DNA of 64,000 bases from Coralloluteibacterium stylophorae (GCF_018122625.2 NZ_JAGQFT020000002.1:124001-188000), one strand, 5' to 3'; positions 1-64,000 are shown, counted from the first letter of the stretch. A program made the numbers and translations. The notes: generated by a model not told the origin, from the letters alone.

Positions 1-509
1 TCCGCGGCGAGCCCGTCGCGGAGCGTGGCGATGAGGCGCTCCAGCGGCAGCGGATGCGCAAGCTCGTGGTCGAGCGCGGCCAGGGCCTCGGTATCGAGAC
101 CGGCCTCGCGGGCGCGCGAGACGATGCCACGATGCTCCTGGCTGTCGATCAGGCCGTCGGCATGCGCGGCGGCGATCATCGCGCGGACCAGGGCGAGCGC
201 GTCCTGCTGCTCCGGTGTCATCGGTGCGGTTGCTGCGCTGCGCGCGGGCGGAGGCGGCGGGGTGCCGGCGGGCGCTGCCGCCGGGGTGCCGGCGCGGGCC
301 TGGTCCTGCTCCCGGTAATGCTCCCAGGCCGCATAGGCGACGCCGAGCGCGCCCAGGGCCAGGCCGCTGCGGCCGACGAAGCCCCCGAGCCCGCTGGCGT
401 TCCCGGGCGCAAGGCCATAGCGCTGGTGCTTCTTCCTTTTCTTCTTGCCGTAGCCGCCGCCGAGCGACTCGCCCAGCATCTGGCCCAGGAGGTGCCTCGC
501 GTCGAACAT
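1..509 (-). CDS. DUF533 / TerB-like inner-membrane protein (partial)
   Basis: The ATG at 509 opens a frame that runs off the left edge, so about 169 codons are visible and the C terminus is missing. The protein starts [20 protein letters not shown] Lys-rich stretch (about residues 22-28) follows, then a glycine-rich hydrophobic segment (about 40-60), a Pro/Ala linker, and a helical part with [11 protein letters not shown] that resembles the acidic metal-binding helices of TerB/DUF533 proteins. This order matches the YebE (DUF533) family, membrane proteins of unknown function often labelled tellurite resistance. It diverges from gcvPB across a gap of about 155 bp. Family assignment is fairly sure; function is unknown. 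Confidence 0.7.
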
Positions 510-665
510 GCGCCGTCTCCGAGCAGGGCGGAAGCGCCGGGCCACGCGGGTGCGCGACCGGCTCCGCGGCGCCATCCTGCCATCCGGGGGCTCCGGACGC
601 GGGCGGGCGCTGTGGCACCATACGCGCTCCCCATCGCCAGACCCGACGGCCCCGGCCGGACCCAC

Positions 666-2117
666 ATGCTGATCTTCGAGCAGTCGCAGCCCGGCCGCAG
701 CGCCGCCGCCCAGCGCCCCGAGGGCGCCGATGCCTCCGCGCTTCCCGAGCGCTTCCGGCGCACCTCGCCGACCGGCCTGCCGGAGGTGTCCGAACTGCAG
801 GCGGTGCGGCATTTCACCAACCTCAGCCGCAAGAACTTCTCGATCGACACGAACTTCTACCCGCTGGGTTCGTGCACGATGAAGTACAACCCGCGCGCCT
901 GCCATTCCCTGGCGATGCTCGACGGCTTCCTCGGCCGCCATCCCTATGCGCCCGATGCGCTCTCGCAGGGCTTCCTGTCGTGCATGTACGAGCTGCAGGA
1001 GATCCTCGCCGACGTCACCGGCATGCAGGGCGGCGTCTCGCTCACGCCGATGGCCGGCGCGCAGGGCGAGTTCGCGGGCATCGCGATGATCATGGCCTAC
1101 CACCGCCAGCGCGGCGACCTGGAGCGGACCGAGATCATCGTGCCCGACGCGGCACACGGCACCAATCCCGCCACCGCCGTGATGTGCGGCTGCACGGTGC
1201 GCGAGATCCCGACCCAGGCCGATGGCGACGTCGACGTCGAGGCGCTGAAGAAGGTGCTGGGCCCGAAGACCGCCGGCATCATGCTGACCAACCCGTCGAC
1301 GATCGGCGTGTTCGAGCGCCGCATCGTCGAGATCTCGAAGCTCGTGCACGAGGCCGGCGGCCTGCTGTACTACGACGGCGCCAACCTCAACGCCATCCTC
1401 GGCAAGGTGCGGCCCGGCGACATGGGCTTCGACGCCATCCACATGAACCTGCACAAGACCTTCTCCACCCCGCACGGCGGCGGCGGGCCGGGCGCCGGCG
1501 CGGTGGGCGTCTCCGAGCGCCTGCGCGAGTACCTGCCGGTGCCGCAGGTGGTGAAGGAAGGCGAGGGCTACCGCCTCGTCCACGAGAAGGAGCGTCCGCT
1601 CTCGATCGGCCGGTTGTCGACCTTCGCCGGCAACGCAGGAGTGCTGCTGCGCGCCTACGTCTATGCGCGCCTGCTCGGCCGCGAGGGCATGCGCCGGGTG
1701 TCGGAGTTCGCCACGCTCAACGCCAACTACCTGGCCAGGCGCATGGCCGAGAAGGGCTTCGACCTCGCCTATCCGCAGCGCCGCGCCAGCCACGAGTTCA
1801 TCGTCAGCGTGCAGAAGCAGAAGAAGGCGCACGGCGTGACCGCGCTGGACTTCTCCAAGGGCCTGCTCGACTACGGCATCCACGCGCCGACCAACTACTT
1901 CCCCCTGCTCGTGCCCGAGTGCCTGCTGATCGAGCCGACCGAGACCGAGAGCAAGGAAGTGCTCGACGGCTTCGTCGAGGTCATGGCCGAACTGCTGGAG
2001 AAGGCGAAGACCGATCCGGAGTGGCTCAAGGCCGCGCCCTATACCACGCCGGTGCGTCGCCTCGATGACGTCAAGGCCGCCAAGGACCTGGATCTGGCGT
2101 ATCGCGCACGAGCGTGA
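666..2117 (+). CDS. gcvPB: Glycine dehydrogenase (decarboxylating) subunit 2
   Basis: This is the PLP-binding beta half of the split P-protein of the glycine cleavage system. It decarboxylates glycine and passes the aminomethyl group to lipoyl GcvH. The 483 residues are usual for the subunit. The signatures [13 protein letters not shown] (about 65-77) and [16 protein letters not shown], with the PLP lysine at about residue 264, are intact. The open frame extends far upstream, but ATG 666 ([10 protein letters not shown]) gives the family-typical N terminus. The partner gcvPA, gcvH and gcvT are not in the window. No glycine riboswitch was seen upstream. The stop is 4 bp before dgkA, so the two are probably co-transcribed. 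Confidence 0.93.
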
Positions 2118-2121
2118 GGGC

Positions 2122-2511
2122 ATGCGCGACGGCCGCGCCAGCAACGTCCCGCGCGGCCCGCGCGGCGTCCTGCGGGCCGCGCGCTGGTCGCTGCGCGGCC
2201 TTGCCGCCGCCTGGCGCTACGAGGCGTCGTTCCGCCTGGAGGTCTGCGTCGCGGCGGTCCTGCTGCCGCTCGGCGTGTGGCTCGGCCAGAGCCCGGTGGA
2301 GCGGGTGCTGCTGACCGGGACCGTGCTCCTGGTGCTCACGGTGGAACTGCTGAATTCGGCGATCGAGACGGTCATCGAGCGCTTCGACCCCGGCTTCCAC
2401 GTGCTCGCCGGGCGCGCCAAGGACCTGGCCTCGGCCGCGGTCTTCGCCGCCATGCTCAACGTGGCCGCGTGCTGGCTGCTCCTGCTGCTGCCGCGCTGGC
2501 TCGGCACATGA
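2122..2511 (+). CDS. dgkA: Diacylglycerol kinase
   Basis: Small integral-membrane kinase of 129 residues that phosphorylates diacylglycerol to phosphatidic acid, recycling lipid released during periplasmic glucan or LPS modification. Three hydrophobic segments lie at about 40-56, 60-80 and 103-123. The hallmark ELLNSAIETVIER (about 75-87) carries the metal and catalytic glutamates; E82 aligns with E. coli E76. ATG 2122 follows the gcvPB stop by 4 bp and gives a normal-length protein. A possible longer start upstream would overlap gcvPB deeply and is unlikely. Confidence 0.92.
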   Translation: MRDGRASNVPRGPRGVLRAARWSLRGLAAAWRYEASFRLEVCVAAVLLPLGVWLGQSPVERVLLTGTVLLVLTVELLNSAIETVIERFDPGFHVLAGRAKDLASAAVFAAMLNVAACWLLLLLPRWLGT

Positions 2512-2524
2512 GGATCCCGACCCG

Positions 2525-3259
2525 ATGATGGAACTGCTGACCAGCCCCGAAGCCTGGATCGCCCTGTTCACCCTGGCGACCCTGGAGATCGTGCTGGGCA
2601 TCGACAACCTGGTGTTCGTGTCGATCGCGGTGAGCCGCCTGCCGCCGTCGCGGCGCGACTTCGCGCGGCGCTTCGGCATCGCCGTGGCCTGCCTGACCCG
2701 CATCGGCCTGCTGCTGACGCTCGCCTACCTCGCGCGGATGAGCGAACCGCTGTTCCTGCTGTTCGGCCAGGGCATCTCGATCCGCGACCTGATCCTGATC
2801 CTCGGCGGCATCTTCCTGGTGGTGAAGGGAGCGCTCGAGATCCGCTCGGCCATCGCCGGCGAGGAGGATTCGGCCGGGGAGGGCAAGGCCTCGGCGGTGT
2901 TCGCGCTGGTCATCGCGCAGATCGCGGTGATCGACATCGTGTTCTCGCTGGACTCGGTGATCACCGCGGTGGGCATGGTCGACCAGGTCCCGATCATGGT
3001 CGGCGCGATCCTGATCGCGGTGACGCTGATGTTCTTCGCCGCCAATCCGCTGGGCCACTTCATTGACGCCAACCCGACGGTGAAGATGCTGGCGCTGGCC
3101 TTCATCGTGCTGGTCGGCCTGGTGCTGGTCGCCGACGGCTTCGGCTTCCACATCCCGCGGCCCTACGTGTACGTCGCGATGGGCTTCTCCGGCGTGGTCG
3201 AGGTGCTGAACCTGATGGCGCGGCGGCATCTGCTGCGGCACGACGGGCAGGATCGGTGA
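2525..3259 (+). CDS. TerC family integral membrane protein
   Basis: A 244-residue polytopic protein of the TerC superfamily (E. coli YgdQ/YoaE-like without CBS domains). Roughly seven hydrophobic helices are visible. The two family signatures are [15 protein letters not shown] (about 20-34) and the later [15 protein letters not shown], each with the conserved acidic residue inside a membrane helix. TerC proteins are linked to metal export (manganese) and membrane-protein metalation; the substrate here cannot be told from sequence. Two ATGs stand in tandem (2525, 2528). The gene follows dgkA by 13 bp on the same strand. Confidence 0.88.
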
Positions 3260-3333
3260 ATCCCGATCGCGCCCATGCGCCGGTGACGCCGCGTCAGGCA
3301 GAATGTCCGCTTCCCCGCGGAAGCCGCTGACGC

Positions 3334-4224
3334 ATGGTCTACCTGCACCAGATCGACCCGATCGCGCTTTCGCTCGGGCCCCTCGCGATCCACTGGTACG
3401 GGTTGATGTACCTGGCCGGCTTCGTCGCCGCCTGGTTCCTGGGGCGCGCGCGCATCCGCCAGGGACGCCTGCCGGGCGTGGACGAGAACGGCCTCGGCGA
3501 TCTCTTCTTCGCGGCCATGCTGGGCGTGGTCGTCGGCGGACGCATCGGCTACGTGCTCTTCTACGACTTCGGCGCCCTCCTCGCCAACCCGCTGATGCTG
3601 TTCAGGGTCTGGGAGGGCGGCATGAGCTTCCACGGCGGGTTGCTCGGCGTGCTGGTGGCGGGCCTCTGGTGGTCGCGGCGCGCGGGCCTGCACTTCTTCG
3701 ACGTGATCGACTTCCTCGCCCCGCTGGTGCCGCCGGGGCTGGGCTTCGGCAGGCTGGGCAACTTCATCGGCGGCGAGCTGTGGGGCAAGTTCACCGGTGC
3801 CGGCTGGGGTGTGGTATTTCCGAACGCACCGGAGCTGCGCGGGCAGAGCATGGAGGCGATCCGGGCCATGGACGCGGCCGGTGCGCTCGAGGGATTCGCG
3901 CGGCACCCGTCGCAGCTCTACCAGGCCGGCCTCGAGGGCCTGGCCATGTTCCTGCTGCTGTGGTGGTTCTCGCGGCGGCCGCGGCCGCGTTATGCCGTGT
4001 CCGGACTGTTCGCGATCCTGTACGGCTGCTTCCGGATCCTGGTCGAATTCGTGCGTGTGCCGGACGCGCACATCGGCTACCTGGCCTGGGGCTGGGTGAC
4101 CGAGGGGCAGCTGCTGAGCGTGCCCTTGATCGCCATTGGCGTGTTCCTGCTGTGGCTGTCGCGCCGCGCGCCGACCGTGCAGCCGCTGCCGCCGTCCGCC
4201 GCCACGCCCGGAAAGGCCGCCTGA
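3334..4224 (+). CDS. lgt: Prolipoprotein diacylglyceryl transferase
   Basis: Inner-membrane enzyme that moves diacylglyceryl from phosphatidylglycerol to the lipobox cysteine of prolipoproteins, the first step of lipoprotein maturation. The 296 residues include [11 protein letters not shown] (about 95-105) and the Lgt signature [13 protein letters not shown] (139-151) with the essential Arg and Asn; the usual second Asn of NFINGE is Gly here. Several membrane helices are evident. The stop overlaps the thyA start (TGATG), giving the widespread lgt-thyA pair. At least five predicted lipoproteins in this window would be substrates. Confidence 0.95.
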
Positions 4225-5018
4225 TGCGCCAGTACCTCGACCTCCTCGGCCACGTGCTCGAGCACGGCACCGTCAAGGGCGACCGCACCGGCACCGGCAC
4301 GCGCTCGGTGTTCGGCTGGCAGATGCGCTTCGACCTGCGCCAGGGCTTCCCCCTGGTCACCACCAAGAAGCTGCACCTGCGCTCGATCGTGCACGAGCTG
4401 CTGTGGTTCCTGCGCGGCGATACCAACATCGCCTACCTGCGCGAGAACCGGGTCTCGATCTGGGACGAGTGGGCGGATGCCGACGGCGAGCTCGGCCCGG
4501 TCTACGGGCGGCAGTGGCGGAGCTGGGAAGGCGCCGGCGGCGAGACCATCGACCAGATGCGCTGGGTGGTGGAGGAGATCCGGCGCAACCCCGATTCGCG
4601 GCGCCTGGTCGTCTCCGCCTGGAACGTGGCGGAGCTGCCGAAGATGGCGCTGATGCCCTGCCATGCGCTGTTCCAGTTCTACGTCGCCGATGGCCGCCTG
4701 TCCTGCCAGCTCTACCAGCGTTCCGGCGACATCTTCCTCGGCGTGCCCTTCAACATCGCCAGCTACGCCCTGCTGACGCACATGGTGGCGCAGGCCTGCG
4801 ACCTCGAGGTCGGCGATTTCGTGCACACGCTCGGCGACGCGCATCTCTACAGCAACCACCTCGACCAGGCCCGCGAGCAGCTCGCGCGCACGCCGCATCC
4901 GCTGCCGCGGCTGCGCCTGAACCCGGAGGTGCGCGACCTCTTCGCGTTCCGCTACGAGGACATCGGGATCCTGGACTACGTCTGCGATCCGGCCATCCGC
5001 GCGCCGGTGGCGGTGTGA
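4224..5018 (+). CDS. thyA: Thymidylate synthase
   Basis: Converts dUMP to dTMP with methylene-tetrahydrofolate. The 264 residues equal the E. coli length. The catalytic cysteine is in [12 protein letters not shown] (C146). The dUMP/folate signature [16 protein letters not shown] (165-180) is intact, and the N-terminal phosphate-binding arginine lies in GDRTGTGT (19-26). ATG 4224 overlaps the lgt stop by 1 nt. The 3' end overlaps the folA GTG start, so lgt, thyA and folA form one translationally coupled operon that pairs dTMP synthesis with dihydrofolate recycling. Confidence 0.97.
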
Positions 5019-5500
5019 CCCTCGCCCTGGTCGCCGCGCTCGACCGCAATCGCGCGATCGGCCGCGGCAACGCGCTGCCCTGGCGGCTGCCGGACGATCT
5101 CAGGCGCTTCAAGACGCTGACGCTCGGGCATCCGGTGCTGATGGGGAGGAAGACCGCGGAGTCGCTGGGGCGTGCGCTGCCCGGGCGCGAGAACCTGGTC
5201 CTGACCCGCAGCGGCCGCGCTCCCTTCTCAGGCATGCGCGCGGTCGCTTCGCTGGAGGCGGCGCAGGCGGTGGCCGGTGCGGCGACGCTGATGGTGATCG
5301 GCGGCGGCGAGGTCTATGCGCTGGCGCTGCCGCATGCGCAGCGGCTGCATCTCACCCATGTCGATATCGCGATCGACGGCGCCGACGCATTCTTCCCCGC
5401 CTTCGCGGCCGGCCAGTGGCGCGAGGTGGCGCGCGAGGCGCATCCGGCCGACGCGCGGCACGCCGTCGCGTTCGACTACGTCGACTACGTCAGGGCCTGA
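5015..5500 (+). CDS. folA: Dihydrofolate reductase
   Basis: Reduces dihydrofolate to tetrahydrofolate with NADPH, restoring the cofactor oxidised by ThyA. The 161 residues match the usual length (about 160). Visible motifs are the Met20-loop region [10 protein letters not shown] (14-23), the active-site acid in LPDDL (D28, E. coli D27), [15 protein letters not shown] and the cofactor-binding IGGGEVY (95-101). The start is the GTG at 5015, which overlaps the thyA stop (GTGA); no ATG fits without losing the N-terminal strand. The gene converges with apaH, 3 bp apart, with a shared inverted repeat over the stop codon. Confidence 0.95.
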
Positions 5501-5502
5501 CG
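5488..5502. terminator. Inverted repeat at folA/apaH convergence
   Basis: The sequence CGTCAGGGCCTGACG is a perfect inverted repeat around a single central base. It contains the folA stop (5498-5500) and ends just before the apaH stop (5504-5506). It could act as a weak bidirectional terminator. No T-tract is present on either side, so this is an inference from symmetry and position only. Confidence 0.35.
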
Positions 5503-5503
5503 C

Positions 5504-6334
5504 TCAACCCGCCTTCGCGTCGCGGCCCGGCACCTGCACGATGCGGCGCTCGTCGCCGTCCAGGCGCAGCGCGGTGAGCGGGCCGCCCCAGACGCAGCCG
5601 GTATCGAGCGCATAGATGCCCATGCCCATCTGCAGGCCCAGCGAGGACCAGTGGCCGCAGACGATGGGCAGTTCGCGCTCGACCCGCCCCGGGGCCGAGA
5701 ACCACGGATAGACGCCGGCCGGCTGCGTGCCGGGCATGCCCTTGACGTCGAACACGATGCGCCCGCCCGGCGTGCAGTAGCGCATGCGGCTGAACACGTT
5801 GATGATCGCGCGCCAGCGGTCGCCGCCGGCCAGGCGCGGGCTCCAGCCCGGCTTGTCGCCGTAGAGGTTGCGCAGCAGCTTGGCGTGGGCCGGCCCGCGC
5901 AGGCGCTCCTCGACCTCGGCGGCGTAGCCGCGCGCCTCGTCGAGGCCCCACTGCGGCAGGATCCCCGCGTGCAGCATCGCGAAGCCGAGGTCGCGGTCGA
6001 TGTGCATGAGCGGCTGCTGCCGCAGCCAGTCGAGCAGCACGTCGCGATCCGACGCGAACAGGATCCGGCGCAGGTCGGGGTTGACCTTCTGCTGTTCCTC
6101 CGGCCGCCGCAGGCCGATCGCCAGCAGCGAGAGGTCATGGTTGCCGAGCACCACGGTGCAGCTCGCGCGCAGCTCGTGGACCAGGCGCAGCGTTTCCAGC
6201 GACTGCATGCCGCGGTTGACCAGGTCGCCGCACAGCCACAGGCGGTCGCGCGCGGGGTCGAACGCGATCTTCTCGAGCAGTCGCTGCAGCGGGTCGTAGC
6301 AGCCCTGGAGGTCCCCGATCGCCCAGATCGCCAT
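5504..6334 (-). CDS. apaH: Symmetrical bis(5'-nucleosyl)-tetraphosphatase
   Basis: Hydrolyses Ap4A to two ADP and can remove Np4 caps from RNA. The 276 residues carry the calcineurin-like phosphoesterase motifs near the N terminus: GDLQG (7-11), CGDLVNRG (about 35-42) and GNHD (about 64-67). The ATG at 6334 is chosen because [12 protein letters not shown] is the family N terminus; the frame stays open further upstream inside apaG. Its ATG overlaps the apaG stop by one base, so the two are coupled. It is the last gene of the lptD-surA-pdxA-rsmA-apaG-apaH block. Confidence 0.95.
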   Translation of the reverse strand: MAIWAIGDLQGCYDPLQRLLEKIAFDPARDRLWLCGDLVNRGMQSLETLRLVHELRASCTVVLGNHDLSLLAIGLRRPEEQQKVNPDLRRILFASDRDVLLDWLRQQPLMHIDRDLGFAMLHAGILPQWGLDEARGYAAEVEERLRGPAHAKLLRNLYGDKPGWSPRLAGGDRWRAIINVFSRMRYCTPGGRIVFDVKGMPGTQPAGVYPWFSAPGRVERELPIVCGHWSSLGLQMGMGIYALDTGCVWGGPLTALRLDGDERRIVQVPGRDAKAG

Positions 6335-6714
6335 CAGTGCAGGGTTCGCGGGACCGAGAGCGTGAACGCGGGGATCGGCGCGAGGAACTCGTCCCCGTCG
6401 TCGTCGCGCATGGCGTAGCTGCCGCGCATGGTGCCGACCGCGGTCTCGAGCACGGCGCCGGAGGTGTACTGGAAGTCGTCGCCGGGGCGCAGCCACGGCT
6501 GTTCGCCGACCACGTCCTCGCCGCGCACTTCCTGCACCTTGCCGTTGGCGTCGGTGATGATCCAATGCCGCGCCACCAGCTGCGCGGCGCGCCGCCCGGT
6601 GTTGCGGATGGTGATCGTGTAGGCGAAGACGTAGCGATCGTCGTCCGGTGCCGACTGGTCGGCGAGGAACCGTGTCGCCACCGCGATCTCGATAGGGGAG
6701 GCGATGTCGCTCAT
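6334..6714 (-). CDS. apaG: ApaG protein (Co2+/Mg2+ efflux-associated)
   Basis: A 126-residue single-domain fibronectin-like beta sandwich. It starts [17 protein letters not shown], and the conserved core [27 protein letters not shown] (in two strands) and the glycine-rich [17 protein letters not shown] region are present. ApaG is linked to divalent cation tolerance in Salmonella; its biochemical role is unsettled. ATG 6714 matches family starts better than the open extension upstream. It lies 61 bp downstream of the rsmA stop and overlaps apaH. Confidence 0.93.
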
Positions 6715-6775
6715 GCCCGGCATTGTACGTAAACCACCGGCGCCCGGTGCCGACAACATGAACCGCGACGCGTGC

Positions 6776-7567
6776 CTAGCGCGCGTCGGCGAGCAGGTTG
6801 GCGAGGGCGACGAAGCGCTCGACCGCGACCGTCTCCGCGCGCGCGCCGGGATCGATCCCGGCCGCGTCGATCGCCTGCGCATCGCAGACCGGCGCGAGCG
6901 CGTTGCGCAGGGTCTTGCGACGCTGCCCGAACGCGGCGCGCACGACGCCGGCGAACAGGGCCGGATCGGCGATGCCGACGGCGTCCTCCGGCTTCGGCAC
7001 CAGGCGCACGACCGCGGAGTCGACCTTCGGCGGCGGCCGGAACGCGCCCGGCGGCACCCGGATCAGCGGCGTGACCCGGCACCAGGCCTGCAGCATCACG
7101 CTCAGGCGTCCGTAGACCTTGGAGCCCGGCGCCGCGCCCATGCGGTCGACGACCTCCTTCTGCAGCATGAAGTGCATGTCGCGCACCACCGCGCGGTGCG
7201 CCAGCGCGTGGAACAGGATCGGCGAGGACAGGTTGTAGGGCAGGTTGCCCACTAGGCGGATCGGAGCGCCCGCGGCGAGCGCGGTCAGGTCGACATCGAG
7301 CACGTCGGCGTGGATCACCTCGAGTTCGCCGAGGTCGCCGGCGGCGGCCCGGAGCGGCGCGATCAGGTCGCGGTCGAACTCGATCGCGGTCAGCGTGCGG
7401 TGGCGGCGCAGCAGGGGGAAGGTCAGCGCGCCGGCGCCGGGGCCGATCTCCACGATGCGCTCGCCCGGCTGCGGATCGAGCGCCTGCAGGATCCGCTCGA
7501 CCACGCTGGTGTCGTGCAGGAAGTGCTGGCCGAGGGACTTCTTGGTGCGGTGGGCGTCGAGCGACAT
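6776..7567 (-). CDS. rsmA: 16S rRNA (adenine1518-N6/adenine1519-N6)-dimethyltransferase
   Basis: KsgA/RsmA dimethylates A1518 and A1519 in helix 45 of 16S rRNA late in 30S assembly. The protein (263 residues from ATG 7567, [19 protein letters not shown]) has the RKRFGQHFL-like N terminus, the SAM-binding motif [15 protein letters not shown] and the adenine-methylase motif [12 protein letters not shown]. An ATG 13 codons further upstream would add a low-complexity leader and is less likely. It stands between pdxA and apaG in the conserved operon. The stop is TAG at 6776-6778. Confidence 0.94.
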
Positions 7568-7635
7568 GGCGTGGCGGAGCGCGGGCGGCGCGGAAGGGTA
7601 CGGCATCCGCGCGCTCGGCGCCGGATGCTCCGGCG

Positions 7636-8631
7636 TCAGCCGCGGGCGGCGCCGGCCAGGCGCGCGCAGAGACGGTGCGCGGCGCGCAGGCTGGAGACGT
7701 CGGCGACGCCGCGTCCGGCGAGGTCCAGGGCGGTGCCGTGGTCCACGGCCACGCGGGGGTAGGGCAGGCCGAGGGTGATGTTCACCGCGCGCTCGAACCC
7801 CGCGAACTTCAGCACCGGCAGGCCCTGGTCGTGGTACATCGCCAGCACCGCGTCGCAGCGCGCGAGCCGGTGCGGCAGGAAGGCGGTGTCGGCAGGCAGC
7901 GGGCCCTCGAGCAGCAGGCCTTCCTCGCGCAGCCGCCGCAGGGCCGGGGCGATGACCTCGATCTCCTCGCGGCCGAGATGGCCGTCCTCGCCCGCGTGCG
8001 GGTTGAGCCCGAGTACCGCGATGCGCGGGCGGACGATCCCGAACCGGCTGCGCAGCGACGCGTCGACGGTCCGCAGCACCGTCTCCAGGCCGGCGCCGGT
8101 GACGGCGTCGGCGACCGCGCGCAGCGGCAGGTGCGTGGTGGCCAGCGCCACGCGCAGCTCCCGCGCGTCCGCGTCCTCGGCGCCGACGGTGGCCAGCATC
8201 ATCACCACCTCGCAGCCTGCGTGGGCCGCGAGCAGTTCGGTGGTGCCGACGTAGGGGATGCCGGCGGCGTTGATCGTCGCCTTGTGCGTCGGGCCGGTTA
8301 CCAGCCCGTGGCAGTCGCCGCGCAGGCAGGCATCGGCGGCGGCGGTCAGCGCCTGCACCACCGCCGGCGCGTTCGCCGGATCCGGCTCGCCGAAGCGCGT
8401 CGTCCGGGCCTGGGGCACCGCATGCACGGCGAGGGTGGCCGGGGCGCGGGCGGGAGCGCCGTCGTGGCTCAGCCGGAGCGGCAGGCCGAGCAGGTCGGCC
8501 GCCGCCTCGAGCGTCGCAGGATCGGCGAAGGCGACGAGATCGTGGTCGCGTGCGTCCTGCGCCAGGCGCACGCAGAGCTCGGGCCCGACGCCGGCGGGTT
8601 CGCCGGGAACGAGCGCGAGCCTGCGCGTCAC
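7636..8631 (-). CDS. pdxA: 4-hydroxythreonine-4-phosphate dehydrogenase
   Basis: Oxidises 4-phosphohydroxy-L-threonine in pyridoxal-5'-phosphate synthesis. The GTG at 8631 gives VTRRLALVPGEPAGVGPELC, the typical PdxA N terminus, and a normal 331-residue length. An upstream ATG at 8700 would place 23 extra codons inside surA. GPTHKATINAAG, the conserved histidine region following TELLAAH, the LNPHAGEDG motif and the C-terminal MYHDQGLPVLK and FERAVNITLGLPYPRVAVDHGTA (in two parts) all fit. The gene starts 7 bp after the surA stop. Confidence 0.94.
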   Translation of the reverse strand: MTRRLALVPGEPAGVGPELCVRLAQDARDHDLVAFADPATLEAAADLLGLPLRLSHDGAPARAPATLAVHAVPQARTTRFGEPDPANAPAVVQALTAAADACLRGDCHGLVTGPTHKATINAAGIPYVGTTELLAAHAGCEVVMMLATVGAEDADARELRVALATTHLPLRAVADAVTGAGLETVLRTVDASLRSRFGIVRPRIAVLGLNPHAGEDGHLGREEIEVIAPALRRLREEGLLLEGPLPADTAFLPHRLARCDAVLAMYHDQGLPVLKFAGFERAVNITLGLPYPRVAVDHGTALDLAGRGVADVSSLRAAHRLCARLAGAARG

Positions 8632-8638
8632 GCCGGGA

Positions 8639-9961
8639 TCAGGGCGTCGCGGTCGAGGCGGAGCTGTCGGCCGCCGCGCCGGCCAGGCGCACGTCGACAT
8701 AGGCCTCGCCGCGCAGCTGGCGCAGGAAGCGCTCGTATTCCTCTTCCGACTTGCGGCGGCCGATCGCCTCGCGCACCTGGTTGCGGCGCAGCTCCTCGGT
8801 CACGTCCTGCTGGCGCGAACCGAGACGTTCGATCAGGTGCCAGCCGACGTCGCTCTGGAACGGCTGCGACAGCCCGCCGTCCTCCAGCGCAGTCAGCTGC
8901 GCCGCGACCGCGCCGCCCCAGGCGTTCTCCTCGAACCAGCCCATGTCGCCGCCCTCGGCGCGGGTGGAGGTGTCCTCGGACACCTCGCGCGCGACCTCGG
9001 CGAAGTCGTCGCCGCCGACGATGCGGGCGCGGGCGGCGTCGATGCGCTGCTTGGCCTGCTCCGGCGAGACCACTTCGCTGGTGCGGATGAGGATGCCGCG
9101 GGCGTGGTACTGCGTGGCGATCTGGCGCTGGGCCTCGCGACGGTCGATCACCTGCAGCAGCGTGTAGCCGCTGGGACCGCGGATGGGGTCGGTGACGCCG
9201 CCGGGCGGAAGATCGCGGACGACGTTGGCGAACAGCGGCGGGATCTCGTCGTAGCTGCGCCAGCCGAGGGTGCCGCCTTCCAGCGCGTTGGGGCCGTCCG
9301 AATAGCGCGCGGCGGCCGCGGCGAAGTCCATCTCGCCGCTGGCGATCAGGTCCTTGACGCCCTGCGCCTTGGTCAGGCCGGTCTGCGCCTGCTCGGGCGT
9401 CGCCCCGTCGGGCAGTGCGATCAGGATGTTGGCGATCTGCACCTGCTCGCCGCTGCCGCCGGCGCCGTTGGCGATCGCGTTGTCGACCTCGGCATCGCTG
9501 ACGCTGACGCGGCTGCGGGTCAGCTGCTGCTGCAGGCGCTGGACCAGGAGCTCGTCGCGCAGGTTGCGCCGGAATTCCTCGAACGAGAGCCCTTCCGCCT
9601 CGATCCGGCGCCGGAAGTCGTCCGGCGTCATCTGGTTCTGCTGCATCACCGCCTGCGTCGCCTGGTCGAGTTCGGCATCGCTCACCCGGATGCCGCTCTC
9701 GTTGGCACGCGCGACCTGCAGCTTCAGCAGCACCAGGCGGTCGAGCACCTGGCGGCGGAGCACGTCATCGGGCGGGAGCGCGTTCGGATCGTTCGCGTAC
9801 TGCGCGCGGACGTTGGCGACGGCCCGGTCGAGTTCGCTCTGGAGGACGACGCTCTCGTCGACGACGGCGACGATGCCGTCGATCTGCTGCGCCTGCACCG
9901 GCGCAGCCACCGTCGCGAAGGCGAGCAGGACGGGAAGGAGGAAGCGGGAAGGATGGGTCAT
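8639..9961 (-). CDS. surA: Periplasmic peptidyl-prolyl isomerase / OMP chaperone
   Basis: SurA escorts unfolded outer-membrane proteins, including LptD, to the BAM complex. The 440-residue precursor opens with a signal peptide (MTHPSRFLLPVLLAFATVAAPVQA, cleavage near AQA-QQ at about 24-25). A helical chaperone domain with the family start IDGIVAVVDESVV follows, then two parvulin PPIase repeats, about 170-275 and 285-390 (the second with GGDMGWFEENAW), and a C-terminal helix. It lies 70 bp downstream of lptD, its best-known client, and upstream of pdxA. Confidence 0.95.
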   Translation of the reverse strand: MTHPSRFLLPVLLAFATVAAPVQAQQIDGIVAVVDESVVLQSELDRAVANVRAQYANDPNALPPDDVLRRQVLDRLVLLKLQVARANESGIRVSDAELDQATQAVMQQNQMTPDDFRRRIEAEGLSFEEFRRNLRDELLVQRLQQQLTRSRVSVSDAEVDNAIANGAGGSGEQVQIANILIALPDGATPEQAQTGLTKAQGVKDLIASGEMDFAAAAARYSDGPNALEGGTLGWRSYDEIPPLFANVVRDLPPGGVTDPIRGPSGYTLLQVIDRREAQRQIATQYHARGILIRTSEVVSPEQAKQRIDAARARIVGGDDFAEVAREVSEDTSTRAEGGDMGWFEENAWGGAVAAQLTALEDGGLSQPFQSDVGWHLIERLGSRQQDVTEELRRNQVREAIGRRKSEEEYERFLRQLRGEAYVDVRLAGAAADSSASTATP

Positions 9962-10031
9962 TGCGGGGTGCCGGAGCGGGCGGCCGTGGCGCGCAGCGAG
10001 GCGCGCCGACCGCGGGATGGATCAGCGGAAA

Positions 10032-12278
10032 TCAGCGCTGGTAGCCGAGGATAGTACCCGTCAGCAGCTCTTCAGTCTTGCGGCCAAATGAACCGAGCCC
10101 CTTGAGCTCGAGCTCGAAATAGATGGCGTTGCCCTTCTCCACGTCGTCGAGGTCGTCGGTGTAGCGGCTCTTGACGTAGTGCCGGCCCATGGCCCTGACC
10201 GCCACGCAGCAGCTCTGCCACTCCACGCCCGCGATCGCGTCCGCCGTCGACTCGTCCGGCAATGAGTAGTTCCAGCGCGCGATGAGGCGCCATGCCGGGC
10301 TTAGGGGATAGACGGTGGATACGTCCGTCTGCTCGAGCAGGCCGCGTCGATAGCGGTAGGAGGCATTGACCAGGCCGCCGGCACCGAAGCGGTACTGGGT
10401 GCGCAGGATGTTCAAGGCCGTCTGCTCGTCCTCCGGATCCCATTGATAAGAGGCGCCGACGTCCCAGTCGTCGGTCAAGGCCGCAGTCAGGTCGGCGATA
10501 TAGAACGACCCGTCGAGAACGACCTCGCTCGGCCTCCCGCTGCGGGTCACCCGTGGGGAGTCGAAATAATGGATCCGACCAAGACTCAGCACCCCCAGCT
10601 CACGGCCGGTGTTCGCCTCGTGCAGACGGGTGCTGACGGCGCCGGTGAGTTGGTTGGCGTCGACCTGTCTGTCCGCACCCGAAAACGTGTTGTCGCGAAA
10701 GAGCTGCTGATAGCTGAAAAGCAGCTCCCGCGTGTCGAAGATCGGGATGTCGCTCTGGTCCCGGTACGGAACACGCAGGTAGAACAGTCTCGGCTCCAGC
10801 GTCTGCACCAGATCGCGCTGGCCCCAGTGCAGGTCGCGCTCGAAGAACAGCCCGCTGTCGAGGCTGTAGATTGGCACGGATCGGGTCGGTTGCAGGTTGT
10901 CCTGGCGCGACCCGTACGGATCGAGTTCGTAGCGCGTGTGCCGATAGGCGAATTGAGGCCTGACGAACCACCAGGATCCGGCGAAGTCGAGCCGGGCGTA
11001 CGGCTTCAGATCGAGACGTGCCCCTTCGATACGGTCACTGTGGCGGAAGTCGACCACCTCGCTGCGAAGCCCGACCGTCAGATACTCCCCCAGCGGGCGG
11101 TCATAGTCGAAGTTGATCTTGGGCAGTTCGAAATACGGAACTTCGGCGTCACTAAGCCAGGGATCGAGGATCTGCCAATCCTCGATCCGCACGCGGGCAG
11201 TCCAGTAGGTGCCTCGGCCAACGAGTGCAGCGGAGCTGCGCAGAAGACGTTGATAGGAGTCGGTACTCGTCGTACTGAAGTCTTCCCGGAACCTCCCATC
11301 GCTCACGCGATGCACGTTCACCTTGGCCGACCAGCGTTCGTCGAAGACGCTCCGATGCGTCAAGTGATATTCGTACCGATCGTGCCCGCGGATCTCGTCA
11401 TCCTCGGACTCGGTGTCGTTGGGCAGCCAGCTCGTCTCGATCACGCCGCGACTGCTGCCGAACAGGTAGCGGAACTCGCCGTTCAGCATGACCCCGCGCT
11501 GGCTCATGATGCGCGGGGTGATGGTGGCGTCGTAGTTCGGCGCGAGGTTGAGGTAGTAGGGCAGGAACAGGTCGACGCCGAGGTCGTCCTCGTAGCCCAC
11601 GGTCGGATACAGGAAGCCGCTCTTGCGGCGGTCGTCGATCGGGAAGCTCAGCCACGGCGTGTACAGGACCGGCACGTCGCCCACGCGCACGGTCACGTTG
11701 CGGGCCACGCCCTCGCCGGCATCCTGGTCGATGTCGAGCTCGCGCGCGCGCAGCTCCCACTTGCGGTCGGTGGGATCGCAGGTGCTGTAGGTCGCCGCAT
11801 CCATGTGGCCGAGCACGCCGCGCACGTCCACGCTCTCCGCGCTGCCGTTGCCGCGCTGCGCGAGCAGCTGGTAGCGCACGTCCTCCAGGTGGTGCGTGTC
11901 GGCACCGGTGTCGCCCTCGGCGGACGTCGCGCGCATGCGCAGGCCCGCGTCCTGGTAGCGGACGTTGCCCTCGGCCCGGTAGCGCTCGGATTCGAACAGG
12001 TAGGTCAGCGCGTCGCTGCCCAGCCACTGGGTTCCGCGCTGCAGGCGCACGTCGCCGCGGAACACGCTGCTGCGCTGGTTCTCGCCCTCGAGGGTGTCGA
12101 AGTCGATCAGCGTCTCCGAGGTGGCCGGGTCGCCGGCATCGGCGGGGATGTCGGCGAACGGCGCGATGGCCTCCGGGCCGCGGCACAGCACCCATGCGTC
12201 GGCGGGAAGTTCGGCGGCGTGCGTCGCCCCGGCGGCGATGCAGATCGAGAGCAGGCTCAGGCGCGGGATCGGGCGCAA
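10032..12278 (-). CDS. lptD: LPS-assembly outer-membrane protein LptD
   Basis: LptD with LptE inserts LPS into the outer leaflet. The 748-residue precursor has a signal peptide (about 1-22), a periplasmic OstA-type jellyroll (about 50-230) and a beta-barrel to the C terminus. Four cysteines can be aligned with the E. coli disulfide set: C32, one in YSTCDPTD (about 168), and the adjacent pair in EWQSCCVAVRAMG (about 690-691). The start is a TTG (12276-12278); I found no convincing in-frame ATG. Codon use changes inside the gene: the barrel part (about 10032-11430) is much less GC-rich at third positions than the N-terminal part. The barrel itself is intact. Confidence 0.94.
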   Translation of the reverse strand: MRPIPRLSLLSICIAAGATHAAELPADAWVLCRGPEAIAPFADIPADAGDPATSETLIDFDTLEGENQRSSVFRGDVRLQRGTQWLGSDALTYLFESERYRAEGNVRYQDAGLRMRATSAEGDTGADTHHLEDVRYQLLAQRGNGSAESVDVRGVLGHMDAATYSTCDPTDRKWELRARELDIDQDAGEGVARNVTVRVGDVPVLYTPWLSFPIDDRRKSGFLYPTVGYEDDLGVDLFLPYYLNLAPNYDATITPRIMSQRGVMLNGEFRYLFGSSRGVIETSWLPNDTESEDDEIRGHDRYEYHLTHRSVFDERWSAKVNVHRVSDGRFREDFSTTSTDSYQRLLRSSAALVGRGTYWTARVRIEDWQILDPWLSDAEVPYFELPKINFDYDRPLGEYLTVGLRSEVVDFRHSDRIEGARLDLKPYARLDFAGSWWFVRPQFAYRHTRYELDPYGSRQDNLQPTRSVPIYSLDSGLFFERDLHWGQRDLVQTLEPRLFYLRVPYRDQSDIPIFDTRELLFSYQQLFRDNTFSGADRQVDANQLTGAVSTRLHEANTGRELGVLSLGRIHYFDSPRVTRSGRPSEVVLDGSFYIADLTAALTDDWDVGASYQWDPEDEQTALNILRTQYRFGAGGLVNASYRYRRGLLEQTDVSTVYPLSPAWRLIARWNYSLPDESTADAIAGVEWQSCCVAVRAMGRHYVKSRYTDDLDDVEKGNAIYFELELKGLGSFGRKTEELLTGTILGYQR

Positions 12279-12297
12279 GACGTGTCCGGAAGGGGAG

Positions 12298-12339
12298 AAA
12301 AAACCGCGCTAGCTTGCCGCAAGGGCGCACCCGCGGCAA
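12298..12339 (-). terminator. Hairpin plus T-tract in the lptD leader
   Basis: On the minus strand the arms TTGCCGC and GCGGCAA (12314-12339), with an inner GGG/CCC pair, form a 7-bp stem. Six T residues (12298-12303) follow about ten bases later. It lies between the deacetylase stop and the lptD start. It could end transcription from the upstream operon or act as an lptD leader element. The distance from stem to T-tract is longer than in classical terminators. Confidence 0.35.
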
Positions 12340-12362
12340 CGCGACAGGCACCGGCCGGACGG

Positions 12363-12385
12363 GCCGCCGGAGGCGACCCGGCGGC
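12363..12385 (-). terminator. GC-rich hairpin after deacetylase gene
   Basis: The arms GCCGCCGG (12363-12370) and CCGGCGGC (12378-12385) are perfectly complementary around a 7-base loop, 18 bp past the deacetylase stop on the minus strand. No T-tract follows. It may mark the 3' end of the DUF6580-adenosyltransferase-deacetylase transcript. Confidence 0.35.
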
Positions 12386-12402
12386 GCTCTGGCACGTCCG
12401 CC

Positions 12403-13323
12403 TCAGGCCTCCGCCAGGGCACCCACGTGCGCCACCGCAGCCTCGCGCAGCGCACTCAGGCTGTAGCCGCCTTCCAGCATCGAGAGCGCGCGGCCCTGCG
12501 CGTGGCGCCCGGCGAGCGCGACGAGTTCGGTCGTCAGCCAGGCGAAATCGGCGCTGTCGGCACCGAGGTCGGCCAGCGGGTCGAGGTGGTGCGCATCGAA
12601 GCCCGCGGAGATCAGCACCAGCTGTGGCCGGAAGTCCTCCAGCGCGGGCAGCAGTTCGTCGTGCCAGACGCGCCGGAACGCGGCGCCGTCGGCACCGGGC
12701 GGCAGCGGCGCGTTGAGCACGTTGCCGACGCCCCGCTCGCTGCGGAAGCCGGAGTCGGGATACAGCGGGGACTGGTGGCTGGACACGTAGTGCACGCGCG
12801 GCTCGTGCTCGAAGATCGCCTGCGTGCCGTTGCCGTGGTGGACGTCGAAGTCGGCGATGGCGACGCGTTCCAGCCCGTGCGCGTGCAGCGCGTGCGCCGC
12901 GGCCACCGCGATCGAGTTGAACAGGCAGAAGCCCATCGCGATGCCGGCGGTGGCGTGGTGCCCGGGCGGGCGCACCGCGCAGAAGGCGCGCGACTCGCCG
13001 CGCCGCAAGGCGCCGTCGACCGCGGCGACCCCGGCACCCGCGGCGCGCAGCGCGGCCTCGGCGGAGTGTTCGTTCATCGCGGTGTCGGCATCGAGCCGGC
13101 GCGTGCCCACGGTCGGAACGTCGAGGACCTCGGCGATCAGCCGTCCGGCGTGCACGCGCTCGAGCTGGCTGCGCAGCGCCTGCGGCGCCTCGCGCCAGTC
13201 GAGATCGGGCCAGGCGTGGCGCAGGCCGTCGACGACGGCGCCGAGGCGCTCGGGGCATTCGGGATGGCCCGGGCCCACCACGTGCCGCATGCAGGCGGGA
13301 TGGGTATAGACGGGGAGGTTCAT
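12403..13323 (-). CDS. Histone deacetylase family protein
   Basis: An arginase-fold Zn-dependent amidohydrolase of the class II HDAC/acetylpolyamine amidohydrolase superfamily, 306 residues. Motifs in order: HPECPERL (about 21-28), RPPGHHATAG with the paired catalytic histidines, FCLFNSIAVAA, the metal ligands in DFDVHHGNGTQ, and ISAGFDAHHLDPLA. In bacteria these enzymes deacetylate acetyl-polyamines, acetoin-like compounds or lysines; the substrate here is unknown. ATG 13323 overlaps the stop of the adenosyltransferase gene (ATGA), so the two are co-translated. No functional link between them is established. Confidence 0.9.
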   Translation of the reverse strand: MNLPVYTHPACMRHVVGPGHPECPERLGAVVDGLRHAWPDLDWREAPQALRSQLERVHAGRLIAEVLDVPTVGTRRLDADTAMNEHSAEAALRAAGAGVAAVDGALRRGESRAFCAVRPPGHHATAGIAMGFCLFNSIAVAAAHALHAHGLERVAIADFDVHHGNGTQAIFEHEPRVHYVSSHQSPLYPDSGFRSERGVGNVLNAPLPPGADGAAFRRVWHDELLPALEDFRPQLVLISAGFDAHHLDPLADLGADSADFAWLTTELVALAGRHAQGRALSMLEGGYSLSALREAAVAHVGALAEA

Positions 13324-13883
13324 CGGCGACGGCCGCTGCGGCGGGCGGGATCCCAGAGCACTTCGCCGCAGCCTTCCGCACGCGCGAGCGCGCGGGCGAG
13401 GACGAACAGCAGGTCCGAGACGCGGTTGAGGAAGCGTCGAGCGTCGGCCCGCACCGTCTCGGCGCGCGCCAGGGCAACCAGGGCGCGTTCGGCGCGGCGC
13501 GCCAGGGTCCGCGCGAGATGGCAGTGCGCGGCGGCGGTGCCGCCGCCCGGCAGGACGAATTCCTTCAGCGGGGGCAGGTCGGCGTTGAGCGCCTCCAGCC
13601 GCGCCTCGATCCAGTCGACGTCGCCGGCTCCGAGCACCGCATGGCCGGGCACGGCGAGTTCGGCGCCGAGGTCGAACAGCGCGTGCTGCAGGTCGAGCAC
13701 CAGGGCGCGCAGGTCGGCGTCGGTGGCCGCGGCGGCCACCAGGCCGAGCGCCGAGTTCGCCTCGTCGACCGCGCCGATCGCCTCCACCCGCGCGCCGTCC
13801 TTCGGCACCCGGCTGCCGTCGCCGAGCCCGGTGCTGCCGTCGTCGCCGGTGCGGGTGACGATCCTGCTGAGCCGGTGTCCCAC
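13320..13883 (-). CDS. Cob(I)yrinic acid a,c-diamide adenosyltransferase (PduO type)
   Basis: Makes adenosylcobalamin from ATP and reduced corrinoid. The 187 residues fit the PduO/MMAB family. The ATP-binding N terminus RIVTRTGDDGSTGLGDGSR (about 7-25), VEAIGAVDEANSALGL with the conserved acidic pair, and RAERALVALARAETVRADARRFLNRVSDLLF (here in parts) are intact. The start is GTG 13883. It follows the DUF6580 gene by 9 bp and overlaps the deacetylase gene. The pairing with DUF6580 suggests corrinoid uptake followed by adenosylation. Confidence 0.92.
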   Translation of the reverse strand: MGHRLSRIVTRTGDDGSTGLGDGSRVPKDGARVEAIGAVDEANSALGLVAAAATDADLRALVLDLQHALFDLGAELAVPGHAVLGAGDVDWIEARLEALNADLPPLKEFVLPGGGTAAAHCHLARTLARRAERALVALARAETVRADARRFLNRVSDLLFVLARALARAEGCGEVLWDPARRSGRRR

Positions 13884-13892
13884 GCGGGCGCC

Positions 13893-14507
13893 TCAGACGG
13901 TCTGCGGGCGCAGCGCCGGCAGGCCGCGGCGCAGCAGGGCGAAGCCGCCGAAGAGCGGCGCGGCGTAGAACAGCGTGCCGGCCAGCGTCCACTGGAAGAA
14001 CGGCAGACCGGCGAGGTAGCAGGCGCCGAGGCCTGTGGTGCAGGGCTCGCCCGGGACGGCCAGCAACCACGCGACCAGGTTGCTGGTGAGGAAGAACGCG
14101 ACCGCGCTGGCGATGCCGAAGCCGAGCACGCGCGCGGGCCGGGCACGTCCGCGCAGGCCGAAGCCGAGCAGCACCGACAGCAGCGAGCAGGCATAGATCG
14201 CTGCGGAATGTCCGCTCAGGAGGTAGTCGACGTAGAGCCGCGTGTCCTGGGTCCAGCCGAGGTCGAGCGCGCCGTGCAGCAGTCCCAGCGCCAGGTCGGA
14301 GACCAGCAGCGCCAGCAGCGGCACGGCGATCGCCCAGCCGCGCCGCGCGAAGTGGGCGCCGCCGAACAGGGCGATCGCGCCGATCGGGGAAAAGTTCGGC
14401 GGATGCGGGAGCAGGCGCGTCAGCGCGGCGACCAGGATCAGCGCCGCGAGCACCAGCGGACCGGCGGCGAAGGTATGGGAGTCGTGCGGCGGAGAGGTCG
14501 GACGCAT
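13893..14507 (-). CDS. DUF6580 family putative transport protein
   Basis: A 204-residue protein with about six hydrophobic segments. The conserved opening LTRLLPHPPNFSPIGAIALFGGAHF (two blocks from about residue 29) and the LTSNLVAWLL and CYLAGLPFFQWTLAGTLFYAA blocks match the DUF6580 family. These proteins resemble the S components of ECF vitamin transporters. The 9-bp spacing to a corrinoid adenosyltransferase gene makes a vitamin B12 or cobinamide transporter a reasonable guess. No ECF ATPase or T component is nearby. ATG 14507 diverges from the hydroxylase gene at 14599. Confidence 0.75.
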   Translation of the reverse strand: MRPTSPPHDSHTFAAGPLVLAALILVAALTRLLPHPPNFSPIGAIALFGGAHFARRGWAIAVPLLALLVSDLALGLLHGALDLGWTQDTRLYVDYLLSGHSAAIYACSLLSVLLGFGLRGRARPARVLGFGIASAVAFFLTSNLVAWLLAVPGEPCTTGLGACYLAGLPFFQWTLAGTLFYAAPLFGGFALLRRGLPALRPQTV

Positions 14508-14598
14508 GCGGAACGGCGGCGCGGGGGAGGCGGATCCGGAGGATACCGCAGGGCCCGCGCGCGGCCGGGTGCGGCGGAGCGCCGCGTATCATCCACGC

Positions 14599-15816
14599 AT
14601 GACCTGCGAATCCAGCGCTACGCGCTTCGATGTGCTCATCGTCGGCGGCGGCCTCGTCGGCGCCAGTCTCGCCTGCGCCCTCGAGGGCTCGGGCCTCCGC
14701 ATCGGCCTGGTCGAGGCGGAACCGCCCGGCACCACGCCCGCGCCGCCGTCGACCTTCGACCAGCGCAACCTCGCGCTGGCCGCCGGCAGCGTCGCCACCC
14801 TCGCGGAACTCGGCGTGTGGCCGCACCTGGCGCCGCGCCACGCGCCGATCCGGCGCATCCACGTCAGCCGCGCCGGCGACTTCGGCGCGGTGCGGCTGGT
14901 CGCGCGGGACTATGGCCGCGAGGCCTTCGGCGCGGTGGTGGTCGCGCGCGATCTCGGCGAGGCGCTGGAACGGCGGCTGGCGTCCCTGGACGCGGTGACC
15001 CGGTTGCGGCCGGCGCGGCTGCGCGACGTCGGCGCGCTCGCCGACGGCATGCGCACCGTCGAGGTCGAGACGGAAGGCGGACCGCAGCGGCTCACGGCGC
15101 GCCTGCTGGTCGCCGCCGACGGCACGCGCAGCGTGGTGCGCGAGGCGCTGGGGATCGGCGTCGCGCGGCACGACTACGGGCAGGTCCTGTTCGTCTCCAG
15201 CGTGGCGGCGCAGCGCGCGCCGGACGGCGGCGCCTGGGAGCGCTTCGGCCCGCACGGCCCGACCGCGCTGCTGCCGCGCCCGGACGGGCGCTACGGCGCG
15301 GTCTGCGGCGTCGCCGCGGACGAGGCGGAGGCGGTGGCCGCGTTCGACGATGCGGCCTACCTGGAGTTCCTGCAGGCGCGCATCGGCTGGCGCGCCGGGC
15401 GCCTCACCGCGGTCGGCGCGCGCGCGGCCTATCCGCTCGTACGCACCGTCGCCGACGCGCTGGTCGCGCCGCGCGCGGTGCTGGTGGGCAACGCCGCGCA
15501 GACCATCCATCCGGTCGGTGCGCAGGGCTTCAACCTCGGCCTGCGCGACGCCATGGGCCTGGCCGCCGCGATCGCGGGGCGCGCCGATCCCGGCGCCGCC
15601 GACGTGCTCGCCGGCTACGCCGCCGCGCGCACGGCCGACCGTACGCGGACGCTGGCGTTCAGCGACGGCCTCGCCCGCATCACCTCCAACCCGTCGCGCC
15701 TGCTGGCCGCGCTGCGCGGGCTCGGCCTGCTCGCCGTCGACCTGCTGCCGCCGCTGCGCGATCCGCTGGTGGCCGGTGCCATGGGCTTCCGCGGCCGCCC
15801 GGAGCAGGTGGCATGA
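14599..15816 (+). CDS. ubiH: UbiH-type FAD-dependent hydroxylase (ubiquinone biosynthesis)
   Basis: Flavin monooxygenase of the UbiH/UbiF/COQ6 family, 405 residues. The N-terminal FAD loop VLIVGGGLVGASLACALEG (split at about 11-29), the middle DG motif VAADGTRSVVREAL and the C-terminal LVGNAAQTIHPVGAQGFNLGLRDAMG (in two parts) are present. The Asn in GNAAQTIHP is typical of UbiH rather than UbiF. By that criterion it would hydroxylate 2-octaprenyl-6-methoxyphenol. A TATCAT box ends 6 bp before the ATG, so the mRNA may be nearly leaderless. The next paralogous gene overlaps its stop. Confidence 0.85.
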   Translation: MTCESSATRFDVLIVGGGLVGASLACALEGSGLRIGLVEAEPPGTTPAPPSTFDQRNLALAAGSVATLAELGVWPHLAPRHAPIRRIHVSRAGDFGAVRLVARDYGREAFGAVVVARDLGEALERRLASLDAVTRLRPARLRDVGALADGMRTVEVETEGGPQRLTARLLVAADGTRSVVREALGIGVARHDYGQVLFVSSVAAQRAPDGGAWERFGPHGPTALLPRPDGRYGAVCGVAADEAEAVAAFDDAAYLEFLQARIGWRAGRLTAVGARAAYPLVRTVADALVAPRAVLVGNAAQTIHPVGAQGFNLGLRDAMGLAAAIAGRADPGAADVLAGYAAARTADRTRTLAFSDGLARITSNPSRLLAALRGLGLLAVDLLPPLRDPLVAGAMGFRGRPEQVA

Positions 15817-17018
15817 GCGCGCGCGAGATGCTGGACGTGGCGGTGGTCGGCGCCGGCGTGGTCGGCAGTGCGGCGGCGCTCGCGCTCGCGGCCGAGGGCC
15901 TGCGCGTGGCCCTGGTCGAGGCGCGCGCGCCGGCGCCCTGGCAGGCGGCGCCGCCGGACCTGCGGGTCTATGCCTTCGCGCCCGACAACGCCGGCCTGCT
16001 CGACCGCCTCGGTGTCTGGGCGGACATCGCCGGCACCCGCGCCGCCGCCTACCGGCGCATGCGCGTGTGGGACGCGGCCGGCGGCGGCGAGCTCGCCTTC
16101 GACGCCGCCGACCTCGGCCGCGAGGAGCTCGGCTGGATCGTCGAACATGCGCTGCTGGTCGACCGCCTGTGGGCGCGGCTGCCGGCCGCAGGCGTGCGCG
16201 TGCTGTGCCCGGAGCGAGTGAGCGCGGTGGCGCAGGACGACGCCAGCGCGACGCTCGCCCTGGAATCGGGCGCGCGGCTGCGTGCGCGGCTGGTGGTCGC
16301 GGCCGACGGTGCGGCTTCGGCGGTGCGCGGCCTGCTCGGCATCGCCGTCGATACCCGCGACTACCGGCAGCAGGGCGTGGTCGGCTACGTGTGCACGGCG
16401 CGTCCGCATGCGCGCACCGCCTGGCAGCGCTTCCTGCCTGGCGGGCCGCTGGCGTTCCTGCCGTCGGCCGAGGGCGGACTCGACGGCGCCGAGGCCGGCC
16501 ACGTCAGTTCCATCGTCTGGAGCCTGCCGCAGGACGAGGCGGAGCGGGTCGCCGCGCTCGACGACGCGACCTTCGGCGCCGAGGTCACCCGCGGCTTCGA
16601 TGCGCGCCTGGGCGAGGTCGTGCCGCTGTCGCCGCGCGCGGCCTTCCCGCTGCGGCGGGTGCTGGCGCGGCATTACGTCGCCGGCCGCGTGGTGCTGTGC
16701 GGCGATGCGGCGCACGTGGTGCATCCGCTGGCGGGGCAGGGCGTGAACCTCGGGCTGCGCGACGTGGCCGCGCTACAGGCCGCGGTGCGTGCGGCGCTCC
16801 GGCGTGGCGGCGACATCGGCGCGAGCCGACGCCTGGCCGCGTGGCAGCGCGCGCGCCGCAGCGACAACGTGCTCTCGGCGCACGCTTTCGAGACGATCAA
16901 CCGCGCCTTCTCCAACGACGCCCTGCTGCCGACCCTGCTGCGCGGCCGCGCGCTCGGCCTCGCCGGGCGCCTGCCCGGGCTCGGGCCGCTGCTGGCGCGC
17001 CACGCGGTCGGCGGCTGA
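15813..17018 (+). CDS. UbiH/UbiF/VisC/COQ6 family FAD-dependent hydroxylase
   Basis: A second ubiquinone-type flavin hydroxylase, 401 residues, overlapping the first by ATGA. It has VAVVGAGVVGSAAALALA (about 9-26), ADGAASAVRGLLGI, and the canonical LCGDAAHVVHPLAGQGVNLGLRD (two parts). The GDAAHxxHPLAGQG form is shared by UbiI, UbiF and VisC, so the exact ring position it hydroxylates cannot be set from sequence. The tandem pair probably covers two of the three ubiquinone ring hydroxylations. The stop sits in the loop of a hairpin shared with the convergent rlmM. Confidence 0.85.
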   Translation: MSAREMLDVAVVGAGVVGSAAALALAAEGLRVALVEARAPAPWQAAPPDLRVYAFAPDNAGLLDRLGVWADIAGTRAAAYRRMRVWDAAGGGELAFDAADLGREELGWIVEHALLVDRLWARLPAAGVRVLCPERVSAVAQDDASATLALESGARLRARLVVAADGAASAVRGLLGIAVDTRDYRQQGVVGYVCTARPHARTAWQRFLPGGPLAFLPSAEGGLDGAEAGHVSSIVWSLPQDEAERVAALDDATFGAEVTRGFDARLGEVVPLSPRAAFPLRRVLARHYVAGRVVLCGDAAHVVHPLAGQGVNLGLRDVAALQAAVRAALRRGGDIGASRRLAAWQRARRSDNVLSAHAFETINRAFSNDALLPTLLRGRALGLAGRLPGLGPLLARHAVGG

Positions 17019-17025
17019 GCCGCCG
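17009..17025. terminator. Hairpin at ubi/rlmM convergence
   Basis: The arms CGGCGGC and GCCGCCG (17009-17015 and 17019-17025) flank the TGA stop of the upstream gene, which forms the 3-base loop. The arm ends one base before the rlmM stop codon. A symmetric GC stem without T-tract in an 7-bp intergenic space suggests a bidirectional terminator. Confidence 0.4.
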
Positions 17026-18078
17026 CTAGCGCGCGGGCGCGGCGAAGACCGTGATCTCCTCGCGGTCGTGGTAGAGCTGGCGCGCGCGGATCTCCAGCGG
17101 CATGCCGGCGCGCTCGCGCAGCAGGTCGAGGCAGAGCGCCGTCTCGTCCCAGCGCTTCTTCATCGGCAGCTTGAGGTTGAAGATCGTCTGCCGGCACCAG
17201 CCCTCGCGCAGCCAGGTCGCCATCCGGTCGGCGACGCGGCGCGGCTGCTCGACCATGTCGCAGACCATCCAGTCCAGCGTCTGCGGCGGCTGCCAGCGGA
17301 AGCCGTCGGCGCGCACGTGCTCGATCAGCCCGGTGGCATGCGCCGAGGCGGCGAGGGGCCCGTTGTCGATCGCCCACACGCGCAGGTAGCGCCGCGCCAG
17401 GATCCAGCTCCAGCCGCCGGGCGCGGCGCCCAGGTCGGCGGCGTACATGCCCGCCGCCAGCCGGCGTTCGCGCTCGCCCTCGTCGAGCAGCACCGCGATC
17501 GCCTCGTCGAGCTTCAGCGCCGAGCGCGAGGGCGCGTCGGCATGGGTGCGCAGGCGCGGGATGCCCAGCGGCCACGGCGCGCTGTGGCGGGTGTCGCCGA
17601 GCGCCAGCAGGGCGTGGTCGCCGGCGAGGAAGCACACGTGCAGGCGCGGCAGCGCGGGGTCGTCCTGCGCGGCGAGCAGGCCCGCCTTGCGCAGCGCCGG
17701 GCGCAGGGCATTGCCGAAGGCGCGGGCGAGGCCGGAGAGCGGCCGTCCCGCATCGGAATCCGGATGCTCCACCCACAGCGCACCGAAGTGCAGGCCGCTG
17801 GCGGCGACGGCGGCGAGGATCGGGGCGAGGCGGTCCTTCGGATCCAGCCCACGCAGCTCGGCCAGGCGCTGCAGCGACTGCCGCGCGAAGATCGTCCCGC
17901 GCCAGGGCAGGGCCCGCGCGAGCTGGTGGCCGTCGGCGCCGAGCAGTTCGACGACGCCGCTGCCGCGTTCGGTGCGCGGCCAGGCGCCGAGGCCGGCATC
18001 GCCGGCGCGCTGCGCGAGTTCGGCCGCGAGCTCGGGTTCGAACCCCGCGCGGCAGTAGCAGAGCAGGCCGTCGCTCAC
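17026..18078 (-). CDS. rlmM: 23S rRNA (cytidine2498-2'-O)-methyltransferase
   Basis: RlmM methylates the 2'-OH of C2498 in 23S rRNA. The 350 residues have the family order: an N-terminal THUMP-like region (CYCRAGFEPELAAEL, about 6-20), then a Rossmann methyltransferase domain with AADLGAAPGGWSWIL (SAM loop), WMVCDMVEQP and the catalytic-region lysines in FNLKLPMKKRW. The start is GTG 18078. It follows the deaminase gene by 10 bp on the same strand and converges with the ubi pair. Confidence 0.93.
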   Translation of the reverse strand: MSDGLLCYCRAGFEPELAAELAQRAGDAGLGAWPRTERGSGVVELLGADGHQLARALPWRGTIFARQSLQRLAELRGLDPKDRLAPILAAVAASGLHFGALWVEHPDSDAGRPLSGLARAFGNALRPALRKAGLLAAQDDPALPRLHVCFLAGDHALLALGDTRHSAPWPLGIPRLRTHADAPSRSALKLDEAIAVLLDEGERERRLAAGMYAADLGAAPGGWSWILARRYLRVWAIDNGPLAASAHATGLIEHVRADGFRWQPPQTLDWMVCDMVEQPRRVADRMATWLREGWCRQTIFNLKLPMKKRWDETALCLDLLRERAGMPLEIRARQLYHDREEITVFAAPAR

Positions 18079-18088
18079 GTGGCCGGGT

Positions 18089-18649
18089 TCAGTAGCGGCC
18101 GGCTTCGGCGGTGCCGTAGGCGCGCAGCACCGCGCGCGCCTCGTCGCGGCGGATGTCGCGGCGCACGGCGATGCCGCGGCGTTCCAGCTCGCCGCTCCAG
18201 TCGGCCGGCAGCGGGCCCTCGTCGAAGGCGGTCAGCGCCTCCACGTCCTCGGCGCGCGCGCCGATCAGGAGCTCGTCGATGCCGGCCCAGAACGCCGCGC
18301 CGTAGCACATGCAGCAGGGCTGCGAGGAGGTCGCCAGCACGAAGCGCCCGCCGCCCTCGTTGAGCCGGGCGCGCTGCAGGCGCTGCTGGGCGAGCATCCA
18401 GGCCATGGTCTCCGCGTGCGCGACCGAGGTCGACTGCGGCAGCACCCGGTTGACGCCCACCGACACCAGCCGGCCGTCGCCGGCGAACACCGCCGCACCG
18501 AACGGACCGCCGCTGCCGTGCTCCACGTTGAGCGCCGACAGCCGGATCGCGAGCGCCACCTTGGCCTCGTCGTCCGGATAGGCGGCGTCGGCGTCGACCG
18601 CCTCGTGCACCCACGCCGGCAGCGTCAGGTGGACCTGCGCGTACAGCAT
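18089..18649 (-). CDS. Nucleoside/guanine deaminase family protein
   Basis: A 186-residue zinc deaminase of the CDA/TadA/GuaD superfamily. The catalytic motifs are TSVAHAETMAW (His ligand and proton-shuttling Glu) and SSQPCCMCYGAAFWAG (two Cys ligands, PCxMC). The C-terminal half, with IGARAEDVEALTAFDEG, resembles guanine deaminases and related purine deaminases rather than TadA. The substrate is not decided by sequence. ATG 18649 overlaps the stop of the lipoprotein gene by one base; rlmM follows 10 bp downstream. Confidence 0.85.
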   Translation of the reverse strand: MLYAQVHLTLPAWVHEAVDADAAYPDDEAKVALAIRLSALNVEHGSGGPFGAAVFAGDGRLVSVGVNRVLPQSTSVAHAETMAWMLAQQRLQRARLNEGGGRFVLATSSQPCCMCYGAAFWAGIDELLIGARAEDVEALTAFDEGPLPADWSGELERRGIAVRRDIRRDEARAVLRAYGTAEAGRY

Positions 18650-19053
18650 CAGCGCACCACCGGCTCGACGCCGCGCGCGCTGCCGTATTCGTTGCTGCAC
18701 CGGCCGTCGACGCAGCTGCAGCCGGCGACCTCGCGGAACCCGCACACGCTCATCCGGCCTTGGCTGCCGCACGCGGCCTGCACCTGCTCGGGGAAGGTGG
18801 GGCTGTCGACGTTGACGCAGGACGGGAACTCGCCGCAGCAGTTGCCGACGTTCTTGACCGTGCAGTCGGCGTCGGTGGTGCAGGAGGTATCGACCGCGCC
18901 GGGCGCGGCGCTGCGGCCGATGTCGCCGAGCATGCGTCCGGCGTCGTCCTCCGCCGTCGCGGCGGCGCCAGCGGTCGGCGGCGCCGCGTTGCCTGGCGTC
19001 GGTGCGCAGGCGGCGGTGGCGAGCAGCAGCAGGGCCAGGAACAGGATGCGCAT
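18649..19053 (-). CDS. Cysteine-rich predicted lipoprotein
   Basis: A 134-residue protein that I do not recognise beyond general features. It has a lipoprotein signal (MRILFLALLLLATAAC, lipid cysteine C16), a low-complexity Ala/Pro/Thr linker to about residue 55, and a compact C-terminal domain. That domain holds ten further cysteines in the spacing of a disulfide-rich fold (SCTTDADCTVKNVGNCCGE, then single Cys to GCSCVDGRC). It should lie in the periplasm, anchored to a membrane. It follows glnS by 68 bp and overlaps the deaminase start. An extracellular binding or inhibitor role is possible but unsupported. Confidence 0.75.
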   Translation of the reverse strand: MRILFLALLLLATAACAPTPGNAAPPTAGAAATAEDDAGRMLGDIGRSAAPGAVDTSCTTDADCTVKNVGNCCGEFPSCVNVDSPTFPEQVQAACGSQGRMSVCGFREVAGCSCVDGRCSNEYGSARGVEPVVR

Positions 19054-19121
19054 GGCGATTCCTCCAGGTGGGGTGGGGCAGGGTAGGCACGGCCGGGTGA
19101 GGGCCGCGCCCGCGGGTCGGA

Positions 19122-20855
<1,734 letters not shown>

Positions 20856-21087
20856 GTCTGCGGGCGTGCGGAAGGCGGGGACGCCGCGGAGCGGTACGCG
20901 GCGGATCGCCCAGTCTACCGGCTCGCCGCGCGCGGCGGCAGGCGCGCGCGGGTGCTGCGCGGTGACGGCGGGGGCGCCGTGCGCGGCCTGCCGAGGACGT
21001 CACCGGCAGGCTGCCGCGCACGATCCATCACATTGGGTCCGGCCGGCGGCGACTATCCTCGACCGCATCCAGCGACCGGGGAAGCGC

Positions 21088-21366
21088 ATGCGCGTGGTGT
21101 ACGAGGCGGCCCATCTGATCGACGCGCACCTGGTGCGCGGTGCGCTCGAGCAGGCCGGCATTCCCGCCTTCGTGCGTGGCGAACACCTGACCGGCGCGAT
21201 GGGCGAACTGCCCGTGGCGGGCCTGGTCGCGGTGTGCGTGCCGGAATCGGCGCTGGAGCGGGCGCGTGGGATCGTCGCCGAGGTCGACGCGGCGCTGCGC
21301 GAGGCGCAGGCCGCCGCGGCGGAGGACGGTGGGCGGACGCTGGACGACGGGGTGTTGCAGGCTTGA
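21088..21366 (+). CDS. DUF2007 family putative signal-transducing protein
   Basis: A 92-residue protein. ATG 21088 starts MRVVYEAAHLIDAHLVRGAL, followed by EQAGIPAFVRGEHLTGAMGELP and VAVCVPESALERARGIV. This is the ferredoxin-like fold of DUF2007 (YP_ proteins with the 'LxxxGIxxxxxxE' pattern). The C-terminal Ala/Glu tail is variable. No partner gene identifies its role. It is oriented away from glnS and is followed by the heptamer repeat cluster. The open frame extends upstream, but the family start is clear. Confidence 0.8.
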   Translation: MRVVYEAAHLIDAHLVRGALEQAGIPAFVRGEHLTGAMGELPVAGLVAVCVPESALERARGIVAEVDAALREAQAAAAEDGGRTLDDGVLQA

Positions 21367-21370
21367 GGTG

Positions 21371-21554
21371 CGGGAGGCGGGAGGCGGGAGGCGGGAACGG
21401 GGAACGGGGAACGGGGCGCGGGAATCGGGAATCGGGAATCGGGAATCGGGAATCGGGAATGGCGAGGTGACGGCGGCGCCGGATGCCTCGCGCGTGCAGA
21501 CGGGCAGACTGCGGCCCGACCACGCGACCTGCAGGTCCCGATTCCCGATTCCCG
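21371..21554. repeat. Heptamer tandem repeats with inverted copy
   Basis: From 21371 to about 21461 the sequence is a run of related 7-bp units: GGGAGGC, then GGGAACG, then five to six GGGAATC. At 21536-21554 the complementary form (TCCCGATTCCCG and continuing) recurs, so the two parts can pair into a long stem around the intervening 75 bp. The arrays lie wholly between DUF2007 and msrA. Such GGGAATC arrays are common between genes in Xanthomonadaceae. No transposase is nearby. Confidence 0.85.
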
Positions 21555-21632
21555 GGTTCCCGCTCCATTCCCCCGCTTGAACCCCGCCGCGGCAGCCGCC
21601 ATCTCCGGACCTCCCGACGAAGGAGCCTTCCC

Positions 21633-22295
21633 ATGCTCGACCATCTGCTCGGCATCGGCGCGTTCAAGCAGCGCATGGTGCAGCCCGACAAGGCGCTTCC
21701 CGGGCGGGCGACGCCGCTGCGCGTGGAGCCCGTCCACTTCGTCACCGGCCGTCCCATCGTCGGCCCGTTCGCCGAGGGGCTGGCGCGGGTGCAGTTCGGC
21801 ATGGGCTGTTTCTGGGGCGCCGAACGCAAGTTCTGGTCGATCCCCGGCGTGGTCGCGACCGCGGTCGGCTATTCCGGCGGCTACACCCCCAACCCGAGCT
21901 ACGAGGAGGTCTGCAGCGGCCAGACCGGGCATACGGAATCGGTGCTGGTGGTCTACGACCCGGCCGTGGTCGGCCTGGAGGCGCTGCTCAAGGTGTTCTG
22001 GGAGAACCACGATCCGACCCAGGGCATGCGCCAGGGCAACGACACCGGCACCCAGTACCGCTCGGCCGTCTATGTCGACGACGACGCCCAGCTCGCTGCG
22101 GTCGAGGCGTCGCGAGAGGCCTTCCAGGCCCGTCTGGCGGAGGCCGGCTACGGTGCGATCACCACCGAGATCCGCCGCGACGTCCCGTTCTTCTACGCCG
22201 AGACCTACCACCAGCAGTACCTGGCGAAGAACCCGAACGGCTACTGCGGGCTCGGCGGCACCGGCGTGAGCTGCCCGATCGGGACCGCCGCGTGA
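21633..22295 (+). CDS. msrA: Peptide-methionine (S)-S-oxide reductase
   Basis: Reduces S-epimer methionine sulfoxide in oxidised proteins. The 220 residues match E. coli-type MsrA, including its N-terminal extension before the catalytic motif [11 protein letters not shown] (nucleophile C59). [31 protein letters not shown] and the recycling cysteines in [16 protein letters not shown] are present. ATG 21633 has AAGGAG ten bases upstream. Its last bases overlap the apt GTG start. It lies about 0.5 kb from oxyR, in a neighbourhood of peroxide-defence genes, but on the opposite strand. Confidence 0.95.
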
Positions 22296-22822
22296 GCGAC
22301 GCGGCGGCCCGGCTCGCCGCCCTGGTGCGCCCGGTGCGGGATTTCCCGCAGCCGGGCGTGCTGTTCAAGGACATCACCCCGCTGCTGGCCGACGCCGCCG
22401 CATTCGCCGCGGCCGTCGATGCGATGGTGGCGCCGTGGCGTGCGGATCCGCCGGATCTCGTGGTGGGGATGGAGTCGCGCGGCTTCATCCTCGGCGCTGC
22501 CGCGGCGCTGCGGCTGGGCTGCGGCTTCGTGCCGATCCGCAAGCCCGGGCGCCTGCCCGCGGAGACCCTGGTCGAGGACTACGTGCTCGAGTACGCCAGC
22601 GGCCGGCTTGAGATCCATGCCGACGCGGTCGCGGCGGGGCAGCGCGTGCTGCTGATGGACGACGTGCTCGCCACCGGCGGTACGCTGATGGCCTCGCGCC
22701 GCCTGGTGGAACGCCTGGGCGGTGCGGTGGTCGGCGCCGCGGTGCTGGTCGAGATCGCCACGCTGGGCGGCCGCGCGCACTGGGCGGGGCCGTCGCCGCT
22801 GCACGCTGTGCTGCGCGACTGA
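22292..22822 (+). CDS. apt: Adenine phosphoribosyltransferase
   Basis: Salvages adenine to AMP with PRPP. The 176 residues start at GTG 22292, overlapping the msrA stop (GTGA). Family blocks are [17 protein letters not shown] (about 17-33), [23 protein letters not shown] and the PRPP loop [14 protein letters not shown]. The C-terminal hydrophobic stretch with [11 protein letters not shown] fits. It converges with oxyR, 10 bp apart. Coupling to msrA is positional; a metabolic link is not known. Confidence 0.94.
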
Positions 22823-22832
22823 AGGTGCGGGT

Positions 22833-23780
22833 CTAGCTCGCCGCGGCGAGGGACGGCGATGCCGCGCGCGGCTGCATCGGCGCCGCGAGGAGCTCGGGTG
22901 CGAGCCTGAACTGCTGTGCCAGCTTCATCAGGAAGCCGTGCATCGCCGACGAGCGCCGCCACACCATGGCGATGCGCCGGTTCGGCACCGCGTCGTCGTC
23001 GAAGGGGATGAGCCGGATCGCCGGCGACGGCGCGACCGGCGGCTTCACCGCCAGCGTCGGCAGCAGGGTGATGCCGACCTCGGCGGCAACCATCTGCCGC
23101 AGGGTCTCCAGGCTGGTGGCGCGGAATCCGGAACGTTCGTCGGCGCCGGCGAGCCGGCAGACGTCGAGCGCCTGGTCGCGCAGGCAGTGGCCGTCCTCGA
23201 GCAGCAGCAGGCTCTCGCGCCCGAGGTCGTCCATGTTCAGCGAGGCGCGGCGCGCCAGCGCGTGGCCGGCCGGTACGGCGAGGACGAAGGGCTCGTCGAA
23301 CAGGGGTTCGACGTGCAGCGGCTCGTCGTGCAGGGGCAGGGCCAGGATCGCGGCGTCGAGCCGGCCCTCGCGGAGCTGTGTCAGCAGCAGCTCGGTCTTC
23401 TCCTCGACCAGCAGAAGTTCCAGCCGCGGGAAGCGCGTGCGCACCTGCGGCACCACGTGCGGCAGGAGATAGGGCGCGAGCGTAGGGAAGATGCCCAGGC
23501 GCACGGTGCCGGCCTCGGGATCGTGGCTGCGGCGCGCGATGTCGCGCAGTTCCTCCGCCTGCGCCAGGATCCGCCGCGCGCGGTCGGCGATCTCCAGCCC
23601 CACCGGGGTGAGCATCACCCGCCGCGGTGCGCGCTCGATCAGGATGACGTCGAGCTCCTCCTCGAGCTTGCGGATCTGCGTCGACAGCGTCGGCTGGCTG
23701 ACGAACGACGCTTCCGCGGCGCGGCCGAAATGCTTGTGGTCGGCGACGGCCACCAGGTACTTGAGGTCACGCAGGTTCAT
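22833..23780 (-). CDS. oxyR: LysR-family peroxide sensor OxyR
   Basis: Transcription activator of the peroxide response, 315 residues from ATG 23780, with AGGAG at a proper distance. The N-terminal winged HTH (MNLRDLKYLVAVADHKHFGRAA, split; then SFVSQPTLSTQIRKLEEEL) is typical. The redox pair is visible in EDGHCLRDQALDVC, with eight residues between the cysteines as in E. coli C199 and C208. This distinguishes it from other LysR proteins. It lies downstream of ahpC and ahpF on the same strand. An OxyR-pattern operator stands upstream of ahpC. Confidence 0.94.
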   Translation of the reverse strand: MNLRDLKYLVAVADHKHFGRAAEASFVSQPTLSTQIRKLEEELDVILIERAPRRVMLTPVGLEIADRARRILAQAEELRDIARRSHDPEAGTVRLGIFPTLAPYLLPHVVPQVRTRFPRLELLLVEEKTELLLTQLREGRLDAAILALPLHDEPLHVEPLFDEPFVLAVPAGHALARRASLNMDDLGRESLLLLEDGHCLRDQALDVCRLAGADERSGFRATSLETLRQMVAAEVGITLLPTLAVKPPVAPSPAIRLIPFDDDAVPNRRIAMVWRRSSAMHGFLMKLAQQFRLAPELLAAPMQPRAASPSLAAAS

Positions 23781-23869
23781 GGCGGACTCCTGTGCTGGCG
23801 GGACGGCAGCTGCCGTCGAAGGACGCGATGCGGTCCTCCGCACCGCGCCGTCGGCCGCCCGGCTGACTC

Positions 23870-23891
23870 GGCGGCCGCTGGCGCGGCCGCC
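23870..23891 (-). terminator. GC hairpin between ahpF and oxyR
   Basis: The arms GGCGGCCGC (23870-23878) and GCGGCCGCC (23883-23891) are perfectly complementary around four bases, 8 bp beyond the ahpF stop. No T-tract follows. It may reduce read-through from ahpF into oxyR or protect the 3' end of the ahpCF message. Confidence 0.45.
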
Positions 23892-23898
23892 GGATGCC

Positions 23899-25491
23899 TC
23901 ACGCGGCCTGCGCGGCGCCGGCCGCGGCCGGGGCGGAGGTGCGGATGAGGTGGTCGAAGGCGCTGAGCGCGGCCTTGGAGCCCTCGCCCATCGCGATCAC
24001 GATCTGCTTGTAGGGCGTGGTGGTGGCATCGCCGGCGGCGAACACCCCCGCGAGCGAGGTGCGGCCGTGGCTGTCGACCTCGATCTCGCCGCGCGGCGAC
24101 AGGTCCAGCGCGCCCTTGAGCCACTCGGTGTTCGGCAGCAGGCCGATCTGCACGAACACCCCGGCCAGTTCGACCTTGTGCTGCTCGCCCGAGGTGCGGT
24201 CCTTGTAGACCAGTCCGGTGACCTTCTGCCCGTCGCCGGTGACCTCGGTGGTCAGCGCCGAGGTGATCACGACCACGTTCGCCAGGCTGCGCAGCTTGCG
24301 CTGCAGGACCTCGTCGGCGCGGAGCTTCGCGTCGAACTCGATCAGGGTGACGTGCTCGACGATGCCGGCGAGGTCGATCGCGGCCTCGACGCCGGAGTTG
24401 CCGCCGCCGATCACCGCCACCCGCTTGCCCTTGAACAGCGGGCCGTCGCAGTGCGGGCAGTAGGCCACGCCCTTGTTGCGGTACTGGTCCTCGCCGGGCA
24501 CGCCCATCTGCCGCCAGCGCGCGCCGGTCGCCAGCACCAGGGTCCTGGCCTTCAGCGAGGCGCCGTTGGCCAGCTTCACCTCGTGCAGGCCGCCCTCCGC
24601 CGACGCCGGCACCAGGGCCTCGGCGCGCTGCAGGTTCATGATGTCGACCTCGTACTCGCGCACGTGCTGCTCGAGCGCGGCGGCGAGCTTCGGGCCCTCG
24701 GTCTCCGGCACCGAGATGAAGTTCTCGATCGCCATGGTGTCGAGCACCTGGCCGCCGAAGCGCTCGGCGGCGACGCCGGTGCGGATGCCCTTGCGCGCGG
24801 CGTAGATCGCCGCCGCGGCGCCGGCCGGGCCACCGCCGATCACCAGCACTTCGTAGGGCGCCTGCGCGGCGATGCGCGCGGCGTCGCGCTTGGCGGCGCC
24901 GGTGTCGAGCCTGGCGACGATCTCCTCGGCGCCCATGCGGCCCTGGCCGAAGACCTCGCCGTTGAGGTAGATCGTCGGCACCGACATGATCTGGCGCGAC
25001 TCGACCTCCGCGGGGAACAGCGCGCCGTCGATCGCGGTGTGGGTGACGTTGGGGTTGAGCACCGCCATCAGGTTCAGCGCCTGGACCACGTCCGGGCAGT
25101 TCTGGCAGGACAGCGAGAAGTAGGTCTCGAAGTGGAACGTGCCCTCGAGGCCGCGGATCTGGTCGAGCACGTCCTGCGCGAGCTTGGAGGGATGCCCGCC
25201 GACCTGCAGCAGCGCGAGCACCAGGGAGGTGAACTCGTGGCCCATCGGGATGCCGGCGAAGCGCAGGCCGATGTCGTGGCCGGGGCGGCCGATCGAGAAC
25301 GACGGCGTGCGCGCGTCGCTGTCGCGGCGTTCGATCAGGGTGATCTGCGAGGACAGGCCGACGATGTCGGAGAGCAGCGCCGACATCTCGCCCGACTTCT
25401 CGCTGTCGTCCAGCGAGGCGACGATCTCGATCGGCTGCGTGACCTTCTCAAGGTAGGCCTTGAGCTGGGACTTGAGGGTGGCGTCGAGCAT
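23899..25491 (-). CDS. ahpF: Alkyl hydroperoxide reductase subunit F
   Basis: NADH-dependent flavoprotein disulfide reductase that recycles AhpC. The 530 residues contain two thioredoxin-like folds, with the donor pair in [11 protein letters not shown] (C129, C132, as in E. coli). The FAD loop [19 protein letters not shown], the active disulfide [11 protein letters not shown], the NAD loop [15 protein letters not shown] and the C-terminal FAD motif [14 protein letters not shown] follow. ATG 25491 ([14 protein letters not shown]) is the family start. It is separated from ahpC by 116 bp with a strong hairpin. Confidence 0.96.
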
Positions 25492-25567
25492 GACGTGCTC
25501 CGGGAATTTCGGGGAGGGTTCGGGGGCGCGGGCGGCGCGCGATCGGCTGCCTGCGGGCGCACCGGAA

Positions 25568-25596
25568 GCGTCCGGACGCGCGTGGCGTCCGGACGC
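25568..25596 (-). terminator. Perfect 12-bp stem-loop between ahpC and ahpF
   Basis: The 12-bp palindrome GCGTCCGGACGC occurs twice (25568-25579 and 25585-25596), separated by 5 bases. Because the unit is self-complementary, the two copies can pair into a 12-bp stem. It starts 12 bp past the ahpC stop. There is no T-tract, so partial termination or mRNA processing and stabilisation that favours ahpC over ahpF is more likely than complete termination. Confidence 0.6.
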
Positions 25597-25607
25597 AGGG
25601 GACGGCC

Positions 25608-26171
25608 TTAGATCTTGCCGACCAGGTCCAGCGACGGGGCGAGGGTCTTCTCGCCCTCGGTCCACTTGGCCGGGCACACCTCACCCGGATGGGCGGCGAT
25701 GTACTGCGCGGCCTTGACCTTGCGCAGCAGCTCGGACGCGCTGCGGCCCACGCCCTCGGAGGTGATCTCGATCAGCTGGATGACGCCGTCCGGATCGATC
25801 ACGAAGGTGCCGCGGTCGGCCAGGCCCTGGCCCTCGCGCAGGATCTCGAAGTTGGTGCTGATCGACAGGTTCTGGTCGCCGATCATGGGGAACTTGATCT
25901 TGCCGATCGCCGGCGAGGTGTCGTGCCAGGCCTTGTGCGAGAAGTGGGTGTCGGTCGACACGCTGTAGACCTCGACGCCGAGCTTCTGGAACTGCTCGTA
26001 GTGGTCGGCCAGGTCCTCGAGCTCGGTCGGGCAGACGAAGGTGAAGTCGGCCGGATAGAACATCACGACGGACCACTTGCCCTTGAGGTCGGCATCGCTC
26101 ACGTCGATGAACTTCCCGTTGTGGAAAGCGGTCGCCTTGAACGGCTTGATGGGGGTGTTGATCAGGGACAT
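25608..26171 (-). CDS. ahpC: Alkyl hydroperoxide reductase subunit C (2-Cys peroxiredoxin)
   Basis: Decameric typical 2-Cys peroxiredoxin that reduces H2O2, organic peroxides and peroxynitrite. The 187 residues equal the E. coli length. The peroxidatic cysteine is C47 in [16 protein letters not shown], and the resolving cysteine is in [13 protein letters not shown] near the C terminus. ATG 26171 ([16 protein letters not shown]) is the family start. It is transcribed from the OxyR-type promoter at 26211-26267 and followed by ahpF and oxyR on the same strand. Confidence 0.97.
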
Positions 26172-26210
26172 TCGTCTTCCTCTGCTGGTGGGGTGAACAA
26201 CGAGCCCGCC

Positions 26211-26239
26211 ATGCTACGGATCCGGCCAGGATCGATCAA
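26211..26239 (-). promoter_or_regulatory. ahpC promoter
   Basis: On the minus strand TTGATC (26234-26239) and TAGCAT (26211-26216) are separated by exactly 17 bp, 40 bp upstream of the ahpC ATG. The -35 hexamer lies in the proximal part of the OxyR-like operator, the arrangement expected for OxyR activation by contact with RNA polymerase. It is a sequence match only. Confidence 0.7.
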
Positions 26240-26267
26240 ATCGATGAATGGAATCGTTTTGATTGAT
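26231..26267. promoter_or_regulatory. OxyR operator upstream of ahpC
   Basis: Two 15-bp elements, ATCGATCAAATCGAT (26231-26245) and ATCGTTTTGATTGAT (26253-26267), are separated by 7 bp. Against the E. coli consensus half-site pattern ATAGnTnnnAnCTAT they keep seven and six of the nine specified bases, including the outer AT pairs, the central T and A, and the G in the fourth place. The spacing between the two elements is the canonical 7 bp. The block is AT-rich against very GC-rich surroundings and lies between divergent ahpC and ahpD. Confidence 0.75.
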
Positions 26268-26312
26268 TCATGCTATCGATCCGGAGGCGATCGCCGCCAG
26301 CGTCTCTGCGGC

Positions 26313-26340
26313 TTGGCCTCCGCCCGGTGCCGCGTATCCT
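26313..26340 (+). promoter_or_regulatory. Candidate ahpD promoter
   Basis: TTGGCC (26313-26318) and TATCCT (26335-26340) are separated by 16 bp, 44 bp before the ahpD ATG; GAGGAG stands at a suitable distance for ribosome binding. The OxyR operator is about 46 bp upstream of this -35, too far for the usual contact, so OxyR control of ahpD is uncertain. Confidence 0.35.
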
Positions 26341-26384
26341 CGATGCGACAGTCGCAGCCATAGCGACGCACGAGGAGAGGAACC

Positions 26385-26960
26385 ATGAGACTCGAGACCG
26401 TCATCGACGCGCTGCCCGCCTATGCCGGGGACCTGCGCCAGAACCTGGACTGCGTGCTGTCCGAGCGCGGCAGCCCCGGGCTCGACGCCAAGCAGATCCG
26501 CGCCGTGGCGCTGGCCTCCGCGATCGCCGCGCGGCACCGGCCGCTGACCGAGGCGATCACCGCCTTCGCCGCCGAGGAGCTCGACGAGCGCGAACTGGAC
26601 GGCGTGCGCAGCGTCACCATGGTCATGGGCATGACCAACATCTATTACCGCTTCACCCACCTGGTCTCCAACCGCGAGTACGGCGGCCTGCGCGCGGGCC
26701 TGCGGGTGGGCGTGCTGGCCGATCCGGGCATCGACAAGCTCACCTTCGAGCTCGCGGCCATGGCGGTGTCGGCGATCAACGGCTGCGGCCTGTGCATGGA
26801 CTCGCACGAGAAGGTGCTGCGCGAGCGCGCCGTCGGCGCCGAGGCCGTGCAGAGCGCCGTGCGCATCGCCGCGGTGGTGAACGCGCTGGCGGTGACCCTC
26901 GAGCAGCCGCGCGACGCCGGCGCCGGACCGGGTCGTGCCGAACTGGCCGGAGCCGCCTGA
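26385..26960 (+). CDS. ahpD: Alkylhydroperoxidase AhpD-like (carboxymuconolactone decarboxylase family)
   Basis: A 191-residue all-helical CMD-family protein. The AhpD active site is INGCGLCMDSHEKVL (C134, C137, H141), with a supporting glutamate upstream in the helix FELAAMAV (E122). In mycobacteria AhpD reduces AhpC with electrons from lipoamide. Here it is divergent from ahpC, which also has AhpF, so the locus seems to encode two electron donors for one peroxiredoxin. It has a good Shine-Dalgarno sequence. The downstream aminopeptidase gene starts 40 bp later. Confidence 0.92.
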   Translation: MRLETVIDALPAYAGDLRQNLDCVLSERGSPGLDAKQIRAVALASAIAARHRPLTEAITAFAAEELDERELDGVRSVTMVMGMTNIYYRFTHLVSNREYGGLRAGLRVGVLADPGIDKLTFELAAMAVSAINGCGLCMDSHEKVLRERAVGAEAVQSAVRIAAVVNALAVTLEQPRDAGAGPGRAELAGAA

Positions 26961-27000
26961 CGCGCTAAGCTCGCCGGTTTCCAACACGGAGACCGGCCGC

Positions 27001-29697
27001 ATGTCGACGACCTTCCGCGCGAACGCGCTCTGCCGGGCCATGGCGTTCGCCATTGCGGCCATCGCCGCGGCGCCGCTGGCCGCGCAGACGGATGCGGAGG
27101 TGCCGACCGGGCGCCTGCCGCGCAGCGTCGAGCCGAGCCACCGCACGCTCGAGCTGCGGATCGATCCGGAAACGGCGCGGATGCAGGGGCGGGCGGGCAT
27201 GGACGTCGATGTCGAGCGCCCCACCGAGCGCCTCTGGCTGCACGGCCGCGACCTCGACATCGCGCGCGCGGCGATCGTGGTCGAGGGCGGCGAGCGGCTG
27301 CCGCTGAAGGTCGAGCAGGTCCACGTGTCGGGGGTGCTGGCGCTGACCGCGCCGACCGAGATCCCGGCGGGCAGGGCGCGCATCGAGATCGAATACGCGG
27401 CGCCCTACGGCCAGCTGCAGGGCGCCTACAAGGTGCGCCCGGACAGCAACGACTACGTCGTCACGCAGATGGAGCCGCTGGGCGCGAGAAACGCCTTCCC
27501 GGGCTTCGACGAACCTTCGTTCAAGACGCCCTGGGACATCAGCCTCGTCGTCCCGCAGGACCAGGTCGCCGTCGCCAACACCCGCCAGGTCGCCGAGGAG
27601 GACGCGGGCGGCGGCTTCAAGCGCCTGCGCTTCGCCCGCACCGAGGCGCTGCCGAGCTATCTGATCGCCTTCGCGGTCGGCCCCTGGGACGTGGTCGATG
27701 CGCCGGACCTGCCGCCGAACGCGGTGCGCGAGGTGCCGCTGCCGCTGCGCGGCATCGCCGCCGAGGGCCGTGGCGGCGAGCTGGACTACGCGCTCGCCCA
27801 CACCGGGGCGATCGTCGATGCGCTGGAAACCTACTTCGACATCCCGTACCCGTTCGACAAGCTCGACATCCTCGCCGCTCCCGACTTCTGGGCCGGCGCG
27901 ATGGAGAACGCCGGCCTGATCGTCTACCGCGACAGCCTGCTGCTGCTCGACGAGGACTCCGGCACGCGGCAGAAGCAGGCCTACTGGGGCGTGCATGCGC
28001 ACGAGCTCGCGCACCAGTGGTTCGGCAACCTGGTCACCATGCCCTGGTGGAACGACCTCTGGCTCAACGAGGCCTTCGCCACCTGGATGGGCAACAAGAT
28101 CGTCGGCCAGCTGCAGCCCGGCTTCCACACCGACCGCGGCCTGCTCGAGGGGGCCTACGGCGCCATGGCGGCCGACAGCCTCGCCAGCACCCGGCGCATC
28201 GGCGAACCGGTGCACGACTTCACCGACGTCTCCGCGGCCTTCGACGGCATCACCTACCAGAAGGGCGGGGCGGTGCTGGCGATGTTCGAGCGCTTCATCG
28301 GCGAGGACGCCTTCCGGCAGGGCGTGCGCGACTACCTCAGGGCCCATGCACGCGGCAATGCCACCGCGCAGGACCTGATCGCCGCGGTCGCCGCGCGCAG
28401 CGACGATCCGGCGCGCGTGCGCGCCGCCTTCGCCGGCTATATCGACCAGCCCGGCGTGCCGCTGCTGAAGGCGGCGCTGGACTGCGACGATCCCGCCGCG
28501 CCGGCGCTGCAGGTCGAGCAGTCGCGCTTCCTGCCGCTGGGCTCGCGCGCGCAGGGCGGGCAGCAATGGGGGATCCCGGTCTGCGTGCGCACCGACGGCG
28601 CCGGCCCGACCTGCCAGCTGGTGTCCGAGGCGCGCGCGCGCATCGCGCTGCCCGGCGGGCGTTGCCCCGCCTTCGTGATGCCGAACGCCGGTGCCAACGG
28701 CTACTACCGCTTCGACCTCGCCGCCGACGACCGCGCCGCGCTCGCCGCCAACTTCGACCGCCTCGATCCGCGCGAGCAGCGCGCGTTCGCCGATTCGCTG
28801 GATGCCGCCTACCAGACGGGCACCCTGGACACGGCGGGCTTCCTTGCGGCCGCGGCCCCGCTGGCCGGCGCCGAGGCGCGGCAGACGGTGACCGCGCCGT
28901 TCGCGCGCATCGAGTGGATCCTGGAGACCCTCGTCGACGATCCCGCCACGGCCGCGGCCATCCGCAAGCGGGTCGGGTCCGCGTGGCGGCCGCGCCTGCA
29001 GGCGATCGGGCTCGAGCCGCGGGAGGGCGAGGCCGACGAAGTCCGCCTGCTGCGCAGCGAGCTGGCCGGCTTCCTGGCCGCGGTGGTCGAGGATCCCGAG
29101 CTGCGCGCCCGGCTCGCGGCGCAGGGCCGGCGCGTGCTCGGCATCGACGGCGACGGCGCGCTCGATCCGGACGCAGTCTCGCCCGACCTGCGCGGCACCG
29201 CGCTGGCGATGGCGGCCGATGCCGGCGACGCCGACACGTTCGCGGTCATCGAACGCCACCTGCGCGCGAGCGCCGATGCCACCCTGCGCAGCGAACTGCT
29301 GCGCGCCCTCGGCCGCTTCACCGATCCCGTCCTCGCCGGGCGCGCCCGCGCCCTGCTGCTGGAGCCCGACGTCCTGCGCCGCAACGAGGTCCTGCCGCTG
29401 CTCGACGCGCAGATGGGACGGGCGGCGCTGCGCGCCTCGACCCGCACCTGGCTGGACACCCACTGGACCGAGCTCGAGGCACGGCTGTCTCCCTCCGGCG
29501 CGCGCCTGGTACGGGTCGACGCGATCGGCCTGTGCGGCGCCGGTGACGCCGCGTCGCTGCGCAAGGCCTTCTCCGCACGGGTCGCGGCGATGGAAGGCGG
29601 CCCGCGCGCGCTCGACCAGGCGGTGGAGCAGATCGGCCTGTGCGGGGCGCTGCGCGATGCGCAGCGCGAGGCGGGCGTGGCCGCGCCGCGCGGATGA
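27001..29697 (+). CDS. M1 family metallo-aminopeptidase (exported)
   Basis: Zinc aminopeptidase of 898 residues. A signal peptide ends near PLAAQT (about 28). The substrate-recognition loop GAMENAG and the zinc site HELAH (334-338), with the third ligand E357 in [11 protein letters not shown], have exact HExxH-18-E spacing. The catalytic tyrosine is expected in the following domain ([10 protein letters not shown]). The C-terminal ERAP1-like helical domain extends to the end. A periplasmic or secreted role in peptide turnover is likely. The stop overlaps the prmC start by ATGA. ATG 27001 is preferred over the upstream open frame because it begins the signal peptide. Confidence 0.93.
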
Positions 29698-30539
29698 CGC
29701 CCGCCGCACTGCTCGCCGCCGGCGCGCGCCGCCTCGCCGGCGGCGACAGCCCGCGCCTCGATGCCGAGCTGCTGCTCGCGCACGCGCTCGGGCGGCCGCG
29801 GACCTGGCTGATCGCCCACCGCGACGATGCGCTCGACGCGGCCGCCGTCGCGCGCTACGAGGCGCTGCTCGCGCGCCGGGCGGCGGGCGAACCGGTGGCC
29901 TACCTGCTCGGCCGCCGCGGGTTCTGGACGCTGGAGCTCGATGTCGCGCCCGGGGTGCTGGTGCCGCGGCCGGAAACCGAACTGCTGGTCGAGCTCGCGC
30001 TCGCCCGCATTCCGACCGACGCCGCCGTGCGCGTCGCCGACCTCGGTACCGGCTCCGGTGCCATCGCGCTGGCGCTGGCATCGGAACGTCCCGCGGCCCG
30101 CGTGGATGCGGTGGACGCGAGTGTGCAGGCGCTGGCGGTCGCAGGACGCAATCGCGATGCGCTCGGGATCGGCAACGTCGAGCTGCACGCCGGCGACTGG
30201 TTCGCGCCGCTGGCCGGTCGCCGCTACGCCCTGGTGGCCAGCAATCCGCCCTATCTCGCCGCCGACGACCCGCACCTGGAGCAGGGCGACCTGCGCCACG
30301 AGCCACGCTCGGCGCTGGTCGCCGGCGTGGACGGGCTCGACGCCATCCGCCGCATCGCCGCCGCCGCGCCGGCACACCTCGAGCCGGGCGGCTGGCTGCT
30401 GGTCGAGCACGGCCTGGCCCAGGGTGCGCCGGTGCGCGCGATCCTCGCCGCCGCCGGCTTCCGGTCCGTCGCGACCGAACAGGACCTCGAGGCCCGCGAT
30501 CGCGTCACCCTCGGCCGCGCCGCGGAAACCTCGCCGTAG
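29694..30539 (+). CDS. prmC: Release factor glutamine methyltransferase
   Basis: PrmC (HemK) N5-methylates the glutamine of the GGQ motif in RF1 and RF2. The 281 residues start at ATG 29694 inside the aminopeptidase stop. An N-terminal helical domain ([18 protein letters not shown]) precedes the SAM loop [15 protein letters not shown]. The substrate motif [12 protein letters not shown] has NPPY at 184-187, and the C-terminal GGWLLVEHG block follows. The gene ends at the start of a 410-bp repeat-bearing gap. prfA is not in the window. Confidence 0.95.
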
Positions 30540-30938
30540 GAGCGGCCGCAGCCGCGACCGGCCCGGGCGCCCGCCAGCCTTCCTGTGGGAGGGGCTTCAG
30601 CCCCGACATGGTCGGCGGCCGGTCCCTGCGCCCGTCGCGGCTGAAGCCGCTCCCACAAAAGGCGTGGCCAGCATCCTGCCGCGGGGAACCCGTCGCGGGC
30701 GTCCTGCTTCGCGGCTGATCCTGCACGCGTCTGCCGCGCCTCACGCGACCCGGAAGGGCAACGGCAACAGCAGAAGGCGACGGCAGGACGAGGCGCCCGG
30801 GCTGTTGTAGGAGCGGCTTCAGCCGCGACCGGCGTGGAGCAGCCGTGCGGCTCGATCGGGGCACGGGCGCACGACCCGCGAGGCCCCACCGCCACGGGAT
30901 CCGGAGGCGCAGAGCTCGCGGCCGAAGCCGCTCCTGCA
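30536..30938. repeat. REP-like GTAGGAGCGGCTTCAGCCGCGAC repeat cluster
   Basis: The 412-bp gap between convergent prmC and dxs holds no convincing gene. It contains five related palindromic units: direct GTAGGAGCGGCCGCAGCCG (30536-30554), TGTGGGAGGGGCTTCAGCC (from 30584), its inverted partner GGCTGAAGCCGCTCCCACA (30639-30657), direct TGTAGGAGCGGCTTCAGCC (from 30806), and a partial inverted unit at about 30916-30938. The central inverted pair can form a hairpin. Units of this type recur in many Xanthomonas and Pseudomonas gaps, like REP sequences. They may also terminate the two converging transcripts. Confidence 0.8.
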
Positions 30939-30951
30939 GGAGGAGGGCCGG

Positions 30952-32862
30952 TCAGCCCGCGGCGCTGCGTACGCCGGAGGCCGGCTTCAGCGCGTCCTTG
31001 AAGCGCGCCTGGATCGCGTCGCGAACCCCCGCCGCGTCGAGCCCGGCTTCGGCGAGAAGCTCCTCGCGCGCGGCGTGCTCCATGAAGCGGTCGGGCAGGC
31101 CGAGGTGCTGTACCGGCAGGAGGATCGCCTCCGACGCCAGGAACTCCGCCACCGCGCTGCCGGCGCCGCCGGCGATCGCGTTGTCCTCCAGGGTGACGAA
31201 GCCGGCATGCGTGCCGGCAAGCTCGCGCAGCAGCGCCTCGTCGAGCGGGCGCACGAAGCGCATGTTGACCACGGTCAGGTCCAGCGCCGCGCCGACGTCC
31301 TCGGCCACCTGCACGAGCGGGCCGAAGGCCAGCAGCGCCAGGCGCGAGCCGCGGCGGCGCACCTCGGCGCGGCCCAGCGGCAGCGTGTCCAGCGTCGGCG
31401 CGATCGCGGCGCCGGGGCCGGTGCCGCGCGGATAGCGCACCGCGGCGGGGCCGGGGTGGCGGAAGCCGGTGGTCAGCATCTGCCGGCATTCGTTCTCGTC
31501 GGCCGGCGCCATCAGCACCATGTTCGGGATGCAGCGCAGGAAGGAGAGGTCGAAGCTGCCCGCATGGGTGGCGCCATCGGGGCCGACCACGCCGGCGCGG
31601 TCGATGGCGAACAGCACGTCAAGCTCCTGCAGGGCGACGTCGTGGATCAGCTGGTCGTAGGCGCGCTGCAGGAAGGTCGAGTAGATCGCGACCACCGGCT
31701 TGGCGCCTTCCAGCGCCATCCCCGCGGCGAGCGTGACCGCATGCTGCTCGGCGATGGCGACGTCGAAATAGCGGCCCGGGTACTCCTTCGAGAACCGCAC
31801 CAGGCCCGAGCCTTCGCGCATCGCCGGGGTGATGCCCATCAGCCGCGCGTCGGCGGCGGCCATGTCGCACAGCCAGTCGCCGAAGATCTGGGTGTAGCTC
31901 GGCTTCGACGGGCCCTTCTTGGCGACCAGGCCCACCTCGGGATCGAAGGGCGACACGGCGTGGTAGCCGATCTGGTCGCCCTCGGCGAGGTCGTAGCCCT
32001 TGCCCTTGGTGGTGACCACGTGCAGCAGCTTGGGGCCCTTGAGCTTCTTCAGCGTGCGCAGGGTCGAGACCAGGGCGCCGATGTCGTGGCCGTCGATCGG
32101 CCCGGTGTAGTGCAGGCCCATCTCCTCGAACAGGGTCGAGGGCACGAACATGCCCTTGGCGTGCTCTTCCCAGCGCCGCACGAAGCGCGCGGCCGGGTTG
32201 CTCTTGTCGCCGAGAAGCTTCTTGCCGCCCTCGCGCACCGCGTTGAGCGTGCTGCTGCCCATCATCCGGCCGAGCATGCGGGTCAGCCCGCCGACGTTCT
32301 CGGAGATCGACATCTGGTTGTCGTTGAGGATCACCAGCAGGTTGGGCTCGGGCTCGAGCCCGCCGGCGTGGTTGAGCGCCTCGTAGGCCATGCCGGCGGT
32401 CATCGCGCCGTCGCCGATCACCGCCACCACCTGGCGCGGATCGCCCTCGGCCTCGAGCGCCAGCGCCATCCCCAGCGCGGCCGAGATCGAGGTCGAGGAA
32501 TGACCGACATCGAGCGTGTCGTAGACGCTCTCCTTGCGCTTGGGGAAGGGCGCCAGCCCGTCCTTCTGCTTGACCGTGTGGATGCGGTCGCGGCGGCCGG
32601 TCAGGATCTTGTGCGGGTAGCACTGGTGGCCGACGTCCCAGACGATGCGGTCCTCCGGCGTCTGGTACAGCCAGTGCAGCGCCACGGTGAGCTCGATCAC
32701 GCCGAGCCCGGCGCCGAAGTGGCCGCCGGCGCGGGAGACCTGCTCGATGAGGTAGGCACGCAGCTCGTCGGCGATGGCGGGCAGTTCGGACTCGTCGAAC
32801 GTGCGCAGGTCGGCCGGGCTGTCGATGCGCGAGAGGCGCGGATAGCGCGTTGCGTCGATCAT
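30952..32862 (-). CDS. dxs: 1-deoxy-D-xylulose-5-phosphate synthase
   Basis: Thiamine-diphosphate enzyme for the first step of the MEP isoprenoid pathway, condensing pyruvate and glyceraldehyde-3-phosphate. The 636 residues have the usual length. [19 protein letters not shown] (about 45-63) carries the catalytic histidine, [15 protein letters not shown] is the ThDP/Mg motif (with the conserved later Asn), [22 protein letters not shown] spans the interdomain segment, and the transketolase C-terminal domain ends the protein. A 17-bp-spaced promoter ends only 6 bp before ATG 32862. Confidence 0.96.
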
Positions 32863-32868
32863 CCGCGG

Positions 32869-32897
32869 ATTGTCGCCCCGGCGCAGGTGAGCGGCAA
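32869..32897 (-). promoter_or_regulatory. dxs promoter, probably leaderless transcript
   Basis: On the minus strand TTGCCG (32892-32897) and GACAAT (32869-32874) are separated by exactly 17 bp. The -10 ends 6 bp before the dxs ATG, so the expected transcription start falls on or beside the A of the start codon. No Shine-Dalgarno sequence fits in that space. This predicts a leaderless dxs mRNA from this promoter. Confidence 0.55.
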
Positions 32898-32938
32898 GGA
32901 AAGGGCGAGGAATGGCCGCGGCGCGCCGGCCCCCGGGT

Positions 32939-33577
32939 TCAGGCCTGCGGGCGCCGCCTCCGGGGCAGGTGGCTGCGCAGGAAGCTCATCTGGTCGGCGA
33001 GGATGTGGCGGTTGCTGAGGATCAGGTGCTCCACCCAGCTCGGCCGGAACGGCACCGCCAGCAGCGGCATGCCCGCCTGCTGCGGCGTGCGCCCGCCCTT
33101 GCGCGAATTGCAGGCCAGGCAGGCGGTGACGACGTTCTCCCAGACGTCGCGGCCGCCGCGCGAGATCGGGTGGACGTGGTCGCGGGTGAGCTGGGCGCGC
33201 TGGACCTCGCGCCCGCAGTACATGCACAGGTAGGCGTCGCGGGCGAACAGCGCCGGATTGCTCAAAGCCGGGGACGGGTTGAGCGCCCGCGGCTTGGCGT
33301 GGCCGCGGGCGGCCACGATCGGGTGCAGCTCGATCACGCTCTGCCGGTCGGAGGCGCGGTTGTGGCCGCCGTGCACGGTGATGCAGGGTTCGCCGAGCGT
33401 CCACACCACCGCGTCGCGCACGTAGAGGCAGACCGCGTCCTGCCAGCTCATCCAGTCGAGGATGTGGCCCTGGGCGTCGAGGCAGAGCACGCGGGGCTTC
33501 GGATGCAGCACGGAGACGCGGGCGCCCGCGGCGGGATCCGCGGGGAATGCGATCGGCAGGGGCGTCTGACCCGGCAT
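32939..33577 (-). CDS. HNH endonuclease family protein
   Basis: A 212-residue protein. The N-terminal part ([27 protein letters not shown]) is a conserved domain of unknown role. The C-terminal part is an HNH module: a CxxC in LCMYCGREV, the core [20 protein letters not shown], and a second CxxC in [12 protein letters not shown]. All metal and catalytic positions (D-H, N, H/C) are kept, so it should cut nucleic acid. Proteins of this architecture are widespread and stand alone; no restriction, CRISPR or toxin partner lies nearby. ATG 33577 follows a strong promoter with a palindrome in its spacer. Confidence 0.85.
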
Positions 33578-33588
33578 CGAAGGCCGAG

Positions 33589-33617
33589 CATAGAGCAAAA
33601 CCGTGACGGTTTGACAA
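33589..33617 (-). promoter_or_regulatory. HNH gene promoter with palindromic operator
   Basis: On the minus strand TTGTCA (33612-33617) and TCTATG (33589-33594) are separated by 17 bp, 11 bp before the ATG. The spacer is almost filled by the perfect inverted repeat AAACCGTGACGGTTT (33598-33612). A dimeric regulator bound there would block RNA polymerase. No regulator gene is adjacent, and the palindrome was not seen at other start sites in this window. Confidence 0.55.
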
Positions 33618-33659
33618 GCGCGGCGCCGGGGGCGTCCGGCACCGCGCCCGTGGACGGCT

Positions 33660-35447
<1,788 letters not shown>

Positions 35448-35491
35448 GGATCCACTCGATGCGGGGAAGGGCGTCGCGCGGCGCCGCGGCG

Positions 35492-35974
35492 TCAGCGCAG
35501 GGTGCCGGCGAGGCCCGGTACCGGGTTCAGCAGGCTGTTGAATTCGAAAGGAAACTCACGGTCGTCGGGTTCGCCGGTGCGGATCCGGCCCTCGAAGCGA
35601 TAGCGGACGCCGGTGCGGCCGGCCAGCACCTTCTCCATCGCCGCGCGCGCCTCCGGCGTGGGCTGCAGGCGGGCCTGCGTGGTGTCGGCGGCGAAGCGGC
35701 CGATCGACATGGCCGGCGCCACCTCGATGCGCCCGGCCTCGACGCCGCCGAGGGTCAGCGCGGCCTCGACCTGCTCGAACTGCATGCTCACGGTGCTGAA
35801 GTTCTGCATGCGCAGGTCGATCGTCCAGCTGCCGTCGGACTCGACCTGGAGCTGCTGGATGCTCGCCTGCGGCGGGAAGATCCGGCGCACCTCGCCGCTG
35901 CCGCAGCCGGCGACGACGAGCGCGAGCAGGATCGTGGCGAGGCGGGGCAGGGCAGCGGTTCGCGGGCGGCGCAT
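35492..35974 (-). CDS. LEA type 2 / LEA14-like predicted lipoprotein
   Basis: From ATG 35974 the 160-residue protein has a lipoprotein signal with lipobox VAGC (lipid cysteine C24). A single beta-rich domain follows, with the LEA14/WHy-type pattern of alternating hydrophobic residues (SIQQLQVESDGSWTIDLRM, VEAALTLGGVEAGRI), ending in a short C-terminal loop. LEA14-like domains bind hydrophobic surfaces and are linked to stress; the function here is unknown. An earlier ATG would put 26 residues before the signal peptide and is rejected. It sits 44 bp downstream of the acyl-CoA dehydrogenase start. Confidence 0.75.
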   Translation of the reverse strand: MRRPRTAALPRLATILLALVVAGCGSGEVRRIFPPQASIQQLQVESDGSWTIDLRMQNFSTVSMQFEQVEAALTLGGVEAGRIEVAPAMSIGRFAADTTQARLQPTPEARAAMEKVLAGRTGVRYRFEGRIRTGEPDDREFPFEFNSLLNPVPGLAGTLR

Positions 35975-36138
35975 GGCGTCGTCCTTCGTCGGATGGAGGG
36001 CCGCCGAGGATAGCAGCGGGGCCGGGACGTGATGCACCGCACGATCCCGCACATCTCGACGTGGCGTTCACTCTGCGCGCCGCGGCGCTGGCTAGTCTGC
36101 ACCGATCCGCTCCCCCCGGCGGCAGGACTTCCCCACCG

Positions 36139-37146
36139 ATGCACCGAGACGACGGGTTCGAGCCCCTGGAGCCGTTCGCGTCCCTGCGCGACGTCTGCAG
36201 CAGTGCGCTCACGATTGCCCGCGAAGGATCGCCCCTGGACAACTGGATGGCCGCGCGCCTGGAGGGCGACGCCCTGGTCGTGGAGGCGGTGGATGCCGCC
36301 GGCGACGGTGCTCCGCGGGTGGCCGAGCGCCTGCCGTGGCGCGGCACCATCGGCCATCGCATGGCGGTGGGCGACTGCCCGTACGTGGTGGCGGACGTGG
36401 GTGCGGTCGAGGCCTATGCCGACCGGCCCTGCGTGGCTCGCTTCGGCATGCGCGCCTATGCCGGCGTGCCGCTGGTCGACCACCACGGGCGCCTGTTCGG
36501 CGTGCTCTGCGGCTGGTCGGGACGCGCGCTGGCGCTGGACGTGGCCGCGCACGAGCAGCGCATGGTGCTGGCCGCGCGCGTGCTGTCGACCTACCTGGCG
36601 CTGCGCGCGCGGCTGGACGCGGTGGAGCGCCGCGCGGAGCAGGCCGAGACCGCCTCGCGCACCGATCCGCTGACCGGGCTGGCGAACCGGCGCGGCTGGG
36701 ACGCGGCCATCGAAGGTGGGCAGCGCAAGCTGGTCCGCGAGGAGGCCAGCGCGGCGGTGGTGGTCGCCGACGTCGACGGGCTCAAGCACGTCAACGACAA
36801 CGTCGGTCACGAAGCCGGTGATGCGCTCCTCGTGCAGGTGGCGCAGGTGCTCGCGCGCCTGGTCCGGCCCAGCGACACCGTGGCGCGGCTCGGCGGCGAC
36901 GAGTTCGCCCTGCTGCTCGACGGCGTGCACCGGAGCCAGCGCAACGAGGTGCTCTCGCGCCTGCGCGAGGCCCTGCATGCGGCGGGGCTGCAGGTCAGCC
37001 TCGGGATCGCCTGCGCCGAGCGCGGCCATTCGCTGCGCCGCGCCTTCGCGGTCGCCGACGCGCGGATGCTGCAGGACAAGGCCGTGCGCCATGCGCAGGG
37101 CGAGATTCCGATGCTGTGCCCGATGCCGACCCGGCACACCGCCTGA
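36139..37146 (+). CDS. GAF-GGDEF diguanylate cyclase
   Basis: A 335-residue soluble protein. An N-terminal GAF domain (about 18-155; block RFGMRAYAGVPLVDHHGRLFGVL) could bind a small ligand. A short coiled linker leads to a GGDEF domain (about 175-330) with DPLTGLANRRGW, DVDGLKHVNDNVGHEAGD and RLGGDEFALLLDG. The catalytic GGDEF is canonical and the inhibitory I-site RPSD stands five residues before it, so an active, feedback-inhibited c-di-GMP synthase is expected. ATG 36139 is chosen over an upstream start because it precedes the GAF domain directly. It converges with the ABC ATPase gene, 5 bp apart. Confidence 0.9.
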   Translation: MHRDDGFEPLEPFASLRDVCSSALTIAREGSPLDNWMAARLEGDALVVEAVDAAGDGAPRVAERLPWRGTIGHRMAVGDCPYVVADVGAVEAYADRPCVARFGMRAYAGVPLVDHHGRLFGVLCGWSGRALALDVAAHEQRMVLAARVLSTYLALRARLDAVERRAEQAETASRTDPLTGLANRRGWDAAIEGGQRKLVREEASAAVVVADVDGLKHVNDNVGHEAGDALLVQVAQVLARLVRPSDTVARLGGDEFALLLDGVHRSQRNEVLSRLREALHAAGLQVSLGIACAERGHSLRRAFAVADARMLQDKAVRHAQGEIPMLCPMPTRHTA

Positions 37147-37151
37147 GCGGC

Positions 37152-37157
<6 letters not shown>
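37141..37157. terminator. Inverted repeat at GGDEF/ATPase convergence
   Basis: GCCTGAGCGGCTCAGGC is a perfect 8+1+8 inverted repeat. It contains the stop codons of both converging genes (37144-37146 on plus, 37152-37154 on minus). A bidirectional terminator is plausible, although no T-tract is present. Confidence 0.4.
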
Positions 37158-38261
<1,104 letters not shown>

Positions 38262-38333
38262 CGTCATCTCTCCTGTGGAATGCAGCTGCGGCCGTGCAGC
38301 ATGAATGCCGGCGGCCGCTTGCGCTAATCTTCC

Positions 38334-38349
38334 ATGTAAACGTTTTCAT
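38334..38349. promoter_or_regulatory. LacI-type operator between malK and zwf
   Basis: ATGTAAACGTTTTCAT (38334-38349) contains a 14-mer, TGTAAACGTTTTCA, that is identical to the site upstream of the lacI gene (61813-61826) and related to two sites at 57585 and 57636. It is near-palindromic around ACGT. A TAATCT box (38325-38330) just upstream on the plus strand could be the zwf -10. Binding would control both divergent units, the transporter ATPase and the Entner-Doudoroff operon. Confidence 0.75.
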
Positions 38350-38508
38350 CGACCACGGGCAAGGCGCGGCGCAGCGTGGGTGCCGGAACCGGCGAGGGCT
38401 GCGATCATGCTGTCCCCGCCGGGACAGCGAACCGGTTGCCGCCGGCAGCGCCCGGTGCCGACCGTGTACTGTCTCCGGCCCGACCACCCGCAGAGGCTCA
38501 CTTCCGCG

Positions 38509-39966
38509 ATGCACGACACCCTCCTGCTGTTCGGTGCCACCGGCGATCTCGCCGCCCGGATGCTGTTCCCGTCGCTTGCGCACCTGCTGCGCGACCGCCT
38601 GCTGCCGGATGGGTTCCGCGTGGTCGCGGTCGGCCGCCAGGAGTTCGATCCGGACGGGTTCCGCGAATGGCTGTCCGAGCGCATCGAAGGCTTCGTCGGC
38701 GACGACATGAAGGCCCGCGAGTGGGTCGAGCTGTTCGAGCGGACCGAGTACGTCACCGCCGACCTGGCCGACCCGGCTTCGATCCCGGAGGTGCTCGGCC
38801 ACTACGCGGAGCGGCCGTGCGTGAGCTACCTGGCGACGCCGCCGGCGCTGTTCATCCCGATCACCCAGGGGCTCAAGGCCGCCGGACTGCTGGACGCGCC
38901 CTCGCGCCTGGTGCTGGAGAAGCCGCTCGGCCGCGACCTGGCCTCGGCCCGCGAGATCAATGCCGCGATCCGCGCCTGCGCCGCCGAGGAGCAGGTGTTC
39001 CGCATCGACCACTACCTCGGCAAGGCGGCGGTGCAGAACCTCGCCGCGCTGCGCTTCGGCAACACCCTGTTCGAGGCGGTGTGGAGCCGGCGCTGGATCG
39101 AGTCGGTCGACATCATGATCGCCGAGACCACCGGCGTGGACGGCCGCGACGGCTACTACGCCAAGTCCGGCGCGCTGCGCGACATGGTCCAGAACCACAT
39201 CCTGCAGCTGCTGTGCCTGATCGCGATGGAGCCGCCCTCGGCGCTCGACGCCGACTCGGTGCGCGACGAGAAGCTCAAGGTGCTGCGCGCGCTGCGCCCG
39301 ATGCGCCCGGCCGATGCCTGCACCGACGTCGTGCGCGGCCGCTACGGCGACGGCGTGGTCGGCGGCAGGTCGGTGACCGGCTACGCGCCGCCGGAAGGCA
39401 CCGACCCGGAGACCTTCGTCGCGGTCCGCGCCTACATCGACAACTGGCGCTGGGCCGGCGTGCCGTTCCGGCTGGTCACCGGCAAGCGCATGCCCACCCG
39501 CAGCACCCAGGTGGTGGTGAACTTCCGGCCGGTCTCGCACTGGCTGTTCGAGCATCCGCGCCGCGAGAAGGCCGCGCCCAACCGCCTGGTGCTCAAGCTG
39601 CAGCCGGAGGAGGCCGTGGAGCTGGGCCTGATGAACAGCCTGGCGGGTCCGGAATGGGGCGCGCAGGAGCTCAAGCCGCTGCCGCTCGACCTCACCGTGC
39701 ACCGCGAGACGCCGCGCCGCATCGCCTACGAGCGGTTGCTGCTGGATGCCCTGATCGGCAACCCGGCGCTGTTCGTGCGCAGCGACGAGGTCGAGGCGGC
39801 CTGGGCCTTCATCGACAGCGTCATCGCCGCCTGGACCGCCGGCAGCTGCCCCGTCCATCCCTATCCCGCCGGCTCGTGGGGCCCGAAGGAAGCCGAGGAA
39901 TTCCTGCCCGGCGCCCTGACCGAGCCGCCGCGGCCCGAACGGCCTACGCCCCGGAGCGCACTGTGA
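38509..39966 (+). CDS. zwf: Glucose-6-phosphate dehydrogenase (operon copy)
   Basis: Oxidises glucose-6-phosphate to 6-phosphogluconolactone. The 485 residues carry the nucleotide loop LFGATGDLAARML (about 7-19) and the substrate motif RIDHYLGKAAVQN (R165 onward), with RLVLEKPLGRDLASA before it. ATG 38509 gives the normal N terminus. Its stop overlaps glk (GTGA). It is first in zwf-glk-pgl-edd-eda. It differs clearly from the second zwf at 46.2-47.8 kb (for instance RIDHYLGK here against RIDHFLGK there), so this is not a recent duplication. Confidence 0.95.
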   Translation: MHDTLLLFGATGDLAARMLFPSLAHLLRDRLLPDGFRVVAVGRQEFDPDGFREWLSERIEGFVGDDMKAREWVELFERTEYVTADLADPASIPEVLGHYAERPCVSYLATPPALFIPITQGLKAAGLLDAPSRLVLEKPLGRDLASAREINAAIRACAAEEQVFRIDHYLGKAAVQNLAALRFGNTLFEAVWSRRWIESVDIMIAETTGVDGRDGYYAKSGALRDMVQNHILQLLCLIAMEPPSALDADSVRDEKLKVLRALRPMRPADACTDVVRGRYGDGVVGGRSVTGYAPPEGTDPETFVAVRAYIDNWRWAGVPFRLVTGKRMPTRSTQVVVNFRPVSHWLFEHPRREKAAPNRLVLKLQPEEAVELGLMNSLAGPEWGAQELKPLPLDLTVHRETPRRIAYERLLLDALIGNPALFVRSDEVEAAWAFIDSVIAAWTAGSCPVHPYPAGSWGPKEAEEFLPGALTEPPRPERPTPRSAL

Positions 39967-40964
39967 GCGACGTCCTCCTGGCCGACATCGGCGGTACCAA
40001 CGCGCGCTTCGCGCTCGCCGACGACAGCGCTGTCAACCCGCTGGTGGACGGCAGCATGCGCCGCTACGACACCGCCGATTTCCCCAGCCTCGCCGAGGCC
40101 GCACGGCACTACCTCGGCGAGATCGGCGCCGATCCCAGCCGCGGCGTGTTCGCGGCGGCCGGCCCGGTGGTCGGCGATTCGATCCGCATGACCAACTGCC
40201 CCTGGGTGATCTCCTTCAGCCAGACCCGGCAGGCGCTGGATTTCGCGCGGCTGCACGTGGTCAACGATTTCCACGCGATGGCGCGCTGCGTCCCGCTGCT
40301 CGAGGACGCCGACGTGGAGCCGGTCGGCGGCGTCGCCCAGGCGCACATCGAGCTCGGCGAGTCCAACCACAACTGCGCCGTGCTCGGGCCGGGCACCGGC
40401 CTCGGCGTGGGTGGGCTGATCCTGCGCGAGGGCCGCGCCTTCGCGCTGGAGACCGAGGGCGGTCACGTCAGCTTCGCCCCGGTCGACGAGCTGGAGATCG
40501 ACATCCTGAGGCGCCTGGTCGCGCGCTTCGGGCGCGTCTCGACCGAACGCCTGATCTGCGGCAGCGGCCTGGTCGTGCTGCACCAGACGCTGGCCGAGAT
40601 CGAGGGCCACGCGCCCGAGGACCTCGAGCCCAAGGACGTGACTGCGCGCGCCGAGGCGGGCGACGCCGCTGCGCTGCGCACGATCGAGGTGTTCTGCGCG
40701 ATCTTCGGCAGCGTCGCCGGCGACGTCGCGCTGATGCTCGGAGCCTGGGACGGCGTCTACCTCACCGGCGGACTGGTGCCGCGCCTGATGTGGTGCCTGC
40801 GCGACGGCCGCTTCCGCGAACGCTTCGAGGCCAAGGGCCGCTTCGCCGAGGTCCTGGCGGCCACGCCGACGGTGGCGATCCTGCATCCGCAGCCGGGCCT
40901 GCTGGGCCTGGCCGCGATCGCCCTGGACGAGCGCCGCCACGTGGCGCCGGGAGCGCTGTCGTGA
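39963..40964 (+). CDS. glk: Glucokinase
   Basis: Phosphorylates intracellular glucose with ATP, feeding Zwf. The 333 residues start at GTG 39963, overlapping the zwf stop. The phosphate loop LLADIGGTNARFALAD (about 5-20), the substrate region AAAGPVVGDSIRMTNCPW, LHVVNDFHAMA with the catalytic Asp, and VLGPGTGLGVGGLI are typical of the bacterial Glk (not ROK) family. It overlaps pgl by GTGA. A dedicated glucokinase in this operon fits a cluster that releases free glucose inside the cell. Confidence 0.94.
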   Translation: MSDVLLADIGGTNARFALADDSAVNPLVDGSMRRYDTADFPSLAEAARHYLGEIGADPSRGVFAAAGPVVGDSIRMTNCPWVISFSQTRQALDFARLHVVNDFHAMARCVPLLEDADVEPVGGVAQAHIELGESNHNCAVLGPGTGLGVGGLILREGRAFALETEGGHVSFAPVDELEIDILRRLVARFGRVSTERLICGSGLVVLHQTLAEIEGHAPEDLEPKDVTARAEAGDAAALRTIEVFCAIFGSVAGDVALMLGAWDGVYLTGGLVPRLMWCLRDGRFRERFEAKGRFAEVLAATPTVAILHPQPGLLGLAAIALDERRHVAPGALS

Positions 40965-41704
40965 GCTTCCGCGTCGATCCTGCGGCCAGCGACTACCGCT
41001 GGACCGAGTTCCGCGACGTGGAGGCCTGGGCCGAGGGCGCCAGCGACGCCATCGTCGCGGCGCTGGCCCACGCCGTGCAGGAGCGCGGCGGCGCGCGTCT
41101 GCTGCTGTCCGGCGGCGGCACGCCCGCGCCGGTGTATCGTGCGCTGCCGGACGCGGTGCTGGACTGGTCGAAGGTCCGCGTCGGCCTCGTCGACGAACGC
41201 GCCAGCGACGCGGCGGAGGCGAGCAACGCCCTGCTGGTGCGCGAGACGCTCCTGCGCGACGGCGCGCGCGCGGCGGTGCTCGAGCCGCTGCATCCGGTCC
41301 CGGGCGATCCGCCGCCGCAGCCGGGTGCCGACCTGGTCGCCGAGGCCGACGCCCGCCATCGCGCGGCGGACGCGCCGCCGCTGGTGGCGGTGTTCGGGAT
41401 GGGCGACGACGGCCACACCGCGTCGCTGTTCCCGCACGGCCCCGACCTCGCCGACGCCCTGGATGCCGAGGCGCATTTCGTCCGCACCGACGCCAGCGCG
41501 ATCGCCGGCGCGCGCGGCTGGCCGCGGCGCATCACCCTCACCCCCGCGGGCTGGCGCCATGCCGCCGCGCGCATCCTGCTGCTGCGCGGCGACGGCAAGC
41601 GCCGCCTGTTCGGCCGCGCGCTGGAGTCCGGCGACGTCGCCGAGCTGCCGGTCCGTGCGCTCTTCGCCGGAGACACGCCGCTGCACGTGTACTGGTGCCC
41701 CTGA
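40961..41704 (+). CDS. pgl: 6-phosphogluconolactonase
   Basis: Hydrolyses 6-phosphogluconolactone to 6-phosphogluconate, between Zwf and Edd. From GTG 40961 the protein has 247 residues. The DevB/NagB-like motifs are [16 protein letters not shown] (about 46-61), [16 protein letters not shown] and [15 protein letters not shown] with the catalytic histidine region. It overlaps the glk stop and ends 26 bp before edd. The upstream frame extends into glk, but the family start and GTGA overlap support this choice. Confidence 0.93.
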
Positions 41705-41730
41705 CCGCCACGCTTTCACGAGCCGAGCCC

Positions 41731-43646
<1,916 letters not shown>

Positions 43647-43650
<4 letters not shown>

Positions 43651-44318
43651 CCGATCTGTCCACCCTTGCCGGCCGCCAGGCCGAGGCCCGGGAACTGATG
43701 CGCCGCGCCGGCGTGCTGCCGGTGGTGACGGTGGCGTCCGCCGGGCAGGGCGTCGCCATCGCCCGCGCCCTGGTCGCGGGCGGCCTGCCGGGCGTCGAGG
43801 TGACCCTGCGCTCGCCCGCCGCGCTCGACGCCATCGCCGCGATCCGCGAGCAGGTGCCGGATGCGGAGGTGGGCGCCGGCACCGTGCTCGGCGCCGCGCA
43901 GCTGCGCCAGGCGCTCGACGCCGGCGCCGGCTTCATCGTCTCGCCGGGCACGCCGGCGGACGTCGCCGAGGCCTTCGCCGAGGCGCCGGTGCCGGTGATC
44001 CCGGGTGCCGCCACCCCGACCGAGCTGATCGCGCTGTACAACCGCGGCTTCCGCGTGGCCAAGCTGTTCCCGGCCTCCTCGGTCGGCGGCGTCGGCCTGC
44101 TGAAGTCGCTGCAGGGCCCCCTGCCCGGCATCCGCATCTGCCCGACGGGCGGCATCGGCCCGGCCAACGCCGCCGACTACCTGGCACTGTCGAACGTCGG
44201 CTGCATCGGCGGCTCGTGGATGCTGAAGCCGGAGTGGCTCGACGCCGGCGACTTCGCCGCCGTCACCGCCGCCGCGCGCGAGGCGCGCGCCATCGTCGAC
44301 CGCGTCCGCGCAGGCTGA
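43647..44318 (+). CDS. eda: KDPG aldolase
   Basis: Cleaves KDPG to pyruvate and glyceraldehyde-3-phosphate, the last reaction specific to the Entner-Doudoroff pathway. The 223-residue class I aldolase keeps the catalytic pair: E51 in [10 protein letters not shown] and the Schiff-base lysine K139 in [14 protein letters not shown] (E. coli E45 and K133). [11 protein letters not shown] and [16 protein letters not shown] are also typical. ATG 43647 lies inside the edd stop. It ends the operon and converges with an acyltransferase gene, 24 bp apart. Confidence 0.96.
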
Positions 44319-44342
44319 CGGCCGTCCCGGTGCCGGCGTGCG

Positions 44343-45497
44343 CTAGGCGCTCTCGCGGGCCGGCGCCGCCGGATCGAGGGCGACCGCGGCGCGGCGCCGC
44401 TGCCGCGTCCGCAGCCAGCGCCGCACCGGGATGTCGTAGACGCGCTCGACGCAGACCGAGGCGGCGAGCAGTACCGCCAGCAGGAGCAGGCCGGACAGCG
44501 GCGCCCAGCGCTCGACCATGTCGCCGAGGGCGAAATGCAGGGCCTCGCCCACCGGCTTGTGCAGCACGTAGATCGGGTAGCTCGCCGAGCCGAGCATCAG
44601 CATCAGCGGGGCGAGGCGCACGTGCGTCGGACGCGATGCGACGACCACCACCAGCGGGAACAGGAGCCCGACGGCGAGGAGGTCGGCCAGGGGATCCAGC
44701 GCGCCGAGGCTCGGCGAGGCCAGGACGAGCACGACCAGCGGGATCGCCGCACTCGGCGGGATCCGCGAGACCCGCGCCTGCAGGGCGTCGTGGTGGCGGA
44801 ACAGCAGCAGGCCGAGCAGGATGCCGAACACGGCCCGCGCCAGCCCGGTGACGAGCGACACCGCGCTCCACGTCCAGCCCAGGTCCAGGTGCCCGTGCGC
44901 CAGCGCGGACCCGGCGGCGACCGCACCCGCGACCGCCACGGCGATGCCCAGTCCGTGCGGCCCGACGAACGGCCGCACCGCGGCATAGGCGAAGTTGACC
45001 AGCAGCTCGAAGAACAGCGACCAGTACGGACCGTTGACGGTGAACAGCTCGACGCTGCCCGGCAGCGGCACCGGCAGGAACAGCGCGGCCAGCGCAATGT
45101 GCAGCGCGACCGCGGCCAGCACCGTGGGATCGGTGCCGCCGCCCAGCACCGTCTTCGCCACCAGCGCCACGCCCGCCAGCAGCAGCGACAGCGCGAACAC
45201 CGGGTACAGCCGGATCAGGCGGACGGCGACGAACTCGGCGAAGCCGATGCTGCGGTCGCGCAGGCGTCGATCGTAGGCGTGGCCGATGACGAAGCCGCTG
45301 AGCAGGAAGAACAGATCGACGCCGAGGTAGCTGCGGAACAGCGCCAGATCCCACCACGGCAGGGTATGGCGCATGAGGACCGCGATGGCCGCGATCCCGC
45401 GGATGCCGTCGAGAAGGACGAAGCGCTCGGTCTGCTGCAAGCCGATTCTCCGGTAGGCGGACGCGCGGTGCCCGTCCACCGGCGGGCGGATGCACAT
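44343..45497 (-). CDS. Acyltransferase 3 (OafA/NodX-type) membrane protein
   Basis: A 384-residue integral membrane acyltransferase with about ten hydrophobic helices. The family opening ERFVLLDGIRGIAAIAVLMRHTLPWW (in parts, about 24-49) includes the conserved histidine, and YLGVDLFFLLSGFVIGHAYDRRL (in parts) and PIYVLHKP near the C terminus fit the pattern. Such enzymes O-acylate polysaccharides, LPS or periplasmic glucans. A link to the glucan genes on either side is attractive but unsupported. The first codons (MCIRPPVDGHRASAYRR) may not be translated; a later start is possible. Confidence 0.88.
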   Translation of the reverse strand: MCIRPPVDGHRASAYRRIGLQQTERFVLLDGIRGIAAIAVLMRHTLPWWDLALFRSYLGVDLFFLLSGFVIGHAYDRRLRDRSIGFAEFVAVRLIRLYPVFALSLLLAGVALVAKTVLGGGTDPTVLAAVALHIALAALFLPVPLPGSVELFTVNGPYWSLFFELLVNFAYAAVRPFVGPHGLGIAVAVAGAVAAGSALAHGHLDLGWTWSAVSLVTGLARAVFGILLGLLLFRHHDALQARVSRIPPSAAIPLVVLVLASPSLGALDPLADLLAVGLLFPLVVVVASRPTHVRLAPLMLMLGSASYPIYVLHKPVGEALHFALGDMVERWAPLSGLLLLAVLLAASVCVERVYDIPVRRWLRTRQRRRAAVALDPAAPARESA

Positions 45498-45674
45498 CGG
45501 TCAGGTCCAGGACGGACCGGCGGCTCGAAGACGAGCCACCGGTCGTGCGGCGCGGAGCATAACCGGAACTGCGTCACATAAACCCGGGCAAGAAGTGAAG
45601 GCCGCGGCGGTCCCGCCGCACGCCCGGTCTCCGCCGCCCCGGCGCCTGTGCCCGCTTCCGGCCGCGACCGCGTC

Positions 45675-46205
45675 TCAGTCGCCCGCGGTTTCGAGCACGC
45701 GCCCGACCAGGTCCTGCACCGGCCCCAGCGGCGCGACGACGACGGCGCGCTCGTCGGCCGCGGGCGGCTCCAGCGTCGCCAGCTGGTCGGCGAGCTGGGA
45801 GGGCGGCATGAAGTGGCCGCGGCGCGCGCGCATGCGCTGCATCAGCGTGTCGTGGTCGAGGTCGAGGTGGACGAACAGCACCTCGTCCGGCGCGGTCCGG
45901 CGCAGGCGCTCGCGATAGCTGCGCTTCAGCGCCGAGCAGGCCACCACCACCGCGTTGCCGGCCGCGCGCTCGCCCTCGATCCAGGCGGCGACGGCGTCCA
46001 GCCACGGCGCCCGGTCGGCGTCGGTCAGCGGCACGCCGGCGGCGAGCCGGGCGCGGTTGGCAGGCGGATGCAGGTCGTCGGCGTCCAGCAGGCGCCGGTC
46101 GAGCCGCTGCGCCAGCGCCTCGGCCAGCGTGCTCTTGCCGGAGCCGGACACGCCCATGACGACGAGGACCGGCGCGCCGGGCAGGAGGTCGCGCGAGGCG
46201 CTCAT
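45675..46205 (-). CDS. gntK: Gluconokinase
   Basis: Phosphorylates gluconate to 6-phosphogluconate, entering at Edd. The 176 residues carry Walker A GVSGSGKST (18-26), DADDLHPPANRARLAAGVPL, ALKRSYRERLR and the GntK signature RRGHFMPPSQLADQLATLE. ATG 46205 overlaps the stop of the second zwf (ATGA); the longer open frame lies within zwf and is rejected. It ends the minus-strand GH15-zwf-gntK group. The 177 bp beyond it towards the acyltransferase gene hold nothing recognisable. Confidence 0.93.
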   Translation of the reverse strand: MSASRDLLPGAPVLVVMGVSGSGKSTLAEALAQRLDRRLLDADDLHPPANRARLAAGVPLTDADRAPWLDAVAAWIEGERAAGNAVVVACSALKRSYRERLRRTAPDEVLFVHLDLDHDTLMQRMRARRGHFMPPSQLADQLATLEPPAADERAVVVAPLGPVQDLVGRVLETAGD

Positions 46206-47815
46206 CGGCGCGGCGTCCGCGTCTTCCGCGCGCCGCGGCGCTGCTCGTGCGCGCTGCGGTGCGGCGGCGGCCGTCGCCCCGGCGTCAGCGTCCGCCACGC
46301 GCGGCCGTCGAGCGCGAGCAGGGCGTCGGCCGCGGTCGGTCCCGCGGTGCCGGCAGCGTAGTTGGGAAAGTCCCCCGGCGGCTGCGCGGCCCAGCTTTCG
46401 AGCACCGGCTGCACGATGCGCCAGGCCGCATCGACCATCGCCGCGTCCTGGAACAGCCCGGCCTCGCCGCACATGCAGTCGTGCAGGAGGCGCTCGTAGC
46501 CGACGCTGTGCTCGAGCGGGAACCAGTCGCGGTAGCGGAAATCCATCCGCACCGGCGCCAGCGCCACGTTCTCGCCGGGGCGCTTGACGTCGAACTGCAG
46601 CGAGATGCCTTCGTCGGGCTGGATGTGCAGCACCAGCCAGTCCGGCCCGTAGCCGCCGACCGCGGTCTGCCGGAACGGCGCCAGCGGCGCCGGCTTGAAG
46701 CGGATCGCGATCTCCGTGGTGCGCTCGCGCAGGCGCTTGCCGGTGCGCAGGTAGAAGGGCACGCCGGCCCAGCGCCAGGTGTCGACGGCCAGGCGCATGG
46801 CGACGTAGGTCTCGGTGCCCGAGTCCGGCGCCACGCTGTCCTCCTCGCGGTAGCCCGGCACCGCCGCGCGCGCGATGGCGCCGGCCGCGTACTGTCCGCG
46901 CACCACCTCGTCGGGCGTCAACGGCCGCACCGCCTCGATCACCTCCGAGCGTCGCCGCGCCATCGCCTCGGAGGTGAAGGCCGCCGGCGGCTCCATGGCG
47001 ATCATCGCCAGCAGCTGGAACAGGTGGTTGGGCACCATGTCGCGCAGGCAGCCGGTCGGCTCGTAGAAGCGGCCGCGGCCCTCGACGCCGATCGTCTCGG
47101 CCGCGGTGATCTGCACGTGGTCGATGCGGTCGCGGTTCCAGACCGGCTCGAACAGGCCGTTGGCGAAGCGGAAGGCGAGGATGTTCTGCACCGTCTCCTT
47201 GCCGAGGAAATGGTCGATGCGGAACACCTGCGATTCGTCGAGCTGCGCGGCGACCACGGCGTTGAGGTCGCGCGCGCTCGGCAGGTCGTGGCCGAAGGGC
47301 TTCTCCACGATCACCCGTTTCCAGCCGCGTCCCTCGCCCTCGGCCACCAGTCCGGCGTGGCCCAGGGCTTCAGTCGCGGGCGCGAAGAAGCGCGGGGCGC
47401 TCGCGAGGTAGTAGAGCGTGTTGCCGCCGGTGCCGTAGCGCGGCGCGAGGTCCTCCAGCAGCGCCGCCAGGGCCCGGTAATCCTCGCGCCGGGTGAAGTC
47501 GCCGCGCAGGTAGTGCATGCGTCGGCTCAGCCAGCGCCAGGTGCCGGCGTCGATGCCGTCGGCCTCGAACTCGGTCGCCGGGTCCGCCGCCTGCGCGCGC
47601 AGGGCGTCGCCGATGGAGCGCCGCCAGCTGCGTTCGCTGATGTCGCCGTGGTCGAAGCCGACGATGGCGAAGCCGTCGCCCAGCCGCCCGGCGCGGCGCA
47701 GGTTGTAGAGCGCCGGCATGACCAGGCGGTGGGCGAGGTCGCCGCGCGCGCCGAACAGCACCAGGACGCAGGGCGGCGCCTGCTCGCAGGGCGGATCGCC
47801 GATGGCTGCCTTCAT
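46202..47815 (-). CDS. zwf: Glucose-6-phosphate dehydrogenase (second copy)
   Basis: A second Zwf, 537 residues from ATG 47815. The nucleotide loop is VLVLFGARGDLAHRLVMP (17-34), with Arg for the usual Thr. RVIVEKPFGHDLPSARDLN and RIDHFLGKETVQNILAFRFAN (from R199) are intact. It has a longer N-terminal segment and a basic C-terminal tail (PGRRPPPHRSAHEQRRG) absent from the other copy. Different cofactor preference or allostery is possible but not visible. It overlaps GH15 upstream and gntK downstream by ATGA at each junction. Confidence 0.93.
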   Translation of the reverse strand: MKAAIGDPPCEQAPPCVLVLFGARGDLAHRLVMPALYNLRRAGRLGDGFAIVGFDHGDISERSWRRSIGDALRAQAADPATEFEADGIDAGTWRWLSRRMHYLRGDFTRREDYRALAALLEDLAPRYGTGGNTLYYLASAPRFFAPATEALGHAGLVAEGEGRGWKRVIVEKPFGHDLPSARDLNAVVAAQLDESQVFRIDHFLGKETVQNILAFRFANGLFEPVWNRDRIDHVQITAAETIGVEGRGRFYEPTGCLRDMVPNHLFQLLAMIAMEPPAAFTSEAMARRRSEVIEAVRPLTPDEVVRGQYAAGAIARAAVPGYREEDSVAPDSGTETYVAMRLAVDTWRWAGVPFYLRTGKRLRERTTEIAIRFKPAPLAPFRQTAVGGYGPDWLVLHIQPDEGISLQFDVKRPGENVALAPVRMDFRYRDWFPLEHSVGYERLLHDCMCGEAGLFQDAAMVDAAWRIVQPVLESWAAQPPGDFPNYAAGTAGPTAADALLALDGRAWRTLTPGRRPPPHRSAHEQRRGARKTRTPRR

Positions 47816-49614
47816 CCGTGCACCTCCTTGCTGCTGGCGCGCTGGGCGCGCGCATGTTCCAGACGGTAGGCGGCATTCACCAGCGCCACGTGGGAGTAGC
47901 CCTGCGGGAAGTTGCCGAGCATGCGCCGACCGCGCGGGTCGTATTCCTCGGCGAGCAGGCCGACGTCGTTGCACAGCCCGGCCAGGCGCTCGAACAGCGC
48001 CTCGGCGTCCTCGAGCCGGTCCATCATCACCAGGCACTCCACCAGCCAGAAGCTGCAGGCGAGGAAGGTGCCCTCGCCCGGCGGCAGGCCGTCGCGGGCA
48101 TGGGTGTCCGCGCGGTAGCGCTCGACCATCCCATCGACCGTCAGCCGCTGCTCGATCGCCGCGACGGTGTTCACCACGCGCGGATCGTCCGGCGGCAGGA
48201 AGCCGACCAGCGGGATCACCAGCAGGGCCGCGTCGAGCCGGTCGGAGCCGTAGCTCTGCACGAAATGGCCGTCCGCATGCACCGCATTGGCCAGGATGTC
48301 CGCATGCACCTCGCGCGCGAGGGTGGCCCAACGGGCGCGCTCGGCGTTGGCGAAGGCCGCGGCCGGATTGCGCGAGGCGCGGTCGAAGGCCAGCCACGAC
48401 AGTACCTTGGAGTGGGTGAAGTGGCGACGCCCGCCGCGCACCTCCCAGATACCCTCGTCCGGCTCGCGCCAGCGCTTCTCCAGCTCGCGCAGGAAGGCGC
48501 GTTCCAGGTCGTAGCCGTGCCGGGCCGGCGCCATGCCCTTGCGCTCGGCGAGTTCGAGGGTCGCGATCAGCTCGCCGTAGACGTCGAGCTGGAACTGTTC
48601 CGCGGCGGCGTTGCCGATGTTGACCGGGCGCGAGTTCTCGTAGCCGGGCAGCCAGTGCGCGTCCCACTCCGCGAGGCGGCGCTCGCCGGCGACGCCGTAC
48701 AGCGCCTGCAACTGGCCCGGCGTGCCGGCGACGGCGCGCTTGAGCCAGTCGCGGAAGGCGATCGCCTCGTCGCGGTAGCCGGCGTTGATCAGCGCGACCA
48801 GCACGAAGGTGGAGTCGCGCAGCCAGCAGTAGCGGTAGTCCCAGTTGCGGTTGCCGCCGATTCGTTCGGGCAGCGAGGCCGTGGGCGCGGCGACGATGGC
48901 GCCGGTCGGCAGGTAGCTGAGGCCTTTCAGCACCACCAGCGAGCGGCGCACCAGCTCGCTCCAGCGTCCGGCCCGGGTGCAGCGTCCCGACCACTCCATC
49001 CAGAAGCGCTCGGTGCGGGCGAACGCGTCCTCGGCATCGATCGCCGGCGGCAGCTCCAGGTGCGAGGCACCGTGGCTGAGCACGAACGAGACCGTCTCGC
49101 CCTCGGCGACCTCGAACGCGGCTTCGGTGTTCAGGTCGTGCCCGTGCAGGGCGACCGGCGTGCGCACCACGATCTGGTCGGGCCCGGCCACCGCGCAGAT
49201 GCCGCCGTCGATGCGGGTGACCCAGGGAACGCGGCGCCCGTAGCCGAAGCGGACCACGAGTTCGCTGCGCATGCGCACGCGGCCACGCAGGCCGCGGACC
49301 CGGCGAACGAGGTGGCTGTGGTCGTGGCCGTTGTGGCTGGCGACCATGAAGTCGATCACCTCGACGACGCCGGTATCGGTCTCGTGATGGGTCTCGAGGA
49401 TCAGGCTGCCGTCGCGGTAGCGGCGCCGGCTGCGCGTGGCTGCCGCGGGGGCGAGCAGCCAGCGCCCGTGGTCGCGGGTGCCGAGCAGGGCGGCGAACAG
49501 GGCGTCGGAATCGAAGCGCGGCAGGCACAGCCAGTCGATGGAGCCGTCCCGGGCGACCAGCGCGGCGCTGCGGCAGTCGCCGAGCATGGCGTAGTCCTCG
49601 ATGCGCGCGGACAT
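47812..49614 (-). CDS. Glycoside hydrolase family 15 protein (trehalase/glucoamylase-like)
   Basis: A 600-residue cytoplasmic protein without signal peptide. An N-terminal beta domain (MSARIEDYAMLGDCRSAAL, DGSIDWLCLPRFDSDALFAALL) leads to an (alpha/alpha)6 barrel with the GH15 signature GNRNWDYRYCWLRDSTFVL and GNAAAEQFQLDVYGELI, and a C-terminal EEYDPRGRRMLGNFPQGYSHVALVNAA block. Bacterial relatives of this size act as trehalases, glucoamylases or glucodextranases. Coupling by ATGA to zwf and gntK suggests that the released glucose enters the Entner-Doudoroff pathway. Which alpha-glucoside is cut cannot be told. Confidence 0.9.
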   Translation of the reverse strand: MSARIEDYAMLGDCRSAALVARDGSIDWLCLPRFDSDALFAALLGTRDHGRWLLAPAAATRSRRRYRDGSLILETHHETDTGVVEVIDFMVASHNGHDHSHLVRRVRGLRGRVRMRSELVVRFGYGRRVPWVTRIDGGICAVAGPDQIVVRTPVALHGHDLNTEAAFEVAEGETVSFVLSHGASHLELPPAIDAEDAFARTERFWMEWSGRCTRAGRWSELVRRSLVVLKGLSYLPTGAIVAAPTASLPERIGGNRNWDYRYCWLRDSTFVLVALINAGYRDEAIAFRDWLKRAVAGTPGQLQALYGVAGERRLAEWDAHWLPGYENSRPVNIGNAAAEQFQLDVYGELIATLELAERKGMAPARHGYDLERAFLRELEKRWREPDEGIWEVRGGRRHFTHSKVLSWLAFDRASRNPAAAFANAERARWATLAREVHADILANAVHADGHFVQSYGSDRLDAALLVIPLVGFLPPDDPRVVNTVAAIEQRLTVDGMVERYRADTHARDGLPPGEGTFLACSFWLVECLVMMDRLEDAEALFERLAGLCNDVGLLAEEYDPRGRRMLGNFPQGYSHVALVNAAYRLEHARAQRASSKEVHG

Positions 49615-49641
49615 GCGCTCTCCCGTTGGCGTGGACGGGCA

Positions 49642-49687
49642 GTGTCGCCGCGGCGGCGTGAGCGCGGCTTGATCACGCCGCGGACAC
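49642..49687 (-). terminator. Candidate hairpin after the discoidin gene
   Basis: The segments GTGTCGCCGCGGCG (49642-49655) and CGCCGCGGACAC (49676-49687) can pair with a two-base bulge around a 20-base loop, 18 bp beyond the stop at 49706. No T-tract follows. It would separate the uptake operon from the GH15-zwf-gntK group. Confidence 0.35.
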
Positions 49688-49705
49688 GCTGCCGCCGCAC
49701 CGGCC

Positions 49706-52700
49706 TCACTCGGTGCGGGCGTTCTCGATCACCACCTGCGCCGGAAGCTTGCGGATGCGCAGCTCGTCGCCGTTCCAGCCGGCGGGCTCGCCGTTGATGG
49801 TGGTGGCGCCGGGCAGGGTCGCATCCGGCCAGCGCAGCACGATGCCGCCCTCGGGCAGCTCGATCCCGCCCGGGATGTCGAGCAGGGTGCGCCCGTCGGC
49901 GCGCCGCAGGGCGTAGCTGAACTCGCCGAATGGCGTGCGCAGGCGGTTGATGGCGATGCCGTCGCCCTCGAGCCAGGCCGCGGGAATGCCGTCGGCCACG
50001 ACCAGGCTGGCATCCGCGTCACGCTCGTAGGCGAACAGGTCGAGCGCCGACCGGATGTAGTCGGAGGCGACCCAGCCGTGCGGCATGTCGCCGATGAAGC
50101 GCGGCTCGCGGTACTCGCGCGAGACCACTTCGGCCCACTGGTTCCAGGCGCCCGGACGGCGATCGGCGAAGAAGTAGTCGAGGAGCTCCTGCGCGCGGTG
50201 TCGCCAACCCAGGCGCACGAAGGCGGCGACGTTGCGCAGCTCGTAGGGCGTGTAGGCCTCCCAGTCCTTCTCGCCCTCGCGGCGGGCGACGAACTCGTCC
50301 CAGTAGCGCCGGAAGGTGCCCAGCAGCAGTTCACGCGGCAGCGCCGCCGCCTCGCCGCCGGGCGACAGCGCGATCGTGGTCGAGGTGGCGTCGAAGTCGC
50401 CGAGGTCGGCGGCACCGGGGATGTAGCCGATGTCGTGCAGCTCGGCGGCGGCGCGGATGGAGTCGTAGAGGTCGGCGCGGAACGCGTCGCGCGACGCCGC
50501 CATCCACTGCGCGTCGTCGGTCCCGAGCGTCGCGGCCATGCGCGCGGCGTCCTTGTAGCCCTTGAGCGCCCAGAAGTCGTCCCAGTACGAGTAGGCGGGT
50601 TTGGCCGAATAGCCCTCGTGGCTGATCGACGGCGGCATCAGCCCGTACTGCGGGCGACGGCCGGGCTCCAGGTTGGCCTCGGTACGCTCGGAGGCGCGCA
50701 GCTGGTCCATGTAGCGGGTGGCGGCCTCGACGTGCGGCCACATGCGCTCGAGCAGGTCGCGGTCGCGGCCGTAGCGCCAGACCTCGGAGATCAGGTGGAT
50801 CAGCTCGCCCTGGCTGTCGTTCTCGACGACCGGGTCCGAGCCGCGCACGTCGACGCAGCAGGGCACCTTGCCGTTGTCGAACTGGTAGGGCGCGTACCAC
50901 TCCAGGAACTCGCGCGCGGCATCGACGTGCCCCATCCGCACCAGGCCCTCGGAGGTCATCGCGCCGTCGCGGATCCAGGAGCGCGCGTAGGAGCGCGTGC
51001 CGGGCCGGATCATCGGGCCGTCGCGATTGATCAGGATGTGCGCGAGCGCCGTGCGCAGGGTATCGGCGATGCGCTGCTGTTCGCGCGGCAGGTGCACGGC
51101 GACGCGGTCGAGCTTCTGCTTCCACTGGTCCTCGACCCGGGCCTGTTCCAGGCCGAGGAAGCCGGCGACGTCGTCGCCGGCGTCCAGCGGCAGGGGCTGC
51201 CCGGACAGCGGGATGTCGAGGCCGAATGTGCGCGTCGCGTACGGTTCGAGCCGCACGCGGTAGAACATGACGCCCGAGGCGAGGCCGGTCTCGTCGTTGA
51301 CCTGCTGCGCGGTCGGGCGCGGGATGTCGGCGAGGTGACCGATCGCCATGCCGGCATCGAACGCGGTGGCGAAGAAGCCGTCCGGCTGCTGCAGCGGCAC
51401 GATCCGCGGCCGCCCTTCGGCGCGCACCGCGACGCCGTCCCAGGCCAGCGCGGTGAGCGGGCTCGCCCCGCCCGGCGTGGTCAGGAACTGCACCGGGTGG
51501 TTGACCTGGAACGGGCGCACCGCGAGCGCCAGGGTCAGGGTCCTGGCCTCGCCGGTGGCGTTCTCCAGGGTGTAGCGCGCGAGCATCCGCGACTCGTCGC
51601 GCTCGCCGGTGGCGAAGGCGGTGGTGGTGAGGTTCACCCCGTCGTGGGTCCAGCGCACGCTTGGGATCGGCATGTAGCCGCGCGCCAGCGTCTGCACCGG
51701 CTCGACGTCGGCCCAGGTGACCAGCCGGCGCTCGGCGTCGAGCAGGAACGGCTCGACGGTGATACCGCCGCGCTCGATCTCCAGCGCGCCGTCCTCCGAC
51801 ATCAGGCCCTGCTGCGGGCCGCCGTCGATGCCGACCAGGGTCCAGTAGCTCTGCTCGTCGTAGAAGCCGCGCGGGAACAGGCCGCGCGGCATCGATTTGG
51901 CCATGTCGGCGATCATCGCGTTGCGGCTGGCGCCGAAGGCGATGTCGCGCACGGCGACGTCCTCGAGCGCGTAGGCCGCGCCCGGTCCGGCATGCATCGC
52001 CAGCCGCACGTAGCGCGCCTCGGCCTCGGGCAGCTGCAGCCAGTCGCTGCCGCCGTCGCCGGTCCGTACCCGGCGCGCCTCGCGCCACTGGCTGCCGTCG
52101 TCGGAGAGCTCGACGTCGTAGTCGCCGGCGTGCAGGCCTTCGCGCCAGCGCAGGGTCAGGCCGCCGAGTTCGCGCAGGTAGCCCAGGTCGAGCGTCAGCG
52201 TCTGCTCGCCGCCCGCGGCGCTGGTCCAGGCGGTCGCGGTGTCGTGGTCGCCGGCGTCGGCGGCGGCGCTGCCTTCGGCGCTCGAGCTCGCCTCGAACAC
52301 CGGTGCCGGCGGCACCTCGGGCGGCACGGGCAGGGTCTGCAGCGCGAGCTGGTCGAAGCAGACCTCGCCGCGCCCGCCCTGGCTGGCGTACACGGTGAAC
52401 TCCACCTGCGCGCTCTCGCGCAGGCTGCGGTCCTCGCGGGGACCCCAGGCGAAGTCGATGTGGCGCTTCTTGTAGCGCACGTCGGTCCACTCGGTCGGGA
52501 CCTGGGTCTCGGGTCGGTTGACCCACCACACGTTGTCGCCGCTGTCGTCGATCAGCTTGAACTGCAGGTCGTTGACCGGCGCCTGCCCGCGCATGCGGAA
52601 GGAGAAGGCGTAGTTGTCCGGGTAGTCGAGCGGCAGCCGGCGGCGGATCGCGGCATGGCCGGAGACGCCGTTGAAGTCGTAGTCCAGGCACAGCGCGCGG

Positions 52701-52921
52701 CCATCGGGCGTGTCGACCTGCCGCAGCGCGGCGTCGACCTGGTCGGACGCGGTCGCCTCCCAGGCGCCGACGTCCTCGAAGTCGTCGATCACCCGGACCG
52801 GGCCGGGCTCGCCGACCTGCGCCGCGGCAGCCGCGCTGCCGGTGGCCAGCAGCGCGGCGATCGCCAGGCGCGACAGGCGCAGCGGGACGGGACGGAATCG
52901 TGGGTTCGGGGGCAGGAACAC
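49706..52921 (-). CDS. Discoidin (F5/8C) domain protein with (alpha/alpha)6-type catalytic region
   Basis: A large exported protein of 1071 residues, starting at GTG 52921 with AGGAG six bases upstream. A signal peptide ends at about 34 (SAAAAAQV). A beta-rich CBM11-like module (about 42-195, VRVIDDFEDVGAWEA, YAFSFRMRG) is followed by a discoidin/F5-8C module (about 205-330). The remainder resembles six-hairpin glycosidases: DTLRTALAHILINRDGP, RSYARSWIRDGAM with acidic residues suited to catalysis, then SYWDDFWALKG. I cannot name its GH family. It follows the ABC permeases by 84 bp, so periplasmic or surface processing of the imported glycan is likely. Relatives are annotated 'coagulation factor 5/8 type domain-containing protein'. 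Confidence 0.82.
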   Translation of the reverse strand: MFLPPNPRFRPVPLRLSRLAIAALLATGSAAAAAQVGEPGPVRVIDDFEDVGAWEATASDQVDAALRQVDTPDGRALCLDYDFNGVSGHAAIRRRLPLDYPDNYAFSFRMRGQAPVNDLQFKLIDDSGDNVWWVNRPETQVPTEWTDVRYKKRHIDFAWGPREDRSLRESAQVEFTVYASQGGRGEVCFDQLALQTLPVPPEVPPAPVFEASSSAEGSAAADAGDHDTATAWTSAAGGEQTLTLDLGYLRELGGLTLRWREGLHAGDYDVELSDDGSQWREARRVRTGDGGSDWLQLPEAEARYVRLAMHAGPGAAYALEDVAVRDIAFGASRNAMIADMAKSMPRGLFPRGFYDEQSYWTLVGIDGGPQQGLMSEDGALEIERGGITVEPFLLDAERRLVTWADVEPVQTLARGYMPIPSVRWTHDGVNLTTTAFATGERDESRMLARYTLENATGEARTLTLALAVRPFQVNHPVQFLTTPGGASPLTALAWDGVAVRAEGRPRIVPLQQPDGFFATAFDAGMAIGHLADIPRPTAQQVNDETGLASGVMFYRVRLEPYATRTFGLDIPLSGQPLPLDAGDDVAGFLGLEQARVEDQWKQKLDRVAVHLPREQQRIADTLRTALAHILINRDGPMIRPGTRSYARSWIRDGAMTSEGLVRMGHVDAAREFLEWYAPYQFDNGKVPCCVDVRGSDPVVENDSQGELIHLISEVWRYGRDRDLLERMWPHVEAATRYMDQLRASERTEANLEPGRRPQYGLMPPSISHEGYSAKPAYSYWDDFWALKGYKDAARMAATLGTDDAQWMAASRDAFRADLYDSIRAAAELHDIGYIPGAADLGDFDATSTTIALSPGGEAAALPRELLLGTFRRYWDEFVARREGEKDWEAYTPYELRNVAAFVRLGWRHRAQELLDYFFADRRPGAWNQWAEVVSREYREPRFIGDMPHGWVASDYIRSALDLFAYERDADASLVVADGIPAAWLEGDGIAINRLRTPFGEFSYALRRADGRTLLDIPGGIELPEGGIVLRWPDATLPGATTINGEPAGWNGDELRIRKLPAQVVIENARTE

Positions 52922-53005
52922 GCGGATCTCCTGGTCGCGAGGGGGCGGGCGCGGCGGACGCGATGCTCCGTCCGGTCCCGCCCGCCCGGAGTGAACGGCG
53001 GGTGG

Positions 53006-53842
53006 TCAGCCCTTGACGCTGCCCAGCAGCAGGCCTTCGATGTAGTGCCGCTGCAGCAGCAGGAACAGCGCCAGCACCGGCAGTACCGTGACCACCGCGC
53101 CGGCCATCATCATCTCGCTGTCCTGCACGTGCTCGCGCGAGAGCGCGGCCAGCGCCACCGGCAGCGTGTAGTTCTCCTGGTCGGTCAGCACGATCAGCGG
53201 CCACATGAAGTCGTTCCACGCGGCCATGAAGGTGAAGATCGCCAGCGTCACCAGGATCGGCTTGAGCACCGGCAGCACGATCTGGCCGAAGATGCGGAAC
53301 TCGCCGGCGCCGTCGATGCGCGCGGCCTCGAGCAGCTCGTCGGGGATCGAGCGCGCGTACTGGCGCACCAGGAAGATGCCGAACACCGTGGCCAGCATCG
53401 GCACGATCACGCCACCGTAGGTGTTGACCAGCCCCAGGCCCTTCATCATCAGGAACAGCGGCAGCATGGTCACCTGCGCCGGGATCACCAGCGCGCCGAG
53501 CATGGTCTTGAACAGGCCCTCGCGGCCGGCGAAGCGCAGCTTGGCGAAGGCGTATCCGGCCATCAGGTTGAAAGCCAGCGAGATCAGGGTGATCGCGCCC
53601 GACACCAGCAGGCTGTTGAACAGGTAGCGGCCCATGCCGGCGCGGGCGAACAGCTCGGTGTAGTTGTCGAGCGTCGGCGCCTGCGGCAGCAGCGGCGGCG
53701 GGAACTGGCTGGCCTCGCCCTGCGCCATGAACGACACCGACACCATCCACAGCAGCGGCGCCAGCGCGATCGCGGCGAGACCCGCCAGCAGGCCGTTGAT
53801 CAGCGCGCCGGTGAGGCGCGAGGCGCCGACCTGCCGGCTCAT
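53006..53842 (-). CDS. Carbohydrate ABC transporter permease (MalG/UgpE type)
   Basis: Inner-membrane permease of 278 residues with six predicted helices. The first follows residue 14 (LINGLLAGLAAIALAPLLWM), and the EAA loop that docks the ATPase is EAARIDGAGEFRIFGQIVLP (about 186-205). It pairs with the MalF-type permease, whose stop overlaps this ATG (53842). The ATP-binding partner is not adjacent; the MalK-type gene at 37.2-38.3 kb is the only candidate in the window. Confidence 0.93.
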   Translation of the reverse strand: MSRQVGASRLTGALINGLLAGLAAIALAPLLWMVSVSFMAQGEASQFPPPLLPQAPTLDNYTELFARAGMGRYLFNSLLVSGAITLISLAFNLMAGYAFAKLRFAGREGLFKTMLGALVIPAQVTMLPLFLMMKGLGLVNTYGGVIVPMLATVFGIFLVRQYARSIPDELLEAARIDGAGEFRIFGQIVLPVLKPILVTLAIFTFMAAWNDFMWPLIVLTDQENYTLPVALAALSREHVQDSEMMMAGAVVTVLPVLALFLLLQRHYIEGLLLGSVKG

Positions 53843-54720
53843 GCGTAGCCCCGCTTGCGCGCGATGCGCATCAGCACGGTGGTCACGGTCAGGATGATCG
53901 CGAACAGCAGGAAGGCCACCGCCGAGGCACGGCCCAGGTTCCACCACTTGAAGCCTTCCTCGTACATGAAGTACAGCACGCTTACCGTGCTCTGCAGCGG
54001 GTCGCCCTGGGTGATCACGTAGGGCTCGGCGAAGAGCTGGAAGTAGCCCGACAGGGTGATGATGCTCACCACCAGCAGCACCGGCGCCAGCATCGGCAGG
54101 GTGATGTGGCGGAACTGCTTCCAGGCGCCGGCGCCGTCGATGCGCGCGGCCTCGTAGAGATCGCCGGGGATGGCCTGCAGGCCGGCGAGGAAGATCACCA
54201 TGTTGTAGCCGAAGTTCTTCCACACCGCGAACAGGATGATGGTCGGCATCGCCCAGCGCGGGTCGCCGAGCCAGTCGACCGGATCGATGCCGACCAGGCC
54301 CAGGCCGTAGTTCACCAGGCCGTAGCGGGTGTGGAACAGGTAGCGCCAGATCACCGCCACGGCGACGAGCGTGGTCACCACCGGCGCGAACAGCGCGGTG
54401 CGGAAGAAGCCCTTGAAGCGCGCCACCTGCGAGTTCAGCAGCATCGCCGAACCCAGCGACAGCGCGATCGACAGCGGCACGCCGACCACGACGAAGTAGA
54501 AGGTGTTGCCGAGGGCCTTCCAGAACAGCGGCGTGCGCAGCAGTTCCAGGTAGTTGTCGATGGCGACGAAGCGCAGGTTGCGCAGGTCGGCCAGCGCATA
54601 GAGGTCGAAGTCGGTCGCGCTCAGCACCACGGCGGCGGCGACCGGCACGGCGAAGAACACGCCAAGCACGATCATCGCCGGCGCGACGAACATCCAGCCG
54701 GCCAGGTTGTCGCGCCTCAT
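53839..54720 (-). CDS. Carbohydrate ABC transporter permease (MalF/UgpA type)
   Basis: Permease of 293 residues with about six membrane helices, starting MRRDNLAGWMFVAPAMIVLG. The ATPase-docking EAA loop is EAARIDGAGAWKQFRHITLP (about 201-220). The large periplasmic loop of E. coli MalF is absent, as in UgpA-type permeases. ATG 54720 overlaps the solute-binding gene stop and its own stop overlaps the next permease gene, so the three are translationally coupled. The longer open frame upstream lies in the binding-protein gene. Confidence 0.93.
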   Translation of the reverse strand: MRRDNLAGWMFVAPAMIVLGVFFAVPVAAAVVLSATDFDLYALADLRNLRFVAIDNYLELLRTPLFWKALGNTFYFVVVGVPLSIALSLGSAMLLNSQVARFKGFFRTALFAPVVTTLVAVAVIWRYLFHTRYGLVNYGLGLVGIDPVDWLGDPRWAMPTIILFAVWKNFGYNMVIFLAGLQAIPGDLYEAARIDGAGAWKQFRHITLPMLAPVLLVVSIITLSGYFQLFAEPYVITQGDPLQSTVSVLYFMYEEGFKWWNLGRASAVAFLLFAIILTVTTVLMRIARKRGYA

Positions 54721-56051
54721 GCGGCGTCTCCTTCCTGCGCACGCTGCGCTTCCTGGTCGAGCACCCAGCGGCGCTTGGCGAGGATGCCGTCGACGCGGCG
54801 GTCGATCTCGGCCGCGCCTTCCTCGACCGTGTACTGGCCCGCGACCACGCGCTCGGCGATGCGCTGCATCTCGGTGACGATGCGCTCCCACTCGGCGACC
54901 TTGGGCGTGGATTCGACCCGCTCGAGCTGCTCGCGGAACGCCGCGGCATGGGGGTCGTCGGCCAGCGAGGGGAACTCCCAGGTCGAGCGGCGCGGCGGCA
55001 GGTCGCCGGTGAGCGCGTGGAAGCGCTGCTGCACCGCGGGCTCCGAGAGGTATTCGATCAGCGCCCAGGCCGCGTCCTTGTGCTCGGAGGAGCGGAAGAT
55101 CACCAGGCTGCTGCCGCCGGCGCTCGACAGGCCGGGGCCGTCCTTGCCGGGCAGGGGCGCGGTGGCCCAGTCGTCCTGCTGCGAATCCGGCAGGCGTTGC
55201 TGGAACTCGGCGATGTTCCAGGGCCCGGAGACGTAGAAGCTGTAGTAGCCGTTGCCGAACTCGTTCCAGACGTTGGAGATCTGGGTGTTGGCGGCGACCG
55301 GGGCGAGCCGTTCCTCGAAGATCGAGGCGTAGAGCGCGAGCGCGTCGCGGAAGCCCTGCGAGCTGAAGTTGCCGTAGCGGCCGTCGTCGCGCAGCAGCGG
55401 TTCGTCGGCCTGCAGGCCGAAGGCGAGCAGCTGTTCGAACTCGTTGAGCGGCAGCAGCGCGGCGAAGCGGTCGGGGCCGACCTGGGCCTTGATCGCGCGC
55501 ATCTGCGTCATCCACTCGTCCCAGGTGGTCGGAGGATGGTCGAAGCCGGCCTCGGTAAGCAGGTCGCGGCGATAGAAGAACAGGCGCGTGTCGACATACC
55601 AGGGCACGCCCAGGGTGCGACCGTGGATGACGTTGGTGTCCCAGATCGCCGGGAAGTAGTCGCCGGCATCGACGGTGGCCGACGCGGCCACGCGGGCATC
55701 CAGCGGCTCGAGCGCGCCCAGCGCGTCGAACTCCGGCACCCAGGTGTTGCCCAGCGGCACGATGTCGGGCAGGGCGTCCGCGGCGAAGGAGGTCATGAGC
55801 TTCTCGTGCGCCGACTTCACCGGAAGCTGCTGCAGCTCGACCCGGATCCCGGGATGGCGCGCCTCGAAGTCCGGGATCAGCTGGGCGACGACCTCGCCCT
55901 CGCGGCCCATGACCCAGAAGTCGAGGGTGACGACGTCGGCGTCGCCGCGGCCGCAGCCTGCCAGGGTCGCGCACGCGAGCGCGAGCGACAGTCCGGCGCG
56001 CGCGCGGTTCGTGAGCGCCGGGCGTCGCGGCGTGATCGTCCTCGCGGCCAT
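54717..56051 (-). CDS. Extracellular solute-binding lipoprotein (family 1, sugar)
   Basis: A 444-residue sugar-binding protein. The signal ends in the lipobox TLAGC (lipid cysteine C33), which is unusual for a Gram-negative binding protein, most of which are soluble. The two-lobed family 1 pattern is clear: VTLDFWVMGREGEVVAQLIPDFEARHPGIRV (in parts), ALPDIVPLGNTWVPEF, GVPWYVDTRLFFYRRDLL and AGGSSLVIFRSSEHKDAAW. Tryptophans and acidic residues suited to oligosaccharide stacking are present. ATG 56051 lies 5 bp after the GH144-like stop. The substrate is unknown; a gluco-oligosaccharide is inferred from neighbours. Confidence 0.92.
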   Translation of the reverse strand: MAARTITPRRPALTNRARAGLSLALACATLAGCGRGDADVVTLDFWVMGREGEVVAQLIPDFEARHPGIRVELQQLPVKSAHEKLMTSFAADALPDIVPLGNTWVPEFDALGALEPLDARVAASATVDAGDYFPAIWDTNVIHGRTLGVPWYVDTRLFFYRRDLLTEAGFDHPPTTWDEWMTQMRAIKAQVGPDRFAALLPLNEFEQLLAFGLQADEPLLRDDGRYGNFSSQGFRDALALYASIFEERLAPVAANTQISNVWNEFGNGYYSFYVSGPWNIAEFQQRLPDSQQDDWATAPLPGKDGPGLSSAGGSSLVIFRSSEHKDAAWALIEYLSEPAVQQRFHALTGDLPPRRSTWEFPSLADDPHAAAFREQLERVESTPKVAEWERIVTEMQRIAERVVAGQYTVEEGAAEIDRRVDGILAKRRWVLDQEAQRAQEGDAA

Positions 56052-56056
56052 CCGGG

Positions 56057-57568
56057 TCAGTCGTTCCGCGGCGCGGGAACGTGCGGATCCGGCGCGGTGT
56101 CCGGGGCCTGCGGCGCGTTCACCGGCTCCAGCCAGCCGCCGCGGAAGCCGGCCCGGACCAGGCCGGTGCGGATGTGCGGGTTGTTCCGCATCACCTCCCA
56201 CACGAAGTCGTCGCGGTAGTTCTCGATCATCGCCAGGATCGGGCCCTGGTCGATGCCGATGTACTGGCTGGCCACCCAGCCGAAGCCGGGGATGATCTGC
56301 CCGGTCTTCAGCTCGACGTTGTCGTAGCGGAAGCTGCGGTTGAACGAATCGAGGAAGCCGTAGTCGGCGTAGATCTGGTCGCCGTAGAGGTCATGCATCT
56401 CCTGCACCGCCGGGATCACGATCTCCGGCGCGAACGGCAGGGATGCCGCCGCCGCGGTCGGCGCGATGGTGCCGTCGTCGAACTCGTCGGGGAAGCCGAT
56501 GCCGCCGCGCGCGGAGTAGTGGCGGAACTCGCGGGTCTCGCCCTGGTAGGTCTCGGTGGCGACCTGCGGCCCGTCGCTCGCGGTCAGGCCCCAGATGTTC
56601 TCGCCGTAGCCCTGCCAGCGCATCGGGTTGTCGATCGCGTAGGCGCGCTGCGCGTAGGTCGCGCGGCGGCTGTTCTCGAAGTAGTCGAAGCCGCGCTCGC
56701 GCATGTAGCGGTCGCGGATGCCGCGGAAGTCGACCCAGACGTGGCTGTACTGGTGGCCGAAGTGCGGGCCGAAGCCCAGGTGCTGCTGGTCCTCGTACAG
56801 GCCCCAGGACCGCTCGTAGGTCCTGGTCCAGGCCTGCCAGGCCTCCGGGGCGATCGGGTGGGTCGGCGAGGCGAGCGCGAGCAGGTAGACCAGCATCGCC
56901 TCGTTGTAGCCCTGCCAATCGTTGGCGATGGTGCCGCTCTCGGGGAACCAGCCCATCGAGATCAGCGGCGGGCGCTCCTGCAGGAAGCTCCAGTCCACGC
57001 GCCGGTAGATCGCCTCGGCGAGCTCGCGGATCTCCGCTTCGTCGGCGCCGTCGCCGCCGTAGTAGGACTGCGCGAAGAGCACGCCGCCCAGCAGCAGCGC
57101 GGTGTCGACCGAGGAGAGCTCGACCCAGCTGTCGTAGCGCGTGCCGCTGTCGAGGTGCAGGAAGTGGTAGTAGAAGCCCTTGTGCCCGGCGGTGCCGGAT
57201 TCCTCCGGGCCCATCGGCGCATCGTGCAGGAAGCGCAGCGTGGTCAGCGTGCGCTCGCGCGCCTGTTCGCGGGAGACCCAGCCGTGCTCGGCGCCGATCG
57301 CGTAGGCGGTCAGCGCGAAGCCGACGGCGGCCACGCTGGAGAAGGGCTCGTCGTAGGGATAGCGGTCAGGAACCAGCCCGTTGTCGGGGTTGGCGGTATC
57401 CCAGAAGTATCGGAACGTCCTTTCCTGCAGATCCTCGAAGAGGGGCGGCAGGGGAGGGCGCTCGGTATCGGCGACCTCGTCCTGCCGCGGTTCCAGCGCG
57501 GGCGTGGCGCAGCCTGCGGCGAGCACGGCGAGGGCGGAGGCGAGGACGGTGGCGGCGAGTCGGTGCAT
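56057..57568 (-). CDS. GH144-like glucanase lipoprotein (glucoamylase family, PF10091 type)
   Basis: A 503-residue lipoprotein with lipobox LAAGC (lipid cysteine C20). The mature part is an (alpha/alpha)6 barrel with the hallmarks of the 'glucoamylase'/GH144 group: RTFRYFWDTANPDNGLVPDR (in parts), SVAAVGFALTAYAIGAE, GHKGFYYHFLHLDSGTR, SSVDTALLLGG, WQGYNEAMLVYLLAL, GENIWGLTASDGP and FGWVASQYIGIDQGP. Characterised GH144 enzymes are endo-beta-1,2-glucanases, and the same fold occurs within cyclic beta-1,2-glucan synthases. The ATG at 57568 is preferred to a GTG at 57577. Two LacI-type operators stand upstream. Confidence 0.88.
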   Translation of the reverse strand: MHRLAATVLASALAVLAAGCATPALEPRQDEVADTERPPLPPLFEDLQERTFRYFWDTANPDNGLVPDRYPYDEPFSSVAAVGFALTAYAIGAEHGWVSREQARERTLTTLRFLHDAPMGPEESGTAGHKGFYYHFLHLDSGTRYDSWVELSSVDTALLLGGVLFAQSYYGGDGADEAEIRELAEAIYRRVDWSFLQERPPLISMGWFPESGTIANDWQGYNEAMLVYLLALASPTHPIAPEAWQAWTRTYERSWGLYEDQQHLGFGPHFGHQYSHVWVDFRGIRDRYMRERGFDYFENSRRATYAQRAYAIDNPMRWQGYGENIWGLTASDGPQVATETYQGETREFRHYSARGGIGFPDEFDDGTIAPTAAAASLPFAPEIVIPAVQEMHDLYGDQIYADYGFLDSFNRSFRYDNVELKTGQIIPGFGWVASQYIGIDQGPILAMIENYRDDFVWEVMRNNPHIRTGLVRAGFRGGWLEPVNAPQAPDTAPDPHVPAPRND

Positions 57569-57584
57569 GGCGGTCACAGGGCTC

Positions 57585-57598
57585 TGTAATCGTTTACA
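57585..57598. promoter_or_regulatory. LacI-type operator, proximal, upstream of the GH144-like gene
   Basis: TGTAATCGTTTACA is near-perfectly palindromic and shares 12 of 14 positions with the sites at 38335 and 61813 when read on the minus strand (TGTAAACGATTACA is its reverse complement). It ends 16 bp before the ATG, so bound repressor would block initiation or elongation into the GH144-transporter operon. Confidence 0.7.
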
Positions 57599-57635
57599 TC
57601 GGCGAATTGTCGATCCTTGTACGACAGGCGTTCCG

Positions 57636-57649
57636 TCGAAAGGTTTACA
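57636..57649. promoter_or_regulatory. LacI-type operator, distal, upstream of the GH144-like gene
   Basis: On the minus strand TGTAAACCTTTCGA matches the 14-mer of the other sites at 11 of 14 positions. Its centre is 51 bp from the proximal site, about five helical turns, so two dimers could bind on one face of the DNA or loop it. It lies between the TonB receptor stop and the GH144-like start. Confidence 0.5.
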
Positions 57650-57709
57650 TCGCGATGTTCAGGAGCGTGAGAAACCGGCCGCCGCGCCGGGCGGCGGCCG
57701 GTGCAGCGC

Positions 57710-60688
57710 TTACCAGCTCATGCCGAAGGTGAGCTTGAAGGTGCGGGTGGGCAGCAGGATCGCGTCGCCGTTCCGCGTCAGGTAGTCCTCGTTGTACACG
57801 CCCGGATCGCCCTTCCACGTCTCGTAGCTCGTGTAGTTCCGCGCGTTGGTGACATTGAACACGTCGCCGCGGATGCGGAAGCTGAAGTCGGTGCCGGTGT
57901 AGAACACCTTCTCCAGCGCGAGGTCGAGCTGCTTCTGCCCGAAGGTGGTGTCGGGCTTGACCGACTCGAAGAAGCAGTTGGCGTTGTCCGGAGCGTCGTA
58001 GCAGTTGGTCGCGGTCAGGTAGTTCGGCGTCGCCAGCACGAGCTTGGCCGAGCCGGTGATGCCCCAGGGCAGGTCGTAGATGCCGGTGGCGACCAGGCGG
58101 TGCTTCGGGATGCCGATCGAAGGGTAGAACGGCTGCCCTTCGAGCGTCGGGTAGTCGAAGAAGTAGTGCTCGTCGGTCGCGGCGGCGTTCTGCCGGTTCT
58201 CGGACGAGTCGCTGTAGGTGTAGGCGAAGGTGACACCCCAGCCCGACGCCTCGGTGTAGGGCTTCTCCGCCGACAGCAGGACCGAGTTCAGTCGCGTCTC
58301 GACGCCGTTGTCCAGCAGGATCAGGCTGCCGTAGCCCGGGATCGGCTGACCCCATGGCTGGCCGCCGTAGGTGCCGCCGTTGTCGCGGAACTCGCCGTCG
58401 GCGAAGCGGTTGCCGAGCCGGTAGTAGACGCCGTCCTTGCTCTCGACGTGCGAGATCGTGCCCGACACGTTCCAGTCGCCCCAGGTGTCGCGGATGCCGA
58501 GGCTGAACTGGTCGGAGTAGGGCACCTTCAGGTCGTTGTTCAGCAGGTCGATCTCGCCGCCGACGTTCGGATTGGCGGCCGCCAGCTCGGCCAGTGCCGC
58601 GGGATCGTAGAAGGACTCGTCCCAGTTGACGCAGGTCGTCTGCGTGGCGGGATCGCAGGGCCGGATCGGCGAGTTGAAGTCGTAGGCGTAGCGGACGAAG
58701 CCGAAGCGAGCCTGCTCGAGCTGCAGGTAGTCGAACAGGTTGCGGTCGTAGGAGCGGCCGGCGCCGCCGAAGATCACCCGCGACTCGTCGGCGTCCTCGC
58801 TGATGTCGTAGGAGAAGCCGAAGCGGGGCGCGAACGCACCGTCGAAGTTGTCGCGGTTGCTGCCGGTGCTGATGTAGTCCTCGATGTCGTAGTCGGTGTC
58901 CTGGATGTTGGCCCAGTTGCGCAGGGCCTCGACCAGATCCGGCGGCGTCTCGAAGTCGGTGTAGGCGGGCGTCTCCTCGTAGTCGTAGCGCACGCCGAGG
59001 TTCAGGGTCAGGCGGTCGGTGACGTCCCAGTCGTCCTGGAAGTAGATGCCGTACTGCTTGTTGTCGGACTCGATGGCCGGGTTGCCGCCGGGCAGCGTGG
59101 CGCCGAACTCCACCCGCGTCGGGATCGTCAGGCTCTCCTCGAGGCTGTAGTAGTACTGCGGGTTGTAGTTGATCTGCTCGAGCGCGCGGACCTTGACCTG
59201 CTTGTACTTGATGCCGGTCTTGAAGGTATGCCCTTCGAGGCCGAAGTAGCTCAGGTCGTTCTGGAAGGAGTAGCCCTCCTGGCCCTTGTCCTGGTAGTCG
59301 GCGCTGCCACCGGTGCGCAGCACGACCAGCCGCTCGCGCTCGCCGCGGTCGATGGTGTACTGGCGGCCGAACTCGTTGACCGCGGGCAGGCCGATGCGGG
59401 TCGCGTCCTCGTAGGTGAGGTGCGCGTCGTTCAGCCAGTTCAGGCCGCTGAACTGGTAGCGCAGGTCGACGCGGGTCTCGGTGTTGTCGGTGTTGCTGGC
59501 GAAGCTCGACACGTTCGGGCCGTTGCCGGCGCCCTGGCTGTCGGTCTCCAGGCGCTTGCGGAAGGTCAGCTCGACCAGATGCTCGTCGCCGGGGATGAGG
59601 CTGAGCTTGCCGAAGTAGAGGTCGGAGTCGAACGGCGCGTTGAAGACCCCGGTCTGCTCGCGGAGTTCGGGCGGCAGGTCCTCGATGGCGTAGCTCTCGC
59701 CGGGGATCACGTCGCGCGGCGAGACGATGCTCTTGTTCTCGTAGGCGACGAAGAAGTGCAGGAGGTCCTTGACGATCGGGCCGCCGAAGGTGACGCCGTA
59801 CTGCTCATCGACCGACTCCACCTTCTCGCCGTTCGCGAGCTCGGTCGGCGTGGAGGCGCGCCAGCCGTCGGCGGTGCGGTCCCAGAAGAAGTCGCCGTGG
59901 AATTCGTTGGTGCCGGACTTGGTCACCGCGGTGACCGCGGCGCCGCTGATCTGGTCGTACTCGGCCTTGTAGTTCGAGGTGATGACCTTGTACTCGCCGA
60001 TCGCCGACTGCGGGAACGGGTTGCCGCGGCTCTGGTCCTGACCGGAGACGCCGCCCTTGAGCACGTAGTTCTTCTGGCCGACACCGTCGATGAAGACGTT
60101 GATCGCATTGGACGATTGCGCGCCGCTGCGCAGCTGGCTGGTGCCGTTGGCCGAGGTGATGAACTGCACGCCCGGAACGGTGTCGGCGAAGGCCAGGAAG
60201 TTGCGCGAGGCCTGCGGAAGCGCGTCGATCTGCTTCTGCGAGACGTAGTTCGCGACCTCCGAGGTCTTGGTTTCCTCGATGCGGGTGCCGGTGACGGTGA
60301 TCGACTCGAGCGTGGTCGCGTCGGAGCTGGCCTGCGCCTGCTCGCCCGCCACGGGGACGTCGAGGGTCGCGGTCTGGCCGATGCGCAGCTGCACCGTGCG
60401 CGAGCCGGCCTGCCCGCCGGCGAGCACCGTGACCTCGTAGGTGCCCGGCGGCAGGCCTGGAATGAAATAGCTGCCGCCGGCGTCGGCGGTGACGCTGCGC
60501 GACAGGCCGGTGGCGGTGTTGCGGACCTGGACCTGCGCGTTGGCGGCGGCAGTGCCGCCGGCGGTGACCTGGCCGCGCAGTGTGGCCGAGGTGCTCTGCG
60601 CGTAGCTGTCGGTGGGGAAATACATGGCCGGCGCGAGCGCGCCGATCATCGCGGCGAGCGCGCACTTCCTGATGTTGGGGTACTTCAT
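57710..60688 (-). CDS. TonB-dependent receptor (Oar-type, with N-terminal carboxypeptidase-regulatory domain)
   Basis: Outer-membrane receptor of 992 residues. After the signal peptide (about 1-31, ending DSYAQ) comes a beta-sandwich typical of CarboxypepD_reg/Oar receptors (TLRGQVTAGGTAAANAQVQV, GLPPGTYEVTVLAGGQ). The TonB-box region and plug follow (VTGTRIEETKTSEVANYVSQ in part, NVFIDGVGQKNYVLKGGVSGQDQSRG in part), then a 22-stranded barrel ending in FKLTFGMSW with the C-terminal aromatic. It should take up oligosaccharides too large for porins. It lies 70 bp downstream of lacI. ATG 60688 has GGAGGG upstream. Confidence 0.93.
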   Translation of the reverse strand: MKYPNIRKCALAAMIGALAPAMYFPTDSYAQSTSATLRGQVTAGGTAAANAQVQVRNTATGLSRSVTADAGGSYFIPGLPPGTYEVTVLAGGQAGSRTVQLRIGQTATLDVPVAGEQAQASSDATTLESITVTGTRIEETKTSEVANYVSQKQIDALPQASRNFLAFADTVPGVQFITSANGTSQLRSGAQSSNAINVFIDGVGQKNYVLKGGVSGQDQSRGNPFPQSAIGEYKVITSNYKAEYDQISGAAVTAVTKSGTNEFHGDFFWDRTADGWRASTPTELANGEKVESVDEQYGVTFGGPIVKDLLHFFVAYENKSIVSPRDVIPGESYAIEDLPPELREQTGVFNAPFDSDLYFGKLSLIPGDEHLVELTFRKRLETDSQGAGNGPNVSSFASNTDNTETRVDLRYQFSGLNWLNDAHLTYEDATRIGLPAVNEFGRQYTIDRGERERLVVLRTGGSADYQDKGQEGYSFQNDLSYFGLEGHTFKTGIKYKQVKVRALEQINYNPQYYYSLEESLTIPTRVEFGATLPGGNPAIESDNKQYGIYFQDDWDVTDRLTLNLGVRYDYEETPAYTDFETPPDLVEALRNWANIQDTDYDIEDYISTGSNRDNFDGAFAPRFGFSYDISEDADESRVIFGGAGRSYDRNLFDYLQLEQARFGFVRYAYDFNSPIRPCDPATQTTCVNWDESFYDPAALAELAAANPNVGGEIDLLNNDLKVPYSDQFSLGIRDTWGDWNVSGTISHVESKDGVYYRLGNRFADGEFRDNGGTYGGQPWGQPIPGYGSLILLDNGVETRLNSVLLSAEKPYTEASGWGVTFAYTYSDSSENRQNAAATDEHYFFDYPTLEGQPFYPSIGIPKHRLVATGIYDLPWGITGSAKLVLATPNYLTATNCYDAPDNANCFFESVKPDTTFGQKQLDLALEKVFYTGTDFSFRIRGDVFNVTNARNYTSYETWKGDPGVYNEDYLTRNGDAILLPTRTFKLTFGMSW

Positions 60689-60758
60689 GACTGGAACCCT
60701 CCCAAGGGGGAAACAAAGGTGGCTTACATCGGGGGACGTTGTTGTTGTTCGTCTTCGA

Positions 60759-61772
60759 TCAGCGGGTGGATGCGGAGCCGGCGCCACAGCTGGCGCGCAC
60801 GACCAGTTCCGGCGAGACCGTGTGGGTCTCGACCTCTGCAACGGTGGACTCGGTGACGACGGCGATGAGCCGGTCCATGGCGTGCCGGCCGAGGTCGGCG
60901 ATTCGTACCCGGCACGTGGTGAGCGGCGGGTTGACGAAGCGCGAGATCGGGATGTCGTCGAAGCCGGCCAGCGCGATGTCGACGGGCACGCGCAGCCCGG
61001 CAGCGGCGAGCGCGAACAGGCAGCCGATCGCCATGCTGTCGTTGCCGGCGAAAACCGCGTCGGGACGTCGCGCCATCGCCGCGATCGCCTGTCCGGCGCG
61101 GTGTCCGGATTCCTCGGTGAACCCGCCCGGGAGAACCTCGGGCTCCTGATCGGGCGCCAGTTCGGCGAGGGCGTCGCGGTAGCCGCGCAGGCGCTCGGCG
61201 GCCTCGAAGTTGTCCTGCGGGCCCGCGATGTGGGCGATGCGCCGGTGGCCGAGCCCGATCAGGTGGCGCACCACGGCCTGGGCGCCGCCGTAGTTGTCGA
61301 CGCTGAAGCTCGGCACGCGCTCGTCCGCGCACTGCGTGTTCATGACCACGGTCGGCAGGCCGGCACGCAGATGCGTGCCGAGGAATGCGGCGTCGGCGTA
61401 GGGCGACATCAGCAGCAGCCCGTCCACGCGACCGTGCAGGGCGCGGATCGCGGCCGCGGCCTCGGCGGCATTGCCGTGCGAGCTCGACACCATGAGGTGC
61501 AGGCCGTGCGCGCGCGCGGCGAGATCCAGGCCGCGGATCAACTCGGAGAAGAACTCGCCGTAGAGCTCGGGCAGCAGCGCGCCGACGGTGTGGGTGCGGC
61601 GGGTGATCAGGCTGCGCGCCATGCCGTTCGGCGCATAGTCGAGGCGCTGCGCCGCCTTGAGCACGCGCGCGCGGGTCGCGTCCGACATGTTGCCGCGGCC
61701 GTTCAGTGCCCGGGACACGCTGGCGACCGAAACATTCGCCTCCCGCGCGACGTCCTTGATCGTCGCGGTCAT
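60759..61772 (-). CDS. LacI-family transcriptional regulator
   Basis: A 337-residue repressor. The N-terminal HTH and hinge read TIKDVAREANVSVASVSRAL, NGRGNMSDATRARVLKAAQRLDY (in parts) and PNGMARSLITRRT. A periplasmic-binding-protein-like ligand domain follows (VGALLPELYGEFFSELIRG, FAGNDSMAIGCLFAL, DIALAGFDDIPISRFVNPPLTT). The effector is probably a sugar of the local pathway. It lies upstream of the TonB gene, and an exact copy of the 14-bp operator overlaps its own promoter (61811-61838), so autorepression is expected. Confidence 0.93.
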   Translation of the reverse strand: MTATIKDVAREANVSVASVSRALNGRGNMSDATRARVLKAAQRLDYAPNGMARSLITRRTHTVGALLPELYGEFFSELIRGLDLAARAHGLHLMVSSSHGNAAEAAAAIRALHGRVDGLLLMSPYADAAFLGTHLRAGLPTVVMNTQCADERVPSFSVDNYGGAQAVVRHLIGLGHRRIAHIAGPQDNFEAAERLRGYRDALAELAPDQEPEVLPGGFTEESGHRAGQAIAAMARRPDAVFAGNDSMAIGCLFALAAAGLRVPVDIALAGFDDIPISRFVNPPLTTCRVRIADLGRHAMDRLIAVVTESTVAEVETHTVSPELVVRASCGAGSASTR

Positions 61773-62103
61773 GGCGCGCAGCTGGAATCGTGGGAGCGCA
61801 TGCGGCGCGGACTGTAAACGTTTTCATCGGCAAGTAAAGAAAACGTTGGAGCCGTGATTGTTGCGTTGCAAAAGAAATTGGTGCAGCGTCACCGAAACCG
61901 CTGATCCGGATCAGGAAGTTCTCTGCTGCGTCGTAGCAATCCCTTCACGCGATCCATGGCGGAATGCTGCGGAGCGGCACGCGAAGAGCGCGGTCTCGAC
62001 GGGTGTCACACCACCGACCTGCAATCAACTCAAGCCCTTCACGGCGTTTGTTACAGCCTCCTTCCAGGTCCCGCATCCGGGACAACCGAACAGGATCGAA
62101 CTG
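61773..62103. other. 331-bp intergenic region
   Basis: Between divergent lacI and the small gene at 62104. Apart from the lacI promoter and operators (61811-61847), the stretch 61850-62103 is less GC-rich than average and holds no convincing coding frame, RNA gene or repeat. The promoter of the 62104 gene must lie here, but I found no clear -35/-10 pair. Confidence 0.6.
61811..61838 (-). promoter_or_regulatory. lacI promoter overlapped by LacI-type operator
   Basis: On the minus strand TTTACT (61833-61838) and TACAGT (61811-61816) are separated by 16 bp, about 39 bp before the ATG. The operator TGTAAACGTTTTCA (61813-61826) covers the -10 and part of the spacer, and is identical to the malK/zwf site. 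A further partial copy, GAAAACGTT at 61839-61847, lies just upstream. This predicts repression of lacI by its product. Confidence 0.65.
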
Positions 62104-62373
62104 ATGGACACCAAAGCTTGGAGTGTTGTGCTGGGCCCGGCCGGCACCTGGGGTGTCAAGGACGGGAGCGGCAGCTTCGTTCCCTGCGGAACCCGCAGCA
62201 GGGCGCTGCGCACGGCGGTCAACAACGCCCGCAACCATCACGACGTGCCCGAATGTCGGGTGGTGATCCGGATCCAGCGTCCCGATGGCACCTGGGAGCG
62301 CGAGCGGCTTCCGTCGGAGTTCGCTGGCGAGACTCCCACTCCCATCAATCCCACGCTCGCGGCCGCCGGCTGA
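62104..62373 (+). CDS. Small DUF2188-like hypothetical protein
   Basis: An 89-residue protein from ATG 62104, with AGGATC upstream. It starts [20 protein letters not shown] and continues with [39 protein letters not shown] (in parts). The pattern of a Trp-containing strand, a basic helix after RSRALRT, and a closing strand is like DUF2188 proteins, a short beta-beta-alpha-beta fold of unknown function. The frame continues far upstream but lacks a family-like start. Function not recognised. Confidence 0.6.
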
Positions 62374-62452
62374 GGTCGTCGCCTGGCTTCCGCGGGGGCG
62401 CACGGCGTCCTCGCGGCCGACGGCGGTGCGCCGCTCGCTTACACTGGCCGGC

Positions 62453-62728
62453 ATGAGCCGCACCGTCTTCTGTACCAAGTCGCAGACCGAGGCCGAAGGT
62501 CTGGACTTCATCCCCTGGCCCGGCCCGATCGGCCGGCGCATCTACGACGAGATCGGCAAGGCGGCGTGGGCGGATTGGCTCGCGCACCAGACGATGCTGA
62601 TCAACGAGAACCGGCTTTCGCCGCTCGACCCGAAGCACCGTGCCTTCCTCCAGGCGGAGATGGAGAAGTTCCTGTTCGGGGGCGGTGCGGATAAGCCTGC
62701 GGGCTACGTCCCGGTCGAACCGGCCTGA
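62453..62728 (+). CDS. yggX: Probable Fe(2+)-trafficking / oxidative damage protection protein
   Basis: A 91-residue YggX homologue. [19 protein letters not shown], with the conserved Cys-7, is followed by PYPG-like [19 protein letters not shown] and [22 protein letters not shown] (in two parts). YggX lowers the labile iron pool effect on Fe-S clusters in enteric bacteria and is usually under SoxRS control there. A TACACT box ends 7 bp before the ATG, so the message may be leaderless. The stop lies in the loop of a hairpin at the convergence with the DUF6491 gene. Confidence 0.93.
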
Positions 62729-62733
62729 GCCGG
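62720..62733. terminator. Hairpin over the yggX stop codon
   Basis: CCGGC and GCCGG (62720-62724, 62729-62733) flank CTGA, which contains the yggX TGA. It is a short perfect stem at a convergent junction, without T-tract. Weak terminator candidate. Confidence 0.3.
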
Positions 62734-62756
62734 CTCGTGCCTGCCCGCGGGCAACG

Positions 62757-63251
62757 CTAGCCTTCGGCGTCCTGTCCCAGCGTCGCCGGGCGCTCGCGCG
62801 CCTCGACCGTGCGCTGCATGTCGTCGCTGCGCCGCGCGATCTCGCGCAGCTGCGCCACGTCGACCGGGCGGATCCGCTCGATCCTGCAGGGGATCTCGCG
62901 GCGGCCGGTGAGCACGCTGTCGAAGCGGGCCGATACGGTGTTGACGCTCGAGGTCAGCCCGATCGCAGGGGTGTACGGAAGCTCGTTGCACGGCCCGCTG
63001 ACCTCCAGCAGCCAGGCCTGGCGCGGACTGGTGTGCACCGCCAGCGCCCGGTCGCCGAGCGGCTCCCAGGAGGAGAGCGAGAAGTAGCGGAAGGAATCCA
63101 CCGGCGCGCCCGCGGCCGCCTCGTACTCGGCCAGGCGCGCGGCGTCGCGGTCCCGCGGGGAGATGCTCGAGCAGCCGGCCGCGACGGCGATGGTGGCGGA
63201 CAGGACCAGTGGGAGCGCGCGCGCGGCGCGGGTCGAGGCACGCAGGGGCAT
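62757..63251 (-). CDS. DUF6491 family predicted lipoprotein
   Basis: A 164-residue protein from ATG 63251, with GGAGAT upstream. The lipobox is VAAGC (lipid cysteine C27). The mature part has YEAAAGAPVDSFRYFSLSSWEPLG and GDRALAVHTSPRQAWLLEVSGPC, the core of DUF6491, a small periplasmic beta-rich domain common in Xanthomonadaceae, then CRIERIRPVDVAQL. A disulfide between the two mature cysteines is plausible. Function unknown. An earlier in-frame ATG (10 codons upstream) would lengthen the signal without benefit. Confidence 0.8.
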   Translation of the reverse strand: MPLRASTRAARALPLVLSATIAVAAGCSSISPRDRDAARLAEYEAAAGAPVDSFRYFSLSSWEPLGDRALAVHTSPRQAWLLEVSGPCNELPYTPAIGLTSSVNTVSARFDSVLTGRREIPCRIERIRPVDVAQLREIARRSDDMQRTVEARERPATLGQDAEG

Positions 63252-63345
63252 CGGTGGATCTCCGGTGGCGTTGATCTGCATACGAGCCTGCGCGCCAGCG
63301 CGTCGCGGATGCGTCTGCGGCCGCCGGCGACTTCGCGCCATGTGC

Positions 63346-63374
63346 TTGCCGCCGGCGCGGGCGCTCGCTAAGAT
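63346..63374 (+). promoter_or_regulatory. tRNA-Phe promoter
   Basis: TTGCCG (63346-63351) and TAAGAT (63369-63374) are separated by 17 bp, 32 bp before the mature tRNA. The bases after the -10 are GC-rich (GCGCGGC), the discriminator type seen in stringently controlled stable-RNA promoters. Confidence 0.7.
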
Positions 63375-63406
63375 GCGCGGCTCGCACGGGCGATGACCGT
63401 GCGGAT

Positions 63407-63482
63407 GGCCGGGTAGCTCAGTTGGTAGAGCAGGGGATTGAAAATCCCCGTGTCGGGGGTTCGATTCCCTCCCCGGCCACCA
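63407..63482 (+). tRNA. tRNA-Phe (GAA)
   Basis: A 76-nt cloverleaf. The acceptor GGCCGGG pairs with CCCGGCC, the D arm is GCTCAGTTGGTAGAGC, the anticodon arm GGGGATTGAAAATCCCC has GAA at its centre, and the T arm carries GGTTCGATTCC. The 3' CCA is encoded. The sequence agrees closely with bacterial tRNA-Phe. It has its own promoter and terminator, so it is transcribed alone. Confidence 0.97.
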
Positions 63483-63491
63483 TCGTTTCAA

Positions 63492-63521
63492 GGGTCTGCG
63501 AGCGATCGCAGGCCCTTTTTT
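63492..63521 (+). terminator. Rho-independent terminator of tRNA-Phe
   Basis: GGGTCTGCGA (63492-63501) pairs with TCGCAGGCCC (63506-63515), with one G-T wobble, around a four-base loop, and six T residues (63516-63521) follow at once. It begins 10 bp after the tRNA CCA end. This is the clearest intrinsic terminator in the window. Confidence 0.9.
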
Positions 63522-63532
63522 CTTGGTCGGCT

Positions 63533-64000
63533 TCATCCCTCGCCTGGGGGCCCAGGCCGGCGCCAGAAGCGGTAGATGGCGGCACCGACCAGGAGGGCGA
63601 GGCCGACGGCGAGCAGGTTGGCGAGGCTCGCGCTCGCGAAGAGCACGGCCGTCAGCAGCAGGGCGGACACCGGGATGAGCGGGCCGCCGGGCAGGCGCAG
63701 CACGCCCGGCCGGTCCGGATGCCGTCGACGCAGCACCAGCACCGCGGCGGCGGTGGCCATGTAGGCGCACAGGCGGGTCAGCGTCGACAGCAGGGCGAGG
63801 CCCACGAACGATCCGGTCAGCGCCAGCACCAGCGCCAGCCCGCCCTGCACGACGATCGCCAGCGCCGGCGTCCGATAGCGCGGCGAGATGCGCGAGAAGG
63901 CGCGCGGCCCGTAGCCGTCGACCGACAGCGCGTAGAGGAAGCGCGGCCCCAGCAGCATGGTGTTGCTGTTGGTGCCGAGGATGGAGACCGCGGCACCGAC
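63533..64000 (-). CDS. APC-family amino acid permease (C-terminal part)
   Basis: The frame runs in from the right edge, so the N-terminal part is missing; about 155 residues are seen. They show GAAVSILGTNSNTMLLGPRFLYALSVDGYGPRAFSRISPRYRTPA (in parts), typical of the seventh-eighth helix region of APC permeases. Four more hydrophobic helices follow, with the conserved cytoplasmic RRRHPDRPG, and the end is WRRPGPPGEG. It is an inner-membrane amino acid or polyamine transporter of unknown substrate. The stop at 63533 is 11 bp beyond the tRNA terminator. Confidence 0.85.
   Translation of the reverse strand, partial: VGAAVSILGTNSNTMLLGPRFLYALSVDGYGPRAFSRISPRYRTPALAIVVQGGLALVLALTGSFVGLALLSTLTRLCAYMATAAAVLVLRRRHPDRPGVLRLPGGPLIPVSALLLTAVLFASASLANLLAVGLALLVGAAIYRFWRRPGPPGEG

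Follow-up and report, generated by a model that had tools for sequence, protein, structure and literature searches.

The window analysed here, a stretch of 64,000 nucleotides from Coralloluteibacterium stylophorae, encodes on its minus strand (49706..52921) a protein of 1071 residues which, judging from its sequence and predicted structure, is very probably an active exported glycosidase of a beta-1,2-glucan operon. At a more specific level, the same evidence is consistent with an exported inverting alpha-glucosidase that would cleave the alpha-1,6 linkage of the cyclic glucan CbG16alpha or of its GH144 fragments, a proposal to which we give an even chance of being right. CbG16alpha is an osmoregulated periplasmic glucan of Xanthomonas, namely an alpha-1,6-cyclized beta-1,2-glucohexadecaose, that is, an unbranched ring with one alpha-1,6 bond, made by an enzyme of X. 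campestris (PMC11228985). It resists beta-glucosidase, and assays have combined the GH144 enzyme CpSGL with beta-glucosidase (PMC11228985). GH144 is not expected to cut alpha-1,6 linkages and would therefore leave behind fragments containing that bond; the gap so left is one that an exported, alpha-glucosidase-like product of a GH144 operon fits.

The gene, its product and the carbohydrate-binding modules

The initial annotation of this region had described an open reading frame of 1071 residues between positions 49706 and 52921 with its strand unstated; the frame is real and is read from the minus strand. It begins with a GTG codon preceded by AGGAG (a second GTG at 52888 is an alternative start and would yield 1060 residues), and its base composition is of the coding type, with a GC3 of 0.96 versus a GC2 of 0.50. 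With 344 relatives in one scan, the best 80 of which are 53-58% identical, the observation is far beyond chance. The translation of the plus strand over the same interval had no match to anything, and that reading was dropped on this ground.

From N- to C-terminus, the product consists of a signal peptide, two carbohydrate-binding modules of unlike types and a catalytic unit that spans residues 325-1071. A Sec-type signal (RLSRLAIAALLATGSAAAAAQ) visible in the sequence indicates that the protein is exported, as had been supposed. The N-terminal module, at first described just as CBM-like, can be specified as CBM11-like (about residues 40-201; 52319..52804, minus strand): 38 of 50 orthologs match PF03425 at E-values up to 0.1 (best 1.1e-5), and its model (pLDDT 95.7) superimposes on CtCBM11 (1v0a) with a TM-score of 0.73, while the window protein itself gave no match in the PF03425 search. 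The second module is of the F5/8 type C (CBM32), in agreement with the earlier assignment, and covers residues 211-317 (51971..52291, minus strand), where PF00754 matches with an E-value of 3.8e-13 and 50.1 bits versus a cut-off of 28.2 and where the fold comparison with 4zxe gives a TM-score of 0.82.

Fold, family placement and candidate active site

The AlphaFold2 model of the protein (pLDDT 88.9, pTM 0.91) divides the catalytic unit into an N-terminal beta-sandwich with linker helices (about residues 325-611; 51089..51949, minus strand), a part included in the whole-model alignment with dextran dextrinase, and an (alpha/alpha)6 barrel (about residues 612-963; 50033..51088, minus strand). 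Together with structure comparison, the model bears out the six-hairpin fold that had been suspected from the sequence. In VIA-align, the top match of the whole model is the GH15 dextran dextrinase 9ju0 (Z 30.4, 3.8 A, 561 residues aligned), followed by isomaltose glucohydrolase (28.0), fungal glucoamylases (27.9), GH116 (27.6), GH65 (27.2), bacterial glucoamylase (27.2), GH133 (26.5) and glucodextranase (26.1), within a tied group at Z 26-28 of GH15, GH116, GH65, GH133, GH78, GH125 and GH63 structures. The ranks below the first differ little, and the beta-specific GH116 is among them. In Foldseek, the first ranks are taken by GH94 phosphorylases, on top, and GH15 dextran dextrinase. Although first in Foldseek, GH94 is absent from the first 50 VIA-align rows, which is no evidence against that family.

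At the sequence level, the catalytic part of the window protein matches nothing in Pfam, including the GH15 (PF00723), GH78 six-hairpin (PF17389) and GH133 (GDE_C) models, and its matches in NCBIfam are weak and all to GH15-type models, leaving the barrel below every cut-off of both libraries; searches of PDB sequences with the catalytic part, as a single sequence and as a profile, likewise returned no relative. Weak signals emerge when 62 members of the family are considered. The glucoamylase-type model TIGR01577 is matched by all 62 (best E-value 2.9e-9), with a score of 24.9 bits versus a cut-off of 820.7. PF17389 is weakly matched by 58 of 62 (best 9e-7), with orthologs at about 24.7-29.4 bits versus a cut-off of 24.5 and a few barely over it, and GDE_C by 48 of 62 (best 8e-6), with orthologs at 20.9-22.2 bits versus 21 and again a few barely over. 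A profile comparison with the GH15 protein of the window and its relatives gave a P-value of 1.3e-13 over 523 columns spanning both domains. Among single proteins, one GH133 protein (P 8.7e-8, 329 columns) scored better than single GH15 proteins.

Membership in GH15 was rejected because the scores fall under the cut-offs of the curated GH15 models. Membership in GH144 was also rejected, despite the common fold, in view of the lack of any sequence relation: PF10091 does not match the 1071-residue protein, whereas the neighbouring gene product scores 289 bits. For GH94, GH65, GH63 and GH116, the fold is common and the Z-scores or E-values are close, but no sequence match exceeds a cut-off. We conclude that the catalytic unit is a six-hairpin glycosidase close to, yet outside, GH15 and GH133. 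The initial statement that the catalytic part could not be placed in any GH family thus stands insofar as no library model claims it, but needs amending in that the barrel is a distant relative of inverting alpha-glucosidases of GH15/GH133 type. The family is missing from Pfam and NCBIfam and appears to be a new one within a known kind.

The likeness to GH15 extends to the same combination of beta-sandwich and (alpha/alpha)6 barrel, to a W-x-R-D motif at subsite -1 and to an invariant Glu, as a candidate catalytic residue, in each of the two corresponding loops. On the other hand, identity is about 12-16%, S-I-S-H-E-G-Y stands where GH15 has its W-E acid motif, and the 1071-residue protein differs in carrying CBM11-like and CBM32 modules in front and in belonging to a beta-1,2-glucan operon. 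GH133 (amylo-alpha-1,6-glucosidase, GDE_C in Pfam) is likewise a six-hairpin family and acts as an alpha-1,6-glucosidase. Its acid lies in a W-M-D-A motif, which does not appear in the alignment with a GH133 protein.

The two motifs quoted in the initial annotation lie at residues 643-655 (RSYARSWIRDGAM) and 778-788 (SYWDDFWALKG). Among 81 aligned sequences, W649-x-R651-D652 (50966..50977), E769 (50615..50617), D781 (50579..50581) and E931 (50129..50131, all minus strand) are invariant, and W-x-R-D, E769 and E931 are also kept in paralogs scoring about 540 bits and in a clade that is very distant and lacks a signal peptide. The candidate catalytic acids are therefore retained, and no match to a non-glycosidase family was found. 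GH15 enzymes have one catalytic Glu in each of two loops, alpha5-alpha6 and alpha11-alpha12, and hold the subsite -1 glucose by its O4 and O6 through an Arg-Asp pair (PMC12446779). The profile comparison places W-x-R-D and the base Glu in register with GH15, W-x-R-D being aligned with WLRD and E931 with LAE of the window's GH15 protein, whereas the region of E769 is gapped. Judging from sequence and model, R651-D652, E769 and E931 fit the substrate-binding and catalytic positions of GH15. E931, in the alpha11-alpha12 loop (between helices 907-919 and 949-963), is the candidate counterpart of the general base. E769, in the alpha5-alpha6 loop (between helices 721-744 and 779-799), is a candidate general acid by loop position and spacing, with D781, at the start of alpha6, as an equally invariant alternative. 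The AlphaFold2 pLDDT is about 58 at E769 and 51-63 at E931, and because of these values in the two loops the model does not fix the active-site geometry. The alignment behind the model comprised no distant homologs, and the loops kept their low confidence.

The operon and its relation to GH186

On the minus strand and running toward the gene, the operon comprises a LacI-type regulator (60759..61772), a TonB-dependent receptor (57710..60688), a GH144 lipoprotein (56057..57577), a solute-binding lipoprotein (54717..56051) and ABC permeases 1 (53839..54720) and 2 (53006..53842), both assigned by sequence. The binding protein and permease genes overlap by 4 bases, as do the two permease genes, and permease 2 ends 85 bases before the start of the 1071-residue frame, which agrees with the position directly after the permeases given initially. 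The GH144 lipoprotein (PF10091, E 2.2e-86) has as its nearest solved protein XcSGL (XCC2207, PDB 8XUL; E 6.5e-219), a characterised beta-1,2-glucanase (PMC12102758). As an ortholog of XcSGL, which also has an (alpha/alpha)6 barrel (PMC12102758), the lipoprotein shares the operon and the presumed glucan with the 1071-residue protein, but GH144 is a single-domain endo-beta-1,2-glucanase, whereas the 1071-residue protein has a beta-sandwich and two CBMs and is unrelated in sequence.

The closest solved match of the binding protein is 3uor, an ABC transporter sugar-binding protein, and the next is Lin1841 (5ysb), a beta-1,2-gluco-oligosaccharide-binding protein of Listeria. Across 80 related loci, the genes found upstream on the same strand encode GH144 in 77 (the three exceptions lie on short contigs), the binding protein in 78, the TonB receptor in 72 and the LacI regulator in 71, supporting the earlier view that the protein belongs to the same system as the GH144-like lipoprotein. 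A MalK-type ABC ATPase (37152..38267, minus strand), probably the motor of the permeases, has a homolog downstream of the gene on the same strand in 41 of the 80 loci. The GH15-like gene that the window has of its own at 47812-49614 was rejected as a standing partner, as it was found near none of the 80 orthologs. Genes of the Entner-Doudoroff pathway lie nearby. The order of the operon is kept across Lysobacteraceae and beyond, the same cluster being present also in genomes of f44, a different family within the phylum.

In some genomes, the operon is found without the gene. In G284 (L145), which lacks GH186, the operon is otherwise present, and the place of the gene, with the permeases on one side and a gene for a small membrane protein on the other, does not contain it. 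In f2 genomes (L147, L148), also GH186-free, the operon stops at the permeases, and a gene for a beta-glucosidase of GH1 type, according to a reading of its sequence, is close by. The gene is therefore an added module, dispensable where the substrate is linear beta-1,2-glucan.

The Xanthomonas GH186 enzyme closes beta-1,2-glucan into CbG16alpha through the alpha-1,6 bond, and the ring-closing clade is marked by W76, D343 and R477 (PMC11228985). The window genome has one GH186 protein with 61% identity to XccOpgD, in which these three residues and the general acid are all present, and one OpgG-like copy. XccOpgD makes the ring bond that the 1071-residue enzyme is proposed to cut, and the two genes co-occur, although the proteins are unrelated, the reactions are the reverse of each other and the genes are unlinked, with GH186 on other contigs. 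Among 247 Lysobacteraceae-type genomes searched, 105 carry both genes, 30 the 1071-residue protein gene alone (135 carriers altogether), 10 GH186 alone and 102 neither (Fisher 1e-29 over genomes and 5e-4 over genera, both uncorrected for descent). The operon as a whole also tracks GH186, and within the family G284 (L145) alone separates the gene from the operon.

The type of GH186 proves to be of importance. The GH186 proteins were read in 39 genomes, of which 38 are settled and one is a carrier with one of two copies read. All 10 GH186-only genomes have proteins without the ring-closing residues (Y76, and A or S at 343), all 16 checked genomes with a W76/D343-type GH186 carry the gene (two of these have W in place of R477), and 12 checked carriers have solely the other type (one-sided Fisher 0.0014 over the 38 settled genomes, uncorrected for relatedness). 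The explanation of gene presence by GH186 alone was rejected, since type matters, and so was the idea that the gene serves glucan makers only, given that it also occurs in two other families, in genomes devoid of GH186. The presence of the gene in GH186-free genomes (30 of the 135 carriers, and f44) and in those with the other type means that it is not there solely for the cell's own ring glucan. This pattern amounts to a one-way implication, in which ring makers have the gene and carriers need not be makers, and it fits both scavenging and recycling.

Proposed function and competing readings

Taking these lines together, we infer which bond is cleaved and with what stereochemistry, what E769 and E931 do and in which order the steps run, as follows. 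The CBM11-like and CBM32 modules would hold the glucan, and the ring would be opened either by GH144 at a beta-1,2 bond or by the 1071-residue enzyme at the alpha-1,6 bond. At subsite -1, the glucosyl unit would sit in the R651-D652 pocket; E769 would protonate the glycosidic oxygen and E931 would activate the water, so that the one linkage presumably resistant to both GH144 and beta-glucosidases would be removed. The beta-1,2-gluco-oligosaccharides formed in this way could then be taken up by the ABC transporter, converted to glucose and channelled into the Entner-Doudoroff pathway. The sequence is compatible with either an in-ring cut or an exo cut after trimming; a GH15-type pocket would need to accommodate a -1 glucose bearing beta-1,2-glucan at O2, unless the end is trimmed first. 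The fold matches with beta-specific families (GH116, and GH94 as first in Foldseek) speak against an alpha-1,6 specificity.

Those same matches enter into another reading, unlikely in our estimation, according to which the exported protein would be an exo-enzyme specific for beta-1,2 bonds and would shorten GH144 products, for example by releasing glucose or sophorose for the transporter. The operon shared with GH144 and the Lin1841-related binding protein, the many carriers without a ring-closing GH186 and the close ranks of GH94 and GH116, which are beta-specific and have the same fold, would suit such an activity. However, the operon lacks the gene in genomes with a GH1-type beta-glucosidase nearby (L147, L148), sequence profiles favour the alpha-acting GH15, GH133 and GH78, and it is with inverting alpha-glucosidases that the Arg-Asp pair and the base Glu line up.

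The trimming of branches or substituents originally suggested is not the best reading, the glucan of X. campestris being unbranched (PMC11228985), and the ring bond is the likelier target. A GH15/GH133/GH78-like enzyme that would strip some other alpha-linked sugar or substituent off beta-1,2-glucans, or take a side chain off another glycan using the same transporter, appears rather improbable: the weak GH78 six-hairpin matches of 58 of 62 members and the two unlike binding modules would accord with it, but the reported glucan modifications are succinyl and acetyl groups and no sugars (PMC11842490), CbG16alpha has no side chains (PMC11228985), and the gene is tied to the type of GH186.

Very improbable, in turn, is a retaining transglucosidase akin to dextran dextrinase, which would move a glucosyl or gluco-oligosaccharyl group and so remodel or make the alpha-1,6 bond. 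Dextran dextrinase does top the VIA-align ranking, and because the same two Glu residues serve inverting and retaining mechanisms in GH15 (PMC12446779), sequence cannot separate the two. One Ala, however, is described as common to inverting GH15 enzymes (PMC12446779) and, by inspection, corresponds to the residue before W950, which is Ala in 77 of 81 sequences and Gly in 4, including the window protein; moreover, the operon is one of uptake, and ring closure is already done by GH186. That the protein is a non-catalytic glucan-binding member of the operon is hardly credible, since, even though it has two binding modules and its catalysis is a prediction, the Glu, Asp and Arg residues proposed for catalysis do not vary among 81 sequences and are kept in paralogs and a very distant clade.

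Xanthomonas campestris has CbG16alpha as a virulence factor, and how GH186 synthesises it was explained only in 2024 (PMC11228985). Within the literature covered, mostly open papers, no paper names an enzyme that cuts the alpha-1,6 bond of CbG16alpha. Nor is the gene of the 1071-residue protein mentioned there, and a search on Xanthomonas locus tags around XCC2207 returned only XcSGL itself and a receptor list. If the proposed cleavage of the alpha-1,6 bond is true, a family carried by 135 of the 247 Lysobacteraceae-type genomes and missing from Pfam and NCBIfam would gain a function, and ring-glucan recycling and scavenging, including by bacteria that do not make the ring, would become directly testable with one recombinant enzyme.

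Relatives of the target protein

Members of a paralogous clade, found in other genomes at L127, L128, L129, L132, L135 and L136, score ~540 bits against the target profile and are ~1040-1070 aa long, their architecture combining the F5/8C module and the barrel without the CBM11-like module; the L136 paralog (14472-17603) adjoins a GH144 operon in divergent orientation. A distant clade, hosted by other gammaproteobacteria (L130:9163-11403, L131:9185-11602, L156 and L158), comprises proteins that lack a signal peptide and retain the candidate catalytic motifs of the target. Their genes adjoin one for a DedA-like membrane protein, accompanied at L131 by a GT4-like glycosyltransferase gene, and the L130 protein had no matches in Pfam or NCBIfam.

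GH186 types in the family

GH186 proteins of the Lysobacteraceae-type family (L190-L233) can be divided into two types: one carries the ring-closing residues W76/D343/R477, and the other has Y76 and mostly A/S at position 343. Only the Y76 type was seen in genera g279 and g285.

Genes neighbouring the target

The immediate downstream neighbour of the target gene (47812-49614, -) encodes a GH15/TREH-like protein without a signal peptide (PF00723, E 8.4e-69); since no such gene adjoins any of the 80 target orthologs searched (the best 80 of 344 relatives), it is regarded as a local addition. Two glucose-6-phosphate dehydrogenase genes (38305-39966, +; 46202-47815, -) flank Entner-Doudoroff genes inside a 10-kb stretch. 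For the nearby acyltransferase-3 gene (44343-45497, -) no counterpart was found next to the other target-type loci; periplasmic glucans could be the substrate that its product acylates.
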